Origin: a virus
Virus record (IMG/VR): IMGVR_UViG_3300046519_000446
Coordinates: 1-63,039 of that record
Length of the DNA: 63,039 nt
Direction: 5' to 3' (one strand)
Shown: piece by piece, positions 1 to 63,039 of the stretch
Layout: the number at the start of each line of letters is the position of its first letter
Numbering within the stretch: position 1 is the first letter of the stretch
Position numbers and translations under genes: made by a program
The notes under the pieces: generated by a model
Told to the model about the DNA's origin: nothing
The model's database searches: none
The model's input: only the letters and a program-made list of their open reading frames with translations

Positions 1-913
<913 letters not shown>

Positions 914-927
<14 letters not shown>

Positions 928-2224
928 GGGTCATCTCCAGTCTCCACTGATGCCATTTGACGGCGACCTTCATCAGATCGCCCAAGGAACGGACCGTCCG
1001 GGTTTCCTCGTCCAGGGCCGAGGCGCTGTCGGCCGCGCCGAAGCGCTGGCCCTGGCGGTCCAGGAAATCGGTCAGGGCCTGGCCCTCCAGGCGCGAACCG
1101 CCGTGCCGGGCGCCGCCCAGGGCCCGGACGGCCGCGGCGCGCTGCAGCTCGGCGTAGCGCGGGGCCAGGGCCGGCTCGCGCCGGGCCATGCGGATCAGGC
1201 CGGCGGAATTGTCGATCAGGGCGTCCTTGCCCAGGGCCAGGGCTCGCTCGCCGCGCCGCACGGCCCGGAACCGCGCGGCGGCGTGCAGGCCCATCAGCAG
1301 GGCCGCGCCGACCAGGCACAGGGTCGCCCCGACGAACGGCGGCTCGAAGGCCAGCTTCAGGAGGCTCTGCGACCGCGCGAAGCCGTTGAGCGTGGCGTCA
1401 AAGGCGATGGTCCGACCGGTGTCGCGCCGATAGATGCCCGACCGGTCGTCACGCAGCGCCCGCAGGATCTCGACGCCGGCGCGGGCCGTCCGGACGTCCT
1501 TCAGGCCCATGGTGTTCAGAAGATCCGGATCGGCCAGGACATAGGTCTCGGTCGGCGCGCGACGGGCCAGGACCATCCGGCCCTTGCCGTCGACCAGCAC
1601 CGGCGTCAGGCCCGGACCGGACAGGGTCTGCAGGTTGTGGATCGGGCCGGTCTCCAGCACCAGCCCCTCGGCCGGGCTGTCCGGCGCCCCGGTCAGTCTC
1701 TGCGGCGCCGCGCCCTTGTCGATCGTGGTCGAGGCCTTGGGAATCCCTATGGCCTTGAGCAGCCCGGCCAGGTCGCGCGGTACGACGGGCTCCAGGCCGC
1801 CCACCCAGCCCGGATGGCGCGGATCCAGTCCGCCCGTCCACTTGGGCAGCACCACCAGGGTGCGCGACGACAGCTGGGCGGCCTTGACATAGGCGTCCCG
1901 CGACAGGTTCGACTCCGGCGTGAAGACGATCAGCGCCGGCTCCTCGCGACGCAGGTCGCGGCGACTGACGATCACCGGTTCGTTCAGGTTCCGCAGCAGG
2001 CGGACCATGCCGCCATAGCCGATCGCCGACCTCGACAGGGCGTGGGCGCGGCCGTTGTCGCCCGACTGCAGGTCCGGCGCGTAGGTCGACAGCACCACGA
2101 AAGCGGAGAAGGCGAAGACGCCGGCCACGATCATGCCCAGCACGACCTTGGGCGAGAACAGCCCCTTGTCGCCGTCGCCCTGGACCTGGCCCTCGGCCTG
2201 GGTCGTCGTCTCCACCGCGCTCAT
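914..2224 (-). CDS. DUF4350-like membrane protein
   Basis: The protein has 436 residues. It has one hydrophobic segment near residues 28-48 and a second near 285-305, with a soluble domain between them that resembles the DUF4350 ligand-binding-like fold, and a basic C-terminal tail. Its partners in the same operon (MoxR ATPase downstream, DUF4129 protein upstream) are the usual companions of this family. The start overlaps the stop of the upstream gene by four bases (ATGA), and its own end overlaps the MoxR start. Molecular function is unknown; the operon type is thought to act in envelope or protein-complex maturation. Chromosomal. Confidence 0.75.
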
Positions 2225-2925
2225 CGCCAGGCCTCGTTGAAGGCGAAACCCTCATAGGCCTGGCGGCAGGCCGCGAACTCGTCGGCGCCGACCGGCCGTC
2301 CGCCGAAGAAGCTGCGCTCCACCACCCGGGCGATCTGGCTGAAGGTGCGGCGCACGCGCTCGGGCACGCCGTCCAGCTGGGCGATGTCGCGGCTGGTCAG
2401 GGCGGGTTTGATCAGGTCCGGGCGCTTGCCCTCGATGTCCTCGATGCTGCGGAACAGGATCAGGTGCACCGCCTCGGCGAAACGGCCGGCGGCGGCCAGC
2501 CGGTCGGCGTCCTCCAGCAGCGTCCGGGCCTTGGCGGCGCTGGGCCGCCAGGCCTCGTCGCCCAGGACGGGACCCTTGTGCGGCTTCAGCGACGGCCAGC
2601 GCGTGGCGATCAGCTCGCGCCCCAGGAAATAGAGGATGACCGCCGCCCCCAGGATCAGGCAGGCCCAGAAGACATAGGTCAGGTACGGCGCGGCGGCCCC
2701 CAGGGCCTTGCCGACCGCCAGCAGCCAGTCGGGAACGTCGGGCGGCTTGGGCGCGGCGGTCGGCTCGAACTGCAGGTCCTTGCCGCGCAGCAGGGTCGCG
2801 TGGGCTTGCGCGAAGGCGTCCGACGCGCCGTCGAGGCCCGGCGACGCCGCGTCACGATCCACACCAGCCCCCGCCGCCAAACGCCCGCTCCACATAGCCC
2901 CGACGACCACTGCTAGACGATTCAA
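2221..2925 (-). CDS. DUF4129-like membrane protein
   Basis: The protein has 234 residues. It has one strong membrane segment near residues 79-100, then a cytoplasmic helical domain with the pattern seen in DUF4129 proteins (GRFAEAVHLILFRSIEDIE, later a TSRDIA segment and an Arg/Phe-rich end). It is the first gene of the MoxR-DUF4350-DUF4129 operon. The ATG at 2925 leaves a 206-base gap to the tRNA remnant at 3132, which would hold the operon promoter; I did not find a convincing one there. It is the last chromosomal gene before the prophage boundary. Confidence 0.75.
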   Translation of the reverse strand: MNRLAVVVGAMWSGRLAAGAGVDRDAASPGLDGASDAFAQAHATLLRGKDLQFEPTAAPKPPDVPDWLLAVGKALGAAAPYLTYVFWACLILGAAVILYFLGRELIATRWPSLKPHKGPVLGDEAWRPSAAKARTLLEDADRLAAAGRFAEAVHLILFRSIEDIEGKRPDLIKPALTSRDIAQLDGVPERVRRTFSQIARVVERSFFGGRPVGADEFAACRQAYEGFAFNEAWR

Positions 2926-3131
2926 CCTTCAGTGTCGCCTGCAACCGACACGCCCAAACGGCCTGCGTCAAAGCCCTTCCCCGCCCTGGAGAATCGATTC
3001 GACGGCGCGACTTCGGAGAAACCGGCGCGGCGGCGCCCTGGTGCGGCGCGCGTCTTTTGGGCGCGGTTCTTGACCAGCCGCCGCGAAGGCCGCCGAAGCG
3101 GTGATTTTCGCCAATCATTTCAAGGGAAGGT

Positions 3132-3179
3132 TGGTGGGCCGGCTGGGATTCGAACCCAGGACCATTCGATTAAAAGTCG
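3132..3179 (-). other. tRNA-Lys(TTT) 3' fragment, presumed prophage attachment arm
   Basis: On the minus strand this reads as the anticodon loop CTTTTAA, the 3' side of the anticodon stem, variable loop, T-arm (CTGGG, TTCGAAT, CCCAG), acceptor strand CCGGCCC, discriminator A and encoded CCA ending at 3132. Match to a normal tRNA-Lys stops at 3179, where the 5' anticodon stem should be TTCGA but reads TGCGA. Beyond it only weak D-arm-like similarity remains (a TCAGTCGGT stretch). A lone 3' half is what integration into a tRNA gene leaves at the distal end; the intact copy should lie beyond 63039. Confidence 0.85.
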
Positions 3180-3283
3180 CATTCAACCGACTGATTTGAA
3201 AGGGTGACCGTTAGACGTTTCCCTTTCCGTTCACCCCCTGCATTTGCTGGGGTTTTCGAGGCCGGTCTAACGGGAGAAGCAGA

Positions 3284-3661
3284 ATGCGAGCCAAAGGAAC
3301 GCTGCGTGGGTCGCCATGCATCCCCATGGTCTATTTCATCCAGGCGGGCGTGGGCGGCTGCATCAAGATCGGTGTGACCGTGGATGTCAGCGACCGCATG
3401 AACAACATCCAGGTGGGCTGTCCAGACGAGGTGACGCTGATCGGCGGAATCTACGACCGGCGCGCCTACAAGATCGAAGCCGCGCTTCACGATCGCTTCG
3501 ACGAGCACCGCCATCGCGGCGAATGGTTCCGCCCATCGGCCGAACTGCTGGCGTTCGTTGCCCGCTGGCCAATGTCTCGGGTGGACGAAAAGCGTCACGA
3601 CGAGATTCTGGTCGCGCTCGGCGGAAAACCGCGGTCGCCGCGAAGGGCCTCCCCGCCCTAG
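3284..3661 (+). CDS. GIY-YIG-type nuclease-fold protein (T5orf172/MUG113-like)
   Basis: The protein has 125 residues. It begins its domain with a VYFIQAG strand and continues with GCIKIGVTVDVSDRMNNIQ, the signature of T5orf172/MUG113-type GIY-YIG proteins (Y-x-I, then KIG and an Arg helix), then an E-x-x-LH motif (KIEAALHDRF) and GEWF. This is a compact GIY-YIG fold, often found singly in phages. Whether it is an active nuclease is not clear. An SD-like GGGAGAAG sits upstream of the ATG. It is the first gene inside the left attachment arm and stands alone on the plus strand. Confidence 0.75.
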   Translation: MRAKGTLRGSPCIPMVYFIQAGVGGCIKIGVTVDVSDRMNNIQVGCPDEVTLIGGIYDRRAYKIEAALHDRFDEHRHRGEWFRPSAELLAFVARWPMSRVDEKRHDEILVALGGKPRSPRRASPP

Positions 3662-3701
3662 CCCTTCTCTCCCTCTCGGCGCTTGCGTTCGCGGCGGTCG
3701 A

Positions 3702-3899
3702 TCAGTCGTTGAGGCCGCCGAGGGCGATCAGGGCTTCGATCATGGCGCGCATGGCCTCGGGGCGTGTCGTGCTGTGCTTGGCGGCCCACTGGTCGATCTG
3801 AACGAGAAGCACCGGCGGCACGCGCACAGTCACCGGAACCGCGCCGACCGGTGGCCTGCCTCGTGGTTTTCTGACATTATCAATTGACGGCTTGGCCAT
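3702..3899 (-). CDS. Ribbon-helix-helix DNA-binding protein
   Basis: The protein has 65 residues. A basic N-terminus (KPRGRPP) is followed by a beta strand PVTVRVPPVLLVQIDQWA and two helices ending in EAMRAMIEALIAL, the layout of CopG/Arc-type ribbon-helix-helix repressors. The gene is divergent from the small-gene operon starting at 3964. A perfect 12-bp inverted repeat brackets its start codon, so it probably represses itself and the divergent operon. No partner toxin is recognisable beside it. Confidence 0.7.
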   Translation of the reverse strand: MAKPSIDNVRKPRGRPPVGAVPVTVRVPPVLLVQIDQWAAKHSTTRPEAMRAMIEALIALGGLND

Positions 3900-3918
3900 G
3901 ATTATCTAATGTCAGAAA
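3868..3918. promoter_or_regulatory. Inverted-repeat operator with sigma70-like promoter for the 3964 operon
   Basis: A perfect 12-bp inverted repeat, TTTCTGACATTA at 3868-3879 and TAATGTCAGAAA at 3907-3918, is separated by 27 bases. A plus-strand promoter fits between the arms: -35 TTGACG at 3884-3889, a 17-base spacer, and -10 TAATGT at 3907-3912, which lies inside the right arm. The minus-strand gene at 3702-3899 starts between the arms. Repressor binding to both arms would block this promoter and the repressor's own translation start. That the ribbon-helix-helix protein is the ligand is inferred from position. Confidence 0.65.
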
Positions 3919-3963
3919 TCAGAGACGTAGACAACCCCTCTCGCCAGAATCGGAGATTTCCAT

Positions 3964-4182
3964 ATGATCACCGACCCCGCCAAAGAAGTCGAGCTGGTCT
4001 ACAAGGCCGCTGACGCTGTTCTCGCCGCCTATAAGGCCGTGAACCTCGTTCCATTTGGCAAGCGAGGCGCGCTAGACACCCTGCTCGATGGCAAGGTCTT
4101 CCCGAGCGATCTGGGCGAGCTGGCCGATAAGCTGAAGAGCCTCGCTAACGAATGGCAGGGCGAACTGGATGCTGCACAATGA
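3964..4182 (+). CDS. Hypothetical small phage protein
   Basis: The protein has 72 residues, mostly helical, with no family I recognise. It is the first gene after the promoter at 3884-3912, and its stop overlaps the next start (ATGA at 4179). The preceding GGAGA supplies a plausible ribosome-binding site. Confidence 0.6.
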   Translation: MITDPAKEVELVYKAADAVLAAYKAVNLVPFGKRGALDTLLDGKVFPSDLGELADKLKSLANEWQGELDAAQ

Positions 4183-4436
4183 GCACCGCCCGAGAACGCG
4201 CCCACATCGCCGCCGTGAACGCTGGAGAGGCGTATTCCGTCCGCCAGGCTGAACGTCTGGCCGATCTGGAGTTGTCGCCGCTCGCAGACGCCCCGAAAGC
4301 CGCCCTGCTTTTGGCTCAGGGTGTTCTTGAGAGCCGTACAGCGACCGAGGATGAGAAGCGACTCGCCGAGAAGCTTCTCGATGCCTGCGGGCCTCATGAC
4401 GACTGTTTCATGCTCGCCGAGAGCGTGGGCAAGTAA
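4179..4436 (+). CDS. Hypothetical protein
   Basis: The ATG at 4179 overlaps the upstream stop by four bases and is preferred to an in-frame start at 4152 that would run 31 bases into the upstream gene. The product has 85 residues, is helical and alanine-rich, with two Cys near the C-terminus. Function unknown. It belongs to the 3964-5511 group of small plus-strand genes. Confidence 0.55.
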   Translation: MSTARERAHIAAVNAGEAYSVRQAERLADLELSPLADAPKAALLLAQGVLESRTATEDEKRLAEKLLDACGPHDDCFMLAESVGK

Positions 4437-4455
4437 CCCCTAAGGAGGCCGATAG

Positions 4456-4722
4456 ATGGCCGTGAACATGGATGCAATCGACTGGCCTCCCCACCTTGGT
4501 GGTCTGTTCGTCAGCCACAATCCCCACAAGGCGAATTATGAGACCCTCGAGGAGTGGTCGCGCGACGATGTCGCCGAGTGGGTTTCCGACGACGAGCGGG
4601 AAAGGGCCATTGCCACAGACAGTGTGTGGGCCATTCAGTGGTATCCTCGCACACCAATTGGTTTCTGTTGCGTCGCGGCTTCGACGCTATCGGCGGCACT
4701 GGCCTACGCCCTAGCCGATTGA
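4456..4722 (+). CDS. Hypothetical protein
   Basis: The protein has 88 residues, preceded by a good AAGGAGG site at 4442-4448. The first part is acidic and Trp-rich; the last 20 residues are hydrophobic and could form a membrane helix. No family recognised. The sequence just after its stop (ATTGACCCC and C-rich spacer) recurs after the gene at 4775-5173, suggesting a small duplicated intergenic segment. Confidence 0.55.
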   Translation: MAVNMDAIDWPPHLGGLFVSHNPHKANYETLEEWSRDDVAEWVSDDERERAIATDSVWAIQWYPRTPIGFCCVAASTLSAALAYALAD

Positions 4723-4774
4723 CCCCGGCCCCCTAACCCCCAAGGCGGACGCACCGCTAGAACTGGAGAGAGAG

Positions 4775-5173
4775 ATGGACCTTCAAAAGCTTGTTGATGC
4801 TATCGGCGCCGCTGGCCGCATGGAGCGCGGTCGCTACCACCTCACGCTCGGTAAGGCGATTGCCTTGCTGGAAGAGATCGACCCCACCACGCCGATGGCC
4901 GAGCCTATCGGTGATGTCGAAAGCTATCGTGGCTACTATTCCGACCTGTCCTTCGATGCCAGTTCCGCCACCGCGAAAACTGCTGGTCAGGTCTTGGCGG
5001 ATCTGCGTGCGGCCCTAGGCTCAACTTTCGAAGGCTACAAGGGCGGTGATTTCGTGATGGGCAGCGACACCCCGCTATGGGTCTCAGCCTACGGAAGCGC
5101 ATCCGGTGACGCCGTCATGGATTTCGCGGCCTTGGATGGCAAGGTCCACGTCGTGGTCAGAAACATCGACTGA
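4775..5173 (+). CDS. Hypothetical protein
   Basis: The protein has 132 residues and looks like a soluble mixed alpha/beta protein ending in a strand HVVVRNID. A purine-rich GGAGAGAGAG precedes the ATG. No recognised domain. Fourth gene of the accessory cluster behind the ribbon-helix-helix repressor. Confidence 0.6.
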   Translation: MDLQKLVDAIGAAGRMERGRYHLTLGKAIALLEEIDPTTPMAEPIGDVESYRGYYSDLSFDASSATAKTAGQVLADLRAALGSTFEGYKGGDFVMGSDTPLWVSAYGSASGDAVMDFAALDGKVHVVVRNID

Positions 5174-5241
5174 CCCCCTAACCACCCCCAACGCGGCACT
5201 AACCGATTGACCCCCGCCCCTCTCCGCCCCACCTGTGGCGG

Positions 5242-5511
5242 ATGAAGCCCCAAGACCTGACCATCGAAGACTGCCGGTCGGCGCGCCGCAGCGTGACCCT
5301 CTGGTGCGAGGGGCGGTGTCCTGGCCGGGATCTTGACCTGTCCAGGCTCGAACGCTGGGCCGATCGCAAGCTTCTCGACCTCATGCGGAAGGGGTTGTTC
5401 GTCTGTTCGAGGTGCGGCCAACCTGCAGCCTTCGTGTCGGTCTCGGCTCACCTGATCGCGGATCCGATCCTGAAATGGAAAGTCGGTGACGACGCCCTGC
5501 CTGATGCCTAA
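5242..5511 (+). CDS. Hypothetical protein with zinc-knuckle-like Cys pair
   Basis: The protein has 89 residues with a CSRCG pair near residue 55 and two earlier Cys (WCEGRC), suggesting a small metal-binding fold. It ends tail to tail with the dioxygenase gene, the stop codons overlapping by four bases (CTAA). Function unknown. Confidence 0.55.
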   Translation: MKPQDLTIEDCRSARRSVTLWCEGRCPGRDLDLSRLERWADRKLLDLMRKGLFVCSRCGQPAAFVSVSAHLIADPILKWKVGDDALPDA

Positions 5512-6287
5512 GCCGCGATCGGCACCGGCGCCCGCGCCTCTCCCGTCAGCGGCGTGTAGTACTCGCAGCCTTCAAAGAAATAGTGCGTCACCTGGCTAAG
5601 CCGGGTTTGCGCGCGGTCCCGATGAGGTGAGCCGCCGTGCATCAGGTTGGCGTCCCAAATCAGGGCTTGCCCTACCTTCGGGGTGAAGTGCTGGGCCTGG
5701 GCGCCGTAGCGCGAGCGCTGGTCGCCCCAGGCTTCCTCTAGCAGGTGATAGTGCTCGTAGGGGTAGCCTGGGCTTGCCAGCGGCAGACCCAGGGTCTCCG
5801 GCGTGATCACAGGCCACTTATGAGATCCTGGATAGTAGGCCAGCGGGCCTGCCTCGGCGCTGATGTCCTCCAGGCCTAGCCAGACGCCACACATGAAGCG
5901 ATGCGGCTTGGCGCTGAAGTGCACGAGATCGACGTGCGCGGCCTGCTCGCTGCCGGCCAGGAAGTTGAGGGTCTGGAACGGGAAGGCCTGGCGCCCGTAG
6001 ATCTTGCTCAACAGGTCGGTCACGGCAGCGTTCGTCGCTATGGCCTTGATGTCGGCTTGAAGGCTCCATGCGTCGGAGCAGCGCATATCGGCCTTGCCGC
6101 CCGCCTCCCAGGTCTTGCGATCCAGGTTGGCGTCGAGAAAGTGGCGGATGGCCCCGGCGCGTTCGGCGATGGCATCGTCAGGGAACTCGATCACCGCGAA
6201 ACCGTGGCGGCGAAGGCTACGACTCACAGCCCAGGCGTTGGGCGGTTTGGTTGGAAAGTCTATGCAATTGGAGGTATAATTGGTCAT
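5508..6287 (-). CDS. Phytanoyl-CoA dioxygenase (PhyH)-like 2OG-Fe(II) oxygenase
   Basis: The protein has 259 residues and fits the PhyH family of non-haem iron dioxygenases, which hydroxylate small molecules using 2-oxoglutarate. The iron triad is visible: HVD at residues 118-120 and the distal His in NLMHGGS at about 217; Arg229 in TRLSQVTHYF would bind 2-oxoglutarate. GPLAYYPGSHKWP is also typical. The gene is head to head with the methyltransferase at 6286, their start codons sharing bases, so each promoter must lie inside the other gene. Such enzymes are usual in secondary or glycan metabolism rather than in virions. Substrate unknown. Confidence 0.85.
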   Translation of the reverse strand: MTNYTSNCIDFPTKPPNAWAVSRSLRRHGFAVIEFPDDAIAERAGAIRHFLDANLDRKTWEAGGKADMRCSDAWSLQADIKAIATNAAVTDLLSKIYGRQAFPFQTLNFLAGSEQAAHVDLVHFSAKPHRFMCGVWLGLEDISAEAGPLAYYPGSHKWPVITPETLGLPLASPGYPYEHYHLLEEAWGDQRSRYGAQAQHFTPKVGQALIWDANLMHGGSPHRDRAQTRLSQVTHYFFEGCEYYTPLTGEARAPVPIAA

Positions 6288-7422
6288 GGATGGTTATGTA
6301 GATGCCTTGGGCGCCGATCGCATCGAAGGATGGTCCATACCGGCCGCCGACCTTTCCGTCTGGGTCAACGGCGAAGAGGTTGGAAAGCCGCGCCCCACGG
6401 AGCTCCGCGCCGATGCCGACGCCGCCGGCCATCGTGGGGCGCGGGGCTTCTTCTTTCGCCCCACAAGATACCTGCGAGAGGGCAGCAATACGATTGAGGT
6501 GAGGGCCTCTCGCACAACGCTGCCAGGCGCGAAGACGGTGATCGATTTCCAGCCGCGCGCGATCGTGGATGATCACTGGTCGGAACAATACTCGCACGGC
6601 GAGGCGGTGATTTCCCGCTGGTGGCAATCAGATCAGATCATCCGCCACGTCAATGCCGTGGTTTGCGACGAGCCCCTAAATGGTCTGTCCGCTGGCCTCT
6701 ATCGGCAAATGCAGAGGCACGGTGTTCAGGCCCGGCGCGCGGTCTCGGTGGGCTGCGGCCATGGCGAGAAGGAACTGACGCTTCTGCAGCGCGGACTTGT
6801 AGACCATTTCGAGCTATACGATCTCTCGCGCGTCGCGATCGAGCGTGGCAGGGCGATGGCGCAAGCGGCCGGCGTGGCGGATCGCATGACCTTCCACCAG
6901 GCAGACGCCTTCACGGTGTGTGACCATTTTGACCTGGTGTTCTGGAACAACGCCTTGCACCACATGCCGAATGTCCACGACGCTCTGTCTTGGTCCCGCG
7001 AGCGCCTGAGGAAGGGCGGCGTCCTGGCGATGGATGACTATATCGGTCCGTCACGAATGCAGTTCGGGCCAGATTTTCTGGATTTCAGCACGCGCTTTCG
7101 CCGTTCGCTCCCGCCAAAGCGCATGGACAATCCTTGGGCGCCTGGCCAGGTCATGCCAACGCAGGTCGAGAGCATGGATCTAGACGCGCTGATCTACCTG
7201 GACCCATCGGAAGCGGTGGATTCCGCGAACATACTGCCGGCCCTGGCTCAGTTCTTCCCCAACGCTGAAGTCACCCCGACCGGCGGCGCGATCTATCACC
7301 TCGCGCTCAATGACATTCTGCACAACCTGACCGAGGCCGAGGTTCGGACGGGGCTTGAATGGGACGACAGCGCCAGGCGCGACGGCATGAACCAGTACGC
7401 CGTTGCGCTCGCTGTGGTCTAG
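6286..7422 (+). CDS. Class I SAM-dependent methyltransferase with N-terminal beta-sandwich domain
   Basis: The 378-residue product has two parts. Residues up to about 85 form a GW-containing beta-rich domain of a kind seen in proteins for surface polysaccharide synthesis. The rest is a Rossmann methyltransferase with motif I SVGCGHGEKE near residue 155, an acidic YDLS after strand 2, QADAF, and DLVFWNNALHHM as motif IV. The start is either ATG 6286 or TTG 6280; a GGAGG at 6270-6274 serves both. Its stop overlaps that of the minus-strand gene at 7419 (shared CTAG). It probably modifies a sugar or lipid together with the adjacent dioxygenase; this is inference from the pairing. Confidence 0.8.
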   Translation: MDGYVDALGADRIEGWSIPAADLSVWVNGEEVGKPRPTELRADADAAGHRGARGFFFRPTRYLREGSNTIEVRASRTTLPGAKTVIDFQPRAIVDDHWSEQYSHGEAVISRWWQSDQIIRHVNAVVCDEPLNGLSAGLYRQMQRHGVQARRAVSVGCGHGEKELTLLQRGLVDHFELYDLSRVAIERGRAMAQAAGVADRMTFHQADAFTVCDHFDLVFWNNALHHMPNVHDALSWSRERLRKGGVLAMDDYIGPSRMQFGPDFLDFSTRFRRSLPPKRMDNPWAPGQVMPTQVESMDLDALIYLDPSEAVDSANILPALAQFFPNAEVTPTGGAIYHLALNDILHNLTEAEVRTGLEWDDSARRDGMNQYAVALAVV

Positions 7423-7694
7423 GCGTCGAGGAGCGCGAAAGCGCGGCCTACAAGGAGCGTGGTTCCAACAGTGCCGATGCGCTCCTTGATGAGCGCGATT
7501 TCTTCCGCCTTCAAATCGACCTCGCCGCCGGCCTTGATCTTCAGCCAGACATCGAACCGCTGCGCTTTGCTGGCACTGTTCGCGCGCTCGTCGGGCGCGT
7601 CGGCCAGCAAGGCCTGGGCGCAGGCCTCGCCCAGCTTGAGGTCGGTCGGCTTGTCGTCTTGGCCCAAAATCGGGCTATCAAAATTGATCTTCAT
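7419..7694 (-). CDS. Hypothetical phage protein downstream of tail fibre
   Basis: The protein has 91 residues, a soluble protein with helices (KAEEIALIKERIG) and no recognised domain. It lies 9 bases after the tail fibre gene on the same strand, at the end of the late transcription unit, and converges with the methyltransferase gene. Small proteins in this position often serve fibre assembly; nothing in the sequence proves that. Confidence 0.6.
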   Translation of the reverse strand: MKINFDSPILGQDDKPTDLKLGEACAQALLADAPDERANSASKAQRFDVWLKIKAGGEVDLKAEEIALIKERIGTVGTTLLVGRAFALLDA

Positions 7695-7703
7695 GGGGAC
7701 TCC

Positions 7704-9731
7704 TTAAGCCGTGGTCATGATCTTGCGGGTGTTGCCCGCCGTGTCCTTGATGGTGACGTAGCCGTTCGAGGCGGTGTCGCCGCCCGCGGTGTAGATGCCA
7801 AACCAGACGTCGGTCGGCATCTTGAAGGTTGTGGCGAGTACCTGAAGCGTCCCACCGCCCTGGACGCCGGTTCCGCCGCTGCCGATGATCCGGGCATCGT
7901 AGTCGTTGCCGTTGCCCGACGTGTTGAAGTCGATCAGGGCTGACCCGACTGCGGTCTTGGAACCCAGTTCTAGGCCAGCGGCGGTGCTGGAAATCTGCAC
8001 GTTGCCGTTCACATCGACCTTGAAGCCCGGGCTGATGAAGGCCCCGTTCGTCGCGGTGACGCCCAGAAGGTCAATTCCCTTACTGACCGTTTTTTGTGTG
8101 CCAAAGCTAGTTCCGAACACCGTGCTTCCGGCGTAAAGCGGGTCCGCTCCGTTCACGTTGGTGATCAGGAACCCATAGGTGAAACCGACGTGGGGGCCAT
8201 AGGTCCCGGTCGAGCCAGTAACGGCGGCCTGGGCGCCCACCCATACAGCGGCATCAAGATCAGCGCCGCGCACCGACATACAGCCGATCGCCGCGACGCA
8301 GCTCATATAGCGCGAGGAACTCCCCGTCGCCGTGAACAGGTTAAACTCGTTTGACAGGTTGGTAAGGTTGACGGCGCCAGCATTAGCAAAGGCCGCCGCC
8401 CCCAGCCCGAAGAACTGACCTTTCGATCCAGCGCCAAGGTTCGTGCCGCCGTCATCATGCTGAACGACATTGAGGGCCTGGATGGCGGCATAGTTTGGTT
8501 GGGTGTTGCCGGCCTTGGTTGCGGCATTGTTCAGCAGGGCGACGGTCAACGCATTGCGGCCACCGCCGGCCGCCGCGCCGCCGAAATAGTGGCGGATCCG
8601 CACGCCGACGCTGAAGTCCGAGCCCACATCTCGATCGTCGGACGAGACAAAGAACTCGTACCCGCTCGTGAAGCTGGAGAAGACCCCGGCCCCAGGCGTG
8701 ACCGTCCCGGTCATGCTCTTGATCCAGAATCGCGTCTTCTCGTCCGCGCCGCCCTTATGGCCCTCGACAGCAGCGCCGGGCTCTAGACCAGTCGAGAACT
8801 TGCTCGCCCCCGTAAACAGCGCCGCTGGATCCATGACCAGCGTCTTGCCGGCCCCTAGGGTGAACGGCGTGTTGACGTCGTAGCTGCCGCCAGCGACAAA
8901 GATCTGGCTGTTGGCGTTGTTGGCCAGGTACAGGGCCGTGATGTCCGCCGTGCCGTCCGCGCCGTACTCAGTGGGACCGACGCGTTCGCGTAGCTTGGAC
9001 TGGACGTCGCGGTTGATTGCGCCCGTGCCAGAGGCGATGAATGTGGCGTTGGAGGCTAGGTCAGCGCCCAGGGTGATGCGTGCGGCGGCGGCGGTCGTGT
9101 CGTCCAGCACCGTCTGCATGAAGGAGGAGACGCCGAGATTGGTCTGGTTGATCTCCAGGGTGGTCCTGGCCGCCGCCGCATCGGCATCGTCCAGAACCGT
9201 CCCCATGAACGGGGTGATGCCCAGATCCGCCCTTGCCTCGGGCGCTGTCTCGTCTAGGAGGAAACTCTCCATGAAGGTGCTCACCGGAACGGTGATCCCC
9301 GCAACACCACGCGCCCCGGTCAGTTCAATGGTGATGTCGCAGTCGCCGAGCGTGACGGTGACGTCACCATCGCAGCCGCACGCCTGGGAACCGACGGGCA
9401 TCACCCTAAACAGGCCGCCGGTCAGTTTCTCGGTCAGGTCCACCGAGGTCAGGAAGACGTCATACTGCAATAGGCTCGGCTGCGTGACGTCATCACTCTC
9501 AGGCAGGTCGTCGATGTCCGCCGCGACGATGCGAACCTCAAGGCTCTGGCCATCGAACTCGATGAACGAGCCGGCCGCCGTGGGCGTGCTGGTGACGGTA
9601 AACAGGGACGCCCCTCCCCTGCCAGCGTAGATCACCATGCTGGCCGAATAGCCGGAGACGTCGAGGGCGGACGGAAAGGCGTAAGCGTACGCCAAGTCAG
9701 CGCCTCGGGCGGCGGAGAGAGCGCAGGACAT
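7704..9731 (-). CDS. Tail fibre/tailspike-like protein
   Basis: The protein has 675 residues. An N-terminal domain with a CGCDG Cys cluster is followed, at about 165-230, by three repeats of the type TVLDDADAAAARTTL, common in phage fibre stems. A segment resembling the start of a pectate-lyase-like beta helix (EYGADGTADITALYLANN) comes next, then a long Gly/Ala/Thr-rich beta region. This is the expected host-recognition protein. It is last but one in the late operon, after the lysis genes and a terminator. No intramolecular chaperone domain is visible at its C-terminus. Confidence 0.75.
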   Translation of the reverse strand: MSCALSAARGADLAYAYAFPSALDVSGYSASMVIYAGRGGASLFTVTSTPTAAGSFIEFDGQSLEVRIVAADIDDLPESDDVTQPSLLQYDVFLTSVDLTEKLTGGLFRVMPVGSQACGCDGDVTVTLGDCDITIELTGARGVAGITVPVSTFMESFLLDETAPEARADLGITPFMGTVLDDADAAAARTTLEINQTNLGVSSFMQTVLDDTTAAAARITLGADLASNATFIASGTGAINRDVQSKLRERVGPTEYGADGTADITALYLANNANSQIFVAGGSYDVNTPFTLGAGKTLVMDPAALFTGASKFSTGLEPGAAVEGHKGGADEKTRFWIKSMTGTVTPGAGVFSSFTSGYEFFVSSDDRDVGSDFSVGVRIRHYFGGAAAGGGRNALTVALLNNAATKAGNTQPNYAAIQALNVVQHDDGGTNLGAGSKGQFFGLGAAAFANAGAVNLTNLSNEFNLFTATGSSSRYMSCVAAIGCMSVRGADLDAAVWVGAQAAVTGSTGTYGPHVGFTYGFLITNVNGADPLYAGSTVFGTSFGTQKTVSKGIDLLGVTATNGAFISPGFKVDVNGNVQISSTAAGLELGSKTAVGSALIDFNTSGNGNDYDARIIGSGGTGVQGGGTLQVLATTFKMPTDVWFGIYTAGGDTASNGYVTIKDTAGNTRKIMTTA

Positions 9732-9746
9732 GGGCGAGGCCTCATA

Positions 9747-9777
9747 GAAAAGCCCCGCGCCGTGAGGCTGCGGGGCT
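9747..9777 (-). terminator. Rho-independent terminator after the lysis genes
   Basis: An 8-bp GC stem (9751-9758 with 9770-9777; AGCCCCGC pairs with GCGGGGCT) has an 11-base loop and is followed on the minus strand by TTTTC. It separates the spanin genes from the tail fibre gene, which may therefore rely on read-through or its own promoter. Confidence 0.7.
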
Positions 9778-9860
9778 GAGGGGGTGTGGGGCGGTGTCGA
9801 GGTTGGCGCTCAAGCCTGGTCAGGCGAGCGGATGTGCGGAGATCGGCCGGGGGAGCCCGG

Positions 9861-10229
9861 CTAACGCTTGCCGCGTATTCGGTCGATGAGGCTTGGCGGC
9901 TTGGCGGCTTTGTTGGCGGCGCCGATTAGGTCGACCAGCCCCAGGGCGCGGCGCCGCTCGGCCGCGGTCGTCTCTGCCTGGCGGACGGAGAACTTCATCA
10001 GCGGCTTGATGTAGATGTCCCACATGGCCCTGCGCTCCTCGGCCGCCGTGGGGGCAAGCGGTACGACGCTCGGCGGCGGAAGCGTCGGCTTAACGGGGTC
10101 AGGTTCCTGGCTGGTCAGGATGGCGTTCAGCTTGATCTGATGGCCGCTGGCTACCGTCGAGCACCCGGTCAATGCCAGCGCTCCAGATAGAAAGATCGCC
10201 GTCCATGTCGGTTGAGGCGTCAAGCGCAT
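9861..10229 (-). CDS. Outer-membrane lipoprotein, o-spanin (Rz1-like)
   Basis: From ATG 10229, preceded by AGGAG at good spacing, the product has 122 residues and begins with a lipoprotein signal ending in LALTGCS, with the lipidated Cys at about residue 23. A Pro-rich stretch (KPTLPPPSVVPL) follows, as in Rz1 proteins, then a basic helical tail. The gene starts inside the i-spanin gene in another frame and extends past its end. Lipoprotein plus overlapping inner-membrane partner is the classical two-component spanin layout used to fuse the membranes at lysis. Confidence 0.75.
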   Translation of the reverse strand: MRLTPQPTWTAIFLSGALALTGCSTVASGHQIKLNAILTSQEPDPVKPTLPPPSVVPLAPTAAEERRAMWDIYIKPLMKFSVRQAETTAAERRRALGLVDLIGAANKAAKPPSLIDRIRGKR

Positions 10230-10458
10230 CGGTGATCTCCTGAGCTTTGTGGTGGATGCGGCCAGTGTCAGCCGCCACATCGGCGGTCATGCTGGCCGTA
10301 GCGGAGTCGATGGCGCCCTGAACTTCCGCTGTCGCGGCGGCCCGCTCGGCGTGCTGGCGTCGGTGGAACGGATCGAAGTTCCAGAGCATGAAGCCGACGA
10401 TCAGGACGGCCACGCCGACAGCGATCCACTCCAGCAGGCTCAGGACGGGGATCTTCAT
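10099..10458 (-). CDS. Inner-membrane i-spanin (Rz-like)
   Basis: The protein has 119 residues with an N-terminal membrane segment at about 8-26 (LEWIAVGVAVLIVGFMLW) and a periplasmic part with Ala-rich helix. The membrane anchor plus embedded lipoprotein gene identify it as the i-spanin. Its start overlaps the stop of the 44-residue membrane protein by four bases (ATGA at 10455-10458). Confidence 0.7.
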   Translation of the reverse strand: MKIPVLSLLEWIAVGVAVLIVGFMLWNFDPFHRRQHAERAAATAEVQGAIDSATASMTADVAADTGRIHHKAQEITDALDASTDMDGDLSIWSAGIDRVLDGSQRPSDQAERHPDQPGT

Positions 10459-10589
10459 CGGACGAACCTCCGGAGCGTGTGGCGCAGGGCCAGGACGATG
10501 AGGCCGGCGACGATGGCAAGCGTCAGGACGGCGCCCGTAGCGCCGCCCGCTACGCCGGCCCAGAAGGCGGTCACAGCGTTTTCAGCCAT
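10455..10589 (-). CDS. Small single-span membrane protein in lysis cassette (holin-like candidate)
   Basis: The product has 44 residues, MAENAVTAFW then a Gly/Ala-rich and Leu/Ile/Val-rich membrane helix (AVLTLAIVAGLIVLAL), ending with a basic tail RHTLRRFVR. It starts inside the end of the endolysin gene (19-base overlap) and its stop overlaps the i-spanin start. Position between endolysin and spanin, one membrane span and a basic C-terminus make it a holin or antiholin candidate, though the two-span protein at 12185 competes for that role. Confidence 0.6.
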   Translation of the reverse strand: MAENAVTAFWAGVAGGATGAVLTLAIVAGLIVLALRHTLRRFVR

Positions 10590-10990
10590 GCGGCGACGGA
10601 GAAGCTGGGGCAGGCCTTGGCAACGCCAGGCCACTCATTGTGGCCCCGGACAACGATGCCCGGATACTTCGCTCGGTAGTCGCCGACGATGCGCTTCAGC
10701 GCCGCCTTCTGGGCTTCGTTGCGGGTGTCCTTGGCCTTCCCGGCCTTGTCTGTCCCGCCGACGTAGCAGACCCCGATGTTGCCGGTGTTGGCGCCCCCGA
10801 CATGAGCCCCCTTGATCGTGTCGGCCAGGCGGCGGTGAGCGACGCCGTCGAGGGTGACGATCTGGTGGTAGGACTCCTGGCCAAACTTGGCGATGTCCCA
10901 GCGGGCGATCTCGTCGGCAGGAACGTCTCGGCCTTCCGGCGTAGCGGCGCAGTGGATGGTCAGAAACTTCACGGTTCCGAGAGCGGCCAT
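10571..10990 (-). CDS. Endolysin: N-acetylmuramoyl-L-alanine amidase (T7 lysozyme-like, Amidase_2)
   Basis: The protein has 139 residues. The start KFLTIHCAATPEG provides the first zinc His (HCAAT), SYHQIVTLDG and the IGVCYVGG strand match T7 lysozyme-type amidases, and the C-terminal GHNEWPGVAKACPSF supplies the second zinc His and the Cys ligand. It cleaves the amide bond between N-acetylmuramate and L-alanine in the periplasm. There is no signal peptide, so release would need a holin. Confidence 0.9.
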   Translation of the reverse strand: MAALGTVKFLTIHCAATPEGRDVPADEIARWDIAKFGQESYHQIVTLDGVAHRRLADTIKGAHVGGANTGNIGVCYVGGTDKAGKAKDTRNEAQKAALKRIVGDYRAKYPGIVVRGHNEWPGVAKACPSFSVAAWLKTL

Positions 10991-11012
10991 GGGATCTCCT
11001 GTGGCGTTTTGG

Positions 11013-12188
11013 CTAGGCGGCGATCAGGCGCTCGATGCGGGCCAGCGAGCAGGTATGGCGCTCGACCTCGCCATCCAGGCGATGGAACGTGACCGCCTCG
11101 ATGTCGCGTTTGGACCGGTAGCCCGATCCGTGGCTGTAGGCGTCGGGGGCGGCGAGCGTGCGCAGGTACTCGACCGTGCAGCCGGTGTATTCCTTGATGT
11201 CCTTGTGGTGGACATGTCCAACGAACCAGACGGCGTGTTCAGCTTGGCCCCACCATTCGCGGGCGTCGTTGGCCATGATCAGCGGCAGGTCTTTGCCTTT
11301 TGCGCCGTCGCCGTGACAGGTGCCGATCAGGTTCTTTCCGAAGAGGTGATACCAGTACGGGTTGGGCGAGGTGACGATCTGAACGCGTGGCTCTTGTTCA
11401 TAAAGCGCCTCCAGGACCAGGGCGAGGTGCAGGGCCGTCTCTACGTCATGGTTGCCCGGGTCCACCCGAACGATGACCTGTTCGTGCTTCTCAAGGAGGC
11501 GGTCGATCTGGTACCGCTTAACTCGGATCGAGACCCTCACGACCTCGCTGTGGCGCCCGTGAACGTCGAGCGCATGGCCGCTAGCCGGGGTGCGGTTCTT
11601 GCCGTTGTCGGCGTGCGTGGAATCGCCCTTGTCGTTGAACAGGGCGTACTTGGAGTGCGGTGTCGAGGCGACAAGGCGGTCGATAGCGGCGCGATTGATG
11701 CGCTCGAACTCGGGGAGATCAAAGTGTGATCCCGTCTCGGCCTTCCAGGAATAGAGACCGGCGTGGGGATCGCCGACCGGGTAAACCGTCAGAAGATCTT
11801 CGTCGCAGTCAGCCGGTGCGACGATTGGGGCGGCGGGGACGATGTCGTCGATCAGACCGGCAACCGTGGCCCGCATGAGTTCGATAGCGGCCTCGTAGTT
11901 GGGCGATTGACGTTCCCAGGTACGCTCCACGGCGCCCGTTGCGCCCCGCTGAACGGTCACCTTTCCCATGCGATAGCCGGGGGCGACGCCGTCTTTGAAG
12001 TGGCCCGGCGCGTAACCCTGGGCTGCCGCGCGTTCCTGCAGTCGTTTGATCGCTGCCGAGATGCCGCTGTGTGCTGCGCCGAGGTGGGCGGCGACCTTCC
12101 TGGCCGAGCCGTGCTCGTTGATCAGGTCGACGTACTTGGCTTCGGTCGGGGTGGCCCATTCCTTCAGCTTCTCGTCGAGATGGCTCAT
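11013..12188 (-). CDS. Metallophosphoesterase with N-terminal helix-turn-helix
   Basis: The protein has 391 residues. Residues 1-60 contain a HTH-like helix pair (GSARKVAAHLGAAHSGISAAIKRLQ). The rest carries calcineurin-like phosphoesterase motifs in order: GDPHAG, an NDKGD motif, GNHDVE, CHGD and GHVHH. Such HTH-phosphoesterase proteins occur in several podoviruses between internal-virion and lysis genes; their target is unknown. The start overlaps the next upstream gene by four bases. Confidence 0.75.
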   Translation of the reverse strand: MSHLDEKLKEWATPTEAKYVDLINEHGSARKVAAHLGAAHSGISAAIKRLQERAAAQGYAPGHFKDGVAPGYRMGKVTVQRGATGAVERTWERQSPNYEAAIELMRATVAGLIDDIVPAAPIVAPADCDEDLLTVYPVGDPHAGLYSWKAETGSHFDLPEFERINRAAIDRLVASTPHSKYALFNDKGDSTHADNGKNRTPASGHALDVHGRHSEVVRVSIRVKRYQIDRLLEKHEQVIVRVDPGNHDVETALHLALVLEALYEQEPRVQIVTSPNPYWYHLFGKNLIGTCHGDGAKGKDLPLIMANDAREWWGQAEHAVWFVGHVHHKDIKEYTGCTVEYLRTLAAPDAYSHGSGYRSKRDIEAVTFHRLDGEVERHTCSLARIERLIAA

Positions 12189-12538
12189 TGATCACCCTTG
12201 GGGGCTTGCGGCGTCACGGTTACTTCACCGGACACGGCCAGGGTGTGGGGCTCGTCATCGCGCTCCACGTCGGCGTTGAACCCGTCCTTGCCGGCCCGAA
12301 TGCCGAATTTCAGCTCCGTGATCGCGGCCAGGGCCATGAGGACGAGAAACAGGACGGCCAGGCAGATGCGGGCCAGGGCGTCGACGCGGGCGCGCTCGAC
12401 ATCGACAGACCAGGGGCCAAGCCAGAGAATGCAGACGATCCCGGCGGCGAAAATGGTGAGGGCCTGGGCGGCGCCGACTTGCGCCCAGAACCGCGGGGCG
12501 GCCGCGGCGAGCATGGCGCGCCAGATGCGGCCGATCAC
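12185..12538 (-). CDS. Two-span membrane protein, possible holin
   Basis: The protein has 117 residues with hydrophobic helices at about 23-43 (QALTIFAAGIVCILWLGPW) and 55-75 (ICLAVLFLVLMALAAI), then a charged soluble tail of about 40 residues. Two spans in a late gene near the endolysin would suit a class II holin, but the long C-terminal domain is unusual for one. Overlaps its neighbours by four bases on each side. Confidence 0.55.
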   Translation of the reverse strand: MIGRIWRAMLAAAAPRFWAQVGAAQALTIFAAGIVCILWLGPWSVDVERARVDALARICLAVLFLVLMALAAITELKFGIRAGKDGFNADVERDDEPHTLAVSGEVTVTPQAPKGDQ

Positions 12539-12849
12539 TGGGCGGCCCTTCGGCGGGAGGGTTGCGCGGGTCGCAGCGGCGACAGCCCTTCACCTCGCAG
12601 GGTGTTGATCCCCTGCTCTACCGCGTCCATTCGGCGCTCGGACTCGGTCTTGAACGCCGCCAGCGTGGCGTTGAGCGCCGCGAGCTGGGTCGCGCAATCG
12701 CTATCGTGGGGCCGGTTCTCCAGCGCCAAAATCCGCTGGTCGCGCTGGCCCATCTTGTAGGCGTGAACCACAAGGTGCGTGACCAGGGTAACCACCAGGG
12801 TAACCACGGCCAGCGAGAGACCGGTGATCGCGATCCATACCGGCGTCAT
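12535..12849 (-). CDS. Membrane-anchored coiled-coil protein
   Basis: The protein has 104 residues with an N-terminal membrane helix at about 4-29 and then a heptad-rich segment (RDQRILALENR, later ATLAAFKTESERRMDAVEQ) and a basic tail. It could be another i-spanin-like or holin-associated protein; the true function cannot be told from sequence. Confidence 0.55.
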   Translation of the reverse strand: MTPVWIAITGLSLAVVTLVVTLVTHLVVHAYKMGQRDQRILALENRPHDSDCATQLAALNATLAAFKTESERRMDAVEQGINTLRGEGLSPLRPAQPSRRRAAQ

Positions 12850-12918
12850 CCGGCGATCCAGGCTGAGGCGTCCACGGCCCCTCCGTTTGACTAGTGTGAA
12901 GCGCTGTGTTCGGCCATA

Positions 12919-13098
12919 ATGCTGGCCATGCAGAAAAAGCCGCCGCCGATCATCGACGCCGAGTTTGAAGTGATCTATCCGCCGCCGGGCGATCCGCCGC
13001 CGTCTTGGATTGAGCGGCAGTTTATGAGGGTGCCCATGGTCTTCTGGATCGTCGCGGCCATGGCGCTAGCCGGTGTGGCTAAGGGCGGCCGTCCGTGA
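12919..13098 (+). CDS. Small proline-rich membrane protein, plus strand
   Basis: An open frame from ATG 12919 (or 12928) encodes 59 residues: a Pro-rich soluble part (KKPPPIIDAEFEVIYPPPG) and a C-terminal hydrophobic helix (MVFWIVAAMALAGVA). It is opposite in direction to all neighbouring late genes and overlaps the end of the 13079 gene by 20 bases. It occupies a 229-base gap that is otherwise empty. The composition is protein-like, but there is no clear ribosome-binding site. Confidence 0.4.
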   Translation: MLAMQKKPPPIIDAEFEVIYPPPGDPPPSWIERQFMRVPMVFWIVAAMALAGVAKGGRP

Positions 13099-14956
13099 GC
13101 GGCGCGGGGATCTGAAGGCGGAAACGCGGCGTCGCGTCTGCCTCAGCTCGGCGGGTCATGTATTCGACCAGATTGTCGATCTGCCCCGGGTCCTCAGACA
13201 GGCTGGTCTCCACGAGACGCTGGGCGTCGCGGTCATTGATGCCGCGCGAGCGGAGCCAGTCCGTGAACAGGCCAATAGCTGCCGTGGGGTCGCCGTGGGC
13301 CGCCCTGAGGCCGCGCTGAGCGGTGTTGATGCCATCTGCCAGCGCAGAGGCGTCCTGGCTGCGGAGTTGGGTTTGAGATCCTGTGCGCGGCGCAATGTCG
13401 TTAGCGTTTCGGACCCGCATTTCCTCCAGGCGCATGGAGTCTTGGAACCGTGGCGCGCCATCGCCGAGCAGGGCTGCATTGCGGGCTTGCTGTTCCGGCG
13501 CGTCTGCCAGTTGGCGGGCGATACGCGGCGCCGTTGACGGGTTCTCTCCCACTCCACGCTCGATGGCGCGCCGGCCGGCGGCGAGGGCCAGGGCGCGCTC
13601 ATCGTCTCCGAGACCGCCGGCCTGCTGGACAAACTCGTCGGTGTTTCGCGTCAGTAGGTTCTCGCCCACATTGGCGGCGTCTACCAGACGGCTATCGGCC
13701 TCATAACCGCGCAGCGCCTCGTCATAGCCCGGGACCTGTTGGCGGGCATTGCCGCGCACAGCGCGAGACAGGGCGCCGAAGCTGGCAGCATCGAAGTTGC
13801 GACCATTGCGGGCAGCGGTCGTTGCGACATCCTGCAGGGCCTCGCTGATGTGCTGCGCCATACCGACGGTGATATCCGTCTGGCCGGGTGCATCGAGCAC
13901 ACCATCGGATAGGCGGCGCAGTTCAGCAGCGATGGCGCGATCGTCAGGGCTCAAAGACCGGGCCGCCCTGTCGGCGGCGGCGTTTATCGCGGCGCGACCA
14001 TCTGCAGTACGCAGGGCGGCTACGCTGTCCTCGTCCAGGGGCACGCGCTCGTCGCGAACGGCGCCAAAGGCCTGGTCCGCATTGCCCCGACGCTGGTTGG
14101 CCATCGCCTCACGGATCTGGTCAGGCGTGCGAGGGTCCTGGGACATGTGGCGGCGAGCCTGGCCGCCAACCCTAGAAGGAAGGTCCAGGGCGCGCGCATC
14201 ACGGAAGTCTGTCGCAGCTTGGCGCGCTGGGGTTTGACGGCTGGCAGCAGCGCGTACGGCGCCGCGCGCAGCGTCGTCCACGACATCGATCAAGGCCGGA
14301 CGAACCCCGGCCGCTCGGTAGCGGGCGGTCTCGGCCTGCACCCGTTGTGGATCCTGGCCGCGCGCCACGCGGTCCAACACGGGATCGCGCCGAGGGGTCC
14401 CGGGCGGTGGCCCGTTCGTGCGCACGTTCGCCGCAACGCCTCCAAGGAGGCCGCCAGCCATCCGGGCGTAACCTGCCACCTTGTCGTTCGCGCCGAGTCC
14501 GCGGGCGATGTCCTCAGCGCCTTGAGCACTGATCCCCGGCAGCACCATGTTGGCCACACGAGACGCAGCGGACCCCGGCATGACGGCGGCGGGAGCCATT
14601 TCCGCGATCGAACCAGCATAGCGCCCGGCTGTCGTCTTGGCCCTATAGTTCGGATCAACGCTGCTCGCCCTAATCGGCGGAGGAGCCGGAATGGTCGGCG
14701 CCACTCGCGCGGCGGGGCGCTTGCCCTGCACAATCTGGACAAGGTCTCCGATCTGGTCGGCCGTATCGGCGGCCTGGCCGATCATCCGGAGCGGGCTGGC
14801 TGCGGTGATGCCGGTCTTGACCTGATCGGCGAAGCCTCGTGCCCCGCGCACGAGGCCGCCCTGAACGGCGTTCTTGACATCGTCCAGCAGGCCAACCGGC
14901 TTTTCAACCGGAGTCCAGCCAGACTTTGGTTGATCCTTCGCGGGAACCCAGGGCAT
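13079..14956 (-). CDS. Large internal/ejection-type virion protein
   Basis: The protein has 625 residues, is Ala/Arg-rich and mostly helical, and has a hydrophobic Gly/Ala stretch near 130-175 (AAVMPGSAASRVANMVLPG and AGGLLGGVAANV). No catalytic motif is visible. Position between tail accessory genes and lysis genes, size and composition match podovirus internal proteins that are injected with the DNA. The start is four bases from the previous gene's stop. Assignment is by context. Confidence 0.55.
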   Translation of the reverse strand: MPWVPAKDQPKSGWTPVEKPVGLLDDVKNAVQGGLVRGARGFADQVKTGITAASPLRMIGQAADTADQIGDLVQIVQGKRPAARVAPTIPAPPPIRASSVDPNYRAKTTAGRYAGSIAEMAPAAVMPGSAASRVANMVLPGISAQGAEDIARGLGANDKVAGYARMAGGLLGGVAANVRTNGPPPGTPRRDPVLDRVARGQDPQRVQAETARYRAAGVRPALIDVVDDAARGAVRAAASRQTPARQAATDFRDARALDLPSRVGGQARRHMSQDPRTPDQIREAMANQRRGNADQAFGAVRDERVPLDEDSVAALRTADGRAAINAAADRAARSLSPDDRAIAAELRRLSDGVLDAPGQTDITVGMAQHISEALQDVATTAARNGRNFDAASFGALSRAVRGNARQQVPGYDEALRGYEADSRLVDAANVGENLLTRNTDEFVQQAGGLGDDERALALAAGRRAIERGVGENPSTAPRIARQLADAPEQQARNAALLGDGAPRFQDSMRLEEMRVRNANDIAPRTGSQTQLRSQDASALADGINTAQRGLRAAHGDPTAAIGLFTDWLRSRGINDRDAQRLVETSLSEDPGQIDNLVEYMTRRAEADATPRFRLQIPAPLTDGRP

Positions 14957-16669
14957 CTATTGCCACTCCAGCATTTGGCCGTTGGCCGACTTGATGCGCC
15001 ACTTGCCGTCGGGGCCTTGGTCGATCCGCGGGAAGCTGCCCTTGCGGTTGGGGTCTTCGACGTACCAGCCGTCTTTTCCGCGCTTGGCCCCCTCTACCGG
15101 CGGCCTGGTTGGCGGAGTCGGTGTCGAAGCCGCCTTCGCGGCAGAAACGACCCGCTCTGGATCAACGCCATAATCGCTGGCATAGCCTCTATACTCTTGA
15201 GCGATACCGTCGAACCGGTCCTTCTGCGCTTGGTAGAGCGTGTTTGCCTGGCCCGAGAAGTCCTGGCGCTGCTTGGGGTTCAGCAGTTGGCCGCTGAGCG
15301 CCTTGTTGTAGGCGTTGACGACCCGATCCGGAATACCCGCAGCATTTTGTGCGTTGGCGAACTCGCCTTCGCGCACGACCGAGCCGGGGTCGAGCATCTT
15401 CATGAAAGAAAAAACCATCGACATGTCGGCGGCGGCGGAGGGCGGTTTCGTTGCCAGGGATCGGATCTGATTGTACGCGCCCTCGACGGATTTGAACTCC
15501 TTGACCTCGCCCCGGTTGTTGAATTCCTTTCGGAGATCGGCCTCGGCCTTACGCGGTGACGCCTGATTGTTCGGCGTCTGGACGGTGTTGAACGTTCCGT
15601 CGGCCTTTTGTTGCACGATGGTCCCGGGCAGGAAGCCCGCAGCAACGGCCTCTTCTTGGGTCAGGGTGCGCACATCGGCCTTCGGCTTCCCCTGTTGGAG
15701 GACGCGCAGACCGTTCGATCCAGCCGCAGCCGGAGATGTCGCTGCGCTTGGCCCCGGCTCGATATGGACGTGATCGCCCTCGTTTAGAACGTCCATCCCG
15801 GGCAGCTCGCGGCGCAGGTTCTCGGCGTACTGCTTCAGCGGGACGCCAGGGGGAGGGACAACATCCCGGGCTTGGCCGGTGAGGTGGTAGCTGTTGGGCA
15901 CGCCACCCACCTCGGCGTTGTGCTCCGGGGTGCGCAGGCCGCTGGTGACCCGGCCGCCGGTGCTGCCGATCAGTTTTTCAATCGCGCCGAAATCGACCTG
16001 GCCACCGCCGATGCGGGACGGCGGCGGAAGTTGGGCCGGATCGTTCTTGTCCACGACCATGACCGTCGATTCCGGCGAGGCAGTAACGATCTGCGGCGCA
16101 AACGGGGCGCTGGCGACCTCGCGGTTTTGCGGATCGAAACGCTTGCCGCCGGCCGAAAGGGTGAAGGAGCCCTCGCCAGGGTCACGGTTGGTCAGGAGGG
16201 GCTTGGCGCCGGACTGCAGGTCAGCGGTGCTCTTGTAAACGACCTCGTTCGGCTTGGCGACGAACGGAGCGCTGGCGTCGTCTTGGTATTTCCGGACCTT
16301 CAGATAGGGGTCAACGTCCAGGCCGGCCCCGATAGCCGCCATGAGGGCTGCCGAAGGATCGCGAGGACGCGGAGCGGCCTCGGGAGGGCCTCCAGCCTGA
16401 AGCAGTGGCGGTATCGCCAAGCCACCAGGTGCAGTGGGAGCGGCGGAACCTCCGGCCATGGAATCTTCCAGGGCCTTGCGAGCCGCCGCTTGGCGCTGGG
16501 CCGCCCCGCGTTGGGCGGCCAGTTGCCTTAGTTCCGAGGGTGCGTTCGAGTCACCCTGCAGGACGCTGCCAATGGCCGACAGCCGATCAGCCCACGACAA
16601 GCCGCTGTCGGGGTTGACTGTGTTGAACTTGCTCGCCGCCTGGCGGACACTTCCGAACAGACCAGCCAT
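14957..16669 (-). CDS. Internal virion protein with M15-type peptidase domain
   Basis: The protein has 570 residues. Residues about 225-305 carry a D-Ala-D-Ala carboxypeptidase/VanY-like zinc domain: SGLRTPEHN, then SYHLTGQARD with His262 and Asp269, and DHVHIEP with His300 and His302. Flanking regions are low-complexity and helical. The likely role is local opening of the peptidoglycan during DNA injection. The gene sits between two other presumed internal proteins; its start overlaps the upstream stop by one base. Confidence 0.75.
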   Translation of the reverse strand: MAGLFGSVRQAASKFNTVNPDSGLSWADRLSAIGSVLQGDSNAPSELRQLAAQRGAAQRQAAARKALEDSMAGGSAAPTAPGGLAIPPLLQAGGPPEAAPRPRDPSAALMAAIGAGLDVDPYLKVRKYQDDASAPFVAKPNEVVYKSTADLQSGAKPLLTNRDPGEGSFTLSAGGKRFDPQNREVASAPFAPQIVTASPESTVMVVDKNDPAQLPPPSRIGGGQVDFGAIEKLIGSTGGRVTSGLRTPEHNAEVGGVPNSYHLTGQARDVVPPPGVPLKQYAENLRRELPGMDVLNEGDHVHIEPGPSAATSPAAAGSNGLRVLQQGKPKADVRTLTQEEAVAAGFLPGTIVQQKADGTFNTVQTPNNQASPRKAEADLRKEFNNRGEVKEFKSVEGAYNQIRSLATKPPSAAADMSMVFSFMKMLDPGSVVREGEFANAQNAAGIPDRVVNAYNKALSGQLLNPKQRQDFSGQANTLYQAQKDRFDGIAQEYRGYASDYGVDPERVVSAAKAASTPTPPTRPPVEGAKRGKDGWYVEDPNRKGSFPRIDQGPDGKWRIKSANGQMLEWQ

Positions 16670-17424
16670 TAGTGCAGCGCCCCATAATCGACCATCAGGT
16701 AGCCGCTCTCGTGCTCGAAGACGGCGTGCGGGTCGGTCTCGCGGACCTCTTGTGCGATGACGCCGTGGTAGACGGCCGGGTCGCCGATGTACTTGAAGTT
16801 CACCCAGCGGCGGCCCTTGGCGTCGTGGTGGGTGGTCTCGACGTCGGTCTTCAGGCGAAGATCCGAGAACATCGCCGCGACCTGGGCGCCCTGCCCGATC
16901 GCCGCCATGGGGTCGAAGCTCTTGGTCGTCGAGGTCCCGTTGCCGGTCTGGGTGATGTTGCCCTGCACGCCGCCCAGCGTGCCGTTCAGGAGCTGTTGGA
17001 GAAGCAGCGGGTAGTTGTTGGCGGCGGTGTTTTCGTTCGACGCCAGGCCGGCGGCGGTGTTGAAGCCCTGGTTGCGCAGATTGGCGATGAAGCTTTGGGC
17101 GTTGCGGTCGTATTCGCCCTCGGTCAGGGCTTGCTCGACGTTTCGGCCGGTCCCACCGAACGCGCCGGCGCGGATGGCGTCGTCATTGTTGGCGTTGCGG
17201 GCCATGACCCGGGAGCGGTCGTTGTCGCCCAGCGCCGCATCGATGACCTCCGTGGTGTACGGGTTTTGGTACTTGTCGATCTGGTCGCCGGTCAGCGGCG
17301 AATAGGTCGCGCCAGCGAACTTGGCTTGGGCCTGGGCGAAGTTGTCGCGCTGCAGGTTCTGGGTATACGGGTCAAGCGAGCTGGTGGACGTGCTCGACTG
17401 CGTGGTCTTGGATTTCTTACCCAT
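16669..17424 (-). CDS. Internal/tail protein with C-terminal S74-type chaperone domain
   Basis: From ATG 17424 the product has 251 residues. The N-terminal two thirds are Asn/Gln/Thr-rich. The last 65 residues begin with SDLRLKTDVETTHHDAKGR and include YHGVIAQEV, which is the pattern of the peptidase S74 intramolecular chaperone found at the ends of fibres and spikes. An S74 domain on a small protein in the internal-protein block, rather than on the tail fibre, is unusual. Start chosen by the 8-base overlap with the upstream gene; a longer frame exists but is implausible. Confidence 0.65.
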   Translation of the reverse strand: MGKKSKTTQSSTSTSSLDPYTQNLQRDNFAQAQAKFAGATYSPLTGDQIDKYQNPYTTEVIDAALGDNDRSRVMARNANNDDAIRAGAFGGTGRNVEQALTEGEYDRNAQSFIANLRNQGFNTAAGLASNENTAANNYPLLLQQLLNGTLGGVQGNITQTGNGTSTTKSFDPMAAIGQGAQVAAMFSDLRLKTDVETTHHDAKGRRWVNFKYIGDPAVYHGVIAQEVRETDPHAVFEHESGYLMVDYGALH

Positions 17425-17707
17425 GACGCTTGAACATCCTCGTTCCGTCCCGCTCGTAACCGAACCGGGAAAACACCCTCGACCAGCCGCGCCGGCCGTC
17501 GAGTTCAATCCATTTGCAGCCCGACGCCCAGGCGAAGGCCTCGACGCTCTCGCGCATGGCCAGCAGACCCCTCAGGGAACCACCAGCGGCCCAGATGTGC
17601 AGGGCCGGGCCAGGGATGTACTCCGTGACCCCCCCGCACCCCTCGCCGGGCCACAGATGCGCGGTTCCGGCCCGCACGCGCCGCTCAATCTCGTCAATGG
17701 CATCCAT
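17417..17707 (-). CDS. Conserved phage protein of the GNAT-like podovirus type
   Basis: The recognisable part includes AGTAHLWPGEGCGGVTEY, then LHIWAAGGSLRGLL, WASGCKWIELDGRRGW and a closing GY motif, a pattern I associate with a small acetyltransferase-like protein encoded near portal/tail genes of podoviruses. The first ATG in a sensible position is 17707 (96 residues), but the similarity appears to begin about 25 codons earlier (WERCRPHLEAAV), where no ATG, GTG or TTG is in frame. Translation may begin at a CTG or be coupled to the upstream gene. Confidence 0.6.
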   Translation of the reverse strand: MDAIDEIERRVRAGTAHLWPGEGCGGVTEYIPGPALHIWAAGGSLRGLLAMRESVEAFAWASGCKWIELDGRRGWSRVFSRFGYERDGTRMFKRHG

Positions 17708-17766
17708 GTCTGGACCGCCGTCCGCGACCGCCGCCTCGAGGTGTGGCCGACAGCGCTCCCAAACGG

Positions 17767-17979
17767 TCAGGGCAGCGCGGTCCAGGTCGGCACCCCGGAG
17801 ACGATGGTCAGCGCGCCCCTCACCCCGGTCACGGTGTCGGTCATGATCAGGCTCTCCGGAGGCGAGACCTCGATGTCCTGGCCGCGCTTTCGGTTCTGTT
17901 GGTCGGCCTGGCTGATCATCAGCCGGGCCTGGGACTCGTTCTCGGCGTTGTATCCAGGCTGGGGGCGCGGCAGGTTCAT
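17767..17979 (-). CDS. Hypothetical small structural-region protein
   Basis: The protein has 70 residues: a Pro/Asn-rich start (MNLPRPQPGYNAENESQARL), a charged helix and a C-terminal hydrophobic strand pair. The ATG overlaps the stop of the upstream tail accessory gene by four bases. No known family. Confidence 0.55.
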   Translation of the reverse strand: MNLPRPQPGYNAENESQARLMISQADQQNRKRGQDIEVSPPESLIMTDTVTGVRGALTIVSGVPTWTALP

Positions 17980-19445
17980 CGCTTACCCCCTGACCGAGCG
18001 TCGTACCGGAAGGATCCGACCCGGAAATCGGCGTTGTCGTCGGCGGTGTAGAGCACACTGACCTGACGGCCCGTGATGCGCACGTCGGTTGGGCTGGCCA
18101 TGGTATAGGGGCCATGGATCGTCTCGGCCGCGTTAGGATAGAACCGGGTCTTGAGCGTCACCGCGACGTCGCCCGCATTGCGCTCGTCGGGGATGATGCG
18201 CATGACTGAGACGACATTGTCGCCCTGGCCCAACTCAAACGGCCCGGACTGCGCGAAGGGCTGGGCGCCGTGGTGGTTGACCCCGCGCTCGTGGTCCCAG
18301 ACCTGGCCGTCCAGATCGACCATCAGTGGATAGGGGAACACGCCCCGATCGATGCCGCAGGTCCGATCCATCAGCCCGAAGGTCCAGTGTCCCTCGCGGT
18401 AGTTGATCGTCACATACCGGTCGATATCCACGCTGGCGTTTGAGCAATAGTACCAGCTAATCTCGCCGAACGAGGAGTTGTGAAGCGCGAAAACCTTGGA
18501 GCCTTGGGACAGGTTGATGTCCGAAAACACGTAGTCGTGGACGTCACATTCAACCGGCTCGACGAAGCCATTGTAACGGAAGAAGCCGTTCAGGCCCATC
18601 CACATGACCTGGGAGTCTGTCGCCGCGACGGCCTGCTGGGAGATCACGCCACATCCTGAGCCAGCCCTGGTGTATCCGTAGACGTAGGGCTGACCTAGGA
18701 AGGTGGCGAGCCACACGTCCACATCCGTGAACAGCAGGGTTCCGCCATTGACGCGCTTGCCGCTCATCAGGCGACCCGTGGTCTGTAGCTGTTGGCGACG
18801 GGCGTAGTTAGTGGTCGTCTCCGTCCAAATGGTGTTGTCCTCCAGGTCGGAGTTGCGCACCAGGCGGGGATCGCCATCAGCCCCCAGGGCCAACATAATC
18901 CGCTCGGCCGTCACGACTAGCGCGCGTGCTGGGGGCGCTCCCGTGATCGGACCCGCCACGGCGGACGTGTTCGGCGGCCACTCATAGATGACCTGGTCGT
19001 CGGCCGTGCAGCCCACGAGATTTTCGCCCCAGGTGTCCAGGCTCCACACCGTCGCGTCGATCGCCTCGGAGGACGGGATCGGGCCGCCGAACACGCCTGC
19101 ACCAAACGCGCCGGAGCCAAAGCCGCCGCCGGCAATGGCGTCGGGACGCCCCGGCGTGTAGGTAACCGGCGTGATGTCCGTCACAACGCCAGAAATCGTC
19201 ATGGCATAGAGCTTGGAATGGGTACCCACGCCGGCCCAACTCGTATTGGAGTTGTCCTTCCACGCGATGGCGCAGCGGGCTTTTCCGGTCAGCGTGGTCG
19301 ATGATCTGGTGGACCAGCCGCCCACGGGCCGAGCCTCGCCCGAGAACCAGCGCCACAGGTTTGCCGAGTACCAGCGACCTCGGCTCAAATACTCCGTTCC
19401 GGCCCTGACGATGCCGGGGGGGATGTCCAGGGTGATCAGGGGCAT
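17976..19445 (-). CDS. P22 gp10-like tail accessory (DNA stabilisation) protein
   Basis: From ATG 19445 the product has 489 residues and starts MPLITLDIPPGIVRAGTEYLSRGRWYSANLWRW, split here by eye into the family's hallmark LDIPPG and RGRWYSANL segments. The body contains repeated beta blades (VATDSQVMWMGLNGFFRY; YREGHWTFG), as in the P22 gp10/phage stabilisation family, which plugs the portal and supports tail fibres. It lies downstream of the adaptor gene, as in other podoviruses. Confidence 0.75.
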   Translation of the reverse strand: MPLITLDIPPGIVRAGTEYLSRGRWYSANLWRWFSGEARPVGGWSTRSSTTLTGKARCAIAWKDNSNTSWAGVGTHSKLYAMTISGVVTDITPVTYTPGRPDAIAGGGFGSGAFGAGVFGGPIPSSEAIDATVWSLDTWGENLVGCTADDQVIYEWPPNTSAVAGPITGAPPARALVVTAERIMLALGADGDPRLVRNSDLEDNTIWTETTTNYARRQQLQTTGRLMSGKRVNGGTLLFTDVDVWLATFLGQPYVYGYTRAGSGCGVISQQAVAATDSQVMWMGLNGFFRYNGFVEPVECDVHDYVFSDINLSQGSKVFALHNSSFGEISWYYCSNASVDIDRYVTINYREGHWTFGLMDRTCGIDRGVFPYPLMVDLDGQVWDHERGVNHHGAQPFAQSGPFELGQGDNVVSVMRIIPDERNAGDVAVTLKTRFYPNAAETIHGPYTMASPTDVRITGRQVSVLYTADDNADFRVGSFRYDARSGGKR

Positions 19446-19452
19446 CGGCGAC

Positions 19453-19773
19453 CTAGGTGCCCGTGTAGGTGAGTTCGACCGAGGCCGTGGCAACGGCGCC
19501 TGCGCCATCGGTGACAGTCAGGACCCCCGTGCCGGTTCGCACTTCTCCAGGATCCATGAACGAGGCGCGGAAGGTGCCTACGCTTATGACGGCGTTCAGG
19601 ACCGAAAAACCGGTCGGCGGATCCCAAAGATATGCGTATGGCGCCGTTCCGCCGGTTACCGTGCTTCCGATCGGAGCGCCAGTGACCGTTCCCGACCCGG
19701 TGGCGCTCTGGCTCGACACCGAGAGCGCAACCCGCAGCTTTGCAAAGCCGATCACCGCCATGCATCCGGTCAT
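19453..19773 (-). CDS. Ig/PKD-like domain protein (decoration or tail)
   Basis: From ATG 19773 the product has 106 residues and consists of one beta-sandwich with VTGGTAPYAYLWDPPTG and a closing GVLTVTDGAGAVATASVEL, as in PKD/Ig-like repeats. Such domains decorate phage capsids and tails and bind surfaces weakly. The start overlaps the stop of the upstream fibre-like gene (TGATG). Confidence 0.65.
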   Translation of the reverse strand: MTGCMAVIGFAKLRVALSVSSQSATGSGTVTGAPIGSTVTGGTAPYAYLWDPPTGFSVLNAVISVGTFRASFMDPGEVRTGTGVLTVTDGAGAVATASVELTYTGT

Positions 19774-20318
19774 CAGGAGACGCCCGATCCCTGGACAAAC
19801 CACTTGTCGGTGTCGAACTTGATGAGTGACGCCATCGCCGCGGCCGCCAGCGAGCGGTTGGCGTTGGTCGCGACGCCGCCCAAATAGAGCTCCACGCCCG
19901 CGCCCCTGGTCAGGGTGATGACACCCCCGGTGGGGATGTTCAACAGGACGATCACAGTCCCAACCGGAGCGGCGACCGAGGAGTTTGGCGGGATTGTCCA
20001 AGCATGAGCCGACCCAGACGTATGAACAACGCTGCGGCCCTGATCGGAGAGCACGAACGTGTAGTCCGCCGCCACAGCGTTCTGGGGCGCGCCCTTGAAG
20101 CCGGCGACCGCAGCGCTCGACGAGCCGAGGATGGGCAAGACGATATCACCAGTCATCGTCCCGCCGGCCCTGGCAAGGTAGTTGGTCGTCACCAGATCGG
20201 CGTTGGTCTTCACGCGCGCGTCGATGGCCTGAACCATCGTGGTGTGGATGCCACCCCAGGTGTCGACGTCACCGCCGTTGTCTGGGTATTCCCAGCCATA
20301 GTTCGTGGTCGTGCCCAT
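19773..20318 (-). CDS. Fibre-like structural protein
   Basis: The protein has 181 residues. It begins with NYGWEYPDNGGDVDTWGGI, seen at the start of many phage head or tail fibre proteins, and has a AGGTMTGDI motif, then a beta-rich C-terminus. It is probably a short fibre or fibre-attachment protein. Overlaps neighbours by one base on each side. Confidence 0.6.
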   Translation of the reverse strand: MGTTTNYGWEYPDNGGDVDTWGGIHTTMVQAIDARVKTNADLVTTNYLARAGGTMTGDIVLPILGSSSAAVAGFKGAPQNAVAADYTFVLSDQGRSVVHTSGSAHAWTIPPNSSVAAPVGTVIVLLNIPTGGVITLTRGAGVELYLGGVATNANRSLAAAAMASLIKFDTDKWFVQGSGVS

Positions 20319-20935
20319 CAGTCAGCCACTCCCGAGCGGGTCTGCAGGCTTGCCCCAAGGCTTTGGCGGCGGCCTGCGTTGTTGATGGTGTCGATGGCCT
20401 GGTCGAAGAGGCTCGACCAAACCGCGACGCGGGGGTCGTCCTGCAGAAACGGCGCGCTGTGCTTGAGGGCGCCGTAGAGGTAGGCCGCCGGGTACTGCTC
20501 CAGCACCCAGTTGGTCCCGTTTTCGCTCAGAAGGCAGATCTTGGACCGGTAGCGCAGCCTGCCCGTCACAGGATCTGCGTCATCGTCTGGGAAGGGCGAG
20601 AAGACGAACTTGCCGCCCGCAATGGTGTATTTGTGCGGGACGCCATTGGCCGCGATGGGCTCATCGTCCATCTGCTCCATGGTGATGAACTTGAGGCTGC
20701 GGACGCAGTCGCTATTGATCCGCAGCGACAGGACGCCGTCGAAGTCGCATGGCTTGCTCAGCGTCTCGCCTGTGATCGAGACCGTCTTGACCACCACCAT
20801 GTCAGGATGATCGACGCGCTCGGTGATCTCGGCTTCAGCCAGGGTGATGAAGTCCGGGACCTGCGCCGTCAGGTCGGCCCGGTTCAGCCAATCGGCGACG
20901 GAGGTCTTGAGGGCGCCATAGCTGGTGAAGCTCAT
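20318..20935 (-). CDS. Head-tail adaptor protein
   Basis: The protein has 205 residues. YGALKTSVADWLNR, the LAEAEITERVD helix and EQYPAAYLYGALKHSAPFL match the podovirus adaptor family, similar in role to P22 gp4 or T7 gp11, that forms the ring below the portal. Context (between capsid and tail accessory genes) agrees. Confidence 0.7.
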   Translation of the reverse strand: MSFTSYGALKTSVADWLNRADLTAQVPDFITLAEAEITERVDHPDMVVVKTVSITGETLSKPCDFDGVLSLRINSDCVRSLKFITMEQMDDEPIAANGVPHKYTIAGGKFVFSPFPDDDADPVTGRLRYRSKICLLSENGTNWVLEQYPAAYLYGALKHSAPFLQDDPRVAVWSSLFDQAIDTINNAGRRQSLGASLQTRSGVAD

Positions 20936-20937
20936 GG

Positions 20938-21285
20938 CTACCTCATCACGCCATTGGACACGCCCAATGTGCCGGGGGCGGTGCGCAGATAGGCGTAGTC
21001 TGGGTCGTTCAGCCGACGCATCAGCTTGTCGCCGTAGAGGTCAGGCCGGAACGCATCCCAGCCCTCCTCTGCCAGCCACTTGTTGCGCAGGATGGTCGGG
21101 ATGGTGGCCACGCGCCGCATTTCGCGGGTCGGCGTGTAGCCGTCGTTCTCGTTGGCCAGCGCCTTGTTGCGCTCCAGGACCGGCGTGGTGTCCTGAGTGC
21201 TGTGGATCAGATACTCGCCGCTCCCGACGTCTTCCCAGTCGTGGCGCACGCCGGCGCCCGACGTGAGCAGGTGCCGGCGCGACAT
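20938..21285 (-). CDS. Hypothetical structural-module protein
   Basis: From ATG 21285, which overlaps the upstream stop (TGATG), the product has 115 residues, basic and aromatic, with TPTREMRRVATIPTILRNKWLAEE as its most distinctive part. Proteins of this kind recur between capsid and adaptor genes of podoviruses but have no known role. Confidence 0.6.
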   Translation of the reverse strand: MSRRHLLTSGAGVRHDWEDVGSGEYLIHSTQDTTPVLERNKALANENDGYTPTREMRRVATIPTILRNKWLAEEGWDAFRPDLYGDKLMRRLNDPDYAYLRTAPGTLGVSNGVMR

Positions 21286-21791
21286 CAGAGGATTTCCACC
21301 AGGAAGCGATCCTCCAAGGCCTTGGCGATCGGCTCCGGAATGGAGAATTCCTCCTTCCACTCATAGTAGGCCTCGCCAATGCCTGGCACGTGCTTGCCCA
21401 TGGAGATCTTGCCGTCACCCTGCTTGGTGACCCGCACCTTCACGCTCTCGATAGGGTCGGGAACGCCGGCGGCTGCCCGCTGGCGAGCGGCGCGGATCCG
21501 CAGTTCTGCGTCGGCGGCCTGTTGTTCCGCGACGCGCTCGTTGTTGGTCTTCAGCAGTTCCGGCGGGATATTGGAGTCCGGCACGGGGGTGGCGGCGATC
21601 TCGCGCGCCACGGCCTGTGTTGCGGCGCGTACGGCCAGGTCCTCGTCGTTCGCAGGCTCGGGGACGGGCGGGATGAAGCTGGCGGTCGTGGCCAACCCTT
21701 CCGGAGCAGCACTCTGGCCCGTGGCCAGTTTGGCGGCGCGGGCGGCGCGGGCGATAGCCATACGCTCTTGGGCGGGGGTGGGTTCGGTCAT
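21285..21791 (-). CDS. Hypothetical helical protein
   Basis: From ATG 21791 the product has 168 residues, Ala-rich, with an N-terminal helix (AQERMAIARAARAAKL), a long Ala/Arg-rich coiled segment and a C-terminal domain (EAYYEWKEEFSIPEPIAKALEDRFLVEIL). An upstream in-frame start at 21878 would overlap the HNH gene and is not preferred. Function unknown. Confidence 0.55.
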   Translation of the reverse strand: MTEPTPAQERMAIARAARAAKLATGQSAAPEGLATTASFIPPVPEPANDEDLAVRAATQAVAREIAATPVPDSNIPPELLKTNNERVAEQQAADAELRIRAARQRAAAGVPDPIESVKVRVTKQGDGKISMGKHVPGIGEAYYEWKEEFSIPEPIAKALEDRFLVEIL

Positions 21792-21859
21792 GGAGCGTCC
21801 AAAGAAAAGGGGCGATCCGAAGACCGCCCCTGCTGGAGTTTTGAGGATGCCGGACCCTT

Positions 21860-22354
21860 TCAGGTCACGTGTCGCCACGTCTTTCCGATTAAGATCGCCT
21901 CGACGGTCTTGCGGTGGACGCCGAACTGTTCCCCGAGCGAAGCCGCCCCATGCGAAGCATGGACGCGGATGTAGCGGACGCTGTCATCGTTGAGCTTGGC
22001 AAGGGCGGATGCCACGCCGCGAGCGGCGCCAACAACGCGCCGGCCCTTACGATCCATGTCGTCCATGTTCTCCTTGGGAGTTCCTAAGGAGAGGTGTTTT
22101 GGGTTAACGCAGAGGGGGTTGTCGCAGGAGTGCATGACCAGAAGGCCGTCGGGGATCTCTCCCTTGTGCAGCAGGTAGGACGCCCGGTGGGCACCCATCC
22201 GCTTTCCAAGAACTCGAATGATCCCGTAGCGTTTTCCAGTGCCCCTCCAAAGCCAACATTCATCATCCGCGCCGCGCGAAACAAAATCCCACAGCTTGTC
22301 GCTAAGCGGTCTATTGCGGCGACGGGGATTAGCGTCAGCGTTCGAGGTATGCAT
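21860..22354 (-). CDS. HNH endonuclease, probable free-standing homing nuclease
   Basis: The protein has 164 residues. A domain with CWLWRGTG, HRASYLLHKGEIP, LLVMHSCDNPLCVNPKHL shows the Cys/His zinc loop and the HNH core typical of HNH_3 homing nucleases. A C-terminal HTH-like part (GAASLGEQFGVHRKTVEAIL) would read DNA. It sits between the major capsid gene and the next structural gene with its own spacing, as expected of a selfish free-standing nuclease. Confidence 0.85.
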   Translation of the reverse strand: MHTSNADANPRRRNRPLSDKLWDFVSRGADDECWLWRGTGKRYGIIRVLGKRMGAHRASYLLHKGEIPDGLLVMHSCDNPLCVNPKHLSLGTPKENMDDMDRKGRRVVGAARGVASALAKLNDDSVRYIRVHASHGAASLGEQFGVHRKTVEAILIGKTWRHVT

Positions 22355-22410
22355 AGGTTCTCCAGAAGAGTGTTCCTGGAGAACCTAGCACAACTTCGAC
22401 TATTCCTCCA

Positions 22411-23370
22411 CTACAGAAGGTCAGCGACGACTGCACCGCCAAGCTGATTCCTACACACCAAGGTCTTCTCCATGGTCATCAGGAAGCGCTCGTTGTCGCC
22501 GGTCTTGGCCAGCGGCGTGGACTTCAGACCGTCCAGCGTCGCCACCGCCCACATCTTCGGGTCGATGAACAGCGCATCACGGCTGAGCGCCGCGTACGGG
22601 TGCGGGATCAGGGTGATGGCCCCGAAGTCCGACACGTAGACGTCGGCAGCGGCGGTGATGGTCGCCAGGGCGTTGCCGCGCACTTCGCTGCGGATGTCGG
22701 CGATACCGGTGAACGCCGAGAACTGCTGCTTGTGCGTGCCGTCCAGATAGCACTGGCTCAGCATGGCGCCGTTGGAGAACGCCGTGGCCAGCACGCCCTT
22801 GACCAGAGTCTCGGTGAAGGTGCGCTGGGTGCCGTTGGTGGCCGCGGCGACGGTGCCGCCGGAGAAGCCGCCGTTCGAGCCGCCCGAACCGCGCGAGACG
22901 TTGGTGGTGAGCCACGCCAGAGCGCCGGCCGACTTGCGGGTGGTGGCGCCCGATTCCGCGACAGAGGCGTAGTTGCCGACGAAGCGCTTTTCAGCGTCAC
23001 GGCGGATTTCCAGGCCCTTCAGCATCTTCTGGCGAGCCAGTTCGCTGTCGCGGCCAGCCTTGTCGACCACTTCCTGGGTGCGCGAGACGCCGCCCTTTTT
23101 GGTGAAGATCTGGCAGCGGTTGCCGACGCGGGTCGTCAGGTTGGCGGCGTCCAGCGAGGAGACGTCATCCCCTTCCAGGGCGGCGTTGGTCTCGTCGGCG
23201 GCGGCCAGGTTCTCAGTCTGCCATTCATGGAAAATGTTGGTGGCCTTGGCGGTGCCGATGTTGCTCGACAGCGGGGTCGACTCCGGAGCGACGCGATAGA
23301 TCACGTTCTCCAGGTCTTCGCGGATGCCGATGTTGTTGACGGAGGTGACGGTGTTCGTGGGAGCGGTCAT
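22411..23370 (-). CDS. Major capsid protein (DUF5309/SU10-like)
   Basis: The protein has 319 residues. TNTVTSVNNIGIREDLENVIYRVAPESTPL, here recognised in pieces, and FHEWQTENLAA are the N-terminal signature of the SU10/DUF5309 major capsid family; the rest (TRVGNRCQIFTKKGGVSRTQ, LSRDALFIDPKMWAVA) also fits an HK97-like shell protein. It follows the scaffold gene with a four-base overlap (23367-23370). Confidence 0.85.
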   Translation of the reverse strand: MTAPTNTVTSVNNIGIREDLENVIYRVAPESTPLSSNIGTAKATNIFHEWQTENLAAADETNAALEGDDVSSLDAANLTTRVGNRCQIFTKKGGVSRTQEVVDKAGRDSELARQKMLKGLEIRRDAEKRFVGNYASVAESGATTRKSAGALAWLTTNVSRGSGGSNGGFSGGTVAAATNGTQRTFTETLVKGVLATAFSNGAMLSQCYLDGTHKQQFSAFTGIADIRSEVRGNALATITAAADVYVSDFGAITLIPHPYAALSRDALFIDPKMWAVATLDGLKSTPLAKTGDNERFLMTMEKTLVCRNQLGGAVVADLL

Positions 23371-24443
23371 TGGCCGCGTCCTTTCTGGCCCATGGCCAAA
23401 ATGAGGGCGATCCCGTCCTCTTGGCTGTGCGTCTGCGACAGCCGGTTGGAAAGACGGGCGACCTCGCGATTTGCGGGATTGGCCGCCTGCGCCGGAGCCG
23501 CCACGGGAGCGACGGTACGGACGGGCGGCGTGACAGGCTTCGGAGCGGGGGTGGCGGCCTTGGCCTTGGCGGCGGCCTGCGCCTGGTCCCAGAGCATCGC
23601 CTTGTGGGCGACGATCAGTTCCTTGGCGGAGGCGTTGCCGATGGCTTCGGGCGGAAGGCCGGACTGGACGATATACTCGCCCAGGGCCTTCTGATTGTCA
23701 GGCTTCAGCAGTTCCGGGGCGTGTTCCTGCAGGTCCGCCACGACTTCGCGCACGAAGGCTTGACGGGCGATCTGCTCGGCTTCGGTCTGGGATGCTTTGA
23801 GCTTCTGGAGGGTGGCTTGCGCGCGGTCCCTGGCCAAAACGGCCTTGTTGTACGCCAGCAGGTCTTCCGCGGCGACAGCAGGGTCTTCCTGGTTTTGGAT
23901 GCGATCGACCCACCCATCCCAATCGATGTTTTCCCACTCGGTTTTGAACATCTCGACCGCTTGGGGCACGAAGGTGCTGAGTTGTTCGGCCAGGGCTTTG
24001 ACACCGTTGACCTCGGACTCGGCTTGCTTTCGTACTTCGGCGGCCTGCGCCTTGGCCTGGGTGACGACGGTCTCCCGCTTGTCCTCCTGCGCACGCACTA
24101 TGGCTTGCAGTTCAGGGTTCAAAGCGGCGAACTTCGCCTTGGCCTCAGCATCCCACCATTGCGGAGCGTCCACCGGGTCGGCCGCAGCCTCCGGAGGGGG
24201 TTCCACAGTTTCGCCGTCGCCGGGCTGTTCAGCCTCGCCAGCGCCATCGTCCGTGGTGGCGGACTCTGGTTGCTCTTCCTCGCCACCCGTCTCGGGCTCA
24301 GCGGCGGCCTCGGCGGGCGCCTGCTCAGCCTCAACGGCGGCGGGTTGTTCGATCTTGTCGGGTTCGGCAGTGGGCGCGGTCATCAGCGCAACAGCCGCGT
24401 CGATGCTCAGCGGGCCGGTATCGGCCGCAGCTTCGGTGGTCAT
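23367..24443 (-). CDS. Capsid scaffolding protein
   Basis: The protein has 358 residues. An acidic, Pro/Glu/Ala-rich N-terminal third is followed by long helices with coiled-coil potential (RETVVTQAKAQAAEVRKQAE) and a basic C-terminal segment that would contact the capsid protein. Composition and position directly before the capsid gene identify it as the scaffold. Confidence 0.8.
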   Translation of the reverse strand: MTTEAAADTGPLSIDAAVALMTAPTAEPDKIEQPAAVEAEQAPAEAAAEPETGGEEEQPESATTDDGAGEAEQPGDGETVEPPPEAAADPVDAPQWWDAEAKAKFAALNPELQAIVRAQEDKRETVVTQAKAQAAEVRKQAESEVNGVKALAEQLSTFVPQAVEMFKTEWENIDWDGWVDRIQNQEDPAVAAEDLLAYNKAVLARDRAQATLQKLKASQTEAEQIARQAFVREVVADLQEHAPELLKPDNQKALGEYIVQSGLPPEAIGNASAKELIVAHKAMLWDQAQAAAKAKAATPAPKPVTPPVRTVAPVAAPAQAANPANREVARLSNRLSQTHSQEDGIALILAMGQKGRGQ

Positions 24444-24470
24444 GAATTCACCTTGGGGGTGGGTGTTGGT

Positions 24471-24746
24471 CTAGCGCCGGTCTTGATCGGCGGGCGAAAG
24501 GAGCGCGGCCATGTCGCGCTGGTAGGCGACGGCCTGGCCGTTAGCGACAGTCTCGACGAGGGCCTTGCGGACCATCTCGATGGCCTTGAGGGCGTCGTAG
24601 TACTTCTCGCGGGTGGCCACGGCATCGACGCCGGTGGCGACCAGCTTCTCGACGAGGAGCGCCTTCATCTGGTCGAAGGCCCATTGGGTCTCGATCAGTT
24701 CAGCGCCAGCGCGATGGCCCCTGTGGATGGCTTGGTCTTCGGTCAT
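24471..24746 (-). CDS. Hypothetical protein between portal and scaffold
   Basis: The protein has 91 residues, helical (FDQMKALLVEKLVA, YDALKAIEMVRKALVE), similar in size and place to small proteins found between portal and scaffold in related phages. Its start overlaps the portal stop by four bases. Role unknown. Confidence 0.6.
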   Translation of the reverse strand: MTEDQAIHRGHRAGAELIETQWAFDQMKALLVEKLVATGVDAVATREKYYDALKAIEMVRKALVETVANGQAVAYQRDMAALLSPADQDRR

Positions 24747-26890
24747 CCCGGCTCTCCGCCCGGCTCAACATCAGACGCGACGTGCGTGTCTTCCTCGCTC
24801 GCGACATCATGGGAGCCGGCCATCGCGTCGATCGCCTGACCGCGCGCCTTCAGCGCCAGCTCAGCCTCAAGCTCCTCGCGCTTTAGCTGGAGCTCCGCGG
24901 CGATTTGGGCTTCCCGCTGGTCCAACTCGCGATGCTTGATCGCAACTTCGTTCTCATGCTTCTGTTGCTGGAGGGCGAAATTCGCCTCTTGCTCTTGCTG
25001 CTTGAGGTGGAAAGTTGCCAGCGCCTGGGCCTGTTCCATTTCGAGACGGGCTTGGTCGGCCTGCGCCTGTTGGGCCATTTGCTCACGCTGCAGGTCCATC
25101 TTGGCCTGAGCCTCCAACACTCTCGGATCCGGCGGAGGCGGTCCTGGTGGTGGCGCGTCCTTCGGGTCGGAGAAGAAGGCCTCAGGGTTCTTGATCCCAG
25201 CCTTCTCGGCGCGCTTGACGGCCAGGGCGTAGACGTTGGACGCCTTGACCAGGGGGCCTTCCATCCCGCCCTGGGCGCTGACGATCGCCGCCTGGTCACT
25301 GGCGACGCGATCGAGAACCATCATGTCGTGCTCGCGGCCCGACGCCCCAAGGCCAACCTCGATGGTCATGTCGTTGCGCACGGCCCACGACGACGGATTG
25401 ACCGGCACCCACTTATTGCGGAGCTTGACGACCTTGGCCTGCATCGCATGCTGGCGGAGGAGGTCGTGGACCCCCATGAACAGGTCTTTGATCCCGGTCT
25501 CGGCGAAGGTCCGGGCGATCATGCGAATCCGCTTTTGGGCCATCCCCATCAGGACCATGGCGCCTTTGGCGGTGTCGTGCAGCGTGTCCGGGGCCAGGCC
25601 TTGGGCGTTGCGGACCACGCCGGAGCGCTTTTCCGCCTCGGTGGACCAGTATTCTAGCCGCGCCTGGGCATCGAAGCCAAGGCCACCGGCCTGAAGCGGG
25701 GTGACGGCCGGCCCCTTGGTCCGCACCGGAGCGCCGGGGACATTGTTCAGGTAATCCGAGACCGTCCACTCGTTGGCGTAGGTCATGTCGATCTGGTTGC
25801 GCTGATTGAGCGCGAAATACCCGCTGTCGAGGTCCATCCGCGTCAGGGCGGTCTTGATCTTCTGGACCTCCATCAGCTTGTCGGCGATGGACTCGCCGTA
25901 GAACCGGTGGGTGACGAGGAACGGCGTGATCGCCGAGAGCTGGATCGCATTGACCTTCTGCTTGCGCAGCAGCTTGGCGCTCTCGCCATTCCCGCCCGTG
26001 AGCACCTGATAGAGCGTGGCGTAGGCGTTCGGCGGCTCCATGACGCGCACGTAGTGCTCGACCACCTCCACCTGGCGCATACCGCGGTTGGCGTCGCCGC
26101 CATAGCCCTGGCTGGTCTCTGCCACCGTGTCGCGGGCTTGGGCGATCGCATCGTTCTGCGGCGCGCTGTAGGCCGGAAGATCGTCGACTAGATCTGCGTC
26201 GATCCCCTGGGCGATGAGATCCTGGGCGCGAGGCCGTGACCGGGTGGCGCAGTAGGTCGATTGGCGCAGCCAGACGGTGTCGGCCGAGACCGTGATATCC
26301 TCTGGCGCCACGACATCAACCACGGCCCGGCCCTGGGGCGGTTTGGTCAGCGTGAAGTCATAGAGCGGCTCGCCCTGCCCGTCCCATTCGGGAGACTGGA
26401 CGACGTCGGAGATCTTACCGCCCTCCTCGGCCAGCAGCATCTCGATGGCCGTCTTGCCCTTGAACGTCTCGGGCGGGCAGGCCTTCTCCTCCCACCACCA
26501 CTTAAAGACGCCGGTCTTGGCCTGGAACGCGTCCTTGAACGCGGACGTTATGGTCAGGAAGCCGGGGTTCTCGTTGAAGATTACGTGGCGGACGTAATCG
26601 GTCTCCTGTTGGGCCGCATCCTCGTCCTCCTCACCGATCGGGGAGAAGGCCACCACGTCATCACCGCCCGTAAAGATCTCCACGACATCCGGAAGGATCG
26701 TCTCGATAGCATCGGCCACGTCCAGCGAAACAGCCTTGGACCGGCCAGGCAGCGTCGGAGCGTCGGGCATATAGCCCTTGATGTAGTTCAGCGCCCGCTC
26801 GCGCTCTTGGGTCAGCTCGCTGTCGAGGTCGAAGCCGATCGAACGGCGCTGCTCGCTCTGGACGATGGCCAGCAGATCGTCATCGGTCAT
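24743..26890 (-). CDS. Portal protein (P22-like)
   Basis: The protein has 715 residues. The N-terminus (ERALNYIKGYMPDAPTLPGRSKAVSLDVADAIETILP read in parts) and FFAL-type core, the VTHRFYGESIADKLMEVQKIKTALTR helix region (in parts) and APVRTKGPAVTPLQ match the P22 portal family. The last 150 residues form a Gln/Glu-rich coiled coil (barrel-like helix). Portals form the dodecameric DNA channel. The start lies 41 bases after the FAD protein stop. Confidence 0.85.
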   Translation of the reverse strand: MTDDDLLAIVQSEQRRSIGFDLDSELTQERERALNYIKGYMPDAPTLPGRSKAVSLDVADAIETILPDVVEIFTGGDDVVAFSPIGEEDEDAAQQETDYVRHVIFNENPGFLTITSAFKDAFQAKTGVFKWWWEEKACPPETFKGKTAIEMLLAEEGGKISDVVQSPEWDGQGEPLYDFTLTKPPQGRAVVDVVAPEDITVSADTVWLRQSTYCATRSRPRAQDLIAQGIDADLVDDLPAYSAPQNDAIAQARDTVAETSQGYGGDANRGMRQVEVVEHYVRVMEPPNAYATLYQVLTGGNGESAKLLRKQKVNAIQLSAITPFLVTHRFYGESIADKLMEVQKIKTALTRMDLDSGYFALNQRNQIDMTYANEWTVSDYLNNVPGAPVRTKGPAVTPLQAGGLGFDAQARLEYWSTEAEKRSGVVRNAQGLAPDTLHDTAKGAMVLMGMAQKRIRMIARTFAETGIKDLFMGVHDLLRQHAMQAKVVKLRNKWVPVNPSSWAVRNDMTIEVGLGASGREHDMMVLDRVASDQAAIVSAQGGMEGPLVKASNVYALAVKRAEKAGIKNPEAFFSDPKDAPPPGPPPPDPRVLEAQAKMDLQREQMAQQAQADQARLEMEQAQALATFHLKQQEQEANFALQQQKHENEVAIKHRELDQREAQIAAELQLKREELEAELALKARGQAIDAMAGSHDVASEEDTHVASDVEPGGEPG

Positions 26891-26931
26891 GCTGGGACCT
26901 CAGGATGGGCTCTGCGCGTTCGGCCATGGGG

Positions 26932-29082
26932 CTAGGGCCTGCTCGGCGCGAGCACGATCTTGGTCCCCGACGCCGTCACCTGGCCGTTGGCGTCGTTGCA
27001 GTCGAGCTCGACATAGTCGGCGCTCGGAACGCCGGCCCGAAGCTTGTAGCGCCCTAAATACTCCCATCGGCCGCCGTTGCTGTCGTAAACCCCGCCGACT
27101 TGCTGGCTAATCCGCTGAGCCGTCGTGCCTTGCTCGGTGACGACGTTCACCAGAAGATTGGTCGCCCTGCCTTGGCCGCCGGCCGCAACCGCCTCGTCCG
27201 CCGAATACTCAAGGTACACATCGTACCAGCCCGCGCCGTAGACATTCAGCGCGTCTTTCCACTTGTGGCCAGCCACGTTTGCGGCGAGGACGGTATCGTA
27301 GGATGGCGTCGTCCCGCCGATCCCGCCGTAGCGGGACGATCCAGTGACCCAGTTCGCGCCCGTCTTGGTGATCGTTCCGTGACCATAGGTTCCTGAGCTG
27401 TCGCTGACCGTCCCGTCCTCGATGTCCCAGGGGTCGCAGATCGCGGCGACCTGGCTGTATTGAACGCTCTGGACGGCGAGGCTGTGCTTGACCGCCAGGG
27501 CGGCGACGGCGCCGGCCGCCGATCCGATCATCATCATAGATGGCGCGACGCGGATGCTGCGCCAAATGACGTGGCTGACCGAGGGCTGGGAGGCGCAGAC
27601 CAGGTTGGTGCACTCGGCGACCTTCGGGAACAGGACCCGCATCGACACGCGGAAGCCGTAGCCCGCGCCCAGGGCGGTCAGTACTGCGCCCTCGACATAG
27701 GTCAGGCCGCCCACGACAAGACGACGCACGATGTGGCCGTCGATATCGTAGAACCCAAAGGCAATTGGGTCGGTGAGGCCGTTGGCCAGGACTGCGTGCG
27801 TCTGGTTCTGGACAAAAGCGCCGACCGCGCGCGCGCCTTCTCGTTCGTAGAACTGCGGCGACCAGCCGCCGGTCTCCGGCAGTTGGTAGGCCGAGAACCC
27901 ATAGTTGTTGAACGCCGTGCGGATCGTGGCCGGGATGCGGGCGTCGGACTCGAACATCAGCCAGTAGATCCAGCCCAAGGCATAGTTCTTGGCGTTGGCG
28001 CGGATCTCGGCCCGGCGGGCGATGCTGGCCGTCACGTACTCGACCAGCTCGCTGGTGATGGGATAGTTCAGCGACAGCGGTCCGCCGCTGTTGCCATCGA
28101 CATAGGTGATCGGCGTACCCATCGCCGTGCCGTTGCCGAAGTTCAGGTTGTAGAACTGGATGATCCGCGTCAGGCCGTTGACGGCGTCACCGTAATAGGT
28201 CGGATTGGCGGCGAAGGCGCGGCCCAGCAACTCATAGCGCGAGGCCTGATAGTCGGTGGGTGGCCCCGCGGTGAAGTACGTGGCCCAGTCGATCTTCTCG
28301 CCGGCAACGCTGGTCAGGAACAGCCGGAAGCCAAAGCCCATGACCCGGCCGTCAGCCGCGCCGACCGTGCCGGCCGCGCCCGCATCGACGCCGAACAGGA
28401 GACCGGACCCAGAAACGCCGGGGGTCACGTACGGATCGACGTCGGTCGTCCCGTCCCACTTCGTCGCGGCGAGAATGCCGTTGCTGGTCTCGCCATAGGT
28501 GGCGTTGGCTTCCCGGCCGACCGAGAACGAGGTCAAGGCCCGCTGATTGACGTCGCCGCAGGCCGTGCCCTCGACGACCACGGTTGGGTAGTAGCGGCGC
28601 CGCACGCCGTTCGTGTCCAACAGCAGCGACGTGATGGTCGTGCCGGTCTTCTGGAGCGACACCAGTTGCGTGCTGGGCAACAGGGTGATGTTCGGATGGG
28701 TCAGCAGCTCGACGAACGCCCGCTTGGAGAACTGCGGGCGCATCTGCCCCTCGTACTTCCACCAGTGGGCGAAGTTGCGGCGCAGGGTCTGCTTGGCCAC
28801 CGAGGTCAGGAACCGCTTGGTCTGGCCGCCGACGACGGCGCAGGACTTGGAGCCCTTCACGTCCTGTTGGTTCAGGCCGTAGCCGCTGGACATCCAGCCG
28901 AACCACGCCTCATTGCTGGTCAGCAGGACAACCATGCCGGCGTCGGCCGCTTGGCGCGCGGCGAAGCAACCCGCCTCGGTCGCGCCAACGACGATGACGT
29001 CGTAATGGTCCTTGAAGGGCATAACCTTGCGCTTGAGCGCGCCGCCAGCCTTCTCGATGCCGACTTCGGTTACCGCGCTCAC
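26932..29082 (-). CDS. FAD-dependent oxidoreductase with C-terminal golvesin-like domain
   Basis: The protein has 716 residues. Residues 27-55 hold the FAD Rossmann motif (DVIVVGATEAGCFAARQAADAG), then SSGYGLNQQD and VVGGQTKRF, all typical of the PF12831 FAD oxidoreductases; about 168-200 reads EGTACGDV, then SVGREANATYGET, also canonical. The last 140 residues (SSRYGGIGGTTPSYD, YDVYLEYSADEA, WEYLGRYKLRAGVPSADYVEL) look like a golvesin/xanthan-lyase-type beta domain. In bacteria such proteins act on exported compounds or sugars. Here it lies between terminase and portal, in the packaging module. Substrate and virion association are unknown. Confidence 0.8.
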   Translation of the reverse strand: MSAVTEVGIEKAGGALKRKVMPFKDHYDVIVVGATEAGCFAARQAADAGMVVLLTSNEAWFGWMSSGYGLNQQDVKGSKSCAVVGGQTKRFLTSVAKQTLRRNFAHWWKYEGQMRPQFSKRAFVELLTHPNITLLPSTQLVSLQKTGTTITSLLLDTNGVRRRYYPTVVVEGTACGDVNQRALTSFSVGREANATYGETSNGILAATKWDGTTDVDPYVTPGVSGSGLLFGVDAGAAGTVGAADGRVMGFGFRLFLTSVAGEKIDWATYFTAGPPTDYQASRYELLGRAFAANPTYYGDAVNGLTRIIQFYNLNFGNGTAMGTPITYVDGNSGGPLSLNYPITSELVEYVTASIARRAEIRANAKNYALGWIYWLMFESDARIPATIRTAFNNYGFSAYQLPETGGWSPQFYEREGARAVGAFVQNQTHAVLANGLTDPIAFGFYDIDGHIVRRLVVGGLTYVEGAVLTALGAGYGFRVSMRVLFPKVAECTNLVCASQPSVSHVIWRSIRVAPSMMMIGSAAGAVAALAVKHSLAVQSVQYSQVAAICDPWDIEDGTVSDSSGTYGHGTITKTGANWVTGSSRYGGIGGTTPSYDTVLAANVAGHKWKDALNVYGAGWYDVYLEYSADEAVAAGGQGRATNLLVNVVTEQGTTAQRISQQVGGVYDSNGGRWEYLGRYKLRAGVPSADYVELDCNDANGQVTASGTKIVLAPSRP

Positions 29083-29354
29083 GACTTGACCCAGGCGCTG
29101 GTGGCCGTGATGTCGCCATTGGCGTCACGGGTATAGGTCTGCGTCCAAGTGTTGGTCCCGTCCGTGCGGCTTTCGGACAGCAGGTTGCCGGAACCGTCGC
29201 GGTCGCTGGTGTTGCTCGCCAGGCTATCGAAGTTGGCCGGGAGGGCTGAGCCGTCAGAGGCAGTGCCGGCGGAGGCTGTGACGGGCAACGGCGTTTGCAG
29301 GCTGACCGGCACATCGTTGAGGCCGTCCGACGACCGATAGCTGGTATGCGCCAT
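29079..29354 (-). CDS. Small hypothetical protein upstream of FAD oxidoreductase
   Basis: The protein has 91 residues, Ser/Thr/Asn/Asp-rich, beta-like (DRDGSGNLLSESRTDGTNTW, TYTRDANGDITATSAW). It overlaps the FAD gene start by four bases and may be coupled to it. Similar Ser/Thr-rich small proteins occur as virion decoration; no proof here. Confidence 0.55.
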   Translation of the reverse strand: MAHTSYRSSDGLNDVPVSLQTPLPVTASAGTASDGSALPANFDSLASNTSDRDGSGNLLSESRTDGTNTWTQTYTRDANGDITATSAWVKS

Positions 29355-29432
29355 GGAACGGCTCCGATATGGACGCGCAGACGCACGCCAGAGCCCGTGA
29401 AGGCTGGCGGTGTCGCGGATGTGGGTGGCGCT

Positions 29433-30986
29433 CTAGGCCGTGGCGAAGTTCGGGATGACCAGCTTGTCCTGGCCGCTATTCTCGCTGACGGGCTCGGCGA
29501 AGGTCAGGACGACCGCGTCCCACTCGTCGGGCGAGCGGATCTTGCGGACCACCCGCATGTGCTCTTTGCTTTCGAGGACCAATTGCGACGTTGTGGGGTG
29601 GTAGCTGTAGCCAGGGCCGCAGGCGTCGGCCTGCAGGACGTCAGAGTCTGGAATATCCGCCCCGCCTTCGTCCCTCAGCCAATCGTTGGATAGATCCCAC
29701 ATCTCATCACGGCGGTACTTCGGCCCAGCCATCGGCTTGCCGTCTTTGTCGCGCTTGGGTGGATAAACGGGAGACGAACCGAAATTCACCACACGGCAGA
29801 TTTTCTGGTACTTCTCACCCCACCCGGTGAGGATATCGAAGATCCCGCCCCCGCCGCCCACGTCAATGAACACCCGCGCCGGTTTATCCCGGTCGATGAT
29901 GTCCTTCAGTTTCGCTGCGGCCCGAACGTTGTCGATCGGCGAAGCGTCGCTCTCGACCTTCTCCAGCTTGCGACCGCGGCGCCAGGCGATGGCAAAGCGG
30001 TCCTTGCCCTCGCGCTTAGGGTCCACGCCGATGATCAGCGGCCCCACGCCCTTGAGATCGGCCTTGCGAGCCTTCAGCACATGCTCGGGCTTGATGAAGC
30101 TGTCGTGGCCTGTCGTTTGGAACGCCTCAGCCGCCGTGGCCGGGTATTCCTGCTTGAAGAGCTGCGGATCCTTCAGTTCAGCTATCTTGGCCCGTCGCCA
30201 GCACATCTGATCCAGGTCAAGCTCGTGAAGCTCGGCGTACTCCCACTCTTCCTCGTCCATGACGAAGTCGTCAGGTGCGGGGCGACGGTACTCATCTTGC
30301 CAAAACCACGGCACGAAGATGGCCTGATAGTCGCCTATCCCCGCCTCGGCCTGCTGCCAGCGCTCGTGGAACTCGCCGCCGACCCCGTTGGCTGTGCTCT
30401 CCAGGACGATCTCTGTTCCAGGGAGGTCTGGAACGGCCTGCACCACACCCGCAAAGTGGGAAGCGGCATTAGGCCAGAAGCCAACCTCGGAACCGTGGAG
30501 CAGCAGGATGGTCTTTGACCGCCCGACAGCTCGCGCGCCAGCCGTGGCCACCGCGTACCCGCTATCCAGGGCGGCGAATAGCAACTCCTTGGCGTTGTCG
30601 TTCTTGGTCGAGGGCGCGATCGGGTTGTGATCGTTGTAGCGCTTCGCCATTGCGAAGAGGTTGTCTGTCGCCGGCTGCTCGTGCGTCAGGATGAAGACGC
30701 CGACGCCCTGGTGCATCGTGGCCCGGTGATAGAACCTAGCGCTGATGTAGGTAGAGACGCCCTGTTGCCGTCCCTTGAGGATCAACGCCCGAACACGACC
30801 GGTCCTGGCCTTCTGATCTTCTAGCTTGGCGTGAACGTGCCGCTGCGCCTGGTTCAGCAGCAACGGACCGATGCGGCCGTCCTTTCCCTTCAGCTTCATG
30901 CACCGTTCAAAGTGCAACAGCGGCTGGTCTCGGAAGGTGCGCAACGTCTCGAGCGCAAAGGCCCGAGCGTCTACGCCCTCAGCCAC
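29433..30986 (-). CDS. terL: Terminase large subunit
   Basis: The protein has 517 residues. Walker A KGRQQGVST is at 71-79, the Walker B-type strand ILLLHGSEVGFW near 155-170, TEIVLESTANG follows as motif III, and the nuclease domain starts with IIGVDPKREGKDRFAI, whose Asp would bind metal. It is the ATP-driven DNA packaging motor and headful or site-specific nuclease. Overlaps the small subunit by eight bases. Confidence 0.9.
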   Translation of the reverse strand: MAEGVDARAFALETLRTFRDQPLLHFERCMKLKGKDGRIGPLLLNQAQRHVHAKLEDQKARTGRVRALILKGRQQGVSTYISARFYHRATMHQGVGVFILTHEQPATDNLFAMAKRYNDHNPIAPSTKNDNAKELLFAALDSGYAVATAGARAVGRSKTILLLHGSEVGFWPNAASHFAGVVQAVPDLPGTEIVLESTANGVGGEFHERWQQAEAGIGDYQAIFVPWFWQDEYRRPAPDDFVMDEEEWEYAELHELDLDQMCWRRAKIAELKDPQLFKQEYPATAAEAFQTTGHDSFIKPEHVLKARKADLKGVGPLIIGVDPKREGKDRFAIAWRRGRKLEKVESDASPIDNVRAAAKLKDIIDRDKPARVFIDVGGGGGIFDILTGWGEKYQKICRVVNFGSSPVYPPKRDKDGKPMAGPKYRRDEMWDLSNDWLRDEGGADIPDSDVLQADACGPGYSYHPTTSQLVLESKEHMRVVRKIRSPDEWDAVVLTFAEPVSENSGQDKLVIPNFATA

Positions 30987-31359
30987 TCTTCACCAGTTCG
31001 GCCAGAACCTCGTCGATCGAGTGGAGGTTCTTGTTCTCCGCCTTGTCGATGATCAGGCCCAGCACCTTAGCCTTGCCCATGGTCGCGGCCACAGCAGCGG
31101 ATGCAGCGCCGTTCTCGCGGGCGAAGTCTCTGTCCGCGTCAAGCTGGCGGGCAATGTCAGCAGCGGTGATCTCGGCCCTTACAGCCGCCCTGCCCTGGAT
31201 TTCAACCACCCGGGCCTGGACGCTTTCATTTGCTTTCAGGCGCGTAGCGTTTCCTCGGTTCTCGGAGAAACCCGCCGCGACGTAGGCCGCATCGGCCGTC
31301 TCGCCCTTGGCAAGTTCTTGGGCGAAGCGCTCATGGCGCGGATTGGACAGGACCGCCAT
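30979..31359 (-). CDS. terS: Terminase small subunit
   Basis: The protein has 126 residues. RHERFAQELAKGETADAAYVAAGF and NATRLKANESVQARVVEIQ (in parts) are the DNA-binding core of the Terminase_2 small-subunit family, with a helical C-terminus for oligomerisation. It recognises phage DNA for packaging. It immediately precedes terL. Confidence 0.85.
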   Translation of the reverse strand: MAVLSNPRHERFAQELAKGETADAAYVAAGFSENRGNATRLKANESVQARVVEIQGRAAVRAEITAADIARQLDADRDFARENGAASAAVAATMGKAKVLGLIIDKAENKNLHSIDEVLAELVKSG

Positions 31360-31425
31360 GCTGCACGCCTCAGTGTGTTGGTCGCCGGTCTTTCCCGGCC
31401 GTCATCCCTGTGCGGGCCCTATAGA

Positions 31426-31941
31426 TCAGTAGGTGCTCGCGATCGGCCCCAGGTCAGCGGTGAAGCTGTTGGGCGACGTCAGCACCGTAGCCGTGCCGTA
31501 AGTCTCGCCAGTCTTCTTGAACGCTGTGAAGGCGCCCAGGGCGTGAGTGCGGAAGCGGGCGCTGGTGTTGTTGAACTGCAGGCCGATGAAGTAGAGACCC
31601 GGACCTTGCGCCTGGTAGGTGGCTGAGAACGGGATGGCCTGAAGCGCAGCGGTGCCCGACTGGGCGGTGCTGGCAGACTGGGCGACCGGTGCGCCGTTGT
31701 GGTCGTACAGGATCGCGGTGACGTTGCCGGCGACGGCCGAGCCGTTCAGGATCGACACACCGGTCAGGGTCGTGTTGATCGGGATGAAGACCCGGGCCAC
31801 GTAGGTCTCGGTCACAACGGGAGTGGTGTCGGTGCCGACAGTGGCCGACATGGGCGGAGCGCTGCCGGTGGCGTGGACCGAGACGGCGCCGCGGCCATTG
31901 GTGCCGATGCCGCCCTTACCGAGTTGAGCCGAAGTGGCCAT
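31426..31941 (-). CDS. Hypothetical structural (decoration-like) protein
   Basis: The protein has 171 residues, Gly/Thr/Ala-rich and beta-stranded (YVARVFIPINTTLTGVSILN, GPGLYFIGLQFNNTSARF). Composition matches phage head decoration or tail proteins. It lies just upstream of the terminase genes; a GC hairpin without T-run (GCCGG/CCGGC) sits between them. Confidence 0.55.
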   Translation of the reverse strand: MATSAQLGKGGIGTNGRGAVSVHATGSAPPMSATVGTDTTPVVTETYVARVFIPINTTLTGVSILNGSAVAGNVTAILYDHNGAPVAQSASTAQSGTAALQAIPFSATYQAQGPGLYFIGLQFNNTSARFRTHALGAFTAFKKTGETYGTATVLTSPNSFTADLGPIASTY

Positions 31942-31944
31942 GGT

Positions 31945-32115
31945 TCAGTCCTCCAGGCGGTCTTGCGCCAAATGGGGGTTTTGCGCCTTGGCCTTTGCCA
32001 AGCGCTTTGCGATCCAGAACGTGGCGTGGCCGCGAGACTGGAGATCCTTGACGAGGGTCTGGCCCTCTTCGTTGAAGACGAACCAGGCGCCGTTTGGCTG
32101 AAAACTGGTGAACAC
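31945..32115 (-). CDS. Small hypothetical protein
   Basis: From GTG 32115 the product has 56 residues, MFTSFQPNGAWFVFNEEG then a basic C-terminal helix. The longer frame from 32166 overlaps the 42-residue gene upstream and looks unlike protein at its start, so the GTG just after the upstream stop is preferred. Start uncertain. Confidence 0.45.
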   Translation of the reverse strand: MFTSFQPNGAWFVFNEEGQTLVKDLQSRGHATFWIAKRLAKAKAQNPHLAQDRLED

Positions 32116-32119
32116 CGGC

Positions 32120-32248
32120 CTAATCAGCCGAGCCCGCGGACTTGTGAGCCGCCAGCCGCACGGCAACCGCCTCGGCGTCAGTGATCGGGACCTTGATCCC
32201 CAGGGTTTCCTGGAGGATGTCGCGCAGGGCTTCGAGCGTGTTGGGCAT
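32120..32248 (-). CDS. Small hypothetical protein (42 aa)
   Basis: The product is 42 residues, MPNTLEALRDILQETLGIKV and a helical Ala-rich end. It fits tightly between its neighbours, and its composition resembles an acidic regulatory or structural peptide with a C-terminal helix. Confidence 0.5.
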   Translation of the reverse strand: MPNTLEALRDILQETLGIKVPITDAEAVAVRLAAHKSAGSAD

Positions 32249-32255
32249 GGTCGGC

Positions 32256-32336
32256 CTACCTTGTGCTGAGGCGGATGGCGAGGAACGCGACGGCAAAGGC
32301 CGCGACGACGGCGCAGACGTAGAACCCGCCGCTCAT
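32256..32336 (-). CDS. Single-span membrane peptide (26 aa)
   Basis: The product MSGGFYVCAVVAAFAVAFLAIRLSTR consists almost only of a membrane helix with a basic end (read as two halves). The ATG overlaps the stop of the next gene by four bases, suggesting real translation. Confidence 0.45.
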   Translation of the reverse strand: MSGGFYVCAVVAAFAVAFLAIRLSTR

Positions 32337-32449
32337 CGCCGGCTCATCGCGTAAAGGATCGAGCCCAGGGCTATCCATATCCACAGGTTGATACGGCTGG
32401 AGGGCTTGGGGCGGGGCTTGGCCGGGAAGTGGAGGATCACGGCCGGCAT
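32333..32449 (-). CDS. Small membrane protein (38 aa)
   Basis: A basic Pro-rich start (HFPAKPRPKPSSR) is followed by a membrane helix (INLWIWIALGSILYAM) and a basic end SRR. It is translationally coupled to the 26-residue membrane peptide. The pair resembles small phage membrane proteins of unknown role. Confidence 0.5.
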   Translation of the reverse strand: MPAVILHFPAKPRPKPSSRINLWIWIALGSILYAMSRR

Positions 32450-32452
32450 GGT

Positions 32453-32686
32453 CTAGTTGACGCCTGAAACGCCGGCGGCAGGACCACAGGTCACAATGCC
32501 GGGGCCGCCGGGCCACATCGTGGGCTGAAAGGGATATACCGGCATCGGAAGCGGCTGAACGAGAAAATGGGGGTAGGCCGCCAGGGCAACCGGGCGGGCG
32601 CTATCGAAGAACAGGCGATCGCGAAGCTGACCAATCTCTTTGCGCAGCGCGGCCACTTCGGCGCGGAGGCTTTCGATCTCGGTCAT
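32453..32686 (-). CDS. Hypothetical coiled-coil/Pro-rich protein
   Basis: The protein has 77 residues: an N-terminal coiled coil (IESLRAEVAALRKEIGQLRDRL) and a Pro/aromatic C-terminus (YPHFLVQPLPMPVYPFQP). No known family; this two-part layout suggests a small structural or linker protein. Confidence 0.55.
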   Translation of the reverse strand: MTEIESLRAEVAALRKEIGQLRDRLFFDSARPVALAAYPHFLVQPLPMPVYPFQPTMWPGGPGIVTCGPAAGVSGVN

Positions 32687-32702
32687 GTCTGCCTCATCGG
32701 GT

Positions 32703-32780
32703 TTCCGCCCCGGCCGCGATCAAGCGCGCCAGGGTCTAGCCATAAGCACAGGGTGTGTCGCTGTCGGGCTCGGGGCGGAA
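32703..32780. repeat. Long-range perfect inverted repeat in intergenic gap
   Basis: TTCCGCCCCG at 32703-32712 pairs perfectly with CGGGGCGGAA at 32771-32780 around a 58-base spacer that is itself GC-rich. It lies between the genes at 32453-32686 and 32786-33088. It could fold in the late transcript or be a protein site. There is no T-tract, so I do not call it a terminator. Confidence 0.4.
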
Positions 32781-32785
32781 TGGGG

Positions 32786-33088
32786 TTAGGCGGAGGCGCG
32801 GTTGCGGCGCGGATCGCCAGACGTTAGCGCTGAGAAGCTGGAGACGGTCTTGCCATCCTCGTTCATGAGGTAGGCGTCGCCGTCAAAGATCACGTGCTTC
32901 ACGTGCTCGACGAAGCCCGGGACTGTGGCGCTCTTCACCGCGTCACGGACGTACAGCATCGCCTCGGCATGGCCGTCGGAGAGGCGCTTGAAGTGGCAGG
33001 ACACCACGTCCGCATATACGCTGTGCGGATTATCGGATGCGACGGGGCTGCGGTCAGCCGAATCCATCACCTTCAGGAGGAGGGTCAT
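32786..33088 (-). CDS. Hypothetical protein
   Basis: From ATG 33088 the product has 100 residues, with a good GGAGGAGG ribosome-binding stretch upstream of the ATG on the minus strand. Beta/alpha mixed (EAMLYVRDAVKSATVPGFVEHVKHVIFDG). A longer in-frame extension to 33322 crosses an apparently noncoding region and is rejected. It is the first gene of the late block after the terminator. Confidence 0.6.
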   Translation of the reverse strand: MTLLLKVMDSADRSPVASDNPHSVYADVVSCHFKRLSDGHAEAMLYVRDAVKSATVPGFVEHVKHVIFDGDAYLMNEDGKTVSSFSALTSGDPRRNRASA

Positions 33089-33426
33089 TGTTCTAGTGCT
33101 CGTGCTAGTGGGGCTCATCTCTGAGCAATCCGCGTGTGCGGATGAGGTCCCGGCGCCTATCACCAGACCGTACGCCGGGGTCTCCGCCGGTAACTGACGT
33201 CGGGCCTCGCTCGATCTTGGTCGACCAGGCGCGTCAGGTGTTGGGCGAAGGGGAATGGAGCGGGCGGGCTGCAGCACCATAGTGCTGGCGGGCAAGATCG
33301 ACGCCCTCAGCCCGTAAGCCACAAAAGAAAACCCGCCGAGCTTTTGGCCTGCGGGCTTCTTAAGGCGCGCGAAGCACCTCTATCCACATTTATGCCGGAA
33401 ACGGTCCGTGGCGTCAACCCCTTGTG
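33089..33426. other. Gene-free stretch before the late genes
   Basis: This 338-base stretch holds no convincing gene. It contains a terminator for the upstream minus-strand block (33322-33356) and would be the place for a late promoter reading toward 33088. I did not find a clear -35/-10 pair. Repeated CTAGTGCT/CGTGCTAG sequence lies near 33092-33110. Confidence 0.5.
33322..33356 (-). terminator. Rho-independent terminator after the middle block
   Basis: On the minus strand, GCCCGC pairs with GCGGGT around a 14-base loop (stem 33331-33335 with 33350-33354) and is followed by TTTTCTTTT. It lies after the last gene of the 33.4-46.4 kb block and separates that block from the late genes. Confidence 0.75.
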
Positions 33427-34539
33427 TTAACATGCCCGTTGAGCGGCTTCGACCATTGCGTGCGCTGCGTCTAGTCGACCCTTGGTCATGCGGTTGACGG
33501 TCTCACCGACAGCGCGGGCGGCGCGCAGATTGTCCGTCGCCGTGATCAGGGCGGACAACAGCGTGGCGCGGACTGTAAGATGGCGGCGCCGCAGGATCGT
33601 AGAGGCCTCCCTTACCCGGATATCTTGGCCGCAAACCGTGTCGAGTACATCGAGCTCGAACCGAGACGCGCCCTTGCGCATCGTCGCCAAAGCCTGTCCC
33701 GCTTCGATCAGGCGCACTTGGGGACCCTTCGCGTTAAAGCCGGCGGCCCCCTCGCCTGCCGTCGTTCGGCCGGCGGCGATGTCGTAAGCTTCGTGATAAG
33801 CAAACGCCGTCGCCAAGATCTCGGCTTCCTTGAGCTTGGTGCGGGAGGCATCGGGACAGAGGTAGCCTGCGCCGTGGGCGTGAACGATGCCCGCTCGGGT
33901 CAGGATGCGGGTCTCGCCCTTCTTGGTCTCTACCTCTTCGCCCCGGGCGTTGCCCAGCGTCAGAGTCTCGTCGTTGGCGGCATAGACCCAGGCCGACTCC
34001 GCCGCCTCGCCTTGGAGGCGCTTGGCGTCGATCTCCGCCCGCTTGGCACCGTCCTCCAAATCCTTGATGGCCTTAGCGTTGCGCTTGGGGTTGATCTGGC
34101 GAAGGGTTTCAGCCTTCATCCGGTTCTTCCTGGCCAAGTGCAGGAGGTCGAACACGGCCTGTGGTGGAATGGCCGGCGCAAGTGGCGCGTTCAGAGCCTT
34201 GGCCCGGTCAAATTCCGCCCGGTTGCGTGCGCGGCGGTCTTTGACGATGTCCTGCGGCGCGCCGTCAGGCCACATGCGGCGAGGCTCAAACCCGGCCGGC
34301 CAAGACATGCGCTCGAGCTTCAAGACGTTCAGCTCGACAGCGCCTGGCCGCGCCTCGTCGGCTGCGATCCAAGCCTTCGTCAACAGTCGCAACCGTGCGG
34401 GCGTTAGGCTTGGTTTTCCAGCCGGTAGGACGGCCTCTGTCGCGCCGATCTTGATCCTCCTCGGCTCGTACGCTCCAAGCGGCCACGCAGCGATGCCCTG
34501 GAAGGCGCGGGCGATCAAAGATGACTTGGCTTCAGCCAT
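33427..34539 (-). CDS. Hypothetical basic protein
   Basis: The protein has 370 residues, highly basic and helical. The C-terminal 80 residues (LDVLDTVCGQDIRVREASTILRRRHLTVRATLLSALITA, in parts) resemble a HTH of the kind found in DUF6456-like regulators, a weak guess. It ends the minus-strand regulatory block and is followed by a strong terminator. Possibly a DNA-binding regulator of the switch to late genes; unproven. Confidence 0.55.
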   Translation of the reverse strand: MAEAKSSLIARAFQGIAAWPLGAYEPRRIKIGATEAVLPAGKPSLTPARLRLLTKAWIAADEARPGAVELNVLKLERMSWPAGFEPRRMWPDGAPQDIVKDRRARNRAEFDRAKALNAPLAPAIPPQAVFDLLHLARKNRMKAETLRQINPKRNAKAIKDLEDGAKRAEIDAKRLQGEAAESAWVYAANDETLTLGNARGEEVETKKGETRILTRAGIVHAHGAGYLCPDASRTKLKEAEILATAFAYHEAYDIAAGRTTAGEGAAGFNAKGPQVRLIEAGQALATMRKGASRFELDVLDTVCGQDIRVREASTILRRRHLTVRATLLSALITATDNLRAARAVGETVNRMTKGRLDAAHAMVEAAQRAC

Positions 34540-34545
34540 GGCTCG

Positions 34546-34887
34546 TCACTCCTGGGAAGGCTTGGATTGTGGGCTGATTTGGCCAGTAGGCGAAGGGGCA
34601 CCACTGGCGATATCGACCATGGCGCGCCAAGCTTTCGCCACGTCCTCTTCCCAGCACGGATCGCCTGTGTGCTCTATCCCAGCCTCGGTCATCGCGGAGA
34701 ACGGCTCGCGCATGGCCTCGATCGCTACTCGCGCGTCGTTGACGTGCCAGAGCCAGCGGGCTTGGGCGTGGTGCGGAGCCATACCGTAGGCTTCCAGATC
34801 ATCGCCATTGTTCTGGCCTCCGTTGGCCACGGCCAGGGCTCGGGCCACTCTCTCGACCATGGGGCTTATGTCGGTGCGGTCGGTCAT
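34546..34887 (-). CDS. Hypothetical protein
   Basis: From ATG 34887 (overlapping the upstream stop, TGATG) the product has 113 residues, with MVERVARALAVANGG and CWEEDVAKAWRAMVDIA helices typical of a family of small alphaproteobacterial phage proteins. Function unknown. Confidence 0.55.
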   Translation of the reverse strand: MTDRTDISPMVERVARALAVANGGQNNGDDLEAYGMAPHHAQARWLWHVNDARVAIEAMREPFSAMTEAGIEHTGDPCWEEDVAKAWRAMVDIASGAPSPTGQISPQSKPSQE

Positions 34888-35072
34888 CAGTACCTCGGCT
34901 TCTTGCGTGCTATGACCCTCTGTCCGTTCCGAAGGTGCCAGATCTGGTCCAAGCCCCATCGGTCGTTGGGATACGGCAGCCCCGGGAAGGTCGCCCCCTC
35001 CAAGCCCGCCATGTGCCGGGGATGACACTCGTTGGTCACCCACTGATAGGCGATCACGTCAGCCGGGCTCAT
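34887..35072 (-). CDS. Hypothetical protein
   Basis: The protein has 61 residues, aromatic and basic (YQWVTNECHPRHMAGLEG; WGLDQIWHLRNGQRV). Coupled to both neighbours by overlaps of one to four bases. Unknown. Confidence 0.5.
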   Translation of the reverse strand: MSPADVIAYQWVTNECHPRHMAGLEGATFPGLPYPNDRWGLDQIWHLRNGQRVIARKKPRY

Positions 35073-35320
35073 GGCTCAGCCCTCACAGGTAACCGGAAGT
35101 CGCCCCGACATCCGCAGGCGCACCCGTCGACTAGGCCCCTGCGGATCATCGAGGCCATCTTGGCCAGCGCCAATTTACGGGGTGCGCCTGGCATGGCGTG
35201 AGTGACGCTATTGGGGAAATCGTCGCCGAACCACGTTGCCCAGCCGGGCACCGGCCATTCCTCGTATGGACCGGCGAGAAACTGCAGGATCGGCTCATCC
35301 GGGATGTCCTTGCACTGCAT
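35069..35320 (-). CDS. Hypothetical protein
   Basis: The protein has 83 residues with a Trp-rich start (YEEWPVPGWATWFGDDFP) and a CACGC cluster near the end, possibly a metal site. Overlaps the downstream gene by four bases. Unknown. Confidence 0.5.
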   Translation of the reverse strand: MQCKDIPDEPILQFLAGPYEEWPVPGWATWFGDDFPNSVTHAMPGAPRKLALAKMASMIRRGLVDGCACGCRGDFRLPVRAEP

Positions 35321-35323
35321 AGC

Positions 35324-35626
35324 TCAGACCTCCTTGGGTGGGCTGATCGGAACAAATTTTGGCGCGTCGTCGTCGATGATCCGAACCACCATCTGCGGAT
35401 GGGCGAGCAGTTTCTCGGCAAACTCGCGCTGATGCTTGGTCAGAACCGGAATAGGCCGCCCTTCGTCCAACAGGCGCTCCAGCCGCTCAATCTCATCAGC
35501 AGCGGCACGGATATAGGCGGCGGCAACTCGCGGGAAGGCGGGGCGTGTGCCGGCCATCTGCCCATCCCGCTCCGTGATCTCCCGGGCCAGATCTCGCAGC
35601 TTATCGGGAGTGATGGGGTCAGTCAT
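35324..35626 (-). CDS. Hypothetical protein
   Basis: The protein has 100 residues; charged helices (LRDLAREITERDGQ, AAADEIERLERLLDEG) and a short beta end. Member of the coupled small-gene array. Unknown. Confidence 0.5.
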   Translation of the reverse strand: MTDPITPDKLRDLAREITERDGQMAGTRPAFPRVAAAYIRAAADEIERLERLLDEGRPIPVLTKHQREFAEKLLAHPQMVVRIIDDDAPKFVPISPPKEV

Positions 35627-35814
35627 TGGACATCATCCGGAAGCCTGGCCATCCAGTGGGGTCGCCAGCAGGCCAGGGCGTTGGCGTAGGGGTTTGAGCC
35701 GCCCTTGTGGACCCGGCCATAGCGGTCGGCGGCGTAGAGGTTTCCCACGACCATGATCGTGTCGCTGGCTAGGCTGATGCGGCTTTCGGGGAGGAACTGG
35801 CAGGTCTCAGCCAT
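35623..35814 (-). CDS. Hypothetical protein
   Basis: The protein has 63 residues; mixed beta/aromatic with ADRYGRVHKGGSNPYANALACWRPHWM near its end (read in parts). Overlaps the downstream start by four bases. Unknown. Confidence 0.5.
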   Translation of the reverse strand: MAETCQFLPESRISLASDTIMVVGNLYAADRYGRVHKGGSNPYANALACWRPHWMARLPDDVQ

Positions 35815-35932
35815 TGGTGTTCTCCTCCGCTTTCGGATTATCCCGCACCTCAGATGCGCGATCTGCTCGTCTCTTTGCCCACATTGCGCGAGAGGCGGCT
35901 TGGCGGTTGGTTAGGGGTTTGGGATCAGCCAT
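35807..35932 (-). CDS. Small basic protein (41 aa)
   Basis: The product is MADPKPLTNRQAASRAMWAK followed by a charged tail RRADRASEVRDNPKAEENTNG. It fits between the flanking genes with 8-base overlaps on each side. The strongly charged composition suggests a nucleic-acid or protein-binding peptide. Confidence 0.5.
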   Translation of the reverse strand: MADPKPLTNRQAASRAMWAKRRADRASEVRDNPKAEENTNG

Positions 35933-36332
35933 GGGGGTTGTCCTTGGCTAGGTCCACGAAGCGCTGTGACACGATCGCGGCGTGAAGCTCGCTCATGCCC
36001 TGGGTCTTCATGGCGTATTCCTGGACCGCCATTCGCCGCTGCTCCTGGACGTAGTCGCCGAGGTCGCGGCCAGGGCGGACCACGCGGGCGCGAAGCTCAA
36101 GCGCCGTCTGGGTCGGTGAGCGGAGCGCGCGGTGGCGCACGTTCGGATCCGGATGCCAGGCCGTGACGTTTAGCTCGGCCAGCTTGGCGAACAGCAGCGC
36201 CTCGCCAAGCTGGCAAGCAGCGTCGCGAGTTTCCATCTTGATGAGCTCTGCGATGAAGTCGTCGGGACGGTCGCGGCCCTCGATGACCCGGCACACGGTG
36301 TACGGAACCGCGATGTCAGACAGCTTGGTCAT
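35925..36332 (-). CDS. Hypothetical protein
   Basis: The protein has 135 residues, helical and charged (DDFIAELIKMETRDAACQLGEALLFAKLAEL). The C-terminal part contains an RPGRDLGDYVQEQRRMAVQEYAMK helix (in parts). Unknown function; coupled to the membrane protein upstream. Confidence 0.55.
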   Translation of the reverse strand: MTKLSDIAVPYTVCRVIEGRDRPDDFIAELIKMETRDAACQLGEALLFAKLAELNVTAWHPDPNVRHRALRSPTQTALELRARVVRPGRDLGDYVQEQRRMAVQEYAMKTQGMSELHAAIVSQRFVDLAKDNPHG

Positions 36333-36709
36333 CGCGCGCCCTCCGCTTCAAAGCCGAGCCCGTATTCGGCGCATACGGCCAGAAACTCATCGCGCCCGTC
36401 GATCTCCAGCGTCCTGGCCAAGATCGCATCGCGCTCCTTTTCGGCCTGGCGCCGGCCGGACCAAATGGCGCTCATCTTGGCCTCATGGTGCATCTCGGCG
36501 ATCAGGACGGCGGCGGAGATGCCAAGCGCCAGCCAAGAGCCGATGAGCCCTATGAGAAGCCCGAGCAGAAGCGGCATCACAGACCAGAATAGGCGATCAG
36601 GCCAACGCACATGCCTGCTACCCCAAAGACCACGGTTGACCGCTACGAAGAAGGCCGCATTTGCAACCGACCCGGACAGCCAGACAGCGGCAGGAACTGA
36701 GACGCTCAT
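36329..36709 (-). CDS. Membrane protein of unknown function
   Basis: The protein has 126 residues. The first hydrophobic stretch is near residues 5-25, a second at about 40-72 (FWSVMPLLLGLLIGLIGSWLALGISAAVLIA), then a charged cytoplasmic helix. Probably an inner-membrane protein with two or three spans. Could be a superinfection-exclusion protein; there is no direct support. Confidence 0.55.
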   Translation of the reverse strand: MSVSVPAAVWLSGSVANAAFFVAVNRGLWGSRHVRWPDRLFWSVMPLLLGLLIGLIGSWLALGISAAVLIAEMHHEAKMSAIWSGRRQAEKERDAILARTLEIDGRDEFLAVCAEYGLGFEAEGAR

Positions 36710-36957
36710 CGTGCACCCGCCAGCATCTTCCCGAGCGGCGCGTTCTGAGCGGCCGAGTCCTGAATGTAGCCCTCACAGCCGGTCAGAAGCGTCTCGATCA
36801 GGTCGCGGTCTCCCTGTCCCGCCACGGCGATGACAGCGCCCAGCGATGCAGCCAGGGCCTCAATCATCTCAGCGCCACGCTCGGGACCGCGCATCTCTCC
36901 GGTCATGTGGAGGGAGACGAGGTTGCGGAGCTTGCCGGCGAAATCGGAGGGGGTCAC
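36706..36957 (-). CDS. Hypothetical protein
   Basis: The protein has 83 residues, helical (EMIEALAASLGAVIAVAGQG; DLIETLLTGCEGYI). Overlaps its neighbours by four bases on each side. Unknown. Confidence 0.5.
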   Translation of the reverse strand: MTPSDFAGKLRNLVSLHMTGEMRGPERGAEMIEALAASLGAVIAVAGQGDRDLIETLLTGCEGYIQDSAAQNAPLGKMLAGAR

Positions 36958-37295
36958 GCTGCCTCCTCCGGCACGGAGCCGTCATCACGCATCCGGTTCA
37001 CAGCCGAGACCATGGCTTGGTAGTCGCTCAGGTCGACACGCGGCTGCTTCGAGCGCGGAAAGCCGACATCGGGATCGACACCCGGATCGCCGCGCTGCTC
37101 TAGACCCGCAACGACGGCGGCGGCGCGCTCCTCCGGCGTCAGGTCTGGCCAGCGCTCGCCACGGCTGATGCGGAAGTTGACCGCGTTGCCGAGCATGGAC
37201 ACCAGCCGCTCAAACGCAACACCGCCCGATCCGTCGCCGACTTCCCGGATGGCGAGACGGCGGGCATCGCTGATGGTTTCAGATTGGTCGCTCAT
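36954..37295 (-). CDS. Hypothetical protein
   Basis: The protein has 113 residues, with LTPEERAAAVVAGLEQRGDPG and a closing helix. Part of the coupled array. Unknown. Confidence 0.5.
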   Translation of the reverse strand: MSDQSETISDARRLAIREVGDGSGGVAFERLVSMLGNAVNFRISRGERWPDLTPEERAAAVVAGLEQRGDPGVDPDVGFPRSKQPRVDLSDYQAMVSAVNRMRDDGSVPEEAA

Positions 37296-37477
37296 GCCGG
37301 TTCCTTTTCGGTCGGCGCAGGCCGGGAAACGCTGGCCTCACACTGGGCGATTAGGCCCTCATGGTTGCGGAGTTTCTGCTTGATTGCCGCCAGGGTCTTT
37401 AGGTGCGCCCCGTTCGGTACCTTGCCGTCGAATAGGTCCAGCATGGCCCGGGACTCGACTGTGTTGAGAGTGATCAT
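37292..37477 (-). CDS. Hypothetical protein
   Basis: The protein has 61 residues with a helix-rich, coiled segment (HLKTLAAIKQKLRNHEGLIAQCE). Coupled by four bases to the gene at 36954. Unknown. Confidence 0.5.
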   Translation of the reverse strand: MITLNTVESRAMLDLFDGKVPNGAHLKTLAAIKQKLRNHEGLIAQCEASVSRPAPTEKEPA

Positions 37478-37505
37478 GTCTTCCCCGACTTTGATGGTGG
37501 ATGGG

Positions 37506-37673
37506 CTAGATCAGGTCGCGTTTTCGCCAATCCCCGCAGAGGGCGCAGCGAAGATGGATGCGGTGGCCGATGCCGCCCATGCCATCCGTCAATCGCTTGT
37601 CGGACTCGGTTTTCCACGAGTGGTCGCATCGCGAGAACCGTCCGACCAGCACGCGCCAAATCCAGCCGATCAT
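37506..37673 (-). CDS. Small zinc-ribbon-like protein (55 aa)
   Basis: The product begins MIGWIWRVLVGRF and contains CDHSWKTESDKR and, 20 residues on, RCALCGDW, a CxxH/CxxC pair that fits a small zinc ribbon seen in phage DUF1660-like proteins. The ATG overlaps the upstream stop by four bases (ATGA at 37670-37673), supporting translation. Confidence 0.6.
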   Translation of the reverse strand: MIGWIWRVLVGRFSRCDHSWKTESDKRLTDGMGGIGHRIHLRCALCGDWRKRDLI

Positions 37674-38143
37674 CCCGCGACCCGCCGAACAAAGGCTGCG
37701 ATCCGCGACCAGAGCGATTGACGCGGCGCCGCGGACTCGGGCGGGACGTCATTGGCCGGTTGAATCCACTCGACCCGCATGTCAGCCAGGACCGCGAACG
37801 GGTCACGTAGCGGCCCCTCGCCTGGATTGGCGCGCTCGAACTCGTAGACCGTCGCTGTCGGCTGGGGCTTCCGCTTGCGCCGGTCCTCGACCTTGGTCGT
37901 GGCCAGCCGCTGAGCGCCCAGCGCCCGCAGCTCGGCCCGCACGTTGGCCAGATGGTTCAGCGCCCCACGTCGGCTGTCGCTGGGGCTCGCCGGGTAGATC
38001 ACGAACCGTGTCGCGCCACGATACGCCAGAACCAGAGCGTAGTGCTTGCCGCGCACCTCTCGATGAAAGGTCACTCCCGGCCAACGGGATAGCTCGAGCT
38101 CGACAGCGTCGTCGTAGTCGGAGCGCTTGAGGACGGCGGTCAT
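37670..38143 (-). CDS. Hypothetical protein
   Basis: The protein has 157 residues. An alpha/beta domain (TFHREVRGKHYALVLAYRG, FVIYPASPSDSR) looks like a small nucleic-acid-binding or nuclease-inhibitor-like fold, followed by a basic linker and a C-terminal amphipathic helix (SRIAAFVRRVAG). Coupled to the SspB-like gene by a four-base overlap. Unknown. Confidence 0.55.
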   Translation of the reverse strand: MTAVLKRSDYDDAVELELSRWPGVTFHREVRGKHYALVLAYRGATRFVIYPASPSDSRRGALNHLANVRAELRALGAQRLATTKVEDRRKRKPQPTATVYEFERANPGEGPLRDPFAVLADMRVEWIQPANDVPPESAAPRQSLWSRIAAFVRRVAG

Positions 38144-38583
38144 GCGGCGTCGCCGGCGCCGACAAGGCGAAGGCCATGGCGGGGATCTTTGGCCTCACGA
38201 GGCTGAGACGGTTCGAGGGGGAACATCAACGCGAACTGCGCAACCGGATCATAGTAACGCACCACGGCCGCCCAAGGGACGGTGATCTTGGCTTCAACAC
38301 CGCCGAACGAGAGATCTACCGAAAAACTCTTCTCGTCGACATCAAGGTTCCAGAACCGGTTCTGCAGAATGATGGTGGCGAGACCGTTGCTGTCTTGAGG
38401 TCCGTAAGCGGGATAAACGACGCCTGCACAATCGACTGAGAATGTGATGAAGGCGTGCTGTTCTCCCGGAAAGCCGCCGCTCTGGACGACAAAGCAAAGG
38501 GTGTCCCGCACCACTGCGCGCAACGCTTCCATGGCGAAGCTTTCGTATGGGATAAGTCCAGTCGTCTCGGGCAAATCAGTCAT
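38140..38583 (-). CDS. sspB: SspB-like ClpXP adaptor (alpha type)
   Basis: From ATG 38583, with AAGGA spaced 8 bases upstream, the product has 147 residues. LIPYESFAMEALRAVVRD (10-27), HAFITFSV (43-50), IILQNRFWNLDVDEKSF (71-87) and SVDLSFGGVEAKITVPWAAV (88-107, read in parts) match the alphaproteobacterial SspB fold, which delivers ssrA-tagged and other substrates to ClpXP. The C-terminal GLRLVGAG near 137-145 resembles the ClpX-binding LRVV tail motif of SspB. Phage copies of this adaptor are rare to my knowledge. It may supply or compete with the host adaptor; substrate choice is unknown. Confidence 0.85.
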   Translation of the reverse strand: MTDLPETTGLIPYESFAMEALRAVVRDTLCFVVQSGGFPGEQHAFITFSVDCAGVVYPAYGPQDSNGLATIILQNRFWNLDVDEKSFSVDLSFGGVEAKITVPWAAVVRYYDPVAQFALMFPLEPSQPREAKDPRHGLRLVGAGDAA

Positions 38584-38634
38584 GGCGATTTCCTTTGAGA
38601 GAATTTTACCCCACTTCAAGCCGTCCGTCATAGA

Positions 38635-39393
38635 TCAGCTTGGCGGTTGCGTAACATTGTCGTGATCCAGGCCCAATAACGATCGCATTTGCGGCGTGAT
38701 GCCATTCTCAACGGGCGCCATCTGGACTTCCGGTCCACTGACCCGCCGCGCGGCCTTTTCACGCTCTCGCCTTGCGTCGTCCGCTTCGATGAACTTGCGC
38801 ATGGCGGATTTGATGGCCTCCTTCTCCGCCGGTGTCTTATCGACGGGCTTGCGACCGATTGGCGCCAGCAGTTCGGCCATTGCAGCGGGGCCGACCGACT
38901 CCCGCGCCACAGGTTCGCTGAACTCGACGGCTTGGCGCGCACGGTCGTAGGCCCTGACGGCCCGGTTCTCCGTCATGCGGGCGATCTCGGCCAGCTTGGC
39001 GGGTTTGGGGAGGAACTCGACCTTCGGGTCGCGGATCACCGCGTCCATCGCCGCCTCAAGCGCCGACTTCGGCACATCGGCCAGAACCGTGTGATAGTCG
39101 GACCAGAACGCGGCCCACTCAGCCGCAGACCGCTCCGGCTGGCGATAGGTGGCGAACTTGGCGCCGATGATCGCCTCGATCTCGCCGGGCGTCGCCGCGC
39201 CGGTCGCCCTGGCCTTGATCGCCGGTAGAGCCGCCGTCACCTCGGCCAGCATGACCGGGTTACGGGCGATCTCAGAAACTGCTCTCAGGTTCGATGGTTC
39301 GAAGGCGAGCAGCGATTTCAGACCCGGCGACAGCTCGCTCAAGGTTTGATTTATGGCGGTCGAACTTGCCGGTTGGGTGACTAGGGCGTTCAT
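38635..39393 (-). CDS. Hypothetical, replication-region protein
   Basis: From ATG 39393 the product has 252 residues, helical and charged, with a segment DPKVEFLPKPAKLAEIARM reminiscent of helicase-loader-like phage proteins and a basic region near the C-terminus. Its first 122 bases overlap the end of the DUF1376 gene in another frame. Its place beside DUF1376 and DnaA-like genes suggests a replication role; weak inference. Confidence 0.5.
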   Translation of the reverse strand: MNALVTQPASSTAINQTLSELSPGLKSLLAFEPSNLRAVSEIARNPVMLAEVTAALPAIKARATGAATPGEIEAIIGAKFATYRQPERSAAEWAAFWSDYHTVLADVPKSALEAAMDAVIRDPKVEFLPKPAKLAEIARMTENRAVRAYDRARQAVEFSEPVARESVGPAAMAELLAPIGRKPVDKTPAEKEAIKSAMRKFIEADDARREREKAARRVSGPEVQMAPVENGITPQMRSLLGLDHDNVTQPPS

Positions 39394-40138
39394 GGCGTGT
39401 CTCCAGGCCAATGGCTTCGGGAGGGCGGTTGCGGTCGGCGTGCGACCGGGCGACGGCGGGGGCGAAGTAGGCCCAGGTGTGGACCGGTAGCGATCCGGGC
39501 CTTGAGGCGTGCGCGGTCACGGTCGGGACCACATCGAGGTCCCAAGAGCATCCGAGCTGGCGCCAGCGGGCGATTTCCCCCACTGAGGTCACGAGCCCCT
39601 GACGCTTGGATGGGTCGAGGTGGAGGTTGATCTTGGCGAGAAGGGCCGCGTGATCGGTCGCCTTGCCGGGCGGCCAGTCGTCGGTGTCATTCGCGCCCGC
39701 GTCTACAGCACCAACAACTATATTCTTTGGTTCTGGTTCTGGTTCTGGTTTTGTTGGCAAACGGGAAGCATTTGCTTGCCGGTTTTCCTTTGCTTTTCCA
39801 GCACTTGCCAATCCTCCAGCTTTTCCGGCCTCTGAGCGCTTACCGGAAGTGTCGCGGTACTTTGCTAAATCCTCGGTCACGCGAGCCTGGGTCAATTTGC
39901 CCCTGACCACCTTCAGCATGTTCGGCATGAGGAGTTTCGGCTTGACCGCCTTCCACTCCTCGGCAGACAGTTTTGCGTAGGCCGCCAGCGTCTCGTCGCT
40001 AGCATCTAGCCGGCCACCGTTGTTCCAAAGCGCCCCGATCAGGAGCATGTAGGCTCCATGCTCCCGGGCGTGGCCAAGGTGTGCCGTGTGCTTGTGGTAC
40101 GAGCCCCAGAAGAGCTTTTGGTAGGGCGGTGCGCTCAC
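39272..40138 (-). CDS. DUF1376-like replication-associated protein
   Basis: From GTG 40138, which overlaps the upstream stop (GTGA), the product has 288 residues. The N-terminus (PYQKLFWGSYHKHTAHL, then GAYMLLIGALWNNGGRL) is typical of the DUF1376 family, common in phage replication modules; a Pro/Glu-repeat linker (KPEPEPEPK) separates a second domain (GEIARWRQLGCSWDLDVVPTV). DUF1376 proteins are thought to help replication initiation but are not well characterised. Confidence 0.7.
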   Translation of the reverse strand: MSAPPYQKLFWGSYHKHTAHLGHAREHGAYMLLIGALWNNGGRLDASDETLAAYAKLSAEEWKAVKPKLLMPNMLKVVRGKLTQARVTEDLAKYRDTSGKRSEAGKAGGLASAGKAKENRQANASRLPTKPEPEPEPKNIVVGAVDAGANDTDDWPPGKATDHAALLAKINLHLDPSKRQGLVTSVGEIARWRQLGCSWDLDVVPTVTAHASRPGSLPVHTWAYFAPAVARSHADRNRPPEAIGLETRHERPSHPTGKFDRHKSNLERAVAGSEIAARLRTIEPESSF

Positions 40139-40725
40139 GCAGCCTCCCTCCCCGACCATTCAGCGGCGATACGAGCGGCGTGGGCGCGGACACCATGGAG
40201 GACCGTGGTGTGGTCCCGCCCGCCTAAGAACCGACCGATCTGCGGAAGGCTCAGGTGATCCTGCTGCGCCATGAGGTACATGCAGTGCTGGCGGGGGACG
40301 CTGAAGACCCGCGACTGGTTCGGCCCGAGAATGTCGGCCGTCGATAGCCCGTACTCGAAGGCGATCTGATCGAGGATTTCCTGCTTGGAACGCCGCGCCC
40401 GCACCACGGGCACGGTTCCGCGCCAAAGCGAGAAAACGGTAGTTGGCTCAGGCTTGGCGAGCGTTCTCGCCTTAGTGTCGGGCACGCCGATGAAGTTGCG
40501 ATAGAGCATGGCGCCGCGCTTCACGTTGTCGGGGCAGCGGTTCATCCACCCCCCGATTGAACGCGAGGAGAAGTGCTTCAACAGTCGCGCGTAGGCCTCA
40601 CGCCTAGCGGCGGTGACGGTTGGCCCCTGGCCCTTGGCGGTCATGTCTTCCACCAGTAGTCCGTGACGCTCGGCAACCTGCGTAACGATGGCCCGCGCCC
40701 TCTCGGGCATGAGGGGGGCGGTCAT
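40135..40725 (-). CDS. Protein with tandem DnaA domain IV-like DNA-binding domains
   Basis: From ATG 40725 the product has 196 residues. The C-terminal half (114-190) reads like DnaA domain IV, with GRFLGGRDHTTVLHGVRA at 164-181 close to the DnaA signature GGRDHTTVLHAC. The N-terminal half (12-75) resembles a second, diverged copy (RAIVTQVAERHGLLVEDM; SSRSIGGWMNR). The AAA+ and oligomerisation domains of DnaA are absent, so it could bind DnaA boxes but not unwind DNA. It could act as a phage initiator partner or a competitor of host DnaA. Coupled to the methyltransferase upstream. Confidence 0.75.
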   Translation of the reverse strand: MTAPLMPERARAIVTQVAERHGLLVEDMTAKGQGPTVTAARREAYARLLKHFSSRSIGGWMNRCPDNVKRGAMLYRNFIGVPDTKARTLAKPEPTTVFSLWRGTVPVVRARRSKQEILDQIAFEYGLSTADILGPNQSRVFSVPRQHCMYLMAQQDHLSLPQIGRFLGGRDHTTVLHGVRAHAARIAAEWSGREAA

Positions 40726-42014
40726 GCGGCGACCTCGACAGTCCCAAACAGGCCCATGTCGCCGTTGATCCGCTTGCGCGCGATCTCGGCGTATTCGGGC
40801 GACAGTTCGATTAGGGTGCAGTCCAGACCCATGCGATCGGCGACCAGGGCAGTTGTCCCGGCCCCGCCGAACGGATCCAGCACCTTGCCGCCCTTCGGGC
40901 ATCCGGCCTGTAGGCAACGCCGTGCAAGCTCGGTCGGGAAGGTGGCGAAGTGGGCGCCCTTGAACGGCTCGATGGCGATTTCCCAGACCGTGAGCGGGGC
41001 GGGTTCGAAGTTGCGGAGATAGCGCCCCTCGCCACGTCCTAGGGCCATCAAGCCTGTGTGGTTCTTGCCTTCAGCGTGCGCCGGATCGATGTTCGGTGCG
41101 CGCCGTTCTGCGGATGGGATGGCGTTTCCAAGCGTGTGACGACCGTGCGTCGAGCGCCCGCGAATTTCCTTTGTTTTGCCCTTTTCGCGCCCCTCGCGAT
41201 GGAAGGAGCCGTGACCACCCGCGCCAGTATCCCAGCCGTCTGGCATCTTGACGCGCTTGTTGCCCGTCGTAGTGCGCGGCCCCGGTGAGCCGCCCACATA
41301 TGAGCCGCCCCGATAGCCGTTGGCATCCTCGTCGCTGGCGCGACCCTGGAGAACTTCGTTGGCGTCGTAGTAGGCACCGATCCGCGTCCAGCGTGCGCCG
41401 GTTCGGTCGGGGTCGGTGACGAGCGGACAGCGCTCGCTGAGGTCGGGCGCGAAAGAAAGCTCTCCGGTGTCCCGTGCGCGCCAGATGTCGGCGTCGGCCG
41501 ACTTGGTGAACATGAACACCTTCTCGTGGGCGATCGCCGGCCGCTGTGAGCCTGACGAGTCCGGCATCGAGTTGGACTTGCCCCAGATGCATTCGGCGCG
41601 GACGTACCAGCCGTCGTCACACAGGGCGATGGCGAGCCGGTTCGGGATCATGCACAGGTCTTTGGCCTTGATCAGGCCGCCGACCGTGGACATTGGCTTG
41701 TCGCGGAAGGCCCGGTCGTCCAGGCCTGTTGCCTTGCTGTCCGCTGCGCTGCGCCCGTTCGGAGCGCTGGCGTAACAGTCGCCATAGTTCATCCAGCACG
41801 TGCCGGTCGGCTTCAGGACACGGCGCAGTTCGCGGAAGACCTCGACCATCTTGGCGATGTGATCGGCGAGCGTCGGTTCAAGCCCGATCTGGCCTTCAAC
41901 GCCGTAATCGCGAAGGCCCCAATATGGCGGGCTGGTCACGATGGTGTCGAAGTGGTTGTCGGGCATCTCGGCCAAGCGGTCGAGAATGTCGCCGATGAGA
42001 ATTGAGACGCTCAT
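40722..42014 (-). CDS. DNA methyltransferase (TSPPYW type; N4-C or N6-A)
   Basis: The protein has 430 residues. The catalytic motif IV TSPPYWGLRDYG is at 28-39, and the SAM-binding motif LDPFGGAGTTALVAD is near the C-terminus, which is the beta-class order. A SPPY motif is usual in N4-cytosine enzymes but not decisive. A target-recognition region with many Arg/Gly lies between. No partner restriction enzyme is seen, so it is probably solitary and may protect phage DNA or alter host gene control. Confidence 0.85.
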   Translation of the reverse strand: MSVSILIGDILDRLAEMPDNHFDTIVTSPPYWGLRDYGVEGQIGLEPTLADHIAKMVEVFRELRRVLKPTGTCWMNYGDCYASAPNGRSAADSKATGLDDRAFRDKPMSTVGGLIKAKDLCMIPNRLAIALCDDGWYVRAECIWGKSNSMPDSSGSQRPAIAHEKVFMFTKSADADIWRARDTGELSFAPDLSERCPLVTDPDRTGARWTRIGAYYDANEVLQGRASDEDANGYRGGSYVGGSPGPRTTTGNKRVKMPDGWDTGAGGHGSFHREGREKGKTKEIRGRSTHGRHTLGNAIPSAERRAPNIDPAHAEGKNHTGLMALGRGEGRYLRNFEPAPLTVWEIAIEPFKGAHFATFPTELARRCLQAGCPKGGKVLDPFGGAGTTALVADRMGLDCTLIELSPEYAEIARKRINGDMGLFGTVEVAA

Positions 42015-42367
42015 GCCCCCTCCCCGTCATTAGCCGGGGTGAAAAAGCGCTCGGCGGACTCACGGGAGATGGCTAGCCGAGAATGGCCGGGCGACGGAAG
42101 ATGGCCGCATAGCTGGCCGGCCTTCTTGCCGATCCAGGCGGCGGTGCACGGGCCATCCGTGTGCGCCGCGTGGACGTCCAGGGCGGCGTCAGCCAGGGCC
42201 AGGGCGGTCTTGGTGGCGCGGGCGGGTGTCAGGCCGCCCAGGAGGCCGCTGAGCGTGCTGGTGACGGCCTGGGCCATCAGTGCATCAGCCTCGGCTTCAC
42301 GGGCCTTCTCCGCATCCCGATCCATGCGTCCGTCAGCGGCTCGGATTGCTTGGGCGCCGCGGTTCAT
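42011..42367 (-). CDS. Hypothetical protein
   Basis: The protein has 118 residues. An Ala-rich helical region (EADALMAQAVTSTLSGLL) precedes CTAAWIGKKAGQLCGHLPSPGHSRL. Coupled by four-base overlaps on both sides to the methyltransferase and the DnaA-like gene. Unknown. Confidence 0.5.
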   Translation of the reverse strand: MNRGAQAIRAADGRMDRDAEKAREAEADALMAQAVTSTLSGLLGGLTPARATKTALALADAALDVHAAHTDGPCTAAWIGKKAGQLCGHLPSPGHSRLAISRESAERFFTPANDGEGA

Positions 42368-42780
42368 GAGCGTACCCGCGATTGCTCAGCGAGAAGATAG
42401 TCCCACGTCATCAGGCCGGATCGGACGCTGGACTGGTGACGCCGACACCAGCGGGCGATCGCGCTAGGGGTGGGCGGCTTGCCCTGCCATGTCGTCAGGT
42501 CCCGGATGTTCGCGTAGACTTCCTGGCGACAGGCCACGACATGCAGGGCATTGGTCTTGCCGAGCCAAGCCTCTCGCGACACGCCATGCTTCGCCAGAGT
42601 CGCTGCGATCACTTTCTCGATGCGCTCCGGCACCCGATGAGGCGCCGGGCTCTTGATGAAGGTGTGGCCCGTCGGGCGGACGCAGCGTGGGTTAGCGGCC
42701 TCGAACTCGACGAATTGCGCCAGCACCGAAGCGGTAATGGCCGGACCAGCCATCTTGAAATTGTCACCCCGGCGGATCAT
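42364..42780 (-). CDS. Second DnaA domain IV-like helix-turn-helix protein
   Basis: From ATG 42780 (ATGA overlap with the GcrA gene stop) the product has 138 residues. RIEKVIAATLAKHGVSREAWLG, then VVACRQEVYANIRDLT and SAIARWCRRHQSSVRSG follow the helix order of DnaA domain IV, though the DHTTV signature is not kept. It may be a diverged DNA-binding regulator. The assignment is weaker than for 40135-40725. Confidence 0.5.
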   Translation of the reverse strand: MIRRGDNFKMAGPAITASVLAQFVEFEAANPRCVRPTGHTFIKSPAPHRVPERIEKVIAATLAKHGVSREAWLGKTNALHVVACRQEVYANIRDLTTWQGKPPTPSAIARWCRRHQSSVRSGLMTWDYLLAEQSRVRS

Positions 42781-43460
42781 CGGGCCACGCCCCACGCGTT
42801 CGCGTTCCTCGGACCCTGCTTCAAGCCCATGGCCCGGGCGCGGATAATGCGAGCCTCACGGTGAGCTTCATCGGCCGCGATCTGGGCCGGCGTTCGGGTG
42901 CGCTGATAGGCTCGGCGTTTGTGGTCCGGACAGTAGGTGTCCAGCGGATCCGGTGTGGCGTTGCAGCAGAACAGCATCTCGCCGTTCTCCGCCGTGCGCT
43001 CCAAGGGCCAGCGGCAGCCGCAAAAGCCGGGGTCCATCATCACCTTGGGCGCCAAGGCATAGACGTCGGGGTGGACGCGGGTGTTCAGCACGATCACATT
43101 GCCCTCCTTCGGCTTTCCGGATTTCTGTTGGCGCTCCTCGTCGGCGGCGCGCTGCATGGCGAGACGGGCGGCGGCCCTTTCGGCGATCTTCTGTTGACGC
43201 TCGGCCTCGGCGCGCTTCTGGGCCGCGCAGCGCTTGTTCTGGCCAGCGATGGCGGCGGCCTTGAACTCCTCGCTACGGGTCATCCCCATGCGCATCCGCT
43301 TGCCTATGACGGCGTTGCGGGTCAGCGAGACCTTGAAGTGGCGGGCCAGGGCGTCGGCGATCACGCGCGAACTGTCGCCCCGCCCATGAAGCTTTCGCAG
43401 CATGGCGATGGCCTCGTCTGACCAGTGGAAGAACCTGTCGGAGGGGATGTGGGCGATCAT
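42777..43460 (-). CDS. gcrA: GcrA-family cell-cycle regulator homologue
   Basis: From ATG 43460 the product has 227 residues. Residues 12-60 match the GcrA N-terminal HTH (WSDEAIAMLRKLHGRG, then SLTRNAVIGKRMRMGM; host GcrA has VTRNAVIGKVHRLGL). Residues 146-187 match the GcrA C-terminal region: CGCRWPLE, LFCCNA, YCPDHKRRAYQ. The insert between is a coiled, Lys/Gln-rich helix longer than in the host protein. GcrA binds sigma70 and activates promoters with GANTC sites in Caulobacter. A full-length phage homologue could redirect that regulon. Confidence 0.85.
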   Translation of the reverse strand: MIAHIPSDRFFHWSDEAIAMLRKLHGRGDSSRVIADALARHFKVSLTRNAVIGKRMRMGMTRSEEFKAAAIAGQNKRCAAQKRAEAERQQKIAERAAARLAMQRAADEERQQKSGKPKEGNVIVLNTRVHPDVYALAPKVMMDPGFCGCRWPLERTAENGEMLFCCNATPDPLDTYCPDHKRRAYQRTRTPAQIAADEAHREARIIRARAMGLKQGPRNANAWGVAR

Positions 43461-44035
43461 GCGGAGGCCTTTCCGTGACGTTCTGAAAATCCATACTGAC
43501 GGTTCGCCGCGTCTCTTGCGGCGGCAGCGGCATCGAGGTTGTCGAAGTGCCCCAGGTGCTTGGTTTGGCCATTGATCATGATGCCAGCCCGCCACTTTCG
43601 CTTCTGCCTGCTGAAGCTCACGCCGGTTACACCGCTGGTGTTGTCCGACCTCTGCCTCTGGTTCCTGGCGTTTTTGGCATCCGAAGCCTCTTGGAGATTT
43701 TCGATGCGATTGTCGGTGCGAGCGCCATTACGGTGGTCAATGAGGGCGCTAGGCCACCTACCGTGCACCAACAGCCAGATCACACGATGCGCCTGGAACA
43801 GGCGGCCAAAGAGCGAACCATGGCGGTATCCATCGCCTTTGGTGGCCGTGAAGGCTTCTCTGCCAGCGTTCCGCGTGTTCCACGTTCGATGGTAGCGGTC
43901 TGAACCACACAATTCGCGCGGCCGCTCTCGCCAGAAAAGGCGGCCGGTATCGGGCTCATAGCGGAGGAGTTGCCGGACCACTTCGGCCGTCAAGGTCTCG
44001 GCGGCCGCTTCGCGTTCATGACGGGAGAGCATCAT
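43457..44035 (-). CDS. HNH endonuclease with C-terminal AP2-like DNA-binding domain
   Basis: The protein has 192 residues. HRVIWLLVHGRWPSALIDHRNG and DNRIENLQEAS make the HNH core (His-Asn-His), and GVTGVSFSRQKRKWRAGI with GHFDNLDAAAAARDAAN is the AP2 domain typical of phage homing nucleases. It lies between rusA and the GcrA homologue and may be a selfish insert, although it is neatly coupled to both neighbours. Confidence 0.85.
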   Translation of the reverse strand: MMLSRHEREAAAETLTAEVVRQLLRYEPDTGRLFWRERPRELCGSDRYHRTWNTRNAGREAFTATKGDGYRHGSLFGRLFQAHRVIWLLVHGRWPSALIDHRNGARTDNRIENLQEASDAKNARNQRQRSDNTSGVTGVSFSRQKRKWRAGIMINGQTKHLGHFDNLDAAAAARDAANRQYGFSERHGKASA

Positions 44036-44421
44036 TCTTCCTCGTGCGCCGGAGTGACGGTCACACGGACCATCGGGTGGGTGGGAAAAACGGGAGCGGT
44101 GAAGGGGCTCGACCAGTCGACGGTCATGCCCTCGTTCAGGCTGTCGTCGGTGATGACGCGCATGGCGGTGAGAAGGTCAGCTACCGCCTTGATGCGGTTG
44201 TCGAGATCCACACGACGGCCGGCGTTGATACGGTCGAAGGTTAGGGCCAGCTTGAAGTGGCCAAGGATCTTCCCGCGAGCGGCCGGCGGGACTTGCCATC
44301 CCGCCTCGCTTAGCCATGCGCGATAGACCTTGGTCTTGACGCGCTTGGTTCCGTTCAGCGTTGGGATCGTGCTGAACAGCGCATTGGTCGAAGGTGGGGC
44401 GGGTAGGCTGAACGCGATCAT
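44032..44421 (-). CDS. rusA: RusA-family Holliday junction resolvase
   Basis: The protein has 129 residues. PPSTNALF, VDLDNRIKAVADLLTAMRVITDDSLN (in parts) are the RusA hallmark with the catalytic Asp pair (VDLDN; DD). RusA resolves recombination intermediates and branched DNA before packaging. Length and motif order match the family. Confidence 0.85.
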   Translation of the reverse strand: MIAFSLPAPPSTNALFSTIPTLNGTKRVKTKVYRAWLSEAGWQVPPAARGKILGHFKLALTFDRINAGRRVDLDNRIKAVADLLTAMRVITDDSLNEGMTVDWSSPFTAPVFPTHPMVRVTVTPAHEEE

Positions 44422-44585
44422 TGCGCCCTCACCTTCCGCCGGCCGGTCAGGTGCCCGACCTCGGCAAAGAGCTTGGCGTGGATGTTCGCGCTGATCTGGG
44501 CGAGGGTACGCGCGTAGATCGTCGTATCCTTCGCGGCGGCTCTGGCGACGAGCTGCTGGTCTGTGGGTTCGGGGCGCGGGATCAT
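44418..44585 (-). CDS. Small helical protein (55 aa)
   Basis: The product MIPRPEPTDQQLVARAAAKD and an Arg/Leu-rich helix (TIYARTLAQISANIHAKLF) ends basic. The start overlaps the stop of 44582-44872 and its own stop overlaps rusA, so it is likely translated as part of the array. Unknown function. Confidence 0.55.
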   Translation of the reverse strand: MIPRPEPTDQQLVARAAAKDTTIYARTLAQISANIHAKLFAEVGHLTGRRKVRAQ

Positions 44586-44872
44586 GCCGTCACCCGCTTG
44601 CGGTCAGGGACCTTCAGAAGGTCGGTGAAAGCGTCGGCCTTGGGGCGGTAGATCGGACGGAAGTCGCAGAAGCACCAGCCGTAGCCACCCGCAAGGGTTT
44701 GGCCCTCGATATCCAAGCTGTCGCCGTCGTCGCCACAGTCCGGACAAGCGCCGTGCTCCCCGACGCACACACGCGCCACGACGTAGACAGCCCCCCGGGA
44801 AATGCTGGCGCCCAGCCCGGAGTAGTCCCTGACGGCCTCCACGAAGTCGCCCGGCCCGATATCGGCGCTCAT
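44582..44872 (-). CDS. Hypothetical Cys-containing protein
   Basis: The protein has 96 residues. GEHGACPDCGDDGDS provides a CxxC pair and WCFCDFRP a second, so a small zinc-binding or SH3-like fold is possible (GDFVEAVRDYSGLG, GAVYVVARV). Similar proteins occur in alphaproteobacterial phages. Unknown. Confidence 0.55.
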   Translation of the reverse strand: MSADIGPGDFVEAVRDYSGLGASISRGAVYVVARVCVGEHGACPDCGDDGDSLDIEGQTLAGGYGWCFCDFRPIYRPKADAFTDLLKVPDRKRVTA

Positions 44873-45063
44873 GACGTCCTCCGATCACGCCAGTTAAGGA
44901 AGGAGAGGACGACCCAGACCAAGGCGGCGAGCGGCCACACAAGACCGTTCCAGATGATCTCCACTCCGCTGAACTTGTGGTCGGTCGCGCCGTGATTGCT
45001 GGCGATGCAGATCACCCAGGTGCACACGGCGCCAATCAGCCAGACGACGCCGGCGGCGGTCAT
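44869..45063 (-). CDS. Two-span small membrane protein
   Basis: From ATG 45063 the product has 64 residues, with spans near residues 4-22 (AGVVWLIGAVCTWVICIA) and 38-56 (WNGLVWPLAALVWVVLSFL). The frame continues upstream as unlikely sequence, so the shorter form is chosen. It overlaps its neighbours by four bases on each side. Confidence 0.55.
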   Translation of the reverse strand: MTAAGVVWLIGAVCTWVICIASNHGATDHKFSGVEIIWNGLVWPLAALVWVVLSFLNWRDRRTS

Positions 45064-45332
45064 TGCCCTGCTCCACGATAGAGCGATGCCATGACCCAGA
45101 AGAGGCTTCCCCAGGTCATGACGGACCAGACGATGACCGCCAGCCAGATCTTGCCGCGCTGGCTGAGCGTCATGTTTCCGGGGCGTCTGGTCGCGCCGGA
45201 ACAGGACCTGCACCCAGTGCGTTCGGTGATTGGGTGGGTTCCGCCTAAAGCGGGAAGCTTGACCGAAAAATGGGGAGTGGCGCCGCCGTCTTTGGAGGGC
45301 GCAGACGCGGCCGGAGGGAGAGCGGCGCGCAT
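45060..45332 (-). CDS. Small membrane protein, start uncertain
   Basis: The frame is open from ATG 45332 (90 residues), but the clearly protein-like part starts at ATG 45173: MTLSQRGKIW, then a membrane helix (LAVIVWSVMTWGSLFWVMASL). The upstream extension has an unusual composition (CRSCSGATRRPG) and may be noncoding. Coupled to the membrane gene at 44869. Confidence 0.5.
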   Translation of the reverse strand: MRAALPPAASAPSKDGGATPHFSVKLPALGGTHPITERTGCRSCSGATRRPGNMTLSQRGKIWLAVIVWSVMTWGSLFWVMASLYRGAGQ

Positions 45333-45335
45333 GGC

Positions 45336-45839
45336 CTAGGCTCCGACCTGGCGCGCCGCGCGTACGCGAGCCCAGTACTCCTGAGCTACCTTCGTCATCC
45401 ATGCGGACCGACGCTCACGCTCAGCCTGGGTGAGCACCATCGGCCGCGCCACCCGCCCTGCTGGACGCCCGCGAGGAGGCGCCGTTCCGCCCAGACGGGT
45501 CGCGATCTCTTGCGCTCGCTGCAGAATGTGCGGCTGCGTCTTCCAGCGGCAGATCGTAAAAATCGTGACGGAGTAGCGGGCGCTGACAGTGCTGAGTGAA
45601 TACCCGCACAGATTCAGAGCGACCGCTTCAATCTTCGTCGCATCGGACGCGCCTCGCCGCCGGCCGCGGGGTCCCGTCGGCGGTTTGCCGAGGAGCTTAA
45701 CGCCGTTGCGACGAGCCGCGCCGATCACCGCGTTTCGGGTCACCCCAAAGTGCTGTGCGATCACGCGCGCTGACCGACCTTCGCCTGACAGCTTTCGCAG
45801 CAAGTCCACGCGGTGCGGATACCAGTGGAAATCGGCCAT
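45336..45839 (-). CDS. Second GcrA-like HTH protein (no GcrA C-terminal domain)
   Basis: The protein has 167 residues. The first 48 residues (FHWYPHRVDLLRKLSGEGRS, then FGVTRNAVIGAARRNGVKLLG) match the GcrA/HTH_GcrA-type N-terminal DNA-binding domain. The C-terminal two thirds are unrelated to GcrA: they lack the CRWP and YC-H motifs and are helical, Arg-rich, with another HTH-like stretch (GYSLSTVSARYSVTIFTICRW). It may bind DNA without the sigma70-interaction surface. Confidence 0.75.
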   Translation of the reverse strand: MADFHWYPHRVDLLRKLSGEGRSARVIAQHFGVTRNAVIGAARRNGVKLLGKPPTGPRGRRRGASDATKIEAVALNLCGYSLSTVSARYSVTIFTICRWKTQPHILQRAQEIATRLGGTAPPRGRPAGRVARPMVLTQAERERRSAWMTKVAQEYWARVRAARQVGA

Positions 45840-45885
45840 GTTTGGCCCCCTATGATGCTCCGGTCATCGCCCCGGGGCTTGGCGT

Positions 45886-46065
45886 CTAGTGCTTGTCGAG
45901 GTCAGTGAGCCGGGCCATCGCCCACTCGCGCATGCCCTGGCCAACAGGACCCAAGGCGCTAAGCCCCCGGCCGATCAAAGCCACGACGCTCAGCCCGAAG
46001 ACCGCGCATAGCCTCCTCTGCTCGGCGAAGACTTGCTTCCCGGGCCTCCCATTGCTCCCGCTCAT
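45886..46065 (-). CDS. Small membrane protein (59 aa) overlapping the 45959 gene
   Basis: From ATG 46065, with GAGAGGG upstream, the product has 59 residues: a basic soluble start (MSGSNGRPGKQVFAEQRR), a membrane helix (LCAVFGLSVVALIGRGLSAL) and a charged end. It overlaps the 3' third of the 45959-46384 gene by 107 bases in another frame and then extends 73 bases beyond it. Confidence 0.5.
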   Translation of the reverse strand: MSGSNGRPGKQVFAEQRRLCAVFGLSVVALIGRGLSALGPVGQGMREWAMARLTDLDKH

Positions 46066-46384
46066 ATCGAGCCCTCTCGGCTTCTTGCGTGATGAAGGAT
46101 TCCAGCGGTTGGCCCAGCAGGATCGCGTCCACCGCCAAGGCCACAGACCAGCCGCCGCGCTTGTGCAGCTTGATCTTGTCGATGGTCGGTTGACTGGCCT
46201 GGCCGTAGCAGAGGCCCTTAGCCTCCCCCTCCGTCAGGTCCCACTCGGCTTGAACCGCCGCGACGCGGTTTACTTTCCAGCGCCGCGCCACGTAGGACGC
46301 CCAGGCCGCCTTGGATGATGTCGCGACAGATCCGGATGATCTTGCGACGGATTTGGATGAGATTTGCACCGCTACACTCGCCAT
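45959..46384 (-). CDS. Hypothetical regulator-like protein
   Basis: The protein has 141 residues. A Ser-rich start is followed by RRWKVNRVAAVQAEWDLTEGEAKGLCYGQASQPTIDKI (in parts), a pattern I associate with a conserved alphaproteobacterial phage protein with a HTH-like fold, and a long charged coiled coil (ERARYEREQWEAREASLRR). It is the first gene of the minus-strand block; a divergent gene starts 51 bases away at 46435. Confidence 0.55.
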   Translation of the reverse strand: MASVAVQISSKSVARSSGSVATSSKAAWASYVARRWKVNRVAAVQAEWDLTEGEAKGLCYGQASQPTIDKIKLHKRGGWSVALAVDAILLGQPLESFITQEAERARYEREQWEAREASLRRAEEAMRGLRAERRGFDRPGA

Positions 46385-46434
46385 GTTGCACCTCGTGGAT
46401 GCGGCGTTGGGTCGCGGTGAAAGGGGTTGTCGGA

Positions 46435-46623
46435 ATGCTTGATCAGGTCGCTGCGGACCCGGAGTTTCTCCAGGCGTTTGAGTACCTGATGACGGGGTGG
46501 AAGAAAGAGATCGAAGCCGCTGACGACCCTGGCAACGCTCGCCAGTTGTTGGTCGTGGCGAAGTGCCAGCACGCCCTTGGAATGGGCGCGCTGCTTAACG
46601 GGCTGGACGAGCCCGTCGAATGA
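46435..46623 (+). CDS. Hypothetical protein
   Basis: From ATG 46435, with AAAGGGG upstream, the product has 62 residues, helical and acidic (MLDQVAADPEFLQAFEYLM; KKEIEAADDPGNARQLL). Earlier in-frame starts overlap the divergent gene and are not preferred. Unknown. Confidence 0.55.
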   Translation: MLDQVAADPEFLQAFEYLMTGWKKEIEAADDPGNARQLLVVAKCQHALGMGALLNGLDEPVE

Positions 46624-46678
46624 CGATGACGAATGCGAGATCAGGCGGGAGGCGTTGGCGCGCTTCCCGTCCTTCGCC

Positions 46679-46894
46679 ATGCGCGAAGGGTTGGGGCCAG
46701 CAAGACGGTTCCGCCGCTTACTGGCCCCGGCACGCTTGGACCCGGCCAGGGAGTGCGCCAGGTTTGTCGCGCGTGCGTTCGAATATGGGTGGGCCGCAGG
46801 CTCAACGGTGGGCGACAGCCTGCGGCCCGTGGTGCGCGCCGGCCATTCACTCCGGCGACGCACCGCCACGTTCAGGCCGGAGGGGCGGGCCTGA
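46679..46894 (+). CDS. Possible small Arg-rich protein
   Basis: From ATG 46679 the product has 71 residues, Arg/Ala-rich, with LDPARECARFVARAFEYGWA as a possible helix. Other start codons are possible. No clear ribosome-binding site; the reading frame is longer than expected by chance but support is weak. Confidence 0.35.
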   Translation: MREGLGPARRFRRLLAPARLDPARECARFVARAFEYGWAAGSTVGDSLRPVVRAGHSLRRRTATFRPEGRA

Positions 46895-46956
46895 GACGTG
46901 GACGACTGAATTTGGTTTGAGCCCCCGATTTGCATCAGGCAGCCCGGAGAACTTGA

Positions 46957-47253
46957 ATGGCTGAGCCCGAAGAGCCCAACGGCAAGGTGAAAACCAGCGT
47001 CGAGCTGGAGTTGCTCGTCGCCGTCATCATGGCCCTGGCCAGGGTGTCGAAGCCCAAGCGGCGCATCGCCTTCCTGCGGGCGATAGACGGGGTGTTCAGG
47101 GGGTATGAGGCCGGAGCATCGGTGCGCCGGATGCGACGCCCCAGGGACGACGCCGCCCTGCTATCCTGCCGACGCGCCGCGCACCGATATTTCCAACAGC
47201 ACCTGCCGTTGTTCCTCGGTGGGGCCAAAGCCTCGCTGGTTGAGCCCGAATGA
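46957..47253 (+). CDS. Hypothetical protein
   Basis: The protein has 98 residues. It has a hydrophobic helix (VELELLVAVIMALARVS) and a basic, Arg-rich remainder (KPKRRIAFLRAIDGVFRGYE). Unknown. One of several plus-strand genes converging on the Cro-like gene. Confidence 0.5.
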   Translation: MAEPEEPNGKVKTSVELELLVAVIMALARVSKPKRRIAFLRAIDGVFRGYEAGASVRRMRRPRDDAALLSCRRAAHRYFQQHLPLFLGGAKASLVEPE

Positions 47254-47409
47254 GACCCAAAACGCGGGTTTTCTCCAGCGTCCAGAAGTTGACGCAGCGA
47301 AACGTGCGACGGGTTGCCGCACAACCTGCGATGCGACCGATTTGGGCGCCTCGTCGCCGCAATGTTCCCGCTATGGTCCAATTGGGGACGACAGTGCGGG
47401 GTTGTGGCG

Positions 47410-47658
47410 ATGCAGCGATACGAGGCGCGCGCCGTGTTTTCGATGTTCGACATCGGAGTGACGGCGCTTATAGGCCGGGGCGGCAAGGCGTGCCGAAAGG
47501 GCATGCGGGCCATGGACGAGAAATATGCCCGGGTCGGCGAGGCGGAGGCGACCAGGCCGGTCGCAACCCCCATCACGATCGGCGCGGAAGACGCGCGGCT
47601 GATGCTGCGGGCGCGGTGTGGCCTGTGCACCAGGCGCTGCAAGGAGCCGCTGGCGTAG
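47410..47658 (+). CDS. Hypothetical protein
   Basis: From ATG 47410 the product has 82 residues, ending with RARCGLCTRRCKEPLA, which carries three Cys and may bind metal. Tail to tail with the Cro-like gene at 47660 (one base apart). Longer in-frame starts exist (47314, 47362). Unknown. Confidence 0.45.
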   Translation: MQRYEARAVFSMFDIGVTALIGRGGKACRKGMRAMDEKYARVGEAEATRPVATPITIGAEDARLMLRARCGLCTRRCKEPLA

Positions 47659-47659
47659 G

Positions 47660-47854
47660 TCATAGCACTTCTGCCGCTTTCAGCGCCTCGACCGATAGGT
47701 TCGGGTACGCCTCAATAACCTCCGGCCACGCCGACCGCGGTATCCTCCGGCGGAAGATCCACATGCGGACGCGCGCTGGCTTGACGCGCATTTTCTCGGC
47801 GACGGCTGTAGCGCCGCCGCAAGAGTCGATGATCTGGGGATGAGACTGGGTCAC
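47660..47854 (-). CDS. Cro-like HTH repressor
   Basis: From GTG 47854 the product has 64 residues with a compact HTH (GGATAVAEKMRVKPARVRMWIFRRRIPRSAW), the size and layout of YdaS/Cro-type repressors. It is divergent from the CI-like gene across an 81-base region full of operator sites and is preceded by a promoter whose -10 is inside one operator. The start appears to lie at or near the RNA start, so its mRNA may be nearly leaderless. Confidence 0.75.
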   Translation of the reverse strand: MTQSHPQIIDSCGGATAVAEKMRVKPARVRMWIFRRRIPRSAWPEVIEAYPNLSVEALKAAEVL

Positions 47855-47860
47855 GCCAAA

Positions 47861-47889
47861 ACACTACAGTCTGTGACTTTTCCCCGCAA
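47861..47889 (-). promoter_or_regulatory. Promoter of the Cro-like gene
   Basis: On the minus strand, -35 TTGCGG (47884-47889), a 17-base spacer and -10 TAGTGT (47861-47866). Operator 47863-47877 covers the -10. Transcription would start at about 47854, the GTG start codon. Confidence 0.65.
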
Positions 47890-47935
47890 GCGGTTTGTCA
47901 CAGGCGGTGATGTTCGTTTCGCTACAGTCCGTAGT
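47863..47935. promoter_or_regulatory. Immunity operators O1-O3
   Basis: Three 15-bp near-palindromes share the form [AG]CTAC or GTCAC, five bases, then GTGAC/GTAGT-type half: 47863-47877 (ACTACAGTCTGTGAC), 47897-47911 (GTCACAGGCGGTGAT) and 47921-47935 (GCTACAGTCCGTAGT). O1 overlaps the Cro-like promoter -10; O3 ends at the base before the CI-like ATG. Start-to-start distances are 34 and 24 bases. Confidence 0.75.
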
Positions 47936-48316
47936 ATGAGCCAGCCGCCCTCCACAGCCGAGTTTCACGAGCGCCTAACTTGGGCACGACAGAAGGCGGG
48001 GCATAAGAAGCCTACGGACGGTGCGCGAGCCGTAGGGCGCAAGCCCGGCACTTATCGAACATGGGAACTCAGCAAGGCCGATGGCGGTCGCATACCTCCA
48101 TTGCTAGAGGTCAAGCACATAGCCCGAAGGTTTGGGGTATCCTGGTCCTGGCTGATGACGGGCGAGGGGGTGCCCGAGGATGTCATCAGCGACGACCTGA
48201 GCGCGCTGGTGGCTCATCTGGCCGGCCAGCTCCGAGCCGTGCCGGAAGAGAAGCGCGAGGATGCGCTCGGAGCGGTTGAGGGAGTCCTCGCCGCGTTCAA
48301 TCGCAAATCAAATTAG
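47936..48316 (+). CDS. CI-like lysogeny repressor (XRE-type HTH)
   Basis: The product has 126 residues. The N-terminal HTH (FHERLTWARQKAGHKKPTDGARAVG, PGTYRTWE) is an XRE/CI-type fold, followed by FGVSWSWLMTGEGVP and an acidic helical C-terminus; there is no S24 autocleavage domain, so induction would not be by self-cleavage. The ATG lies directly after operator O3 with no ribosome-binding site, as for a leaderless cI message. A longer start at 47840 would run through the operators and is rejected. Confidence 0.75.
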   Translation: MSQPPSTAEFHERLTWARQKAGHKKPTDGARAVGRKPGTYRTWELSKADGGRIPPLLEVKHIARRFGVSWSWLMTGEGVPEDVISDDLSALVAHLAGQLRAVPEEKREDALGAVEGVLAAFNRKSN

Positions 48317-48320
48317 GGCG

Positions 48321-48710
48321 TCACTTAGACGGGTAGGCGTAAACATCCGTTTGCGGCGCGTAGGGATTGTTCACGCTGTCAGGTGAATACGGTGAGCCGT
48401 AACGCCCGTAGGGATTCGACGTGCTGTCGGGATCATACGGATTGGCCGACAACCGTCCCCGGTAGTTTCCATTCTGGTCGTAGAGCTTCGGCGCCTCCGT
48501 CGCGTACGGGTTCGTTGCGCTCTGGTTGCTATATGGTGAGCCATAGCGTGAGTAGGGGTTGTTCAGCCCATCAGGCTTATAGGGGCTGCCAGCGCCATAA
48601 GGGTTGTTGAGGCATCTTGCGTCATAGGGGCAGTTCGCCCGGGGCGCCTGCGCCAACGCGGCGGACGGCAACACGAGTGCAACGGCCGCAGCCAACAAAA
48701 AGCTACGCAT
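48321..48710 (-). CDS. Secreted NPYG/GSPY-repeat protein, probable lysogenic-conversion gene
   Basis: The protein has 129 residues with a clear signal peptide (MRSFLLAAAVALVLPSAALA, cut after about residue 20). The mature part is built of repeats of the type NNPYGxYGSPYSPDS, about seven NPY units, plus two Cys near its start (CPYDARC). It lies in the immunity region, opposite to the early genes, and should be expressed in the lysogen. Similar repeat proteins are common in bacterial genomes, with no known function. Confidence 0.75.
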   Translation of the reverse strand: MRSFLLAAAVALVLPSAALAQAPRANCPYDARCLNNPYGAGSPYKPDGLNNPYSRYGSPYSNQSATNPYATEAPKLYDQNGNYRGRLSANPYDPDSTSNPYGRYGSPYSPDSVNNPYAPQTDVYAYPSK

Positions 48711-48755
48711 GCGAGTGCTCCGGGCTTAGCTCTCCGTAAGCGTGACAGCAAAATC

Positions 48756-48806
48756 GTCACAGCGTGTAGCTTTTTCTATTGCACTAAACGTCACAGTCTG
48801 TAGTGT
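48756..48806 (+). promoter_or_regulatory. Early plus-strand promoter with operators O4 and O5
   Basis: Two copies of the immunity operator, 48756-48770 (GTCACAGCGTGTAGC) and 48790-48804 (GTCACAGTCTGTAGT), are spaced 34 bases apart. A promoter fits: -35 TTGCAC at 48779-48784, a 16-base spacer, -10 TAGTGT at 48801-48806 overlapping O5, just as O1 overlaps the Cro-like promoter. It would drive the genes from 48836. Confidence 0.7.
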
Positions 48807-48835
48807 TTCCTCACACCCGATGAGGAGCGCACCCA

Positions 48836-49147
48836 GTGCAACCCGCGACCCAACCCTCCGCCCTAGAAGCCAAGCTGGCGACCGCTATCGCCGCAATGGC
48901 CGCGGTTACGGACGACGATCTCCGCGCCTCGGCCAAGGAAGCGCTGAGCCGCAAGTGCCCGCGCTTCGTGCCGTCGTCCGAGCCAGTCCTGCCGATGATG
49001 GGCGCCGAGTACTGGGCTCGCCGAGCGGTCGAGAACGTGCCGCACATGGTCAGCTTTAGCTCTGACGGGAAAATCGTCGAGTACGTGTTCGGGGCTTCGG
49101 TCTCGGCCGCTCAAGCTAAGGCTTCTGGCCAGCGGGTGGCGGCATGA
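48836..49147 (+). CDS. Hypothetical early protein
   Basis: The protein has 103 residues from GTG 48836, preceded by TGAGGAG at good spacing. Helical Ala-rich N-terminus and a beta-rich end (HMVSFSSDGKIVEYVFG). First gene behind the early promoter. Unknown. Confidence 0.6.
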   Translation: MQPATQPSALEAKLATAIAAMAAVTDDDLRASAKEALSRKCPRFVPSSEPVLPMMGAEYWARRAVENVPHMVSFSSDGKIVEYVFGASVSAAQAKASGQRVAA

Positions 49148-49437
49148 GCGCTCTCACCGAACAACTGATCTCCGCCCGTGATGGGCTGCGACAGGATGCC
49201 ACGGCTCGCAACTATGACGGCCGTAAGGTTTCTGTCCGCGCCGCTGTCGATGCCCTGGCGGACGCCGCAAACCGCATCTGCGATTTGGAGCGCGAACTTG
49301 GCTACGCCTACAGCGTCGTCAATCGTGGCTTCACTGGCGGGGTCTTCGATTTCTCGGTTCTGCGCGCGCGTGCCGCTGAAGCCGCCGCCCTCCAGTCGCA
49401 AGCCCCTCCCTCCCCCGTAGAACAGAAGGAGGGATAA
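49144..49437 (+). CDS. Hypothetical protein, paralogue of 49941-50417
   Basis: The protein has 97 residues. The first 50 (MSALTEQLISARDGLRQ, VDALADAANRICDLE) are clearly related to those of the protein at 49941 (MSALVEQLVAARDGLKR, ADAANKIVELE). Helical. Unknown function; the two genes and the ones after them look like a duplicated pair. Confidence 0.6.
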   Translation: MSALTEQLISARDGLRQDATARNYDGRKVSVRAAVDALADAANRICDLERELGYAYSVVNRGFTGGVFDFSVLRARAAEAAALQSQAPPSPVEQKEG

Positions 49438-49440
49438 GTC

Positions 49441-49944
49441 GTGGCTAATCAAGAAGATATGGCCTCCCGGAGCCAGCCGTGCGCGGACGCAAGCGCGCTC
49501 GCGCTGGCCGCTCTGACCGATGAAAACGCAGCCCTGACCAAGGCGTTGACCGGCCTGACGTGCGGCGGCTCCGAGTTCTTCACCCGTAAGGGCGACCGCT
49601 ATGTGGCTGACATTGACGCCTGCGTGGCGTGGGTCCGCCGCTGCAAGGAAGATGCCCACCGCCGCACGGTGGAGGCCCTCACAAGGGCGAAGGCCGCCGA
49701 GGCGCGGTGCAAGGAACTGATCGCCGCCCTGACGCCGTCCTCCGACACGAAGGCCGCCTACATCGGCGAGGTCAAGTTCACGGTCAGCACCGGCTTCGAC
49801 GAGGACGGCTGCGAAATCTGGCAGGACATCACCGTCCCGTGGACCACGACCAAGGAAATCATGGCGATGATCGTTGGTTACGCCGCGACCGCCCCCTCCC
49901 CCGCCCTTGAGGCTTCAACCCTCCAATCGAAGGCTTCGTCATGA
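49441..49944 (+). CDS. Hypothetical protein
   Basis: The protein has 167 residues from GTG 49441 (GGAGG upstream): a helical region with Cys (RRCKEDAHRRTVEALTRAK) and a beta part (EVKFTVSTGFDEDGCEIWQDI). The N-terminus (MANQEDM) resembles that of 50421 (MADQDDS), again hinting at a duplicated cassette. Unknown. Confidence 0.6.
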   Translation: MANQEDMASRSQPCADASALALAALTDENAALTKALTGLTCGGSEFFTRKGDRYVADIDACVAWVRRCKEDAHRRTVEALTRAKAAEARCKELIAALTPSSDTKAAYIGEVKFTVSTGFDEDGCEIWQDITVPWTTTKEIMAMIVGYAATAPSPALEASTLQSKASS

Positions 49945-50417
49945 GCGCTCTCGTCGAACAACTTGTCGCCGCTCGCGATGGCCTGAAGCGGGTCCGCGCA
50001 AACTCGGATTACCCCGAGACAGTGGAAGCCGGTGTTCGCGCCTTGGCCGACGCCGCGAACAAGATCGTGGAACTGGAGACGGCGATTGCTGCCGTCCGCG
50101 TCCTGATCGGTGCCAGCAACGACACCCTCACGGAAGCCCAGCGCCAAGGCAACATCAACGCTGCTTGGCACAAGCTGGACGCGGTTCACGCCAGCGACTG
50201 CGCGACGCACAACGAACCAGCCTATCCGAACGGCCCTTGCGACTGCCATCTTGCCGCAAAGCCTTTGACGCCCGAGCAAATCAAGCGGGCGCGCGAACTT
50301 CTGGAAGACCCCGACAGCGAAGACAACGAGCGTTTCGCGTCGTGGTTTGGCGGCACCCTTCTCGACATCCATGACGCCTACCTGCGCCTCGCAACCCTCC
50401 AATCGAAGGGAGGCTAG
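49941..50417 (+). CDS. Hypothetical protein, paralogue of 49144-49437
   Basis: The protein has 158 residues. The N-terminus matches the 49144 protein; a second part carries a CDCH motif (NGPCDCHLAAKPLTPEQI) and a helical end. Overlaps the upstream gene by four bases. Unknown. Confidence 0.6.
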   Translation: MSALVEQLVAARDGLKRVRANSDYPETVEAGVRALADAANKIVELETAIAAVRVLIGASNDTLTEAQRQGNINAAWHKLDAVHASDCATHNEPAYPNGPCDCHLAAKPLTPEQIKRARELLEDPDSEDNERFASWFGGTLLDIHDAYLRLATLQSKGG

Positions 50418-50420
50418 GTT

Positions 50421-50795
50421 ATGGCTGATCAAGACGATAGCTGCTCGCCGCTCATTGACGTAGTCCATGAGAACCGAGCCGCCGCCCGCAACATCGCCGA
50501 CCAGCTTGATCGCCTCGCTGTCGCGTTCGACCTAGTTGGTAACTCGTCGGTCGCCGATCGGCTTGCCGTCATCGCCGCCGACATTGAGCGCCAGGCTGAC
50601 CGCTTGTCGCGCGCCTACGGACGGGATCTGACCGAACGCCTGCACGACTCCAAGCAAGCGACCATGAACATGGTGAGCGGCGTCCTGGCCGGCATCACCA
50701 TTGGCAGTGGCAAGGCGCCCGAAGCCGCCATCCCCGCCGCTCTCTCCCCCCTTGAGCCTTCGGTCTCTACCCCCTCTCAGATGGGGGGGAATTAG
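50421..50795 (+). CDS. Hypothetical helical protein
   Basis: The protein has 124 residues, long amphipathic helices (ADQLDRLAVAFDLVG; ADIERQADRLSRAYG) and a Pro/Ser-rich tail. Unknown; adjacent to the DNA methyltransferase. Confidence 0.55.
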   Translation: MADQDDSCSPLIDVVHENRAAARNIADQLDRLAVAFDLVGNSSVADRLAVIAADIERQADRLSRAYGRDLTERLHDSKQATMNMVSGVLAGITIGSGKAPEAAIPAALSPLEPSVSTPSQMGGN

Positions 50796-50796
50796 A

Positions 50797-51519
50797 GTGG
50801 GAAGCGCCCTTCACCTCGGCGACTGCTTCGACGTCATGCCGACGCTGCCGGCGCAGTCGGTCGATATGGTCCTGGCCGACCTTCCGTATGGCTCGACCCG
50901 CTGCGCCTGGGATACGGCGCTGCCATTCGAGCCCTTGTGGGCTGCGTACCGTCGCATCTGCCGTGGCCCGGTCGTCCTGTTCGCGCAGACACCGTTCGAC
51001 AAGGTGCTTGGGGCGAGCAACCTCAAGGGTCTGCGTTACGAGTGGATCTGGGAGAAGTCGCATCCGACCGGCCACCTGAACGCCAAGAAGATGCCGATGA
51101 AGGCGCACGAGAACATCCTCGTGTTCTACGACCAACAACCCACCTACAACCCGATCAAGACGCAGGGCCACGCCCGAAAGGTGGCGACGAAGCGCGCCGA
51201 CCTGACGCCAGTCTATGGCGCCCAGAAGTTCGCGCCGCTGCCCTACGACAGCACCGAGCGCTATCCGCGCAGCGTCCTGCAGTTCCCGAGCGACAAACAG
51301 CGCTCGAAGCTGCACCGGACCCAGAAGCCCGTCGCGCTCTGCGAATACCTGATCCGCACCTACACCGACCCCGGCGCCACCGTGCTGGACAACTGCATGG
51401 GCAGCGGGACGACAGGCGTGGCCTGCCAGAACACCGGCCGCAACTTCATCGGCATCGAGAACGATCCGGCGATCTTCGCCATCGCTGAACGACGCCTGCA
51501 GGAAAGGCTCGCAGCATGA
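50797..51519 (+). CDS. DNA adenine-type methyltransferase (DLPYG)
   Basis: From GTG 50797, just after the upstream stop, the product has 240 residues. LADLPYGSTRCAWD (catalytic motif IV, D-L-P-Y form), then KLHRTQKPVALCEYLI, and DNCMGSGTTGVACQNTGRNFIGIE (in parts) as SAM motif I in the beta-class order. DLPYG enzymes are frequent in phages and most are N6-adenine methylases. No restriction partner is visible. Confidence 0.85.
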   Translation: MGSALHLGDCFDVMPTLPAQSVDMVLADLPYGSTRCAWDTALPFEPLWAAYRRICRGPVVLFAQTPFDKVLGASNLKGLRYEWIWEKSHPTGHLNAKKMPMKAHENILVFYDQQPTYNPIKTQGHARKVATKRADLTPVYGAQKFAPLPYDSTERYPRSVLQFPSDKQRSKLHRTQKPVALCEYLIRTYTDPGATVLDNCMGSGTTGVACQNTGRNFIGIENDPAIFAIAERRLQERLAA

Positions 51520-51785
51520 ACCCCCGCGCTCCTTTCATCCATGGCGCGATCCTGAAGCGCCAAGCCGACGCCTCGACTGTGACCACGGGGACGCGGGCCG
51601 GGGTCGAGTTCGGCGAGAGCCGCGAGGCCGTAATCGGCGTGATGGCGGGCGTCTATCTCGATCAAGGCTGGACCATCGAAAGCCTCGTCGCTCAGCCGAT
51701 GTCGCCCGACATGGTCGAGAAGATCGCCGCTTATCACGCCGCCCCTCCCCCTCAACAGATGTCTACCAAGGGGAGGGAGTCTTGA
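51516..51785 (+). CDS. Hypothetical protein
   Basis: The protein has 89 residues, mixed alpha/beta (AGVEFGESREAVIGVMAGVYLDQGW in parts). Overlaps the methyltransferase stop by four bases (ATGA). Unknown. Confidence 0.5.
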   Translation: MNPRAPFIHGAILKRQADASTVTTGTRAGVEFGESREAVIGVMAGVYLDQGWTIESLVAQPMSPDMVEKIAAYHAAPPPQQMSTKGRES

Positions 51786-52018
51786 CCCGCCGCGTCAACT
51801 TCTCCGCGCTAGTCGCCCAGCGTGACGCCCTGTCGTGGAAGGCCGCCGACTGGCGCCACCTCGCCAACCGCTGCGCCGACCAACCCGAACTCGTGCGCCG
51901 CGCCCTCGCCCACGCGGACGAGGTCCAGGCCCGCGCCAACGCCCTGTCGTCGGCTCTTCGCGCCATCGCCCTGAACGGGGCTACCGGCAGTCTGTCGGAT
52001 AGGAGGGCGGCAGCTTGA
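51782..52018 (+). CDS. Hypothetical protein
   Basis: From TTG 51782 (overlapping the previous stop, TTGA) the product has 78 residues of helices with a heptad-like pattern (ADWRHLANRCADQPELVRRALAHADEVQARANAL in parts). Unknown. Confidence 0.5.
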   Translation: MTRRVNFSALVAQRDALSWKAADWRHLANRCADQPELVRRALAHADEVQARANALSSALRAIALNGATGSLSDRRAAA

Positions 52019-52440
52019 GTACGACCGTTCGGATATCCGGCTGCGTCCAGTGCAAGTGCGATTGGGAGATCCCTCAAGCACTCTATCTCGCCGCCAAAGC
52101 CAGCGAGAAGATCACGTTCTATTGCCCTTACGGTCACCCTCAGGTGTTCTCGAAAGCCCCGTCAGAAGCGGAGCTTCTACGCCGCGAGCGTGACCGCCTG
52201 AAGCAGAACGCGGCCTATCTAGAAGACCGCCTGCGCGCCGAGACCGAGCAGCGGCGGCTGGCTCAAAATCAGGCGCGTGGCTTCAAGGGCGTTGCCACCC
52301 GGATGAAGAACCGTGTCGGTAAGGGCGTCTGCCCCTGCTGCAGCCGAACCTTCGCCAATCTTCAGCGCCACATGGCAAGCCAGCACAGCGGCTTCGTGGC
52401 GGAGGAAGTCACGATCTCTGACCAGGAGATCGTCCATTGA
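52015..52440 (+). CDS. Zinc-finger and coiled-coil protein
   Basis: From TTG 52015 the product has 141 residues: an N-terminal Cys cluster (SGCVQCKCDWEIP, FYCPYGHPQ), a coiled coil near 55-88 and a C2H2-like end CPCCSRTFANLQRHMASQH. Such proteins recur in alphaproteobacterial phages and may bind nucleic acid. Overlaps its neighbours by four bases. Confidence 0.65.
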   Translation: MSTTVRISGCVQCKCDWEIPQALYLAAKASEKITFYCPYGHPQVFSKAPSEAELLRRERDRLKQNAAYLEDRLRAETEQRRLAQNQARGFKGVATRMKNRVGKGVCPCCSRTFANLQRHMASQHSGFVAEEVTISDQEIVH

Positions 52441-52739
52441 CCGTCTTCACCGCCATGCACGGCGCCGTGTTCTTCGAAGGCCGTCCGGTCTCCGAGTATC
52501 GAGCCATCGCCGTTCGCCAACACCTCGTTGCTGTCGCCCTGGATCGTGCCGCGCCCGAACCGCGCGCCGAAGCCTTCTGGAGATTGGCCGGCGAACTCCG
52601 CGCCGCCCTGACCGCCTCGCGCGACCAGCGGCGGATCATCAACACCGTCTGTTCCCCGATTGCAGCCGAGCGCCCCACGGCCCTCGTCGATCATCGCCAC
52701 AGTGTCGCTGCATGCGCTGATGGCCGGGAGTCTCGCTGA
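52437..52739 (+). CDS. Hypothetical protein
   Basis: From TTG 52437 the product has 100 residues; FFEGRPVSEYRAIAVRQHLV, then an Ala/Arg-rich helix. Unknown. Part of the coupled early operon. Confidence 0.5.
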   Translation: MTVFTAMHGAVFFEGRPVSEYRAIAVRQHLVAVALDRAAPEPRAEAFWRLAGELRAALTASRDQRRIINTVCSPIAAERPTALVDHRHSVAACADGRESR

Positions 52740-52740
52740 C

Positions 52741-52950
52741 ATGCGTACGACCCGCACCGACTACGAGGCCCGAACCCGCTACGGCGCCCTCATCCGCACA
52801 TTCGCCACCGTCGAGCAAGCCGAGGCTTGGGAGCGGACCAGCCCCGTCCACGGCGCCCGCGTTGAGTCCGTCACCACCACGGTCGTTCGCCTGCCGATCC
52901 GCCCGGCCCTGCGGCTGGTCACGCCGTCCGCGGCCTCGTGGAGGAAGTGA
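52741..52950 (+). CDS. Hypothetical protein
   Basis: From ATG 52741 the product has 69 residues with an alpha-beta start (RTRYGALIRTFATVEQAEAW) and strand-rich end. Start chosen because it follows the upstream stop by one base; earlier in-frame starts overlap it. Unknown. Confidence 0.55.
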   Translation: MRTTRTDYEARTRYGALIRTFATVEQAEAWERTSPVHGARVESVTTTVVRLPIRPALRLVTPSAASWRK

Positions 52951-53114
52951 TCGCCATGGCTCGGCTGTGCATCGCATTGGCCCAGACCCTCGCGGATCTC
53001 ACCGCATGGGGTCGGGCTCACGCGGCGATCCTGGCGAGCCTTCCTGAGTACGTCCTAACCGCAATTCGAGCCGCCTATGCCGATCGGCTGGCGGTGCTGA
53101 AGGAGCGCCAATAG
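52947..53114 (+). CDS. Small helical protein (55 aa)
   Basis: GTG 52947 overlaps the upstream stop (GTGA); ATG 52956 is an alternative. The product has hydrophobic helices (LCIALAQTLADLTAWG; AAILASLPEYVLTAIRAA) and ends at the base before the Gp157 start. Unknown. Confidence 0.5.
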   Translation: MIAMARLCIALAQTLADLTAWGRAHAAILASLPEYVLTAIRAAYADRLAVLKERQ

Positions 53115-53702
53115 ATGGCCGCCGCTAAGAAAGCCTACCTGCCGGACCCGACGCGCGAAGCCAACGCCGTCCGGATCATGCGCGAGAACATCGCCATCCT
53201 GGACGGCGACGACGAACTGCTGCTCGACATGATCGAGGGCGAGACAGGCTTCATGGAATGCCTGGACGCCCTGCTGATCGAGGAGGCCAACACCTCCGGC
53301 CTGATCGACGGCATCAAGTCGGCGATCGAGGCACTGGGCGGCCGCAAGGCCCGGTTCGAGAAACGCAAGGCGACCCTGCGCGCTCTGATCGAACAAGCCC
53401 TGATGATCGCCGAAATCGACGTCGCCATCGAACGGCCAGCCGCGACGATCAGCCTGGCCAAGCGCCCGCCGGTCATCGTCATCGAGACCGAGGCGGACAT
53501 TCCGGCCGAGTACTGGAAGTCGGCCGAGCCGACGCTGGACCGCAAGGCGCTGGGCGAGGCCCTGAAGGCTCGCGCCAAGGCGCTGGAAACGCTGCCGGAG
53601 GACGCGGACGCCCGCGCCGCCGCCATCGCCACCCTTCCCCCTGAAATCCCCGGCGTGACGCTGTCGAACGCGGCGCCGACCCTCACCCTTCGGAGCAAGT
53701 GA
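53115..53702 (+). CDS. Gp157-family phage protein
   Basis: The protein has 195 residues. Long helices (ANAVRIMRENIAILDG; KARFEKRKATLRALIEQAL) and the SLAKRPP and DIPAEYWKSAEPTLDRKALGEALK region (in parts) match the siphovirus Gp157 family, typically adjacent to a single-strand annealing protein. Gp157 proteins are thought to act with recombination. Ends four bases inside the next gene. Confidence 0.8.
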   Translation: MAAAKKAYLPDPTREANAVRIMRENIAILDGDDELLLDMIEGETGFMECLDALLIEEANTSGLIDGIKSAIEALGGRKARFEKRKATLRALIEQALMIAEIDVAIERPAATISLAKRPPVIVIETEADIPAEYWKSAEPTLDRKALGEALKARAKALETLPEDADARAAAIATLPPEIPGVTLSNAAPTLTLRSK

Positions 53703-54721
53703 TCATGAGCGCCAACGTTGTCGCCCTCTCGACCTCGAACGCCGGCTATTCGGCCGCTCAGGTCTCGCTGATCAAGAATACCGTGGCCCGCGACACGAAC
53801 GCGGATGAGTTCAACCTCTTCGTCAGCGTCGCACACAACACCGGCCTGGACCCGCTGCGCGGCCAGATCATGGCCATCGTCTACAACAAGACGAACCCCG
53901 AAAAGCGCCGCATGGTGATCGTCACCGGCATCGATGGCCTTCGCGCCACCGCCGCGCGCTCGAACCGCTATCGGCCGGACGAGAACGAGCCGGAGTTCAC
54001 CTACGATCCCGACCTGAAGGGCGCCGACAACCCCCTCGGGCTCGTCAAGGTCGTCGTGCGAATCCACATCGCGGACGTGAACCGTGGCGACTGGCGGCCC
54101 GTCGCCGGAGTCGCCTACTGGGACGAGTTCGCGCCCATGAAGGAAGAGGTCGAAGGCGGCTTTGACTGGGTCGATCTTCCCGGCCAGACGTGGCCGAACG
54201 GCGACCAGAAGCGGAAGAAGGTTCCTCGCGTCGAGGGCGCCAAGACAATCCGCCAACTCGATACGTCGGGCCAGTGGGGCAAGATGGGTCGGCTGATGCT
54301 GGCCAAGTGCGCAGAGAGCCAAGCGCTGCGCAAGGCTTTCCCGGAAGACCTGTCCAGCCTTTACGAGCATTCGGAGATGGATCAGGCCCGAATGGGCGAC
54401 CTTCTCCCCTCGGATCTGATCGAAGCCGCCGGCGTCGAAGACCGCATGCTGCGCATCGGCGGGCCGGGCGGCATCCTGTTCCAGTTCCTGCCGAACCAAC
54501 CGCTCGAAAGCGTCGGCCTGGGCCAGATCGCCGACCGCATCATCTCCGCATCGAAGGACATGGTCAGCACCGCGCAACTGGCGTGGTTCGAGAGCGTCAA
54601 CGCCCAGTCGATGCGTGAGTTCTGGGCCAGGGCCAAGACCGACGCTCTGGCGGTCAAGCGCGAGCTGGAGGCGAAGAAGGCCGAACTGCTGGCCATCGAA
54701 GCCGAGACGGCGGACGCCTGA
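53699..54721 (+). CDS. bet: Bet/RecT-family single-strand annealing protein
   Basis: The protein has 340 residues from GTG 53699 (or ATG 53705). VARDTNADEFNLFVSVAHNTGLDPLRGQIM, VTGIDGLRATAARS and LMLAKCAESQALRKAFPEDL (each read in parts) are the Bet-type core. It anneals single-stranded DNA during phage recombination and replication. The matching exonuclease is not found beside it, which is unusual for the lambda arrangement. Confidence 0.85.
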   Translation: MIMSANVVALSTSNAGYSAAQVSLIKNTVARDTNADEFNLFVSVAHNTGLDPLRGQIMAIVYNKTNPEKRRMVIVTGIDGLRATAARSNRYRPDENEPEFTYDPDLKGADNPLGLVKVVVRIHIADVNRGDWRPVAGVAYWDEFAPMKEEVEGGFDWVDLPGQTWPNGDQKRKKVPRVEGAKTIRQLDTSGQWGKMGRLMLAKCAESQALRKAFPEDLSSLYEHSEMDQARMGDLLPSDLIEAAGVEDRMLRIGGPGGILFQFLPNQPLESVGLGQIADRIISASKDMVSTAQLAWFESVNAQSMREFWARAKTDALAVKRELEAKKAELLAIEAETADA

Positions 54722-55236
54722 TGGCCAGCGCCGCGCCTATTCCAATGCAGTGGCACGGTGATGCCATGATCCCGCTCGCGGGATTCCAGCGGCGCGCCGA
54801 CCAGACTTTCACCATCGGCCAGGTCTACCGCCTGGTTGAGGTGGAGGAGCGCTCCGAGGCCAGCCACAAGCAGGAGTTCGCTTGGCTGCGTGAGGCCTGG
54901 ATGAGCCTGCCCGAGGCGCTGGCGGATCAGTTCGCCACGCCTGAGCACCTTCGCAAGCGGGCTCTGATCGAGACCGGCCACCACCACGAGACGGTAGTCG
55001 ACTGCGGATCGCAGGCCGCCGCCCTTCGCGTCGCCAGTTTCGCCCGCGGCGAGGACGACTTCGCCCACGTTGTCACGCGCGGCGCCCTGGTCGTGGTCCG
55101 CAAGGCCAAGAGCCAATCCCGCAGAGCGATGGACCGCGCGGAGTTTCAGGCCTCGAAAACCGACATCCTCGAATGGGTCGCCAAACTGCTGGACGTCACC
55201 CCTTCCACCCTAGAGCGCCAGAAGGAATCGGCATGA
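54721..55236 (+). CDS. Conserved alphaproteobacterial phage protein
   Basis: The protein has 171 residues. The pattern YRLVEVEERSEASHKQEFAWLREAWMSLPEALAD, read in parts, and LRKRALIETGHHHE, then the C-terminal EFQASKTDILEW, is one I know from many alphaproteobacterial phages, next to Bet-like genes, without assigned function. Its start shares one base with the bet stop. Confidence 0.65.
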   Translation: MASAAPIPMQWHGDAMIPLAGFQRRADQTFTIGQVYRLVEVEERSEASHKQEFAWLREAWMSLPEALADQFATPEHLRKRALIETGHHHETVVDCGSQAAALRVASFARGEDDFAHVVTRGALVVVRKAKSQSRRAMDRAEFQASKTDILEWVAKLLDVTPSTLERQKESA

Positions 55237-55478
55237 CCCGCCCCGCCCGCCAATCCCCTGCCCAGATGCAAGCCGCCTGCGACCGGTTCAACGCCCGCCA
55301 CAAGCCCGGCGACACGATCACGGTCTACACCGGCCTGATCGGTGAAAACCCGAAGTCGGCCCAGGTCCGCTGGCCCGCTGAGATCATGGGCGGCCACACG
55401 GCGGTCGTCTACGTCACCGGCGCGGCGCACGGCGCCATCGCTCTGACGCATACGGCGGCGGAGGTGGTTCGTGGGTGA
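55233..55478 (+). CDS. Hypothetical protein
   Basis: From ATG 55233 (ATGA overlap) the product has 81 residues: a helical start, then a beta region (GDTITVYTGLIGENPKSA; GGHTAVVYVTG). The size suggests a small SH3-like fold. Unknown. Confidence 0.55.
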   Translation: MTRPARQSPAQMQAACDRFNARHKPGDTITVYTGLIGENPKSAQVRWPAEIMGGHTAVVYVTGAAHGAIALTHTAAEVVRG

Positions 55479-56073
55479 GACCCCTTCCCGGTTCCCCCTG
55501 GCTTGGCCAGCGTATAAGCCGCGCACCTCGTGGGATCGCCGCCGGCGCGGCAAGTTCTCCGCTAGCGGCCGGACGATCACCATGAAGGAGTCGATCACCC
55601 GCGCCATGGCCGAGGTGGCCCGCTTGGGCGGCACCTACGGGCTGATTTCGTCCAACGTGGCCCTGCGCCTCGACGGCCTGCCCAAGAGCGGCCAGGGCGA
55701 GCCAGCGGACCCCGGCGTCTGCCTCTACTTCCAGATCGACGGCAAGCCCTACGCCATGGCCTGCGACGTCTACGACAAGGTCGCCCAGAACCTCGCAGCC
55801 ATCGCGGCACACATCGAGGCGACGCGGGCGATCACCCGTCATGGTGTCGCCACAGCAGCCGAGACCCTGCAGGCCTTCGCCGCCTTGGCCGCTCCCGCCC
55901 CGCGCTCATGGCGTGACGTCTTGGAGCTGAGCCGAGACGCCGGGATCGGCGACGCGCGTGCCGCCTTCCGCCGCCTCGCCCAAATGCGCCATCCCGACAA
56001 GGGCGGCACCGAGGGGGCGATGGCTGAGCTCAACGCGGCCCGTGACGCGGCCGAGCGGGAGTTGGGCGCATGA
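55471..56073 (+). CDS. J-domain-containing phage protein
   Basis: From GTG 55471 the product has 200 residues. The C-terminal 60 residues have a DnaJ-like J domain: a helix with WRDVLELSRDAGI, then RAAFRRLAQMRHPDKGGTE with the essential HPD motif, and a closing helix. J domains stimulate DnaK; a phage J protein could recruit host DnaK to replication or assembly. The N-terminal part (WDRRRRGKFSASGRTITM) is of unknown fold. Confidence 0.75.
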   Translation: MGETPSRFPLAWPAYKPRTSWDRRRRGKFSASGRTITMKESITRAMAEVARLGGTYGLISSNVALRLDGLPKSGQGEPADPGVCLYFQIDGKPYAMACDVYDKVAQNLAAIAAHIEATRAITRHGVATAAETLQAFAALAAPAPRSWRDVLELSRDAGIGDARAAFRRLAQMRHPDKGGTEGAMAELNAARDAAERELGA

Positions 56074-56534
56074 GCCCCGCTGATCTCGTCGAGAAGCGCC
56101 GCCCCCTCACCCGCCGCGAGATCATCGAACTGGCCGTGCGCCAGGTCGGCGTCTGTGGATGCGGCTGTGGCGTGAAGCTCAACGCTCTGACGGAGGGTGT
56201 GATCGACGAGCACATCATCCCCCTGGAACTGACCGGCTCCAACGACCTGTCCAACCGAGAACTGTGGCGCGCGCCCTGCTCGGCTGAGAAGACGAAGAAG
56301 GACCGCACGAACATCGCCAAGGCGCAACGCTTGGCTGGCGAGACCTGCGCGGGGCCGACCAAGAACCCGATCAAGTCGAGAGGGTTCGGACACCTGACGC
56401 GCAAGTTCGACGGCTCCATCGGCCTGTCGAAGGCTGAGCAACGCAGACTATCGGCTGGCGCGGAACGCGTCCACACTGGGCAACTCCGGGATGAATACTC
56501 ATCTTCTCCCCGCTCTACTAAGGCTGGTGCCTGA
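56070..56534 (+). CDS. HNH endonuclease
   Basis: The protein has 154 residues. GVCGCGCGVKL gives the zinc Cys, DEHIIPLELTGSNDLSNRELW and CSAEKTKKD the HNH motif. Typical phage HNH nuclease, possibly for packaging or homing; here in the early operon and coupled to the cytosine methyltransferase. Confidence 0.8.
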   Translation: MSPADLVEKRRPLTRREIIELAVRQVGVCGCGCGVKLNALTEGVIDEHIIPLELTGSNDLSNRELWRAPCSAEKTKKDRTNIAKAQRLAGETCAGPTKNPIKSRGFGHLTRKFDGSIGLSKAEQRRLSAGAERVHTGQLRDEYSSSPRSTKAGA

Positions 56535-57481
56535 TGGACAGGGGGAGAGGAAAGGCCGGACGCCGCGGCGTCTACTACAACGAATTCAACAAGCAGAAAG
56601 CGGCCTGGCTGCGCCATCTCATAGAGGAGGGCGTGATCGCCCATGGCTTCGTCGACGAACGCCCGATCCAAGCCGTCCAGCCCGAAGACCTCGACGGCTT
56701 CGTCCAGTGCCACTTCTTCGCCGGCATTGGCCTCTGGAGCCTCTGCCTGCGCAACGCTGGATGGCCCGACGATCGACCTGTTTGGACCGGTTCCTGTCCT
56801 TGTGGGCCTTTCAGTAAGGCCGGAAATCGTCTCGGCTTCGACGACCCGCGCCACCTTTGGCCGCAGTGGTTTCGGCTCATCCTCGAGCGCCGGCCTGTCG
56901 TGCTGTTTGGCGAGCAGTCTGATGAAGCGCTCTCGTGGCTCGACCTTGTTCAAGCTGACCTGGAGAGCCGCGGCTACGCCGTCGGGCCGGCTGTTATACC
57001 TGCTGCGGGCTACGGCGGCGCGCATGGACGCCATCGGATTGGCTTCGTGGCCGACGCCGACAACACCGAGTGGTGGACAGAACGTGCCCCCTGGAACGAC
57101 GGCCGGTGGCCGGCGGCCGGACGGATCCAAAGCCACAATCACGCTGAAGATGATCTCATCGCTCGCCGCCTGGCCGACGCCAACAGCGCAGGACGCATCC
57201 GGCTCGAGGAACGCGACAAGTTCCAGGCAGCAAGACTCTCAGCACCACGCGGGGGTGACAATGATGGACGCGGCGCTGTTCGCGGATTGGCGGCGGCCGA
57301 CTTCCTCTTTTGTCGTGACGATCGCTGGCGCCCAGTTGAACCCGGAACATTCCCGCTGGTTGATGCGGATTCCGGCGGTGTGGAGCTCCTGCGCGGTTAC
57401 GGCGATGCCATCGACGTCGAGGCGTTCACGAACCTGATCGGCGCCTATCTCGACTGCGCGCCGTCACGAGCCGCGGCATGA
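56534..57481 (+). CDS. DNA cytosine-5 methyltransferase (C5 type)
   Basis: The protein has 315 residues. HFFAGIGLWSL (62-70) is SAM motif I, VWTGSCPCGPFS (83-94) is motif IV with catalytic Cys90 (the usual PCQ reads PCG), LFGEQ (124-128) replaces ENV, and the end RPVEPGTFPLVD with LLRGYGDAID is motif X-like. It is shorter than typical C5 enzymes, as in other phages. A second long frame overlaps it almost fully (56643-57437). No restriction partner. Confidence 0.8.
   Translation: MDRGRGKAGRRGVYYNEFNKQKAAWLRHLIEEGVIAHGFVDERPIQAVQPEDLDGFVQCHFFAGIGLWSLCLRNAGWPDDRPVWTGSCPCGPFSKAGNRLGFDDPRHLWPQWFRLILERRPVVLFGEQSDEALSWLDLVQADLESRGYAVGPAVIPAAGYGGAHGRHRIGFVADADNTEWWTERAPWNDGRWPAAGRIQSHNHAEDDLIARRLADANSAGRIRLEERDKFQAARLSAPRGGDNDGRGAVRGLAAADFLFCRDDRWRPVEPGTFPLVDADSGGVELLRGYGDAIDVEAFTNLIGAYLDCAPSRAAA
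56643..57437 (+). CDS. Overlapping second-frame gene inside the C5 methyltransferase (candidate)
   Basis: The +1 frame is open for 264 codons inside the methyltransferase gene. Its product has recurring features I recall from phage proteins of unknown function next to C5 methyltransferases: GPTIDLFGPVPV, ATFGRSGFGSSSSAGL, STLFKLTWRAAATPSGR, SWPTP twice, and near the end QLNPEHSRWLMRIPAVW. Motifs rather than random composition argue for a real gene. The start is uncertain: ATG 56643 or an internal TTG near 56735. Comparison across relatives would settle this. Confidence 0.55.
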   Translation: MASSTNARSKPSSPKTSTASSSATSSPALASGASACATLDGPTIDLFGPVPVLVGLSVRPEIVSASTTRATFGRSGFGSSSSAGLSCCLASSLMKRSRGSTLFKLTWRAAATPSGRLLYLLRATAARMDAIGLASWPTPTTPSGGQNVPPGTTAGGRRPDGSKATITLKMISSLAAWPTPTAQDASGSRNATSSRQQDSQHHAGVTMMDAALFADWRRPTSSFVVTIAGAQLNPEHSRWLMRIPAVWSSCAVTAMPSTSRRSRT

Positions 57482-57564
57482 CCCCCTCCCCTCCAGATCG
57501 CACCGCGCCAGGTGATGAGCTCGCTCACGAAGGTGGGCTCCGGGATGAACCCAAGGACAACGAC

Positions 57565-57996
57565 ATGACAAATCCTACTCCTACTACAGGGATAGACCGG
57601 GATGGGCTGGAGAGCGCTCGCGCCAGCTTGGCCGATCATCTCGACGATTTCGACCGCGAGAACAACGACGACATTGACGCCGAAGATTTCAACATCGGCC
57701 AGGACGAGTACATCGAGGTCTGGGCGGCTCGGACCCTAGCCAAGGAACAGGCGGAAACCATCGCCAGCCTGACCGCGACGCTGGAATACGCCGAGGACCG
57801 GCTGCACGAGATCAACGTCAGCAACTACGACCATGACGACGTTTGCCGCCTGAACGAGCGGTCGGTCGAGGTCATCCTTGCCATCCGCCACACGTTGAAA
57901 GACGTCTCCCGATGCTGCTCTGGGGGAGATGCTGTTAACATCCTCCACCGGCCGAGGCCGAAGGATTGCCAAGAAGGGAGAGCCCCTCTTGAGTAG
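57565..57996 (+). CDS. Hypothetical acidic protein, 3' end altered by the TnpB element
   Basis: From ATG 57565 the product has 143 residues, acidic with helices (DRDGLESARASLADHLDD; LEYAEDRLHEINVS). The last 20 or so residues are encoded by the reverse of the tnpB 3' end, so the original C-terminus has probably been lost. A possible displaced tail sits after the element at 59200-59245. Unknown function. Confidence 0.55.
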   Translation: MTNPTPTTGIDRDGLESARASLADHLDDFDRENNDDIDAEDFNIGQDEYIEVWAARTLAKEQAETIASLTATLEYAEDRLHEINVSNYDHDDVCRLNERSVEVILAIRHTLKDVSRCCSGGDAVNILHRPRPKDCQEGRAPLE

Positions 57997-59215
57997 TTCG
58001 CACTTCATCGGAAGGGAAACCCCTTTCCTCCATGCGCATCCACGCAGTGTTCCTGCGCAGTATCTCTATAGCGGCATTTGTGTCGGCGTGGATTTCGAAG
58101 CCGCAATGGTGGCAAACGAAGCGAGCTTGGCTTTCGCGGCTCCGTTTGTCTATGCAGCCACAGGCCGAACATGTCTGACTGGTGTGTTGAGCCGGGACCT
58201 TGCAAAGAAAGCCGCCTCGCTCTTCGAGCTTGTAGGAGAGCAGCGTCTCGAATTGAGACCAACCCTGGTTAAGGATGGCGCGATTCAGGCCGCGCTTCTG
58301 GGAGACGCCCTTGCCGGGCTCGTCGAGCGTGCCGGCGGCGCTGGCGGTCATGTTGGCGATTTTCAGATCTTCGAGGACGACGGTTCCGAAGCGTTTGGCG
58401 AGGCCTGTCGTCACTCGGTGGCACCAGTCCTTACGGATACGCGCGCGCTTCGCGGACAGTTTGGCGCAGCGCCGCAATTGCTTCAGCCTTCGCTTAGAGC
58501 CTCGCTTGCGCCTGGCAAGGACGCGCTGTGCGGCACGTTGGCGACGCTCGACGACCAAAAGACAGGCTGGAATAGAAAACATCTCACCGGTGCTCAAGGC
58601 CAGCGTGTTCGTGACCCCGCGATCAATGCCAACGCTTGTGCCGACATGATCAACTGCGGGCGCTTCGAAGGCGCAGGCGAAGCTGACGTGCCAGCCAAGC
58701 GCGTCGTGCGACACCGTGGCGTTGCGGATCTGACCCCGGATCGGACGAGTGTCTCTGAACTTCACCCAGCCGATCTTGGGCAGGCGGACAGACGACCATT
58801 TGTCGTTAAGGCGCCTGACCTGGACCTCGCGGCCGAGAAATCGGAAGGCGTCGTTCACGCCCTTTCGGCGAGGCGTCGGATAGTGCGCCCTGCCGGCGAA
58901 GAAGTTGGTGAAGGCCCTATCGAGATCCATGAGGGCTTGCTGCGGACAGGTCTGAGCGACGGCTGCGATCCAGTCGAACTCGGCGCGCAACAGAGTAAGT
59001 TCTTTGCTCTGAGCGAAGTAGTTGAGATTTCCGCCGGTCTGGCGCCGAAACTGTCTCCACCAGTTCTCACGTTGATCGAGCGCCAAGTTATAGACCAGCC
59101 GACAAACGCCGGAGAAAGCCCGGAAGGCACTCTCCTGCTCTGGAGTCGGATGGAGCTTGAAGCGGAAACCGCGCACCTGCATTCCGCTAATCTACCCGAA
59201 GCCGCTGGAGAAGTC
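57900..59215 (-). mobile_element. IS200/IS605-type element with tnpB only (borders approximate)
   Basis: The element carries one gene, tnpB, and no TnpA transposase, like IS1341-type elements. It has inserted into an early plus-strand gene. At the 3' side, TCTCCC at 57905-57910 can pair with GGGAGA at 57924-57929, and GATGCTG repeats nearby, a plausible right-end hairpin. The exact ends and any target site cannot be fixed without an uninterrupted relative. Confidence 0.7.
57935..59182 (-). CDS. tnpB: TnpB RNA-guided nuclease-type protein
   Basis: The protein has 415 residues. The N-terminal OrfB region (FRFKLHPTPEQESAFRAF; GVCRLVYNLALDQRE) is followed by the RuvC core: Asp187 in GIDRGVTNT, Glu271 in VVLEDLKI, a four-Cys zinc ribbon (CSACGC 338-343; CHHCG 357-361), and Asp367 in ADTNAA. 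All three catalytic residues are present. TnpB proteins are RNA-guided DNA nucleases whose guide RNA comes from the element's 3' end, here expected at about 57.85-58.0 kb. It is antisense to the surrounding early genes. Confidence 0.9.
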   Translation of the reverse strand: MQVRGFRFKLHPTPEQESAFRAFSGVCRLVYNLALDQRENWWRQFRRQTGGNLNYFAQSKELTLLRAEFDWIAAVAQTCPQQALMDLDRAFTNFFAGRAHYPTPRRKGVNDAFRFLGREVQVRRLNDKWSSVRLPKIGWVKFRDTRPIRGQIRNATVSHDALGWHVSFACAFEAPAVDHVGTSVGIDRGVTNTLALSTGEMFSIPACLLVVERRQRAAQRVLARRKRGSKRRLKQLRRCAKLSAKRARIRKDWCHRVTTGLAKRFGTVVLEDLKIANMTASAAGTLDEPGKGVSQKRGLNRAILNQGWSQFETLLSYKLEERGGFLCKVPAQHTSQTCSACGCIDKRSRESQARFVCHHCGFEIHADTNAAIEILRRNTAWMRMEERGFPSDEVRTTQEGLSLLGNPSASAGGGC

Positions 59216-59247
59216 TCGCCTTTCGCCACCCTCAAGGACACCTGACC

Positions 59248-59508
59248 ATGACCCAGACCAACCCGATCAAGACCCTGTTCAATGCCATGTATGCGCTGGG
59301 TAGCGGCATCACCGAAGGCGAATACCGGCCCTCCGGCACGCCTGGTTGGTGGATGAAAACCACCAGCCGATTCTACGACAGCTTCAAGATGGGGACCTCG
59401 GTTTTCGAGACCCGCGAGGAGGCTGTCCAGGCCGCCAACGCTATGCGCGCCAAGAAGATCGCCAGCCTCAAGAAACAAATTGCCAAGCTCGAAAAGCTGG
59501 AGTTCTGA
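59248..59508 (+). CDS. Hypothetical protein
   Basis: The protein has 86 residues with a strand/aromatic middle (GTPGWWMKTTSRFYDSFK) and a C-terminal coiled coil (KKIASLKKQIAKLEKLEF). First gene after the insertion element. Unknown. Confidence 0.6.
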   Translation: MTQTNPIKTLFNAMYALGSGITEGEYRPSGTPGWWMKTTSRFYDSFKMGTSVFETREEAVQAANAMRAKKIASLKKQIAKLEKLEF

Positions 59509-59510
59509 CC

Positions 59511-60506
59511 ATGACCAACCAACACAGCACCACCGGAGAGCGGGCTCCCGTCGAGCACGAGTTGAAGACGTGGCCGCAATATTTCCGGGCCGTGAAGTCG
59601 GGCCGCAAGCGGTTCGAGGTTCGCAAGAGCGACCGGGATTTCCGGGCCGGCGATACGCTGCGCCTCCGCGAGTGGTGCAATGTCGACGAGGAGTACACTG
59701 GCGACGAACTGCGCGTCGGCGTGTCTTTCATCCTGAACGACGGACCGTTCGCCATCCCCGGCGTTGTCGTCATGAGCCTGGACGACCCCCGCCCCTCACG
59801 CATGGCCGCCCCGTCTGATCAATCTCCCGACGCCGGGAAGATGATGGCCGCAGCCGACCATGTTTCGGGCGCGGCGCAAATGGTCTCGGCCGCCTCGTCT
59901 GAGGGGGAGGCCCTGGCCACAAAATGGGAAGCGGAGTGCGACCGGACACCGTATGAGCCGGGCAAGGAATGCACTGGCCGTCGCGTCGCCCTGACGCAAT
60001 GCGCTCGCGAACTCCGCGCCATGCTCGGCGCCCGCCGTGATACCGGGAGCGCGTCAATCACTCTCGCCGATGAGCTCGAAGGAGTCATTTCCGACCTCGA
60101 AAGCAGCGGATGGGCGCGGGCCGGTCAGTGCATCAACACACTGAAATCGGTCACCAGGTCTATCGCCGCTACCCCTCCAGTAGCCGTCCCTGTCTCAGAG
60201 GAGCTTGCCGCGCGTCTGAGGTCTTGCGAAGCGGCGTTTCGGAGGGAGTACCCGCAATACGGCGGCGGCCTTTATGGCGAAGCTGCTGACGCCCTAGAGG
60301 CTCTGTCTGTACCGGATAAGGGGGTGCAGGGAGATCAGGGGGCGAGGGCCCGCGAGTTCATCGAGAACTGGTTCTCGCCGTGGGGATCGTGGAAGACGGC
60401 CTGGTGGGAAATGGTCGTCAGCGACGACGTGGAGATGTCTGACGCCAACGCACTCCGGGCGCTTCAGAAGATCCTCGCCCAGGCGTCGGAAGGCGGCGCG
60501 TCATGA
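59511..60506 (+). CDS. DUF3850 (ASCH-like) protein with long extension
   Basis: From ATG 59511 the product has 331 residues. Residues 15-85 (HELKTWPQYFRAVKSGRKRFEVRK, DFRAGDTLRLREWCN, GVSFILNDG) fit DUF3850, an ASCH/PUA-like domain thought to bind RNA or modified bases. The following 240 residues are helical and of unknown fold, so this may be a fusion of DUF3850 with another small phage protein. Ends four bases inside the next gene. Confidence 0.75.
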   Translation: MTNQHSTTGERAPVEHELKTWPQYFRAVKSGRKRFEVRKSDRDFRAGDTLRLREWCNVDEEYTGDELRVGVSFILNDGPFAIPGVVVMSLDDPRPSRMAAPSDQSPDAGKMMAAADHVSGAAQMVSAASSEGEALATKWEAECDRTPYEPGKECTGRRVALTQCARELRAMLGARRDTGSASITLADELEGVISDLESSGWARAGQCINTLKSVTRSIAATPPVAVPVSEELAARLRSCEAAFRREYPQYGGGLYGEAADALEALSVPDKGVQGDQGARAREFIENWFSPWGSWKTAWWEMVVSDDVEMSDANALRALQKILAQASEGGAS

Positions 60507-60742
60507 CGAAGCTGACCGACAAACAACGCGAATGCCTGAAGGTGGCCTGTTACTCATCCGTCTACAAACCGGAGCCGGGGCCATATCGGAAGCGCGGCGA
60601 ATTAGATCGACGCGGGTGTTTCCCCGGCCCGACAATCCGGTCTCTGGCCGCGAATGACCTGATCAGCGAAATCTTTCCTGGGTCCTATCGCATCACCTCC
60701 GCCGGCCGTTCTGCCCTATCTGAACAAGGGACCGAAACATGA
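60503..60742 (+). CDS. Hypothetical winged-helix-like protein
   Basis: The protein has 79 residues: LTDKQRECLKVACYSS and TIRSLAANDLISEIFPGSYRITSAGRSAL (in parts) suggest a winged helix. It could be a small regulator. Four-base overlaps on both sides. Confidence 0.55.
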   Translation: MTKLTDKQRECLKVACYSSVYKPEPGPYRKRGELDRRGCFPGPTIRSLAANDLISEIFPGSYRITSAGRSALSEQGTET

Positions 60743-61011
60743 GCGCCAGCCTTCGAGTTCTGGCGGCGGCGCACCTGTACCGCCTCACCGGATCAGACGA
60801 TCCGCGCGCCCTGCCGGTCATCGTGTCAGCTCCGCCGCCAGCACGCCACCACAACCTGTTCGCCCTGGCCGGCAGCCCCGATGAAAGCGGCTTCCTGTTG
60901 TCAGACGGGACATTCGCTGATCGCAAGCGCGCCGGTGAAATCGCCATCGCTGCCGGTCAAACACCGGGCCTGAACTGGGGCCACGACCTTTATTCGGAGG
61001 ATCTTTGGTAA
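60739..61011 (+). CDS. Conserved hypothetical phage protein
   Basis: The protein has 90 residues. PPARHHNLFAL, ESGFLLSDGTFADRKRAGEIAI and the end DLYSEDLW resemble a small protein common in phage early regions. Unknown function. Confidence 0.6.
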   Translation: MSASLRVLAAAHLYRLTGSDDPRALPVIVSAPPPARHHNLFALAGSPDESGFLLSDGTFADRKRAGEIAIAAGQTPGLNWGHDLYSEDLW

Positions 61012-61337
61012 TGAGCGCCAAAACCGAAGACGTGGAAGGGGCGATCCGGCGCATAGAGGCCAGAAGCCGTGCGGATAAGTTCCAATGGGCGCGAGCCGTT
61101 CGAACAGCCGACCTCCACACCCTCCTGGTCAGCCACGCCGCCCTGACCGCCGACCTCGACACCGCCGAGAACGCCCTTGTCAGCCAGACGGCTCTGGTCA
61201 GGGCTCAAGCCGAGCGGATCGCGAGCCTGGAGGCGGGGCTTGAAAAGGCGCGCGTTTCCATCGCCTGTTATTCACCAGATCCAACCGAGCCATTGCAGGA
61301 AATCGAAGCCCTCCTTTCAGGAAAGGACTCGGCATGA
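61011..61337 (+). CDS. Hypothetical coiled-coil protein
   Basis: From ATG 61011, overlapping the upstream stop by one base (TAATG), the product has 108 residues with long coiled-coil helices (ALTADLDTAENALVSQTAL; RIASLEAGLEKAR). Unknown. Confidence 0.55.
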   Translation: MSAKTEDVEGAIRRIEARSRADKFQWARAVRTADLHTLLVSHAALTADLDTAENALVSQTALVRAQAERIASLEAGLEKARVSIACYSPDPTEPLQEIEALLSGKDSA

Positions 61338-61627
61338 GCCCAGAGAACAGGGCGACGATCGAGCGCGAACTCGGCAGCATGGTCGGCACTGCAACCGTCT
61401 CGACCACAATCGAAAACTTTCCGAACGTGTTCAACCGCCTCATGAACGCCGTCAGGTCTGAAGAGCGCGCCCGCGCCGACACCATCACCCCCGCCATGAT
61501 CCAGGCCGCCCAGGACCGCGTCCAGGGGCCGGACGAGGACATGTACTCTGCGATCTATCGGGCCATGCGTGCCGCCGCCTACATAGCCGACAACCAGAGC
61601 AAGGAGGGGGGAAGCCATGGGGGCTAG
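61334..61627 (+). CDS. Hypothetical helical protein
   Basis: The protein has 97 residues, helical, with PAMIQAAQDRVQGPDEDMYSAIYRAM near the C-terminus (in parts), a motif seen in other phage small proteins. Overlaps the excisionase start by 11 bases. Unknown. Confidence 0.55.
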   Translation: MSPENRATIERELGSMVGTATVSTTIENFPNVFNRLMNAVRSEERARADTITPAMIQAAQDRVQGPDEDMYSAIYRAMRAAAYIADNQSKEGGSHGG

Positions 61628-61991
61628 CATCCTCACGCTTCCGGCCAGGCTGACCACTTCGGAGGTCTGCGGCCTGGCCCGGTACGGCGCCACGACCCTA
61701 TGGCGCGAGCGCAGGGCCGGCAACATGCCCGCTCCGATCGCCCGGGGCCGGGAAGACATCTATGACCGCGATGCGGTTCTCAAAGCTCTTGGGATGATCC
61801 AGGATGAAAACTCCGCTTCCGACGAATGGGACGTTGACCCCCTTGCCATCCGTGACGCTAGAGCTCGGAAAGTACGTGACGCTGCGCCCGCGCAGGGACG
61901 GCACGTATCGGGTGTTCTTCCAGGTTCCCGCAAAGCTGCGTCCCTCCGGGTGGTTGTCCCTGATCCCGCTCCCGCTGGACGGCGCGCGTAG
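61617..61991 (+). CDS. Excisionase-like MerR/AlpA-type DNA-binding protein
   Basis: The protein has 124 residues. RLTTSEVCGLARYGATTLWRERRAGNMPAPI and DIYDRDAVLKALGM (in parts) form the winged HTH of AlpA/excisionase proteins. Residues after 62 are read from the first 188 bases of the integrase gene in another frame, a long overlap, and have a random-like composition. Placed directly before the integrase, it is the likely directionality factor. Confidence 0.75.
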   Translation: MGASILTLPARLTTSEVCGLARYGATTLWRERRAGNMPAPIARGREDIYDRDAVLKALGMIQDENSASDEWDVDPLAIRDARARKVRDAAPAQGRHVSGVLPGSRKAASLRVVVPDPAPAGRRA

Positions 61992-63039
61992 GGGCGATCT
62001 GGGCGACTTGGATGAGGTGCGGCGGATCCAAGACGGCGCCGCGGTGCTCTATCGCCGCCTGAAGCAGGATCGGGTTGCGCCGGCCGCCGAGCGCCGGGAC
62101 ATGCCGACGCTCAACCGTCTCTGGCAGTCGTCCAGCCCGTTCAAGCAGAAGAAGCCTCGCACCCAGCAGGGTTACGCCTACCACGCCGGGCTGATCGAAG
62201 ATTGGTCGGCATCGGTCAATCACCCGCTCGTCGCCACCATGGGGCGCGACAAGATCGAGAAATACCTGACGACCTTCGACAATCGTCCGACGACGCGACG
62301 GCATGTGAAGATCGTCCTGAAGATGCTGCTGGACCACGCGGAGGCGCTGGGCTGGATCGAGAAGAACCCGGCCGCCAAGATCAAGATGTCCGCGCCCAAG
62401 ACCACGGTCGTGATCTGGGAGCCGGCCGACGTCGAGTTCTACGCGTTCGCCAGCGCTGTCGCCGGGCAACCAGGGCTCGCGGCCTTGATCCTCACCGAGT
62501 GGGAGATCGGCCAGCGCCTGACCGACGTCCGCCTGTTCCGCTACACCAGGGACTGGAAGGCCGGGACCAAGGCGGCAGAATACGACGCCAAGGCGGGGGT
62601 GTTTCGGTTCTGGCAGGCCAAGACGCAGCAGTACGTCACTATCCCCGTCAGCGAGCGCCTGAGGGCGATCCTGGCCACCTGCGAGACGGACGACAGCTTC
62701 TACCTGTTCCGCGACGCCGCGACAGGCAAGCCGTTCGCCGAGCAACGCCTGGCACACGTGTTCGAGGCCATCCGCGATCTGGCCATCTCGCTCGATGTCG
62801 GCCGTCATCTCGTCATCCGCGCCCTGCGTCATGGCTGCGTCGTGCAGCTCGCCCGCGCCGAATGCACCGTGCCGGAAATCGCCAGCATCACGGGCCACAC
62901 CATTGGGTCGGTGGAGCAAATTCTGTCGACCTACCTCCCGAGGGACAACCAAGTCGCTTGGAACGCTCAGGCCAAGCGCGGACTGATTCTCGGTGCTCAA
63001 AACGGTGTGGCGCGGAACGGATCGGGCTCAAAGGTCTAA
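61804..63039 (+). CDS. int: Tyrosine-type integrase
   Basis: The protein has 411 residues. N-terminal arm-type region to about 90, core-binding domain about 100-185, catalytic domain after 205. Catalytic residues: Arg238 (IGQRLTDVR), Lys273 (QAKTQQYV), Arg342 in ALRHG, His365 in TGH and Tyr377 (STYLPRD). The first box II residue, usually His, is Arg339. The stop codon ends at the last base, so the attachment site and the reconstituted tRNA-Lys would follow directly. Confidence 0.9.
   Translation: MKTPLPTNGTLTPLPSVTLELGKYVTLRPRRDGTYRVFFQVPAKLRPSGWLSLIPLPLDGARRGDLGDLDEVRRIQDGAAVLYRRLKQDRVAPAAERRDMPTLNRLWQSSSPFKQKKPRTQQGYAYHAGLIEDWSASVNHPLVATMGRDKIEKYLTTFDNRPTTRRHVKIVLKMLLDHAEALGWIEKNPAAKIKMSAPKTTVVIWEPADVEFYAFASAVAGQPGLAALILTEWEIGQRLTDVRLFRYTRDWKAGTKAAEYDAKAGVFRFWQAKTQQYVTIPVSERLRAILATCETDDSFYLFRDAATGKPFAEQRLAHVFEAIRDLAISLDVGRHLVIRALRHGCVVQLARAECTVPEIASITGHTIGSVEQILSTYLPRDNQVAWNAQAKRGLILGAQNGVARNGSGSKV

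Follow-up and report, generated by a model that had tools for sequence, protein, structure and literature searches.

A predicted FAD-dependent oxidoreductase with a xanthan-lyase-type domain in an exchange slot between the terminase and portal genes of a virus with an SU10-type head module

Introduction

Phage receptor-binding and depolymerase-type virion proteins are generally trimeric and often have a beta-helical body. To our knowledge, the virion enzymes that act on sugar coats are hydrolases, lyases and esterases, and we know of no phage particle that oxidises the host polysaccharide in place of hydrolysis or lysis. Klebsiella phage tail fibres of the SGNH-hydrolase kind have a hydrolase-type body, and in a close relative of the virus described here a relative of these fibres stands in the slot that our virus fills with an FAD-dependent oxidoreductase (the FAD protein), to which their body has no sequence relation. 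The terminal domain of Paenibacillus xanthan lyase 6f2p (residues 901–1040) has the same fold as the C-terminal domain of the FAD protein; in 6f2p it sits on a polysaccharide lyase, whereas in our protein it sits on a flavoenzyme and is predicted to bind glycan. According to a review, 6f2p has an extra module at its terminus, so far unclassified, that binds xanthan (PMC10881899). In another study, CBM6-CBM35-CBM36_like_2 domains, of a type shared with golvesin and another xanthan lyase, bound glycans on an array (PMC9166713).

Bacterial PF12831 oxidoreductases (from Planctomycetota, Verrucomicrobiota, Bacteroidota, Actinomycetota and Acidobacteriota; L024–L091) share the FAD domain over its length, and in 29 of them the C-terminus is extended by a region whose profile finds the C-terminal domain of the FAD protein; they mostly have an export-type N-terminus and lie outside phage head modules, whereas the FAD protein has no such N-terminus. 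Proteins of Rhizobium phages, annotated only as hypothetical or as FAD oxidoreductase, resemble it in the PF12831 domain, in placement between the genes for the terminase large subunit (TerL) and the capsid, and in having no apparent export signal, but they have a ConA-like lectin module at the N-terminus and lack the C-terminal xanthan-lyase-type domain. An FAD-dependent oxidoreductase is mentioned for phages of cluster N, part of a T4-like supercluster (PMC10783043), and our literature search, which covered few subscription journals and preprints, found no virion FAD oxidoreductase. SU10-type podoviruses share the portal, scaffold and capsid types of our virus, but their TerL and portal genes are mostly adjacent, whereas here slot genes lie between them. 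We describe this slot in one IMG/VR virus record of 63,039 bases (the window) and argue that the FAD protein is most likely a virion accessory protein binding, and perhaps oxidising, a host surface glycan.

Results

The FAD gene lies within an SU10-type head module

The minus strand of the window carries an SU10-type head module in the following order:

29433–30986, minus strand: TerL, 517 aa (phrog_2, E 6.2e-30)
29079–29354, minus strand: small coupled gene, 91 aa (ORF, comparison with L095)
26932–29082, minus strand: FAD oxidoreductase gene, 716 aa (ORF; PF12831, 186.2 bits; AlphaFold model)
24743–26890, minus strand: SU10-type portal protein, 715 aa (PF23899, 516 bits; phrog_1216)
23367–24443, minus strand: head scaffolding protein (phrog_3927, E 1.6e-16)
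22411–23370, minus strand: SU10-type major capsid protein (PF17236, 274.7 bits)

The FAD gene, which begins with GTG and has no internal stop codon, is flanked by the terminase and portal genes, as the initial annotation had placed it. The coupling to a small Ser/Thr-rich protein described there was also borne out, since the start of the FAD gene overlaps the end of the 91-aa gene by four bases (GTGA), the arrangement of translational coupling, and about 30% of the small product is Ser/Thr (counted by eye). GC3 of the FAD gene is 0.87, against 0.76–0.88 in the neighbouring genes. No relatives of the 91-aa gene, or of the corresponding small gene of L096, were found in named phages. At the end of the record (61804–63039, plus strand) lies an integrase-like gene whose PF00589 match (22–24 bits) is under the cut-off of 27.1, hinting at a temperate phage.

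A flavin domain is joined to a xanthan-lyase/golvesin-type domain

Three features were located in the FAD protein:

28969–28986, minus strand: Rossmann dinucleotide-binding motif GATEAG, residues 33–38 (translation, alignment)
27445–29001, minus strand: FAD_oxidored (PF12831) domain, residues 28–546 (profile match, fold neighbours)
26956–27366, minus strand: C-terminal xanthan-lyase/golvesin-type beta domain, residues 573–709 (profile and fold match)

The PF12831 match (E 1.7e-54, 186.2 bits against a cut-off of 27) covers profile positions 1–413 of 416, which rules out a chance ORF and agrees with the earlier description of a full-length PF12831-type flavoenzyme. The FAD motif, here GATEAG, and the segments SSGYGLNQQD and SVGREANATYGE quoted in that description are all present in the translation. 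An AlphaFold monomer model built with 35 aligned sequences (the window and fetched loci) has a mean pLDDT of 81.4 and a pTM of 0.79 and shows a flavin fold, whose neighbours are GidA/MnmG, Thi4 and fumarate-reductase-like flavoproteins (Z 15–17). By sequence, the PDB gave Rossmann-region matches and no relative spanning the whole protein, and PHROGs held no matching family. Foldseek against viral models returned partial matches only, namely other flavoproteins and, over about 160 columns, tail-protein beta domains.

The top-ranked structural match of the whole model was its C-terminal part against 6f2p, in which residues 901–1040 superimpose on the domain with Z 17.7 and 2.2 Å over 136 residues at 28% identity. 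A profile of 29 bacterial C-termini, with zero viral members, also found this domain (E 1.5e-7) as its sole match in the window below E 1. Golvesin_C (PF25275) scored 25.6–26.7 bits, below the cut-off of 31.6, and the domain was therefore filed as golvesin-like and not as a Golvesin_C member. The golvesin-like domain of the initial annotation holds in fold and profile, but not at the Pfam threshold.

The body of the slot is exchanged among close relatives

Scanning with the window portal returned three records with portals 88–92% identical (L095, L096 and L097, of which the last two are 99.9% alike), and the FAD gene is absent from all three. The L095 slot encodes one product of 131 aa and one of 787 aa; the latter has an SGNH hydrolase domain (PF13472, 34.8 bits, cut-off 32.9), matches tail fibre family phrog_38670 (3.7e-53) and is related to Klebsiella phage tail fibres at 37–39% identity. 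The L096 and L097 slots contain a small gene of 91 aa and a larger product of 520 aa that matches LamG weakly (18.3 bits, cut-off 27.6). The first 27 residues of the small gene of the window are 93% identical to those of the 131-aa gene of L095, and the rest of the slot differs. Nucleotide identity between the window and L095 ends a few codons into the small gene and restarts at the stop codon of the large gene, giving these borders:

29275–29468, minus strand: 5′ border, the TerL end and the opening codons of the small gene, with 89% identity to L095
26891–26936, minus strand: 3′ border, the slot-gene stop codon and pre-portal leader, common to L095

The body of the slot is exchanged, among close relatives, for other fibre-type proteins: SGNH in L095, weakly LamG-like in L096 and L097. 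Since the slot proteins of the closest relatives are probably of the sugar-acting or sugar-binding kind, a particle-borne tool for the host sugar coat is probable. In L095 (4698–6121), next to a portal 92% identical to that of the window, the terminase frames are split over two overlapping ORFs and match no window protein by BLAST; as these frames differ from those of the window, the exchange there exceeded the slot.

To see the slot more widely, the best 80 of 354 portal relatives were examined. TerL was recognised upstream of the portal in 74 of these 80, and in 63 of the 74 the TerL–portal gap was at most 478 bases, without slot genes. A slot ORF of at least 200 aa was present in 10 of the 74, a count that includes two pairs of near copies, the doubtful L156, and L139 and L140, whose flagged frame is probably wrong (likely genes of 163 and 204 aa). 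The slot of L152 is occupied by a Gly-rich protein (44.7 bits) and that of L170 by small ORFs only. The 80 loci yielded no match to FAD, ConA or golvesin; the flavoenzyme is therefore one of several tenants and the rarest in this set. The initial annotation had held that absence from all related phages would speak for a recent insertion without a virion role: the gene is indeed absent from these 80, but the closest three relatives carry probable sugar-acting or sugar-binding proteins in its place.

Other contents of the region were also recorded. In L142 (1798–5605) the slot is filled by an SGNH-like protein (23.1 bits, under cut-off) together with two acyltransferase-3 genes on the opposite strand (60.5 and 71.7 bits), possibly a deacetylase/acetylase pairing. 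In L180 (309–5964) a 235-aa gene and a 1645-aa LamG-domain protein (44 bits) stand directly before an SU10-type portal, TerL being out of view. A search for prophages with the portal of the window found none at 1e-60 in 395 genomes of one class around L030, a search run without a positive control and therefore uninformative.

Homologues recur in structural modules of unrelated phages

Among 50,697 GenBank phage records, three encode FAD homologues (26–28% identity), all Rhizobium phages. The gene lies between TerL and portal in RHph_N3_19 and between portal and major head genes in RHph_Y55 and RHph_I72, and hence between TerL and capsid genes in all three. The TerL-to-capsid stretch makes up 17, 19 and 18% of the genome in N3_19, Y55 and I72 and 14% of the window, and the chance of four such placements is about 8e-4, or 5e-3 if Y55 and I72 are counted once.

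IMG/VR yielded 19 further records (L006, L016 and L211 being one). Selected ORFs of the neighbourhoods were scanned against families, and a head, tail or packaging gene above threshold was present in the fetched stretch of 13 of the 19 (L004, L010, L011, L012, L013, L014, L015, L016, L017, L018, L019, L021 and L224); L014 and L015 were counted because their ORF list near the gene is identical to that of a scanned record, rather than by a family scan of their own. Structural genes are several kilobases off in L008 and L009 and under cut-off in L020, and the ORFs scanned around L007, L215 and L217 included no structural neighbour. In total, 16 of the 22 other phage or viral records (3 GenBank, 19 IMG/VR) have head, tail or packaging genes in the same stretch as the FAD homologue.

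A copy 84% identical to the FAD protein (86% over 257 codons) is present in L004 with its first 299 residues, and it stands behind a portal of another family (phrog_332, about 62% to BPP-1 bbp21); comparison of the two sequences indicates that the FAD gene is transferred between unrelated phages. DNA identity begins at about residue 22 of the window protein, the N-terminal tails being different, as would be expected if the tail serves phage-specific attachment. In a BPP-1 relative (MW202722), a gene annotated as hyaluronidase-like follows shortly behind the portal gene. The synteny check proposed at the outset came out divided: homologues recur in structural modules of unrelated phages, but the FAD gene is missing from the best 80 of 354 portal relatives.

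Sugar-type modules accompany the flavin domain

An N-terminal module of about 260 residues is present in the Rhizobium phage proteins and in most IMG/VR members. Modelled from L016 (pLDDT 87.2), it has a ConA-like fold, with domain 4 of the arabinanase AbnA as best PDB match (Z 16.9), and its viral structure matches are mostly ConA/LamG proteins, one tail fibre included. Neurotoxin binding domains also appear among its PDB neighbours; they share the common ConA-like jelly roll, and nothing more was read into them. In the window, L007, L008 and L009 a golvesin-type C-terminus takes the place of this module, above the Pfam cut-off in the latter three and below it in the window, where no ConA module was found elsewhere. 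The sequence of L004 ends before the C-terminus, and neither the N-terminal nor the C-terminal module was found in L215. There (5093–12100) the FAD gene is flanked by two proteins whose N-termini (MPKFTTP...) are almost identical, as though different bodies had been attached to a common anchor.

Near TerL in L017 (2860–10143), a 2427-aa protein joins Ig-like, GH16 (56.8 bits) and ConA-like domains to an FAD oxidoreductase domain at its end, and its start is related to the small slot gene of L096 (45% over 64 residues, E 7e-16). Behind the FAD gene of L018 (2916–5496), the adjacent gene encodes a polysaccharide pyruvyl transferase (84.7 bits), and genes for a PEP-CTERM-motif protein (30.5 bits) and a DUF4054 phage protein also lie there.

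Bacterial relatives differ in export signal, and the window in conserved residues

Bacterial relatives of the FAD protein, 25–34% identical to it, were gathered through one peptide pattern and are a biased sample for that reason. An export-type N-terminus, defined as an 11-residue stretch with mean hydropathy of at least 1.8 before the flavin motif, was present in 58 of 69 bacterial rows, whereas the same measure, a crude one that reads from the preceding stop codon, gave 0.37 for the window and 0.55 for L004. Many of the bacterial N-termini are of the classical or twin-arginine type by eye. The simplest reading of these sequences would be that the bacterial enzymes act beyond the cytoplasm and that the phage protein leaves the cell as part of the particle.

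A quick tree built from 84 rows separated every phage row, together with plasmid row L022, from 66 of the 67 bacterial or plasmid rows (support 97–99); the branch of the window and L004 (2.41) was flagged as unsafe by the program. This tree does not discriminate between a single origin and multiple origins of the phage genes. L022 itself (7911–9659) is a related FAD oxidoreductase gene from a Rhizobium plasmid, with a VirA-like kinase gene on one side and the virB genes on the other.

Conservation was tabulated from the rows of the tree set, which omits L006, L014 and L015 (copies) and L063, L079 and L086 (partial); L021 was outside the table set, and L215, L217 and L224 were found later. Of the 49 positions that are conserved in 66 or all 67 of the bacterial rows, the window, counted by hand, keeps 38 and changes 11, including G63W, D171E, Y174A, E175C, A180Q, R417A and E513A. 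L004 has the same changes in the part covered by the alignment, and these are therefore not sequencing errors. The other phage copies keep E513 (15/15) and most other conserved residues, and 8 of the 15 have another residue in place of the last Rossmann glycine. Between the window and L004, dN/dS is 0.21 over 257 codons, indicating purifying selection. Loss of the FAD-binding residues had been named as a result that would count against the flavoenzyme; the Rossmann glycines (GATEAG) are kept, but with 11 of 49 near-invariant positions changed the activity may be altered or lost, and the altered centre may mean changed or lost chemistry.

Discussion

The initial annotation had offered two alternatives, a virion enzyme that attacks surface polysaccharide and a late metabolic gene. 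Synteny, module exchange, the fused lectin/CBM-type modules and the missing export signal favour the first. We propose that the FAD protein is a virion accessory of the receptor-binding/depolymerase kind, in which an FAD oxidoreductase, and not a hydrolase or lyase, would serve as catalytic body. The protein would fold with FAD in the host cytoplasm and, with its small partner, be mounted on the particle close to the portal or neck. Its C-terminal xanthan-lyase-type domain would then hold a host surface glycan and its flavin domain oxidise that glycan or a substituent on it, whereby the phage would be held at, or pass through, the sugar coat. We put the probability that the FAD protein is a virion-borne, glycan-directed flavoprotein still working as an enzyme in some form at roughly 0.55. 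Presence in the virion, glycan binding by this domain and FAD binding are predicted; catalysis and substrate are the least certain parts, and redox chemistry on a host glycan, taken alone, falls somewhat short of an even chance.

The chief rival, which we consider unlikely, is a pseudoenzyme: a protein descended from an FAD enzyme would be retained on the virion as a scaffold that binds glycan, its flavin body without catalysis or FAD binding and its lectin-type domain and surface doing the work. This would fit the window's changes at positions near-invariant in 67 bacterial rows, shared by L004 where covered, the replaced last Rossmann glycine of 8 of 15 other phage copies, and a slot that alternates with a protein looking lectin-like only (L096). 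Against it, GATEAG and 38 of 49 conserved positions are kept in the window, the other phage copies keep E513 throughout and most conserved residues, and a scaffold without activity would have no evident need for a flavin core so strongly conserved in so many lineages.

Less probable again is a late metabolic or lysogenic-conversion enzyme that acts inside the infected cell or on the glycans of a lysogen and is merely co-transcribed with the head genes. PF12831 relatives are mostly bacterial, one from Sphingobium adjoining a TonB receptor gene; conversion-type cargo can lie near such sites (the two acyltransferases of L142, the pyruvyl transferase of L018), and the window has its integrase-like gene, below cut-off. 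Such an enzyme is harder to reconcile with the same-strand, coupled position within the head operon, the direct exchange with a tail-fibre-type protein, the lectin-type and GH16 modules fused in relatives, an N-terminus without the export-type character of most bacterial kin, and the repeated placement in structural modules of unrelated phages. We infer that the virion-borne reading is better supported than this metabolic one. Recent acquisition of a bacterial gene that serves no purpose in the phage would account for its absence from the best 80 of 354 portal relatives, but is very improbable given GC3 like that of the neighbours, dN/dS of 0.21 against a phage copy, bacterial relatives only 25–34% identical, and sharp cassette borders with other large genes at the same place.

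Returning to the virion-borne, glycan-directed flavoprotein, its broadest form is a tentative one that we hold rather doubtful: several unrelated tailed-phage lineages, the window included, would carry an active particle flavin oxidoreductase that is aimed by lectin or xanthan-lyase-type modules and oxidises exopolysaccharide or capsule, the TerL–portal slot of the present SU10-like group being an exchange site for glycan-directed virion proteins. If true, a recurrent particle flavoenzyme would extend the virion enzymes for sugar coats to redox chemistry, PF12831, scarcely described in the searchable literature, where a single paper names it, would gain a biological setting, and candidate polysaccharide oxidases would be offered. 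In the SU10-like group, the content of the TerL–portal slot may predict the host coat that a phage handles.

Follow-up and report, generated by a model that had tools for sequence, protein, structure and literature searches.

The provirus analysed here encodes a genuine SspB of the alphaproteobacterial type, and we think it about an even chance (roughly 0.5) that this protein acts as a ClpXP adaptor made early in lytic growth. The gene, sspB, lies at 38140-38583 on the minus strand of the window, by which we mean the whole stretch of 63,039 bases, and codes for a 147-residue protein of the SspB-alpha family. Translation starts at an ATG at 38583, 7 bases beyond a Shine-Dalgarno-like AAAGGA (38591-38596, minus strand), and the TGA stop overlaps the ATG of the downstream gene as ATGA (38140-38143). 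The original prediction, made from the sequence alone, had proposed an SspB homologue at this position without stating the strand; the proposal is borne out, and the peptides that it quoted are all found in the open reading frame. The PF04386 (SspB) profile matches residues 18-132 with 88.7 bits, compared with a cut-off of 27 (E = 5.5e-25). By sequence, the closest proteins of solved structure are Caulobacter SspB (2qas and 2qaz) and its Agrobacterium orthologue (2nys), with E values of 1.2e-23 to 6.5e-19, and these values, together with that of the profile, place the identity far beyond chance. No PHROG family matched the protein at E values up to 0.001.

The assignment to a phage rests on the gene's surroundings. 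The record is a provirus record, classified as viral, and carries genes for a major head protein (22411-23370, minus strand, phrog_1328), a portal protein (24743-26890, minus strand, phrog_1216), the terminase large subunit (29433-30899, minus strand), virion proteins and an amidase, as well as Gam-like and RecT-like proteins; a phage integrase gene (61912-63039, plus strand) forms the right end of the provirus. Within this record sspB belongs to an operon that reads leftward and whose genes mostly overlap; it includes those for a RusA-like Holliday junction resolvase (44032-44421), a DNA methyltransferase (40722-42014), a protein resembling the C-terminal domain of the DnaA initiator (DnaA-C; 40135-40725) and a DUF1376 or primosomal-type replication protein (39272-40159), all on the minus strand. 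Directly upstream of sspB is a gene of unknown function (38635-39252, minus strand, phrog_10105; a longer reading frame starts at 39411), and the gene after it, with which it shares the ATGA overlap, occupies 37670-38143 on the same strand. Most sphingomonad sspB loci, and some others, have hisB/hisH/hisF or thyA as chromosomal neighbours, whereas the window has phage replication genes instead. Bacterial contamination of the window can thus be ruled out, since phage structural and integrase genes flank sspB and its neighbours are phage replication genes.

At the left end, positions 1-2862 (minus strand) look like host chromosome, with genes for a MoxR ATPase and for DUF4381-like and DUF4129 proteins. 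In a set of 51 Sphingomonas genomes the best match to one of these flank proteins has 44% identity, and the alphaproteobacterial host is therefore probably a sphingomonad or a relative of one. The provirus has some further unusual cargo. Between the terminase and portal genes lies a gene (26932-29082, minus strand) for a 716-residue FAD-dependent oxidoreductase (PF12831, E = 1.7e-54) whose end is weakly golvesin-C-like, an uncommon passenger for a late module that was found in none of five relatives compared. A TnpB/IS605 OrfB-type protein with a Cas12f1-like TNB domain is encoded near the integrase (57935-59086, minus strand), and the methyltransferase gene of the sspB operon is one of three different DNA methyltransferase genes, the others being at 50797-51519 and 56534-57481 (both plus strand).

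How closely does the protein follow its chromosomal counterparts? The folded core, residues 10-121 (38221-38556, minus strand), is delimited by the Pfam match, by the AlphaFold model and by Foldseek matches. The model, a single chain built from an alignment of 38 sequences, has an overall pLDDT of 83.6, with residues 11-120 mostly above 90 (a block at 90-98). Its best matches among solved structures are again 2qas, 2qaz and 2nys (E about 1e-10), followed by E. coli SspB (1ox8 and 8et3, E = 1e-6 to 1e-5); among the E. coli matches, 1ox9 is a complex with ssrA and 8et3 a ClpXP delivery complex. With the profile, the structural relatives and the phage gene context in agreement, the claim of an alphaproteobacterial SspB on a phage holds. 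All 18 positions that are invariant in a broad alignment are retained, among them Q74, whose equivalent glutamine in Caulobacter SspB is presumably important for tag binding. With 85 alignment rows treated as chromosomal and conservation of at least 85% required, there are 59 near-invariant host positions, of which the window protein keeps 36, whereas the median for the rows is 58. Many of the positions lost fall at residues 42-69 (H42Q, F44A, T50V, L61G, P66N, E68L and M69A), a cluster which suggests that the substrate groove may be altered relative to that of host SspB.

The C-terminal tail, residues 122-147 (38143-38220, minus strand), is of low predicted confidence, with residues 136-147 at pLDDT below 50. 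Nearly all of the chromosomal alphaproteobacterial SspBs examined end in a VVxxDxFxRKK-like ClpX-binding motif, which is missing from the window protein. A frameshift masking such a tail was considered and ruled out, as none is encoded in the alternative frames. The protein ends instead in GLRLVGAGDAA, in which the LRLV at residues 138-141 (38161-38172, minus strand) loosely resembles the gamma-type ClpX-binding motif, L-x-[VI]-[VI]-K, although the final lysine is missing and six residues are extra. The suggestion in the original prediction that the protein ends with a ClpX-tethering tail was thus only partly upheld: LRLV is present, but it is followed by GAGDAA and so is not terminal, and the alphaproteobacterial motif is absent. 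Comparable LRLV-type motifs occur within the last 16 residues of 3 of the 106 predicted window proteins, so that the motif is weak evidence for a tether. It is nevertheless plausible from its sequence that GLRLV serves as a ClpX tether in its new setting. E. coli SspB and Caulobacter SspB-alpha reportedly each deliver substrates to the other species' ClpXP (work by Chowdhury, 2010, which PMC8138137 cites), which makes a gamma-like tail acting on an alphaproteobacterial ClpX not absurd. The window protein thus shares with Caulobacter crescentus SspB-alpha (2qas, 2qaz) its family, its core fold and the broadly invariant positions, at 41-43% identity in structural alignment, but differs in being phage-borne, in lacking VVxxDxFxRKK and in its altered near-invariant positions at 42-69.

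Scans of IMG/VR revealed one further true phage SspB, 45% identical to the window copy, in record IMGVR_UViG_3300036944_000501 (here L006; sspB at L006:9845-10297). The portal and capsid proteins of L006 are 50% and 57% identical to those of the window, and the two phages are of one family. In both, sspB lies in an early operon with rusA and dnaA-C; downstream of the L006 gene are rusA, dnaA-C, an HTH_36 gene and a homologue of the window's post-sspB gene. The two copies differ in other respects. The L006 gene is the first of its operon. Before it lie a divergent gene resembling an HTH repressor and, directly next to it, a small gene taken as putatively Cro-like from its position, in which Pfam finds no HTH. 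The L006 product retains 41 of the 59 near-invariant positions and, in contrast to the window protein, has an XB-like tail, NVVVFKGRAK. By way of a side observation, 14 of the 56 predicted L006 proteins end in AA, which could reflect ClpXP-type C-termini or chance. The corresponding counts for this ssrA-like ending are 10 of 93 proteins in the window and 43 of 685 at sphingomonad loci, a difference that is suggestive at most.

Beyond this pair the gene is rare. Among 44 portal-related virus records only that of L006 itself has sspB, although many of the records are fragments and absence is not proven in each. Records whose portals are 88-92% identical have other genes in the sspB region, and in two of them these open reading frames resemble helicase or primase replication genes, as judged by eye from their translations. 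A general link between sspB and the DnaA-C replication module was rejected, as PF04386 was found in none of 50 DnaA-C phage records, many of them fragments. A search for the post-sspB gene yielded no additional phages, and further viral scans for SspB no additional phage copy. We conclude that sspB is an accessory gene in its phage family. Several candidates are bacterial or probably so. In the GenBank phage collection the window protein matches MT836065 alone, which was rejected as bacterial because it has genes for thymidylate synthase and alanyl-tRNA synthetase and a tail reading VVSIDAFRKK, and three short IMG/VR matches (L007-L009) are probably host sequence, grouped with chromosomal copies by their tails and by the tree. 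MT836065.1 and CAKLQF020000033.1 are both labelled as phage in GenBank yet have bacterial housekeeping genes around sspB, and would mislead surveys of phage SspBs.

Comparison with host SspBs, a phylogeny that the original prediction had proposed, sets the phage copies apart. In a tree of 89 sequences they pair with each other (support 87/76) outside the Sphingomonadales clade (100/99); both branches are long, which leaves their exact position unsure. The best chromosomal identity to the window protein is about 47%. Recent capture from the host was rejected on these two grounds, and the pairing of the phage copies outside the Sphingomonadales clade makes recent acquisition from a sphingomonad in particular unlikely. 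Two PF04386 matches were seen in only two of the genomes listed among 385 alphaproteobacterial genomes searched; in one of these, Caulobacter sp. UNC358MFTsu5.1, a second SspB-like open reading frame (L058:12009-12278) with no C-terminal tail lies some 2 kb away from the host's own sspB.

The rarity of the gene, its long branch and the small number of near-invariant host positions that it retains could mean that sspB is a captured passenger, functionless and drifting. We regard this as quite improbable. The reading frame is unbroken, it has a ribosome-binding site and a translational overlap, and the model of the core fold is highly confident. Moreover, L006 has retained a diverged homologue in the corresponding operon, and a neutral gene should not stay intact through about 55% divergence.

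Phage-encoded SspBs are not in themselves new. The original prediction knew of no described phage SspB of this type; two phage SspBs have in fact been published, although both are gamma-type. The first to be reported, in 2017, was gp18 of Pseudomonas phage pf16 (PMC5587285), which like the window protein has a shortened acidic linker but shares about half of its residues with E. coli SspB, ends in LRVVK and belongs to a T4-like phage. Erwinia phage RAY gp039, a cytoplasmic protein, has been described as a putative ClpXP adaptor (PMC10299810). It and the SspB-like proteins of jumbo phages share the SspB fold with the window protein, but they are gamma-type proteins of giant phages with LTVVK-type tails, and in fold matches such proteins are only 9-21% identical to the window model. 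An E. coli SspB query matched 75 records in the phage collection, a few of them bacterial sequence, and many jumbo and T4-like phages have an annotated gamma-type SspB. The tails read from true phages are mostly of the LxVVK type (PTLRVVK in pf16, PTLTVVK in RAY, PKLTVIKGGKK in PA7 and RPKLTIVK in SNUABM_54), implying that phages usually keep a likely ClpX tether. The jumbo phage Xanthomonas LucasX encodes a protein that is SspB-like but carries the annotation hypothetical (L208:1453-2019); its tail, MADFRARRKPSS, is unlike the remaining gamma-type phage tails. SPO1 Gp53, a phage adaptor-like modulator of ClpC in Bacillus (PMC6873191), is a different protein altogether. The novelty here lies in the alphaproteobacterial type, the location in the replication operon of a temperate phage and the replaced tail.

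The loss of the host-type docking tail also underlies the main rival to an adaptor role, namely that the protein is a dominant-negative or decoy. It would bind SspB substrates, or form mixed dimers with host SspB, and, having no working tether, slow ClpXP delivery, a proposal we consider unlikely; the effect, to be viewed just as tentatively, would be that phage proteins are protected or host proteolysis altered. The tail is only 26 residues long and of low confidence, while the core fold is retained. A partner to poison would be available, as alphaproteobacteria almost always carry an SspB of their own: PF04386 is present in 338 of 385 alphaproteobacterial genomes, and the query finds a single match in 389 of 398 Sphingomonadaceae genomes, with two matches in none. 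Efficient delivery is said to require bivalent tethering of SspB, as the title of a 2004 study by Bolon, cited in PMC7804408, has it. The tail of L006, however, is XB-like, and with one exception the gamma-type phage tails that were read have the XB motif, so that tail loss is not a general phage rule; furthermore, GLRLV may itself be the tether.

If GLRLV does bind ClpX, the protein could conceivably compete for the ClpX N-domain, its tail occupying ClpX while its core no longer binds ssrA, so that phage proteins are spared or host SspB is blocked. The clustered changes at residues 42-69, through which substrate binding has possibly been lost, would fit such a competitor, as would the gamma-like LRLV. 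We think it very unlikely, because a well-folded core that retains Q74 and the other broadly invariant positions would be needless for mere competition by a tail.

We therefore return to the ClpXP adaptor. Such a protein would be expressed from the phage replication operon during early lytic growth. Its folded core would still use the SspB groove to bind a C-terminal peptide, whether the ssrA tag, a phage or host protein, or both, and its disordered tail would dock on the ClpX N-domain through the gamma-like GLRLV. A small set of proteins, perhaps a repressor, the phage initiator complex or tagged fragments from host takeover, could then be delivered to host ClpXP, helping the switch to replication. 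Computation establishes the SspB fold, the phage setting, the early replication operon, the equivalent operon in L006 and the loss of the host-type tail. The missing tail counts against this reading, as do the weak likeness of LRLV, the retention of only 36 of 59 positions and the rarity of the gene among close relatives. There is precedent in that SspB raises ClpXP degradation of lambda O, for which its ClpX-binding tail is needed (PMC7804408), and in that ClpX is essential for CI inactivation during prophage induction in S. aureus (PMC10584840). SPO1 Gp53, mentioned above for its action on ClpC, is a further parallel (PMC6873191).

Finally, the pair of phage proteins bears on how phages use host proteolysis. 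ClpXP sets the fate of several phage switch proteins, including lambda O, MuA and the CI of S. aureus. A bolder proposal, which we consider unlikely, is that in a temperate phage SspB has become a dominant-negative or a re-targeted adaptor, its core kept and its host-type ClpX tether exchanged, which during induction would block or redirect host ClpXP delivery. If so, we know of no earlier case of a phage SspB disarming the adaptor pathway instead of supplementing it. A phage adaptor of the alphaproteobacterial type is a small system in which to test whether proteolysis regulated by the host is supplemented, redirected or poisoned by phages. Of the two related phage SspBs only that of L006 has an XB-like tail, and the pair provides a natural contrast by which tethering may be separated from substrate binding.

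Follow-up and report, generated by a model that had tools for sequence, protein, structure and literature searches.

Can a reading frame of 264 codons that lies wholly inside a phage DNA methyltransferase gene be a gene in its own right and, if so, what does it encode? We sought to answer this for a methyltransferase locus in a stretch of 63,039 bases, here called the window, which makes up an entire IMG/VR virus record. An earlier note on this DNA had claimed a +1 frame of 264 codons within the gene, and a frame of exactly 264 amino acids begins at an ATG at 56643, in the +1 register relative to the methyltransferase frame and entirely nested in it. The coordinates that the note attached to it, 56534-57481, are right for the methyltransferase but not for the second frame itself, which spans 56643-57437. 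The segments DLFGPVPV, TFGRSGFGSS, TLFKLTWRA and LNPEHSRWLM quoted from its product are present; SWPTP, however, does not occur twice, since there is one SWPTP and one AWPTP. We refer to the two products as alpha and beta:

56534-57481, plus strand: alpha, the C5 cytosine methyltransferase frame (frame 1), ATG start, 315 amino acids (ORF list; phrog_363; PF00145; AlphaFold/Foldseek).
56643-57437, plus strand: beta, the overlapping +1 frame (frame 2), ATG start, 264 amino acids as listed (ORF list; phrog_1008 and phrog_31772; open in relatives; synonymous constraint).

The genes around alpha are closely packed. The ORF at 56070-56534 looks by eye like an HNH protein, for which a Pfam search returned no match, and the ORF at 55471-56073 has a J-domain-like C-terminus by a sub-threshold match. 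The stop of the HNH-like ORF overlaps the start of alpha (TGATG), and the ATG of the next gene, at 57478, overlaps the alpha stop; because of these overlaps at both ends, the HNH-like ORF, alpha and the downstream gene are suggested to form a translationally coupled operon. A gene for a TnpB / IS605 OrfB-like protein with Cas12f1-like TNB, OrfB_IS605 and HTH_OrfB domains (57935-59182, minus strand) directly adjoins the methyltransferase operon in the phage genome.

Alpha is recognizable as a C5-cytosine methyltransferase by its matches to PF00145 (E 7e-14) and, over residues 12-308, to phrog_363 (E 2e-55), and a Foldseek comparison of its AlphaFold model retrieved M.HhaI and M.HaeIII (E 8e-9 to 2e-8). 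Motifs I, IV, VI and VIII, the PF00145 hallmarks of such enzymes, occur in order, and motif X lies near the C-terminus of the same chain, with GNA in 126 of 135 relatives:

56714-56731, plus strand: alpha motif I, FFAGIG (alignment).
56789-56815, plus strand: alpha motif IV, GSCPCGPFS (alignment; catalytic Cys invariant in 135/135).
56909-56917, plus strand: alpha motif VI equivalent, GEQ (alignment; Glu invariant in 135/135).
57023-57037, plus strand: alpha motif VIII, HGRHR (alignment; both Arg invariant in 135/135).
57392-57412, plus strand: alpha motif X, RGYGDAI (alignment; Asp where 126/135 have Asn).

By alignment and profile, the target-recognition domain (TRD) and motif IX are absent from the chain that carries motifs I-VIII, and are located instead in frame 2. 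Consistent with this, the alpha model is confident at residues 12-190 and in the motif X helix and is largely disordered at 195-287, with pLDDT below 50 at 195-220, 240-253 and 272-287, where a TRD would lie.

Two residues set the window's own clade apart within these motifs. At 57401-57406, in motif X, Asp replaces the near-invariant Asn (GDA, shared by 9 of 135 relatives), and at 56801-56806, in motif IV, PCG takes the place of PCQ (6 of 135). The motif X Asn appears, from the motif, to correspond to one in M.HhaI that is replaced by Arg in SpCmoX, a phage carboxymethyltransferase, and by Lys in the engineered variant M.MpeI N374K (PMC12783734), and for this reason cofactor use in the clade may be worth testing.

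What, then, is frame 2? The earlier note gave it no identity; our evidence points to the half of the enzyme that alpha is missing, a recognition region together with motif IX. Beta matches two PHROG families that bear the name 'DNA methyltransferase', phrog_1008 (E 1.4e-22) and phrog_31772 (E 6e-12), as do all 120 of the frame-2 members scanned, and a tblastn search with frame 2 alone retrieved 130 phage records; a Pfam family for it was not found. The following segments stand out:

56943-56963, plus strand: beta segment TLFKLTW (conservation; read +1 from alpha 'DLVQADLE'; observed/expected identical codons 2.09).
57042-57335, plus strand: beta target-recognition-like region (hhalign; codon positions; alpha predicted to be disordered over this stretch).
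57048-57059 and 57171-57182, plus strand: the two beta WPTP repeats, inside the target-recognition-like region.
57336-57383, plus strand: beta motif IX, LNPEHSRWLMRIPAVW (hhalign; observed/expected identical codons 2.5-2.9, the maximum of the gene).

The TLFKLTW segment falls in a predicted strand (beta residues 103-111), and motif IX overlaps the stretch of alpha immediately before motif X. Throughout the frame-2 alignment, two or more WPTP repeats are followed by a motif IX of the form LNPxHSRWLMGxPxxW. Single-chain mycobacteriophage enzymes carry in one frame motifs I-VIII, several LLPTPxxxDG repeats, RLxPxFxEWMMGWPxGW (IX) and GNGVVPQ (X). Against the TRD and motif IX of these enzymes, beta aligns with an hhalign probability of 96% and an E of 2.7e-9, an E-value that refers to one pair and that the short PTP repeats may inflate; motif IX is nonetheless in register, aligned to LAPAFSEWMMGWPAGW. 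Alpha in turn matches their motifs I-VIII (profile comparison, E 1e-19). Because beta aligns to the TRD and motif IX and alpha to motifs I-VIII, what is the recognition domain and motif IX of a single-chain enzyme is read here in frame 2, and in frame 1 the same bases read as a linker and the approach to motif X.

Taken together, the locus very probably encodes a naturally split C5-cytosine methyltransferase, the two subunits of which would be read from shared DNA in two frames. Alpha, with motifs I-VIII and X, would bind AdoMet and carry out catalysis, and beta, in the +1 frame, would be the DNA-recognition half, with its WPTP-containing target-recognition region and motif IX. Sequence comparison shows that both frames are conserved and selected and that the motifs are divided between them; beyond this, we infer that beta is translated, most likely by internal initiation on the shared mRNA, and that the two chains assemble into one active, site-specific enzyme. 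It would methylate the phage's own DNA, most likely to protect it from restriction by the host. Frame 1 would serve in the middle of the gene mainly as a linker kept open to reach motif X, with selection acting there on frame 2.

How beta is started bears on this model. In the window, the ATG at 56643 is the sole start with a Shine-Dalgarno-like sequence:

56625-56630, plus strand: AGGAGG, possible ribosome-binding site 12 nt before the ATG at 56643 (a long spacing; may be incidental to the frame-1 'EEG').

A start near 56735 with a ribosome-binding site, as suggested earlier, found no support, there being no such site at that position. Several relatives (among them L007 and L008) lack an ATG corresponding to 56643, and many others have AAGGAG followed by TTG or ATG near 56838-56841, a second site that the window lacks. 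The start of beta is thus uncertain, with candidates that appear to range from 56643 to about 56840. Across the whole family, a sliding profile of observed over expected identical frame-1 codons rises at about 56800, just past motif IV, and is above 2 at many positions from 56879 onwards; the window's own clade shows an excess of 1.6-1.8 already from about 56657, near the ATG at 56643.

The late onset of strong constraint across the family, along with a predicted disorder of the first 80 residues of the ORF from 56643, would also suit a +1 ribosomal frameshift that fuses the N-terminal part of alpha to the recognition part. We consider this very unlikely. Such a fusion would be without motifs VI, VIII and X, and a conserved slippery site was not seen by eye in the alignment of the window's clade. 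Moreover, a ribosome-binding site with an in-frame start just after motif IV occurs in 34 of 116 relatives, against 9.6 (sd 2.7) in codon shuffles, in which synonymous codons are shuffled among positions with the same amino acid so that the frame-1 protein is unchanged. Because of this enrichment, which fits internal initiation, the latter appears to be favoured over frameshifting for beta.

Both frames could also be genes without beta being part of the enzyme; it might, for example, inhibit or partner host restriction enzymes. The AlphaFold model of beta, which matches no known fold, leaves room for such a role, yet the model is weak (mean pLDDT 62, pTM 0.30; folded parts at about 81-175 and 234-240; alignments used for structure prediction exclude two rows from named phage records), and beta had no PDB match by fold, at this low confidence, or by sequence. 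Against a separate role stand the profile matches of beta and alpha to complementary parts of single-chain enzymes, the lack in alpha of a motif IX and, by prediction, of a folded TRD of its own, and the precedent of M.EcoHK31I, so that we regard it as very unlikely and retain the split enzyme as the preferred reading.

Is frame 2 a gene at all? In the window alone, its length is unremarkable at the local G+C (P about 0.1): the frame-2 core is open in 11% of codon shuffles that preserve the frame-1 protein, and a +1 ORF as long arises in 8.5%. Among relatives, openness of the frame is far above chance. In 85 unique relatives picked by frame 1 only, the +1 frame contains 0 stops from motif I to motif X where 273 (sd 12.5) are expected, and it is fully open in all 85, against 4.5 expected. 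Frequent stops among relatives, named beforehand as an outcome that would speak against a second gene, are thus not what is found. No similar depletion occurs in these 85 relatives in the +2 or the three antisense frames, the latter being fully open in 5, 0 and 0 of them. A 370-codon antisense ORF over the methyltransferase gene (56030-57142) serves as a negative control, as antisense frames in relatives lack comparable stop depletion.

The same holds in bacterial genomes. Eighty loci picked by frame 1 (G+C 0.51-0.67) came from a profile scan of contigs, a query with the single window protein having returned no match; their +1 frames contain 5 stops against 259 (sd 11) expected, and 76 of the 80 are open. 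In the four others, which have 1-2 apparent stops, frame-2 matches reach almost to the end of the profile, which probably means that the region scored extends too far downstream. No frame-2 stop occurs across 134 relatives from about 56678 to about 57386. The frame also persists at lower G+C: one relative (L339; 36.5% G+C overall, 45% in the gene) has a +1 frame of 222 codons, against a longest of 204 in 3000 shuffles. Single-chain methyltransferases of similar G+C, from mycobacteriophages and a Gordonia phage, have +1 frames within or near chance expectation.

The pattern of base changes shows selection on frame 2 independently of stops. Before the overlap, relatives at 35-65% identity that share a fourfold-degenerate frame-1 amino acid also share its third base 28.8% of the time, against a null of 27.1%. 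Inside the overlap, where the null is about 27%, the value is 52.5% over motifs I-VIII, 61.9% across the variable part and 89.5% immediately ahead of motif X. Frame-1 codons within the overlap are identical at 2 to 2.9 times the expected rate, with no excess outside it; the sliding profile peaks at 2.9 where frame 2 reads RWLMRIPAVW and returns to 1 past the end of frame 2. Codon positions tell which frame is selected where. Before the overlap, substitutions at frame-1 positions 1/2/3 number 35/23/131 in 22 close pairs, and after motif X 22/26/91, the pattern of a usual frame-1 gene. In the variable region, well-aligned close pairs show 11/1/0, 12/1/2, 21/4/0, 14/5/1, 20/6/1 and 30/11/3; changes therefore fall at third positions of frame 2, and the region is selected as frame 2. 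The pattern is flatter in more diverged pairs, probably through poor alignment or recombination. Stops, synonymous sites and codon positions together bear out the earlier proposal that both frames are under selection.

A reading in which only frame 1 is a gene, high G+C and the codon use of frame 1 produce the +1 ORF, and its 'motifs' echo residues conserved in frame 1, is plausible for the window alone, where about one codon shuffle in nine leaves the core open, long chance ORFs are frequent (the antisense ORF among them) and frame 2 has no Pfam family, but it is scarcely credible and is ruled out statistically by the relatives, with their missing stops in both sets, an excess of codon conservation restricted to the overlap, a frame-2 third-position bias in the variable region, survival of the frame at 45% G+C and no such ORF in single-chain methyltransferases of similar G+C.

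The split layout is not peculiar to the window: well over a hundred relatives conserve the hidden frame. A DNA pattern for LNPxFVxWLMGFP, which selects loci independently of frame 1, identified 80 viral loci, 65 of which have a frame-1 methyltransferase profile covering the motif in the -1 frame; in 12 further loci, the methyltransferase profile lies beside the motif and the -1 frame stays open for more than 200 codons. Synechococcus and Microcystis phages (L347, L348) have the same layout with a different type of motifs I-VIII. Found with two or more distinct types of motifs I-VIII, the layout is either very old or arose more than once. We lean, by a narrow balance, towards an old and widespread class in which catalytic and recognition halves occupy two frames and specificity would evolve in the hidden frame, the visible frame being a linker there.

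Individual copies depart from this layout. In one relative (L012, 2001-3126), frame 1 is interrupted by two TGA codons in the variable region (2538 and 2706) and frame 2 is open throughout; not every copy, therefore, makes a whole alpha, and in this one either alpha is decaying or the pair has come to do without an uninterrupted alpha. A motif-IX locus on the reverse strand (L292) has motifs I-VIII in one frame and the TRD, IX and X together in another, and is either an AquI-like overlapping split or a frameshifted single-chain enzyme, and possibly an evolutionary intermediate. In a prophage of E. coli strain Ec1117 (L254, 3863-5032), RefSeq has the methyltransferase as two incomplete pseudogene pieces, which may reflect genuine decay or the way in which double coding affects annotation; the gene that precedes it is annotated as frameshifted.

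To our knowledge, same-strand overlaps of 170-300 codons with strong selection on both frames have rarely been demonstrated in bacteria or phages. At this locus, the two frames seem to specify complementary portions of a single enzyme, and the system would offer a direct test of how a gene pair evolves new DNA specificity while two proteins share every base. There are practical consequences as well. Gene callers usually omit one frame, so that many phage 'orphan' C5 methyltransferases have probably been annotated without their recognition subunit, and a recoded frame-1 clone would destroy frame 2 and yield an inactive enzyme.

Existing annotation contains both halves. In PHROG, phrog_363 corresponds to frame 1 and phrog_1008 and phrog_31772 to frame 2, all called 'DNA methyltransferase'; their overlap in one locus and the division of an enzyme between them are not stated there. 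Escherichia phages K1ind2 and fKuEco01 have both frames as overlapping CDS, 'C-specific methylase' and 'Mte8-like protein', the second with no function given beyond similarity. As the earlier note said, other phages thus carry the second frame as an annotation of its own. A literature search that covered few subscription journals returned no description of phage C5 methyltransferases in overlapping frames. C5 methyltransferases of Paracoccus prophages, which have relaxed specificity (PMC3925955, PMC6536676), were weighed only as functional precedents.

Among known enzymes, the single-chain mycobacteriophage proteins (ShiLan gp70, WillSterrel) carry motifs I-VIII, a PTP-containing variable region, motif IX (EWMMGWPxGW) and motif X on one chain and, unlike the window, use one frame only, with no long +1 ORF beyond chance. 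The split genes of M.AquI and of Gordonia phage Upyo are tandem and non-nested and have motif X with IX on the second chain, again unlike the window; in M.AquI, the split point lies elsewhere and motif X is on the small subunit. The closest parallel is M.EcoHK31I, in which the small-subunit gene reportedly lies in another frame within the large-subunit gene, the two products being about 309 and 176 amino acids. M.EcoHK31I (YGGCCR) is described as a two-polypeptide C5 methyltransferase with motifs I-VIII and X on the large subunit and IX on the small (PMC3404938). The window locus is like it in having I-VIII and X on the large subunit and IX on a second polypeptide, a likeness of motif layout, and is probably a phage self-protection enzyme of this kind. 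The 'striking overlapping gene pair' of the earlier note stands as an overlap with selection on both frames, but it is less novel than implied, as M.EcoHK31I has this division of motifs. The difference concerns the TRD, which for M.EcoHK31I is placed in the large subunit, as a prediction only (PMC3404938), whereas at the window locus codon positions indicate that the recognition region is selected in the frame of the small subunit. The codon-position bias between cleanly aligned close relatives, the alignment of beta by hhalign and the predicted disorder of alpha all point to a TRD on the small subunit. What is new here is that the overlap appears to be old and widespread and that the hidden frame appears to hold the recognition region, at odds with what was predicted for M.EcoHK31I; if this is true, the assignment of the M.EcoHK31I recognition domain to the large subunit would need revision.
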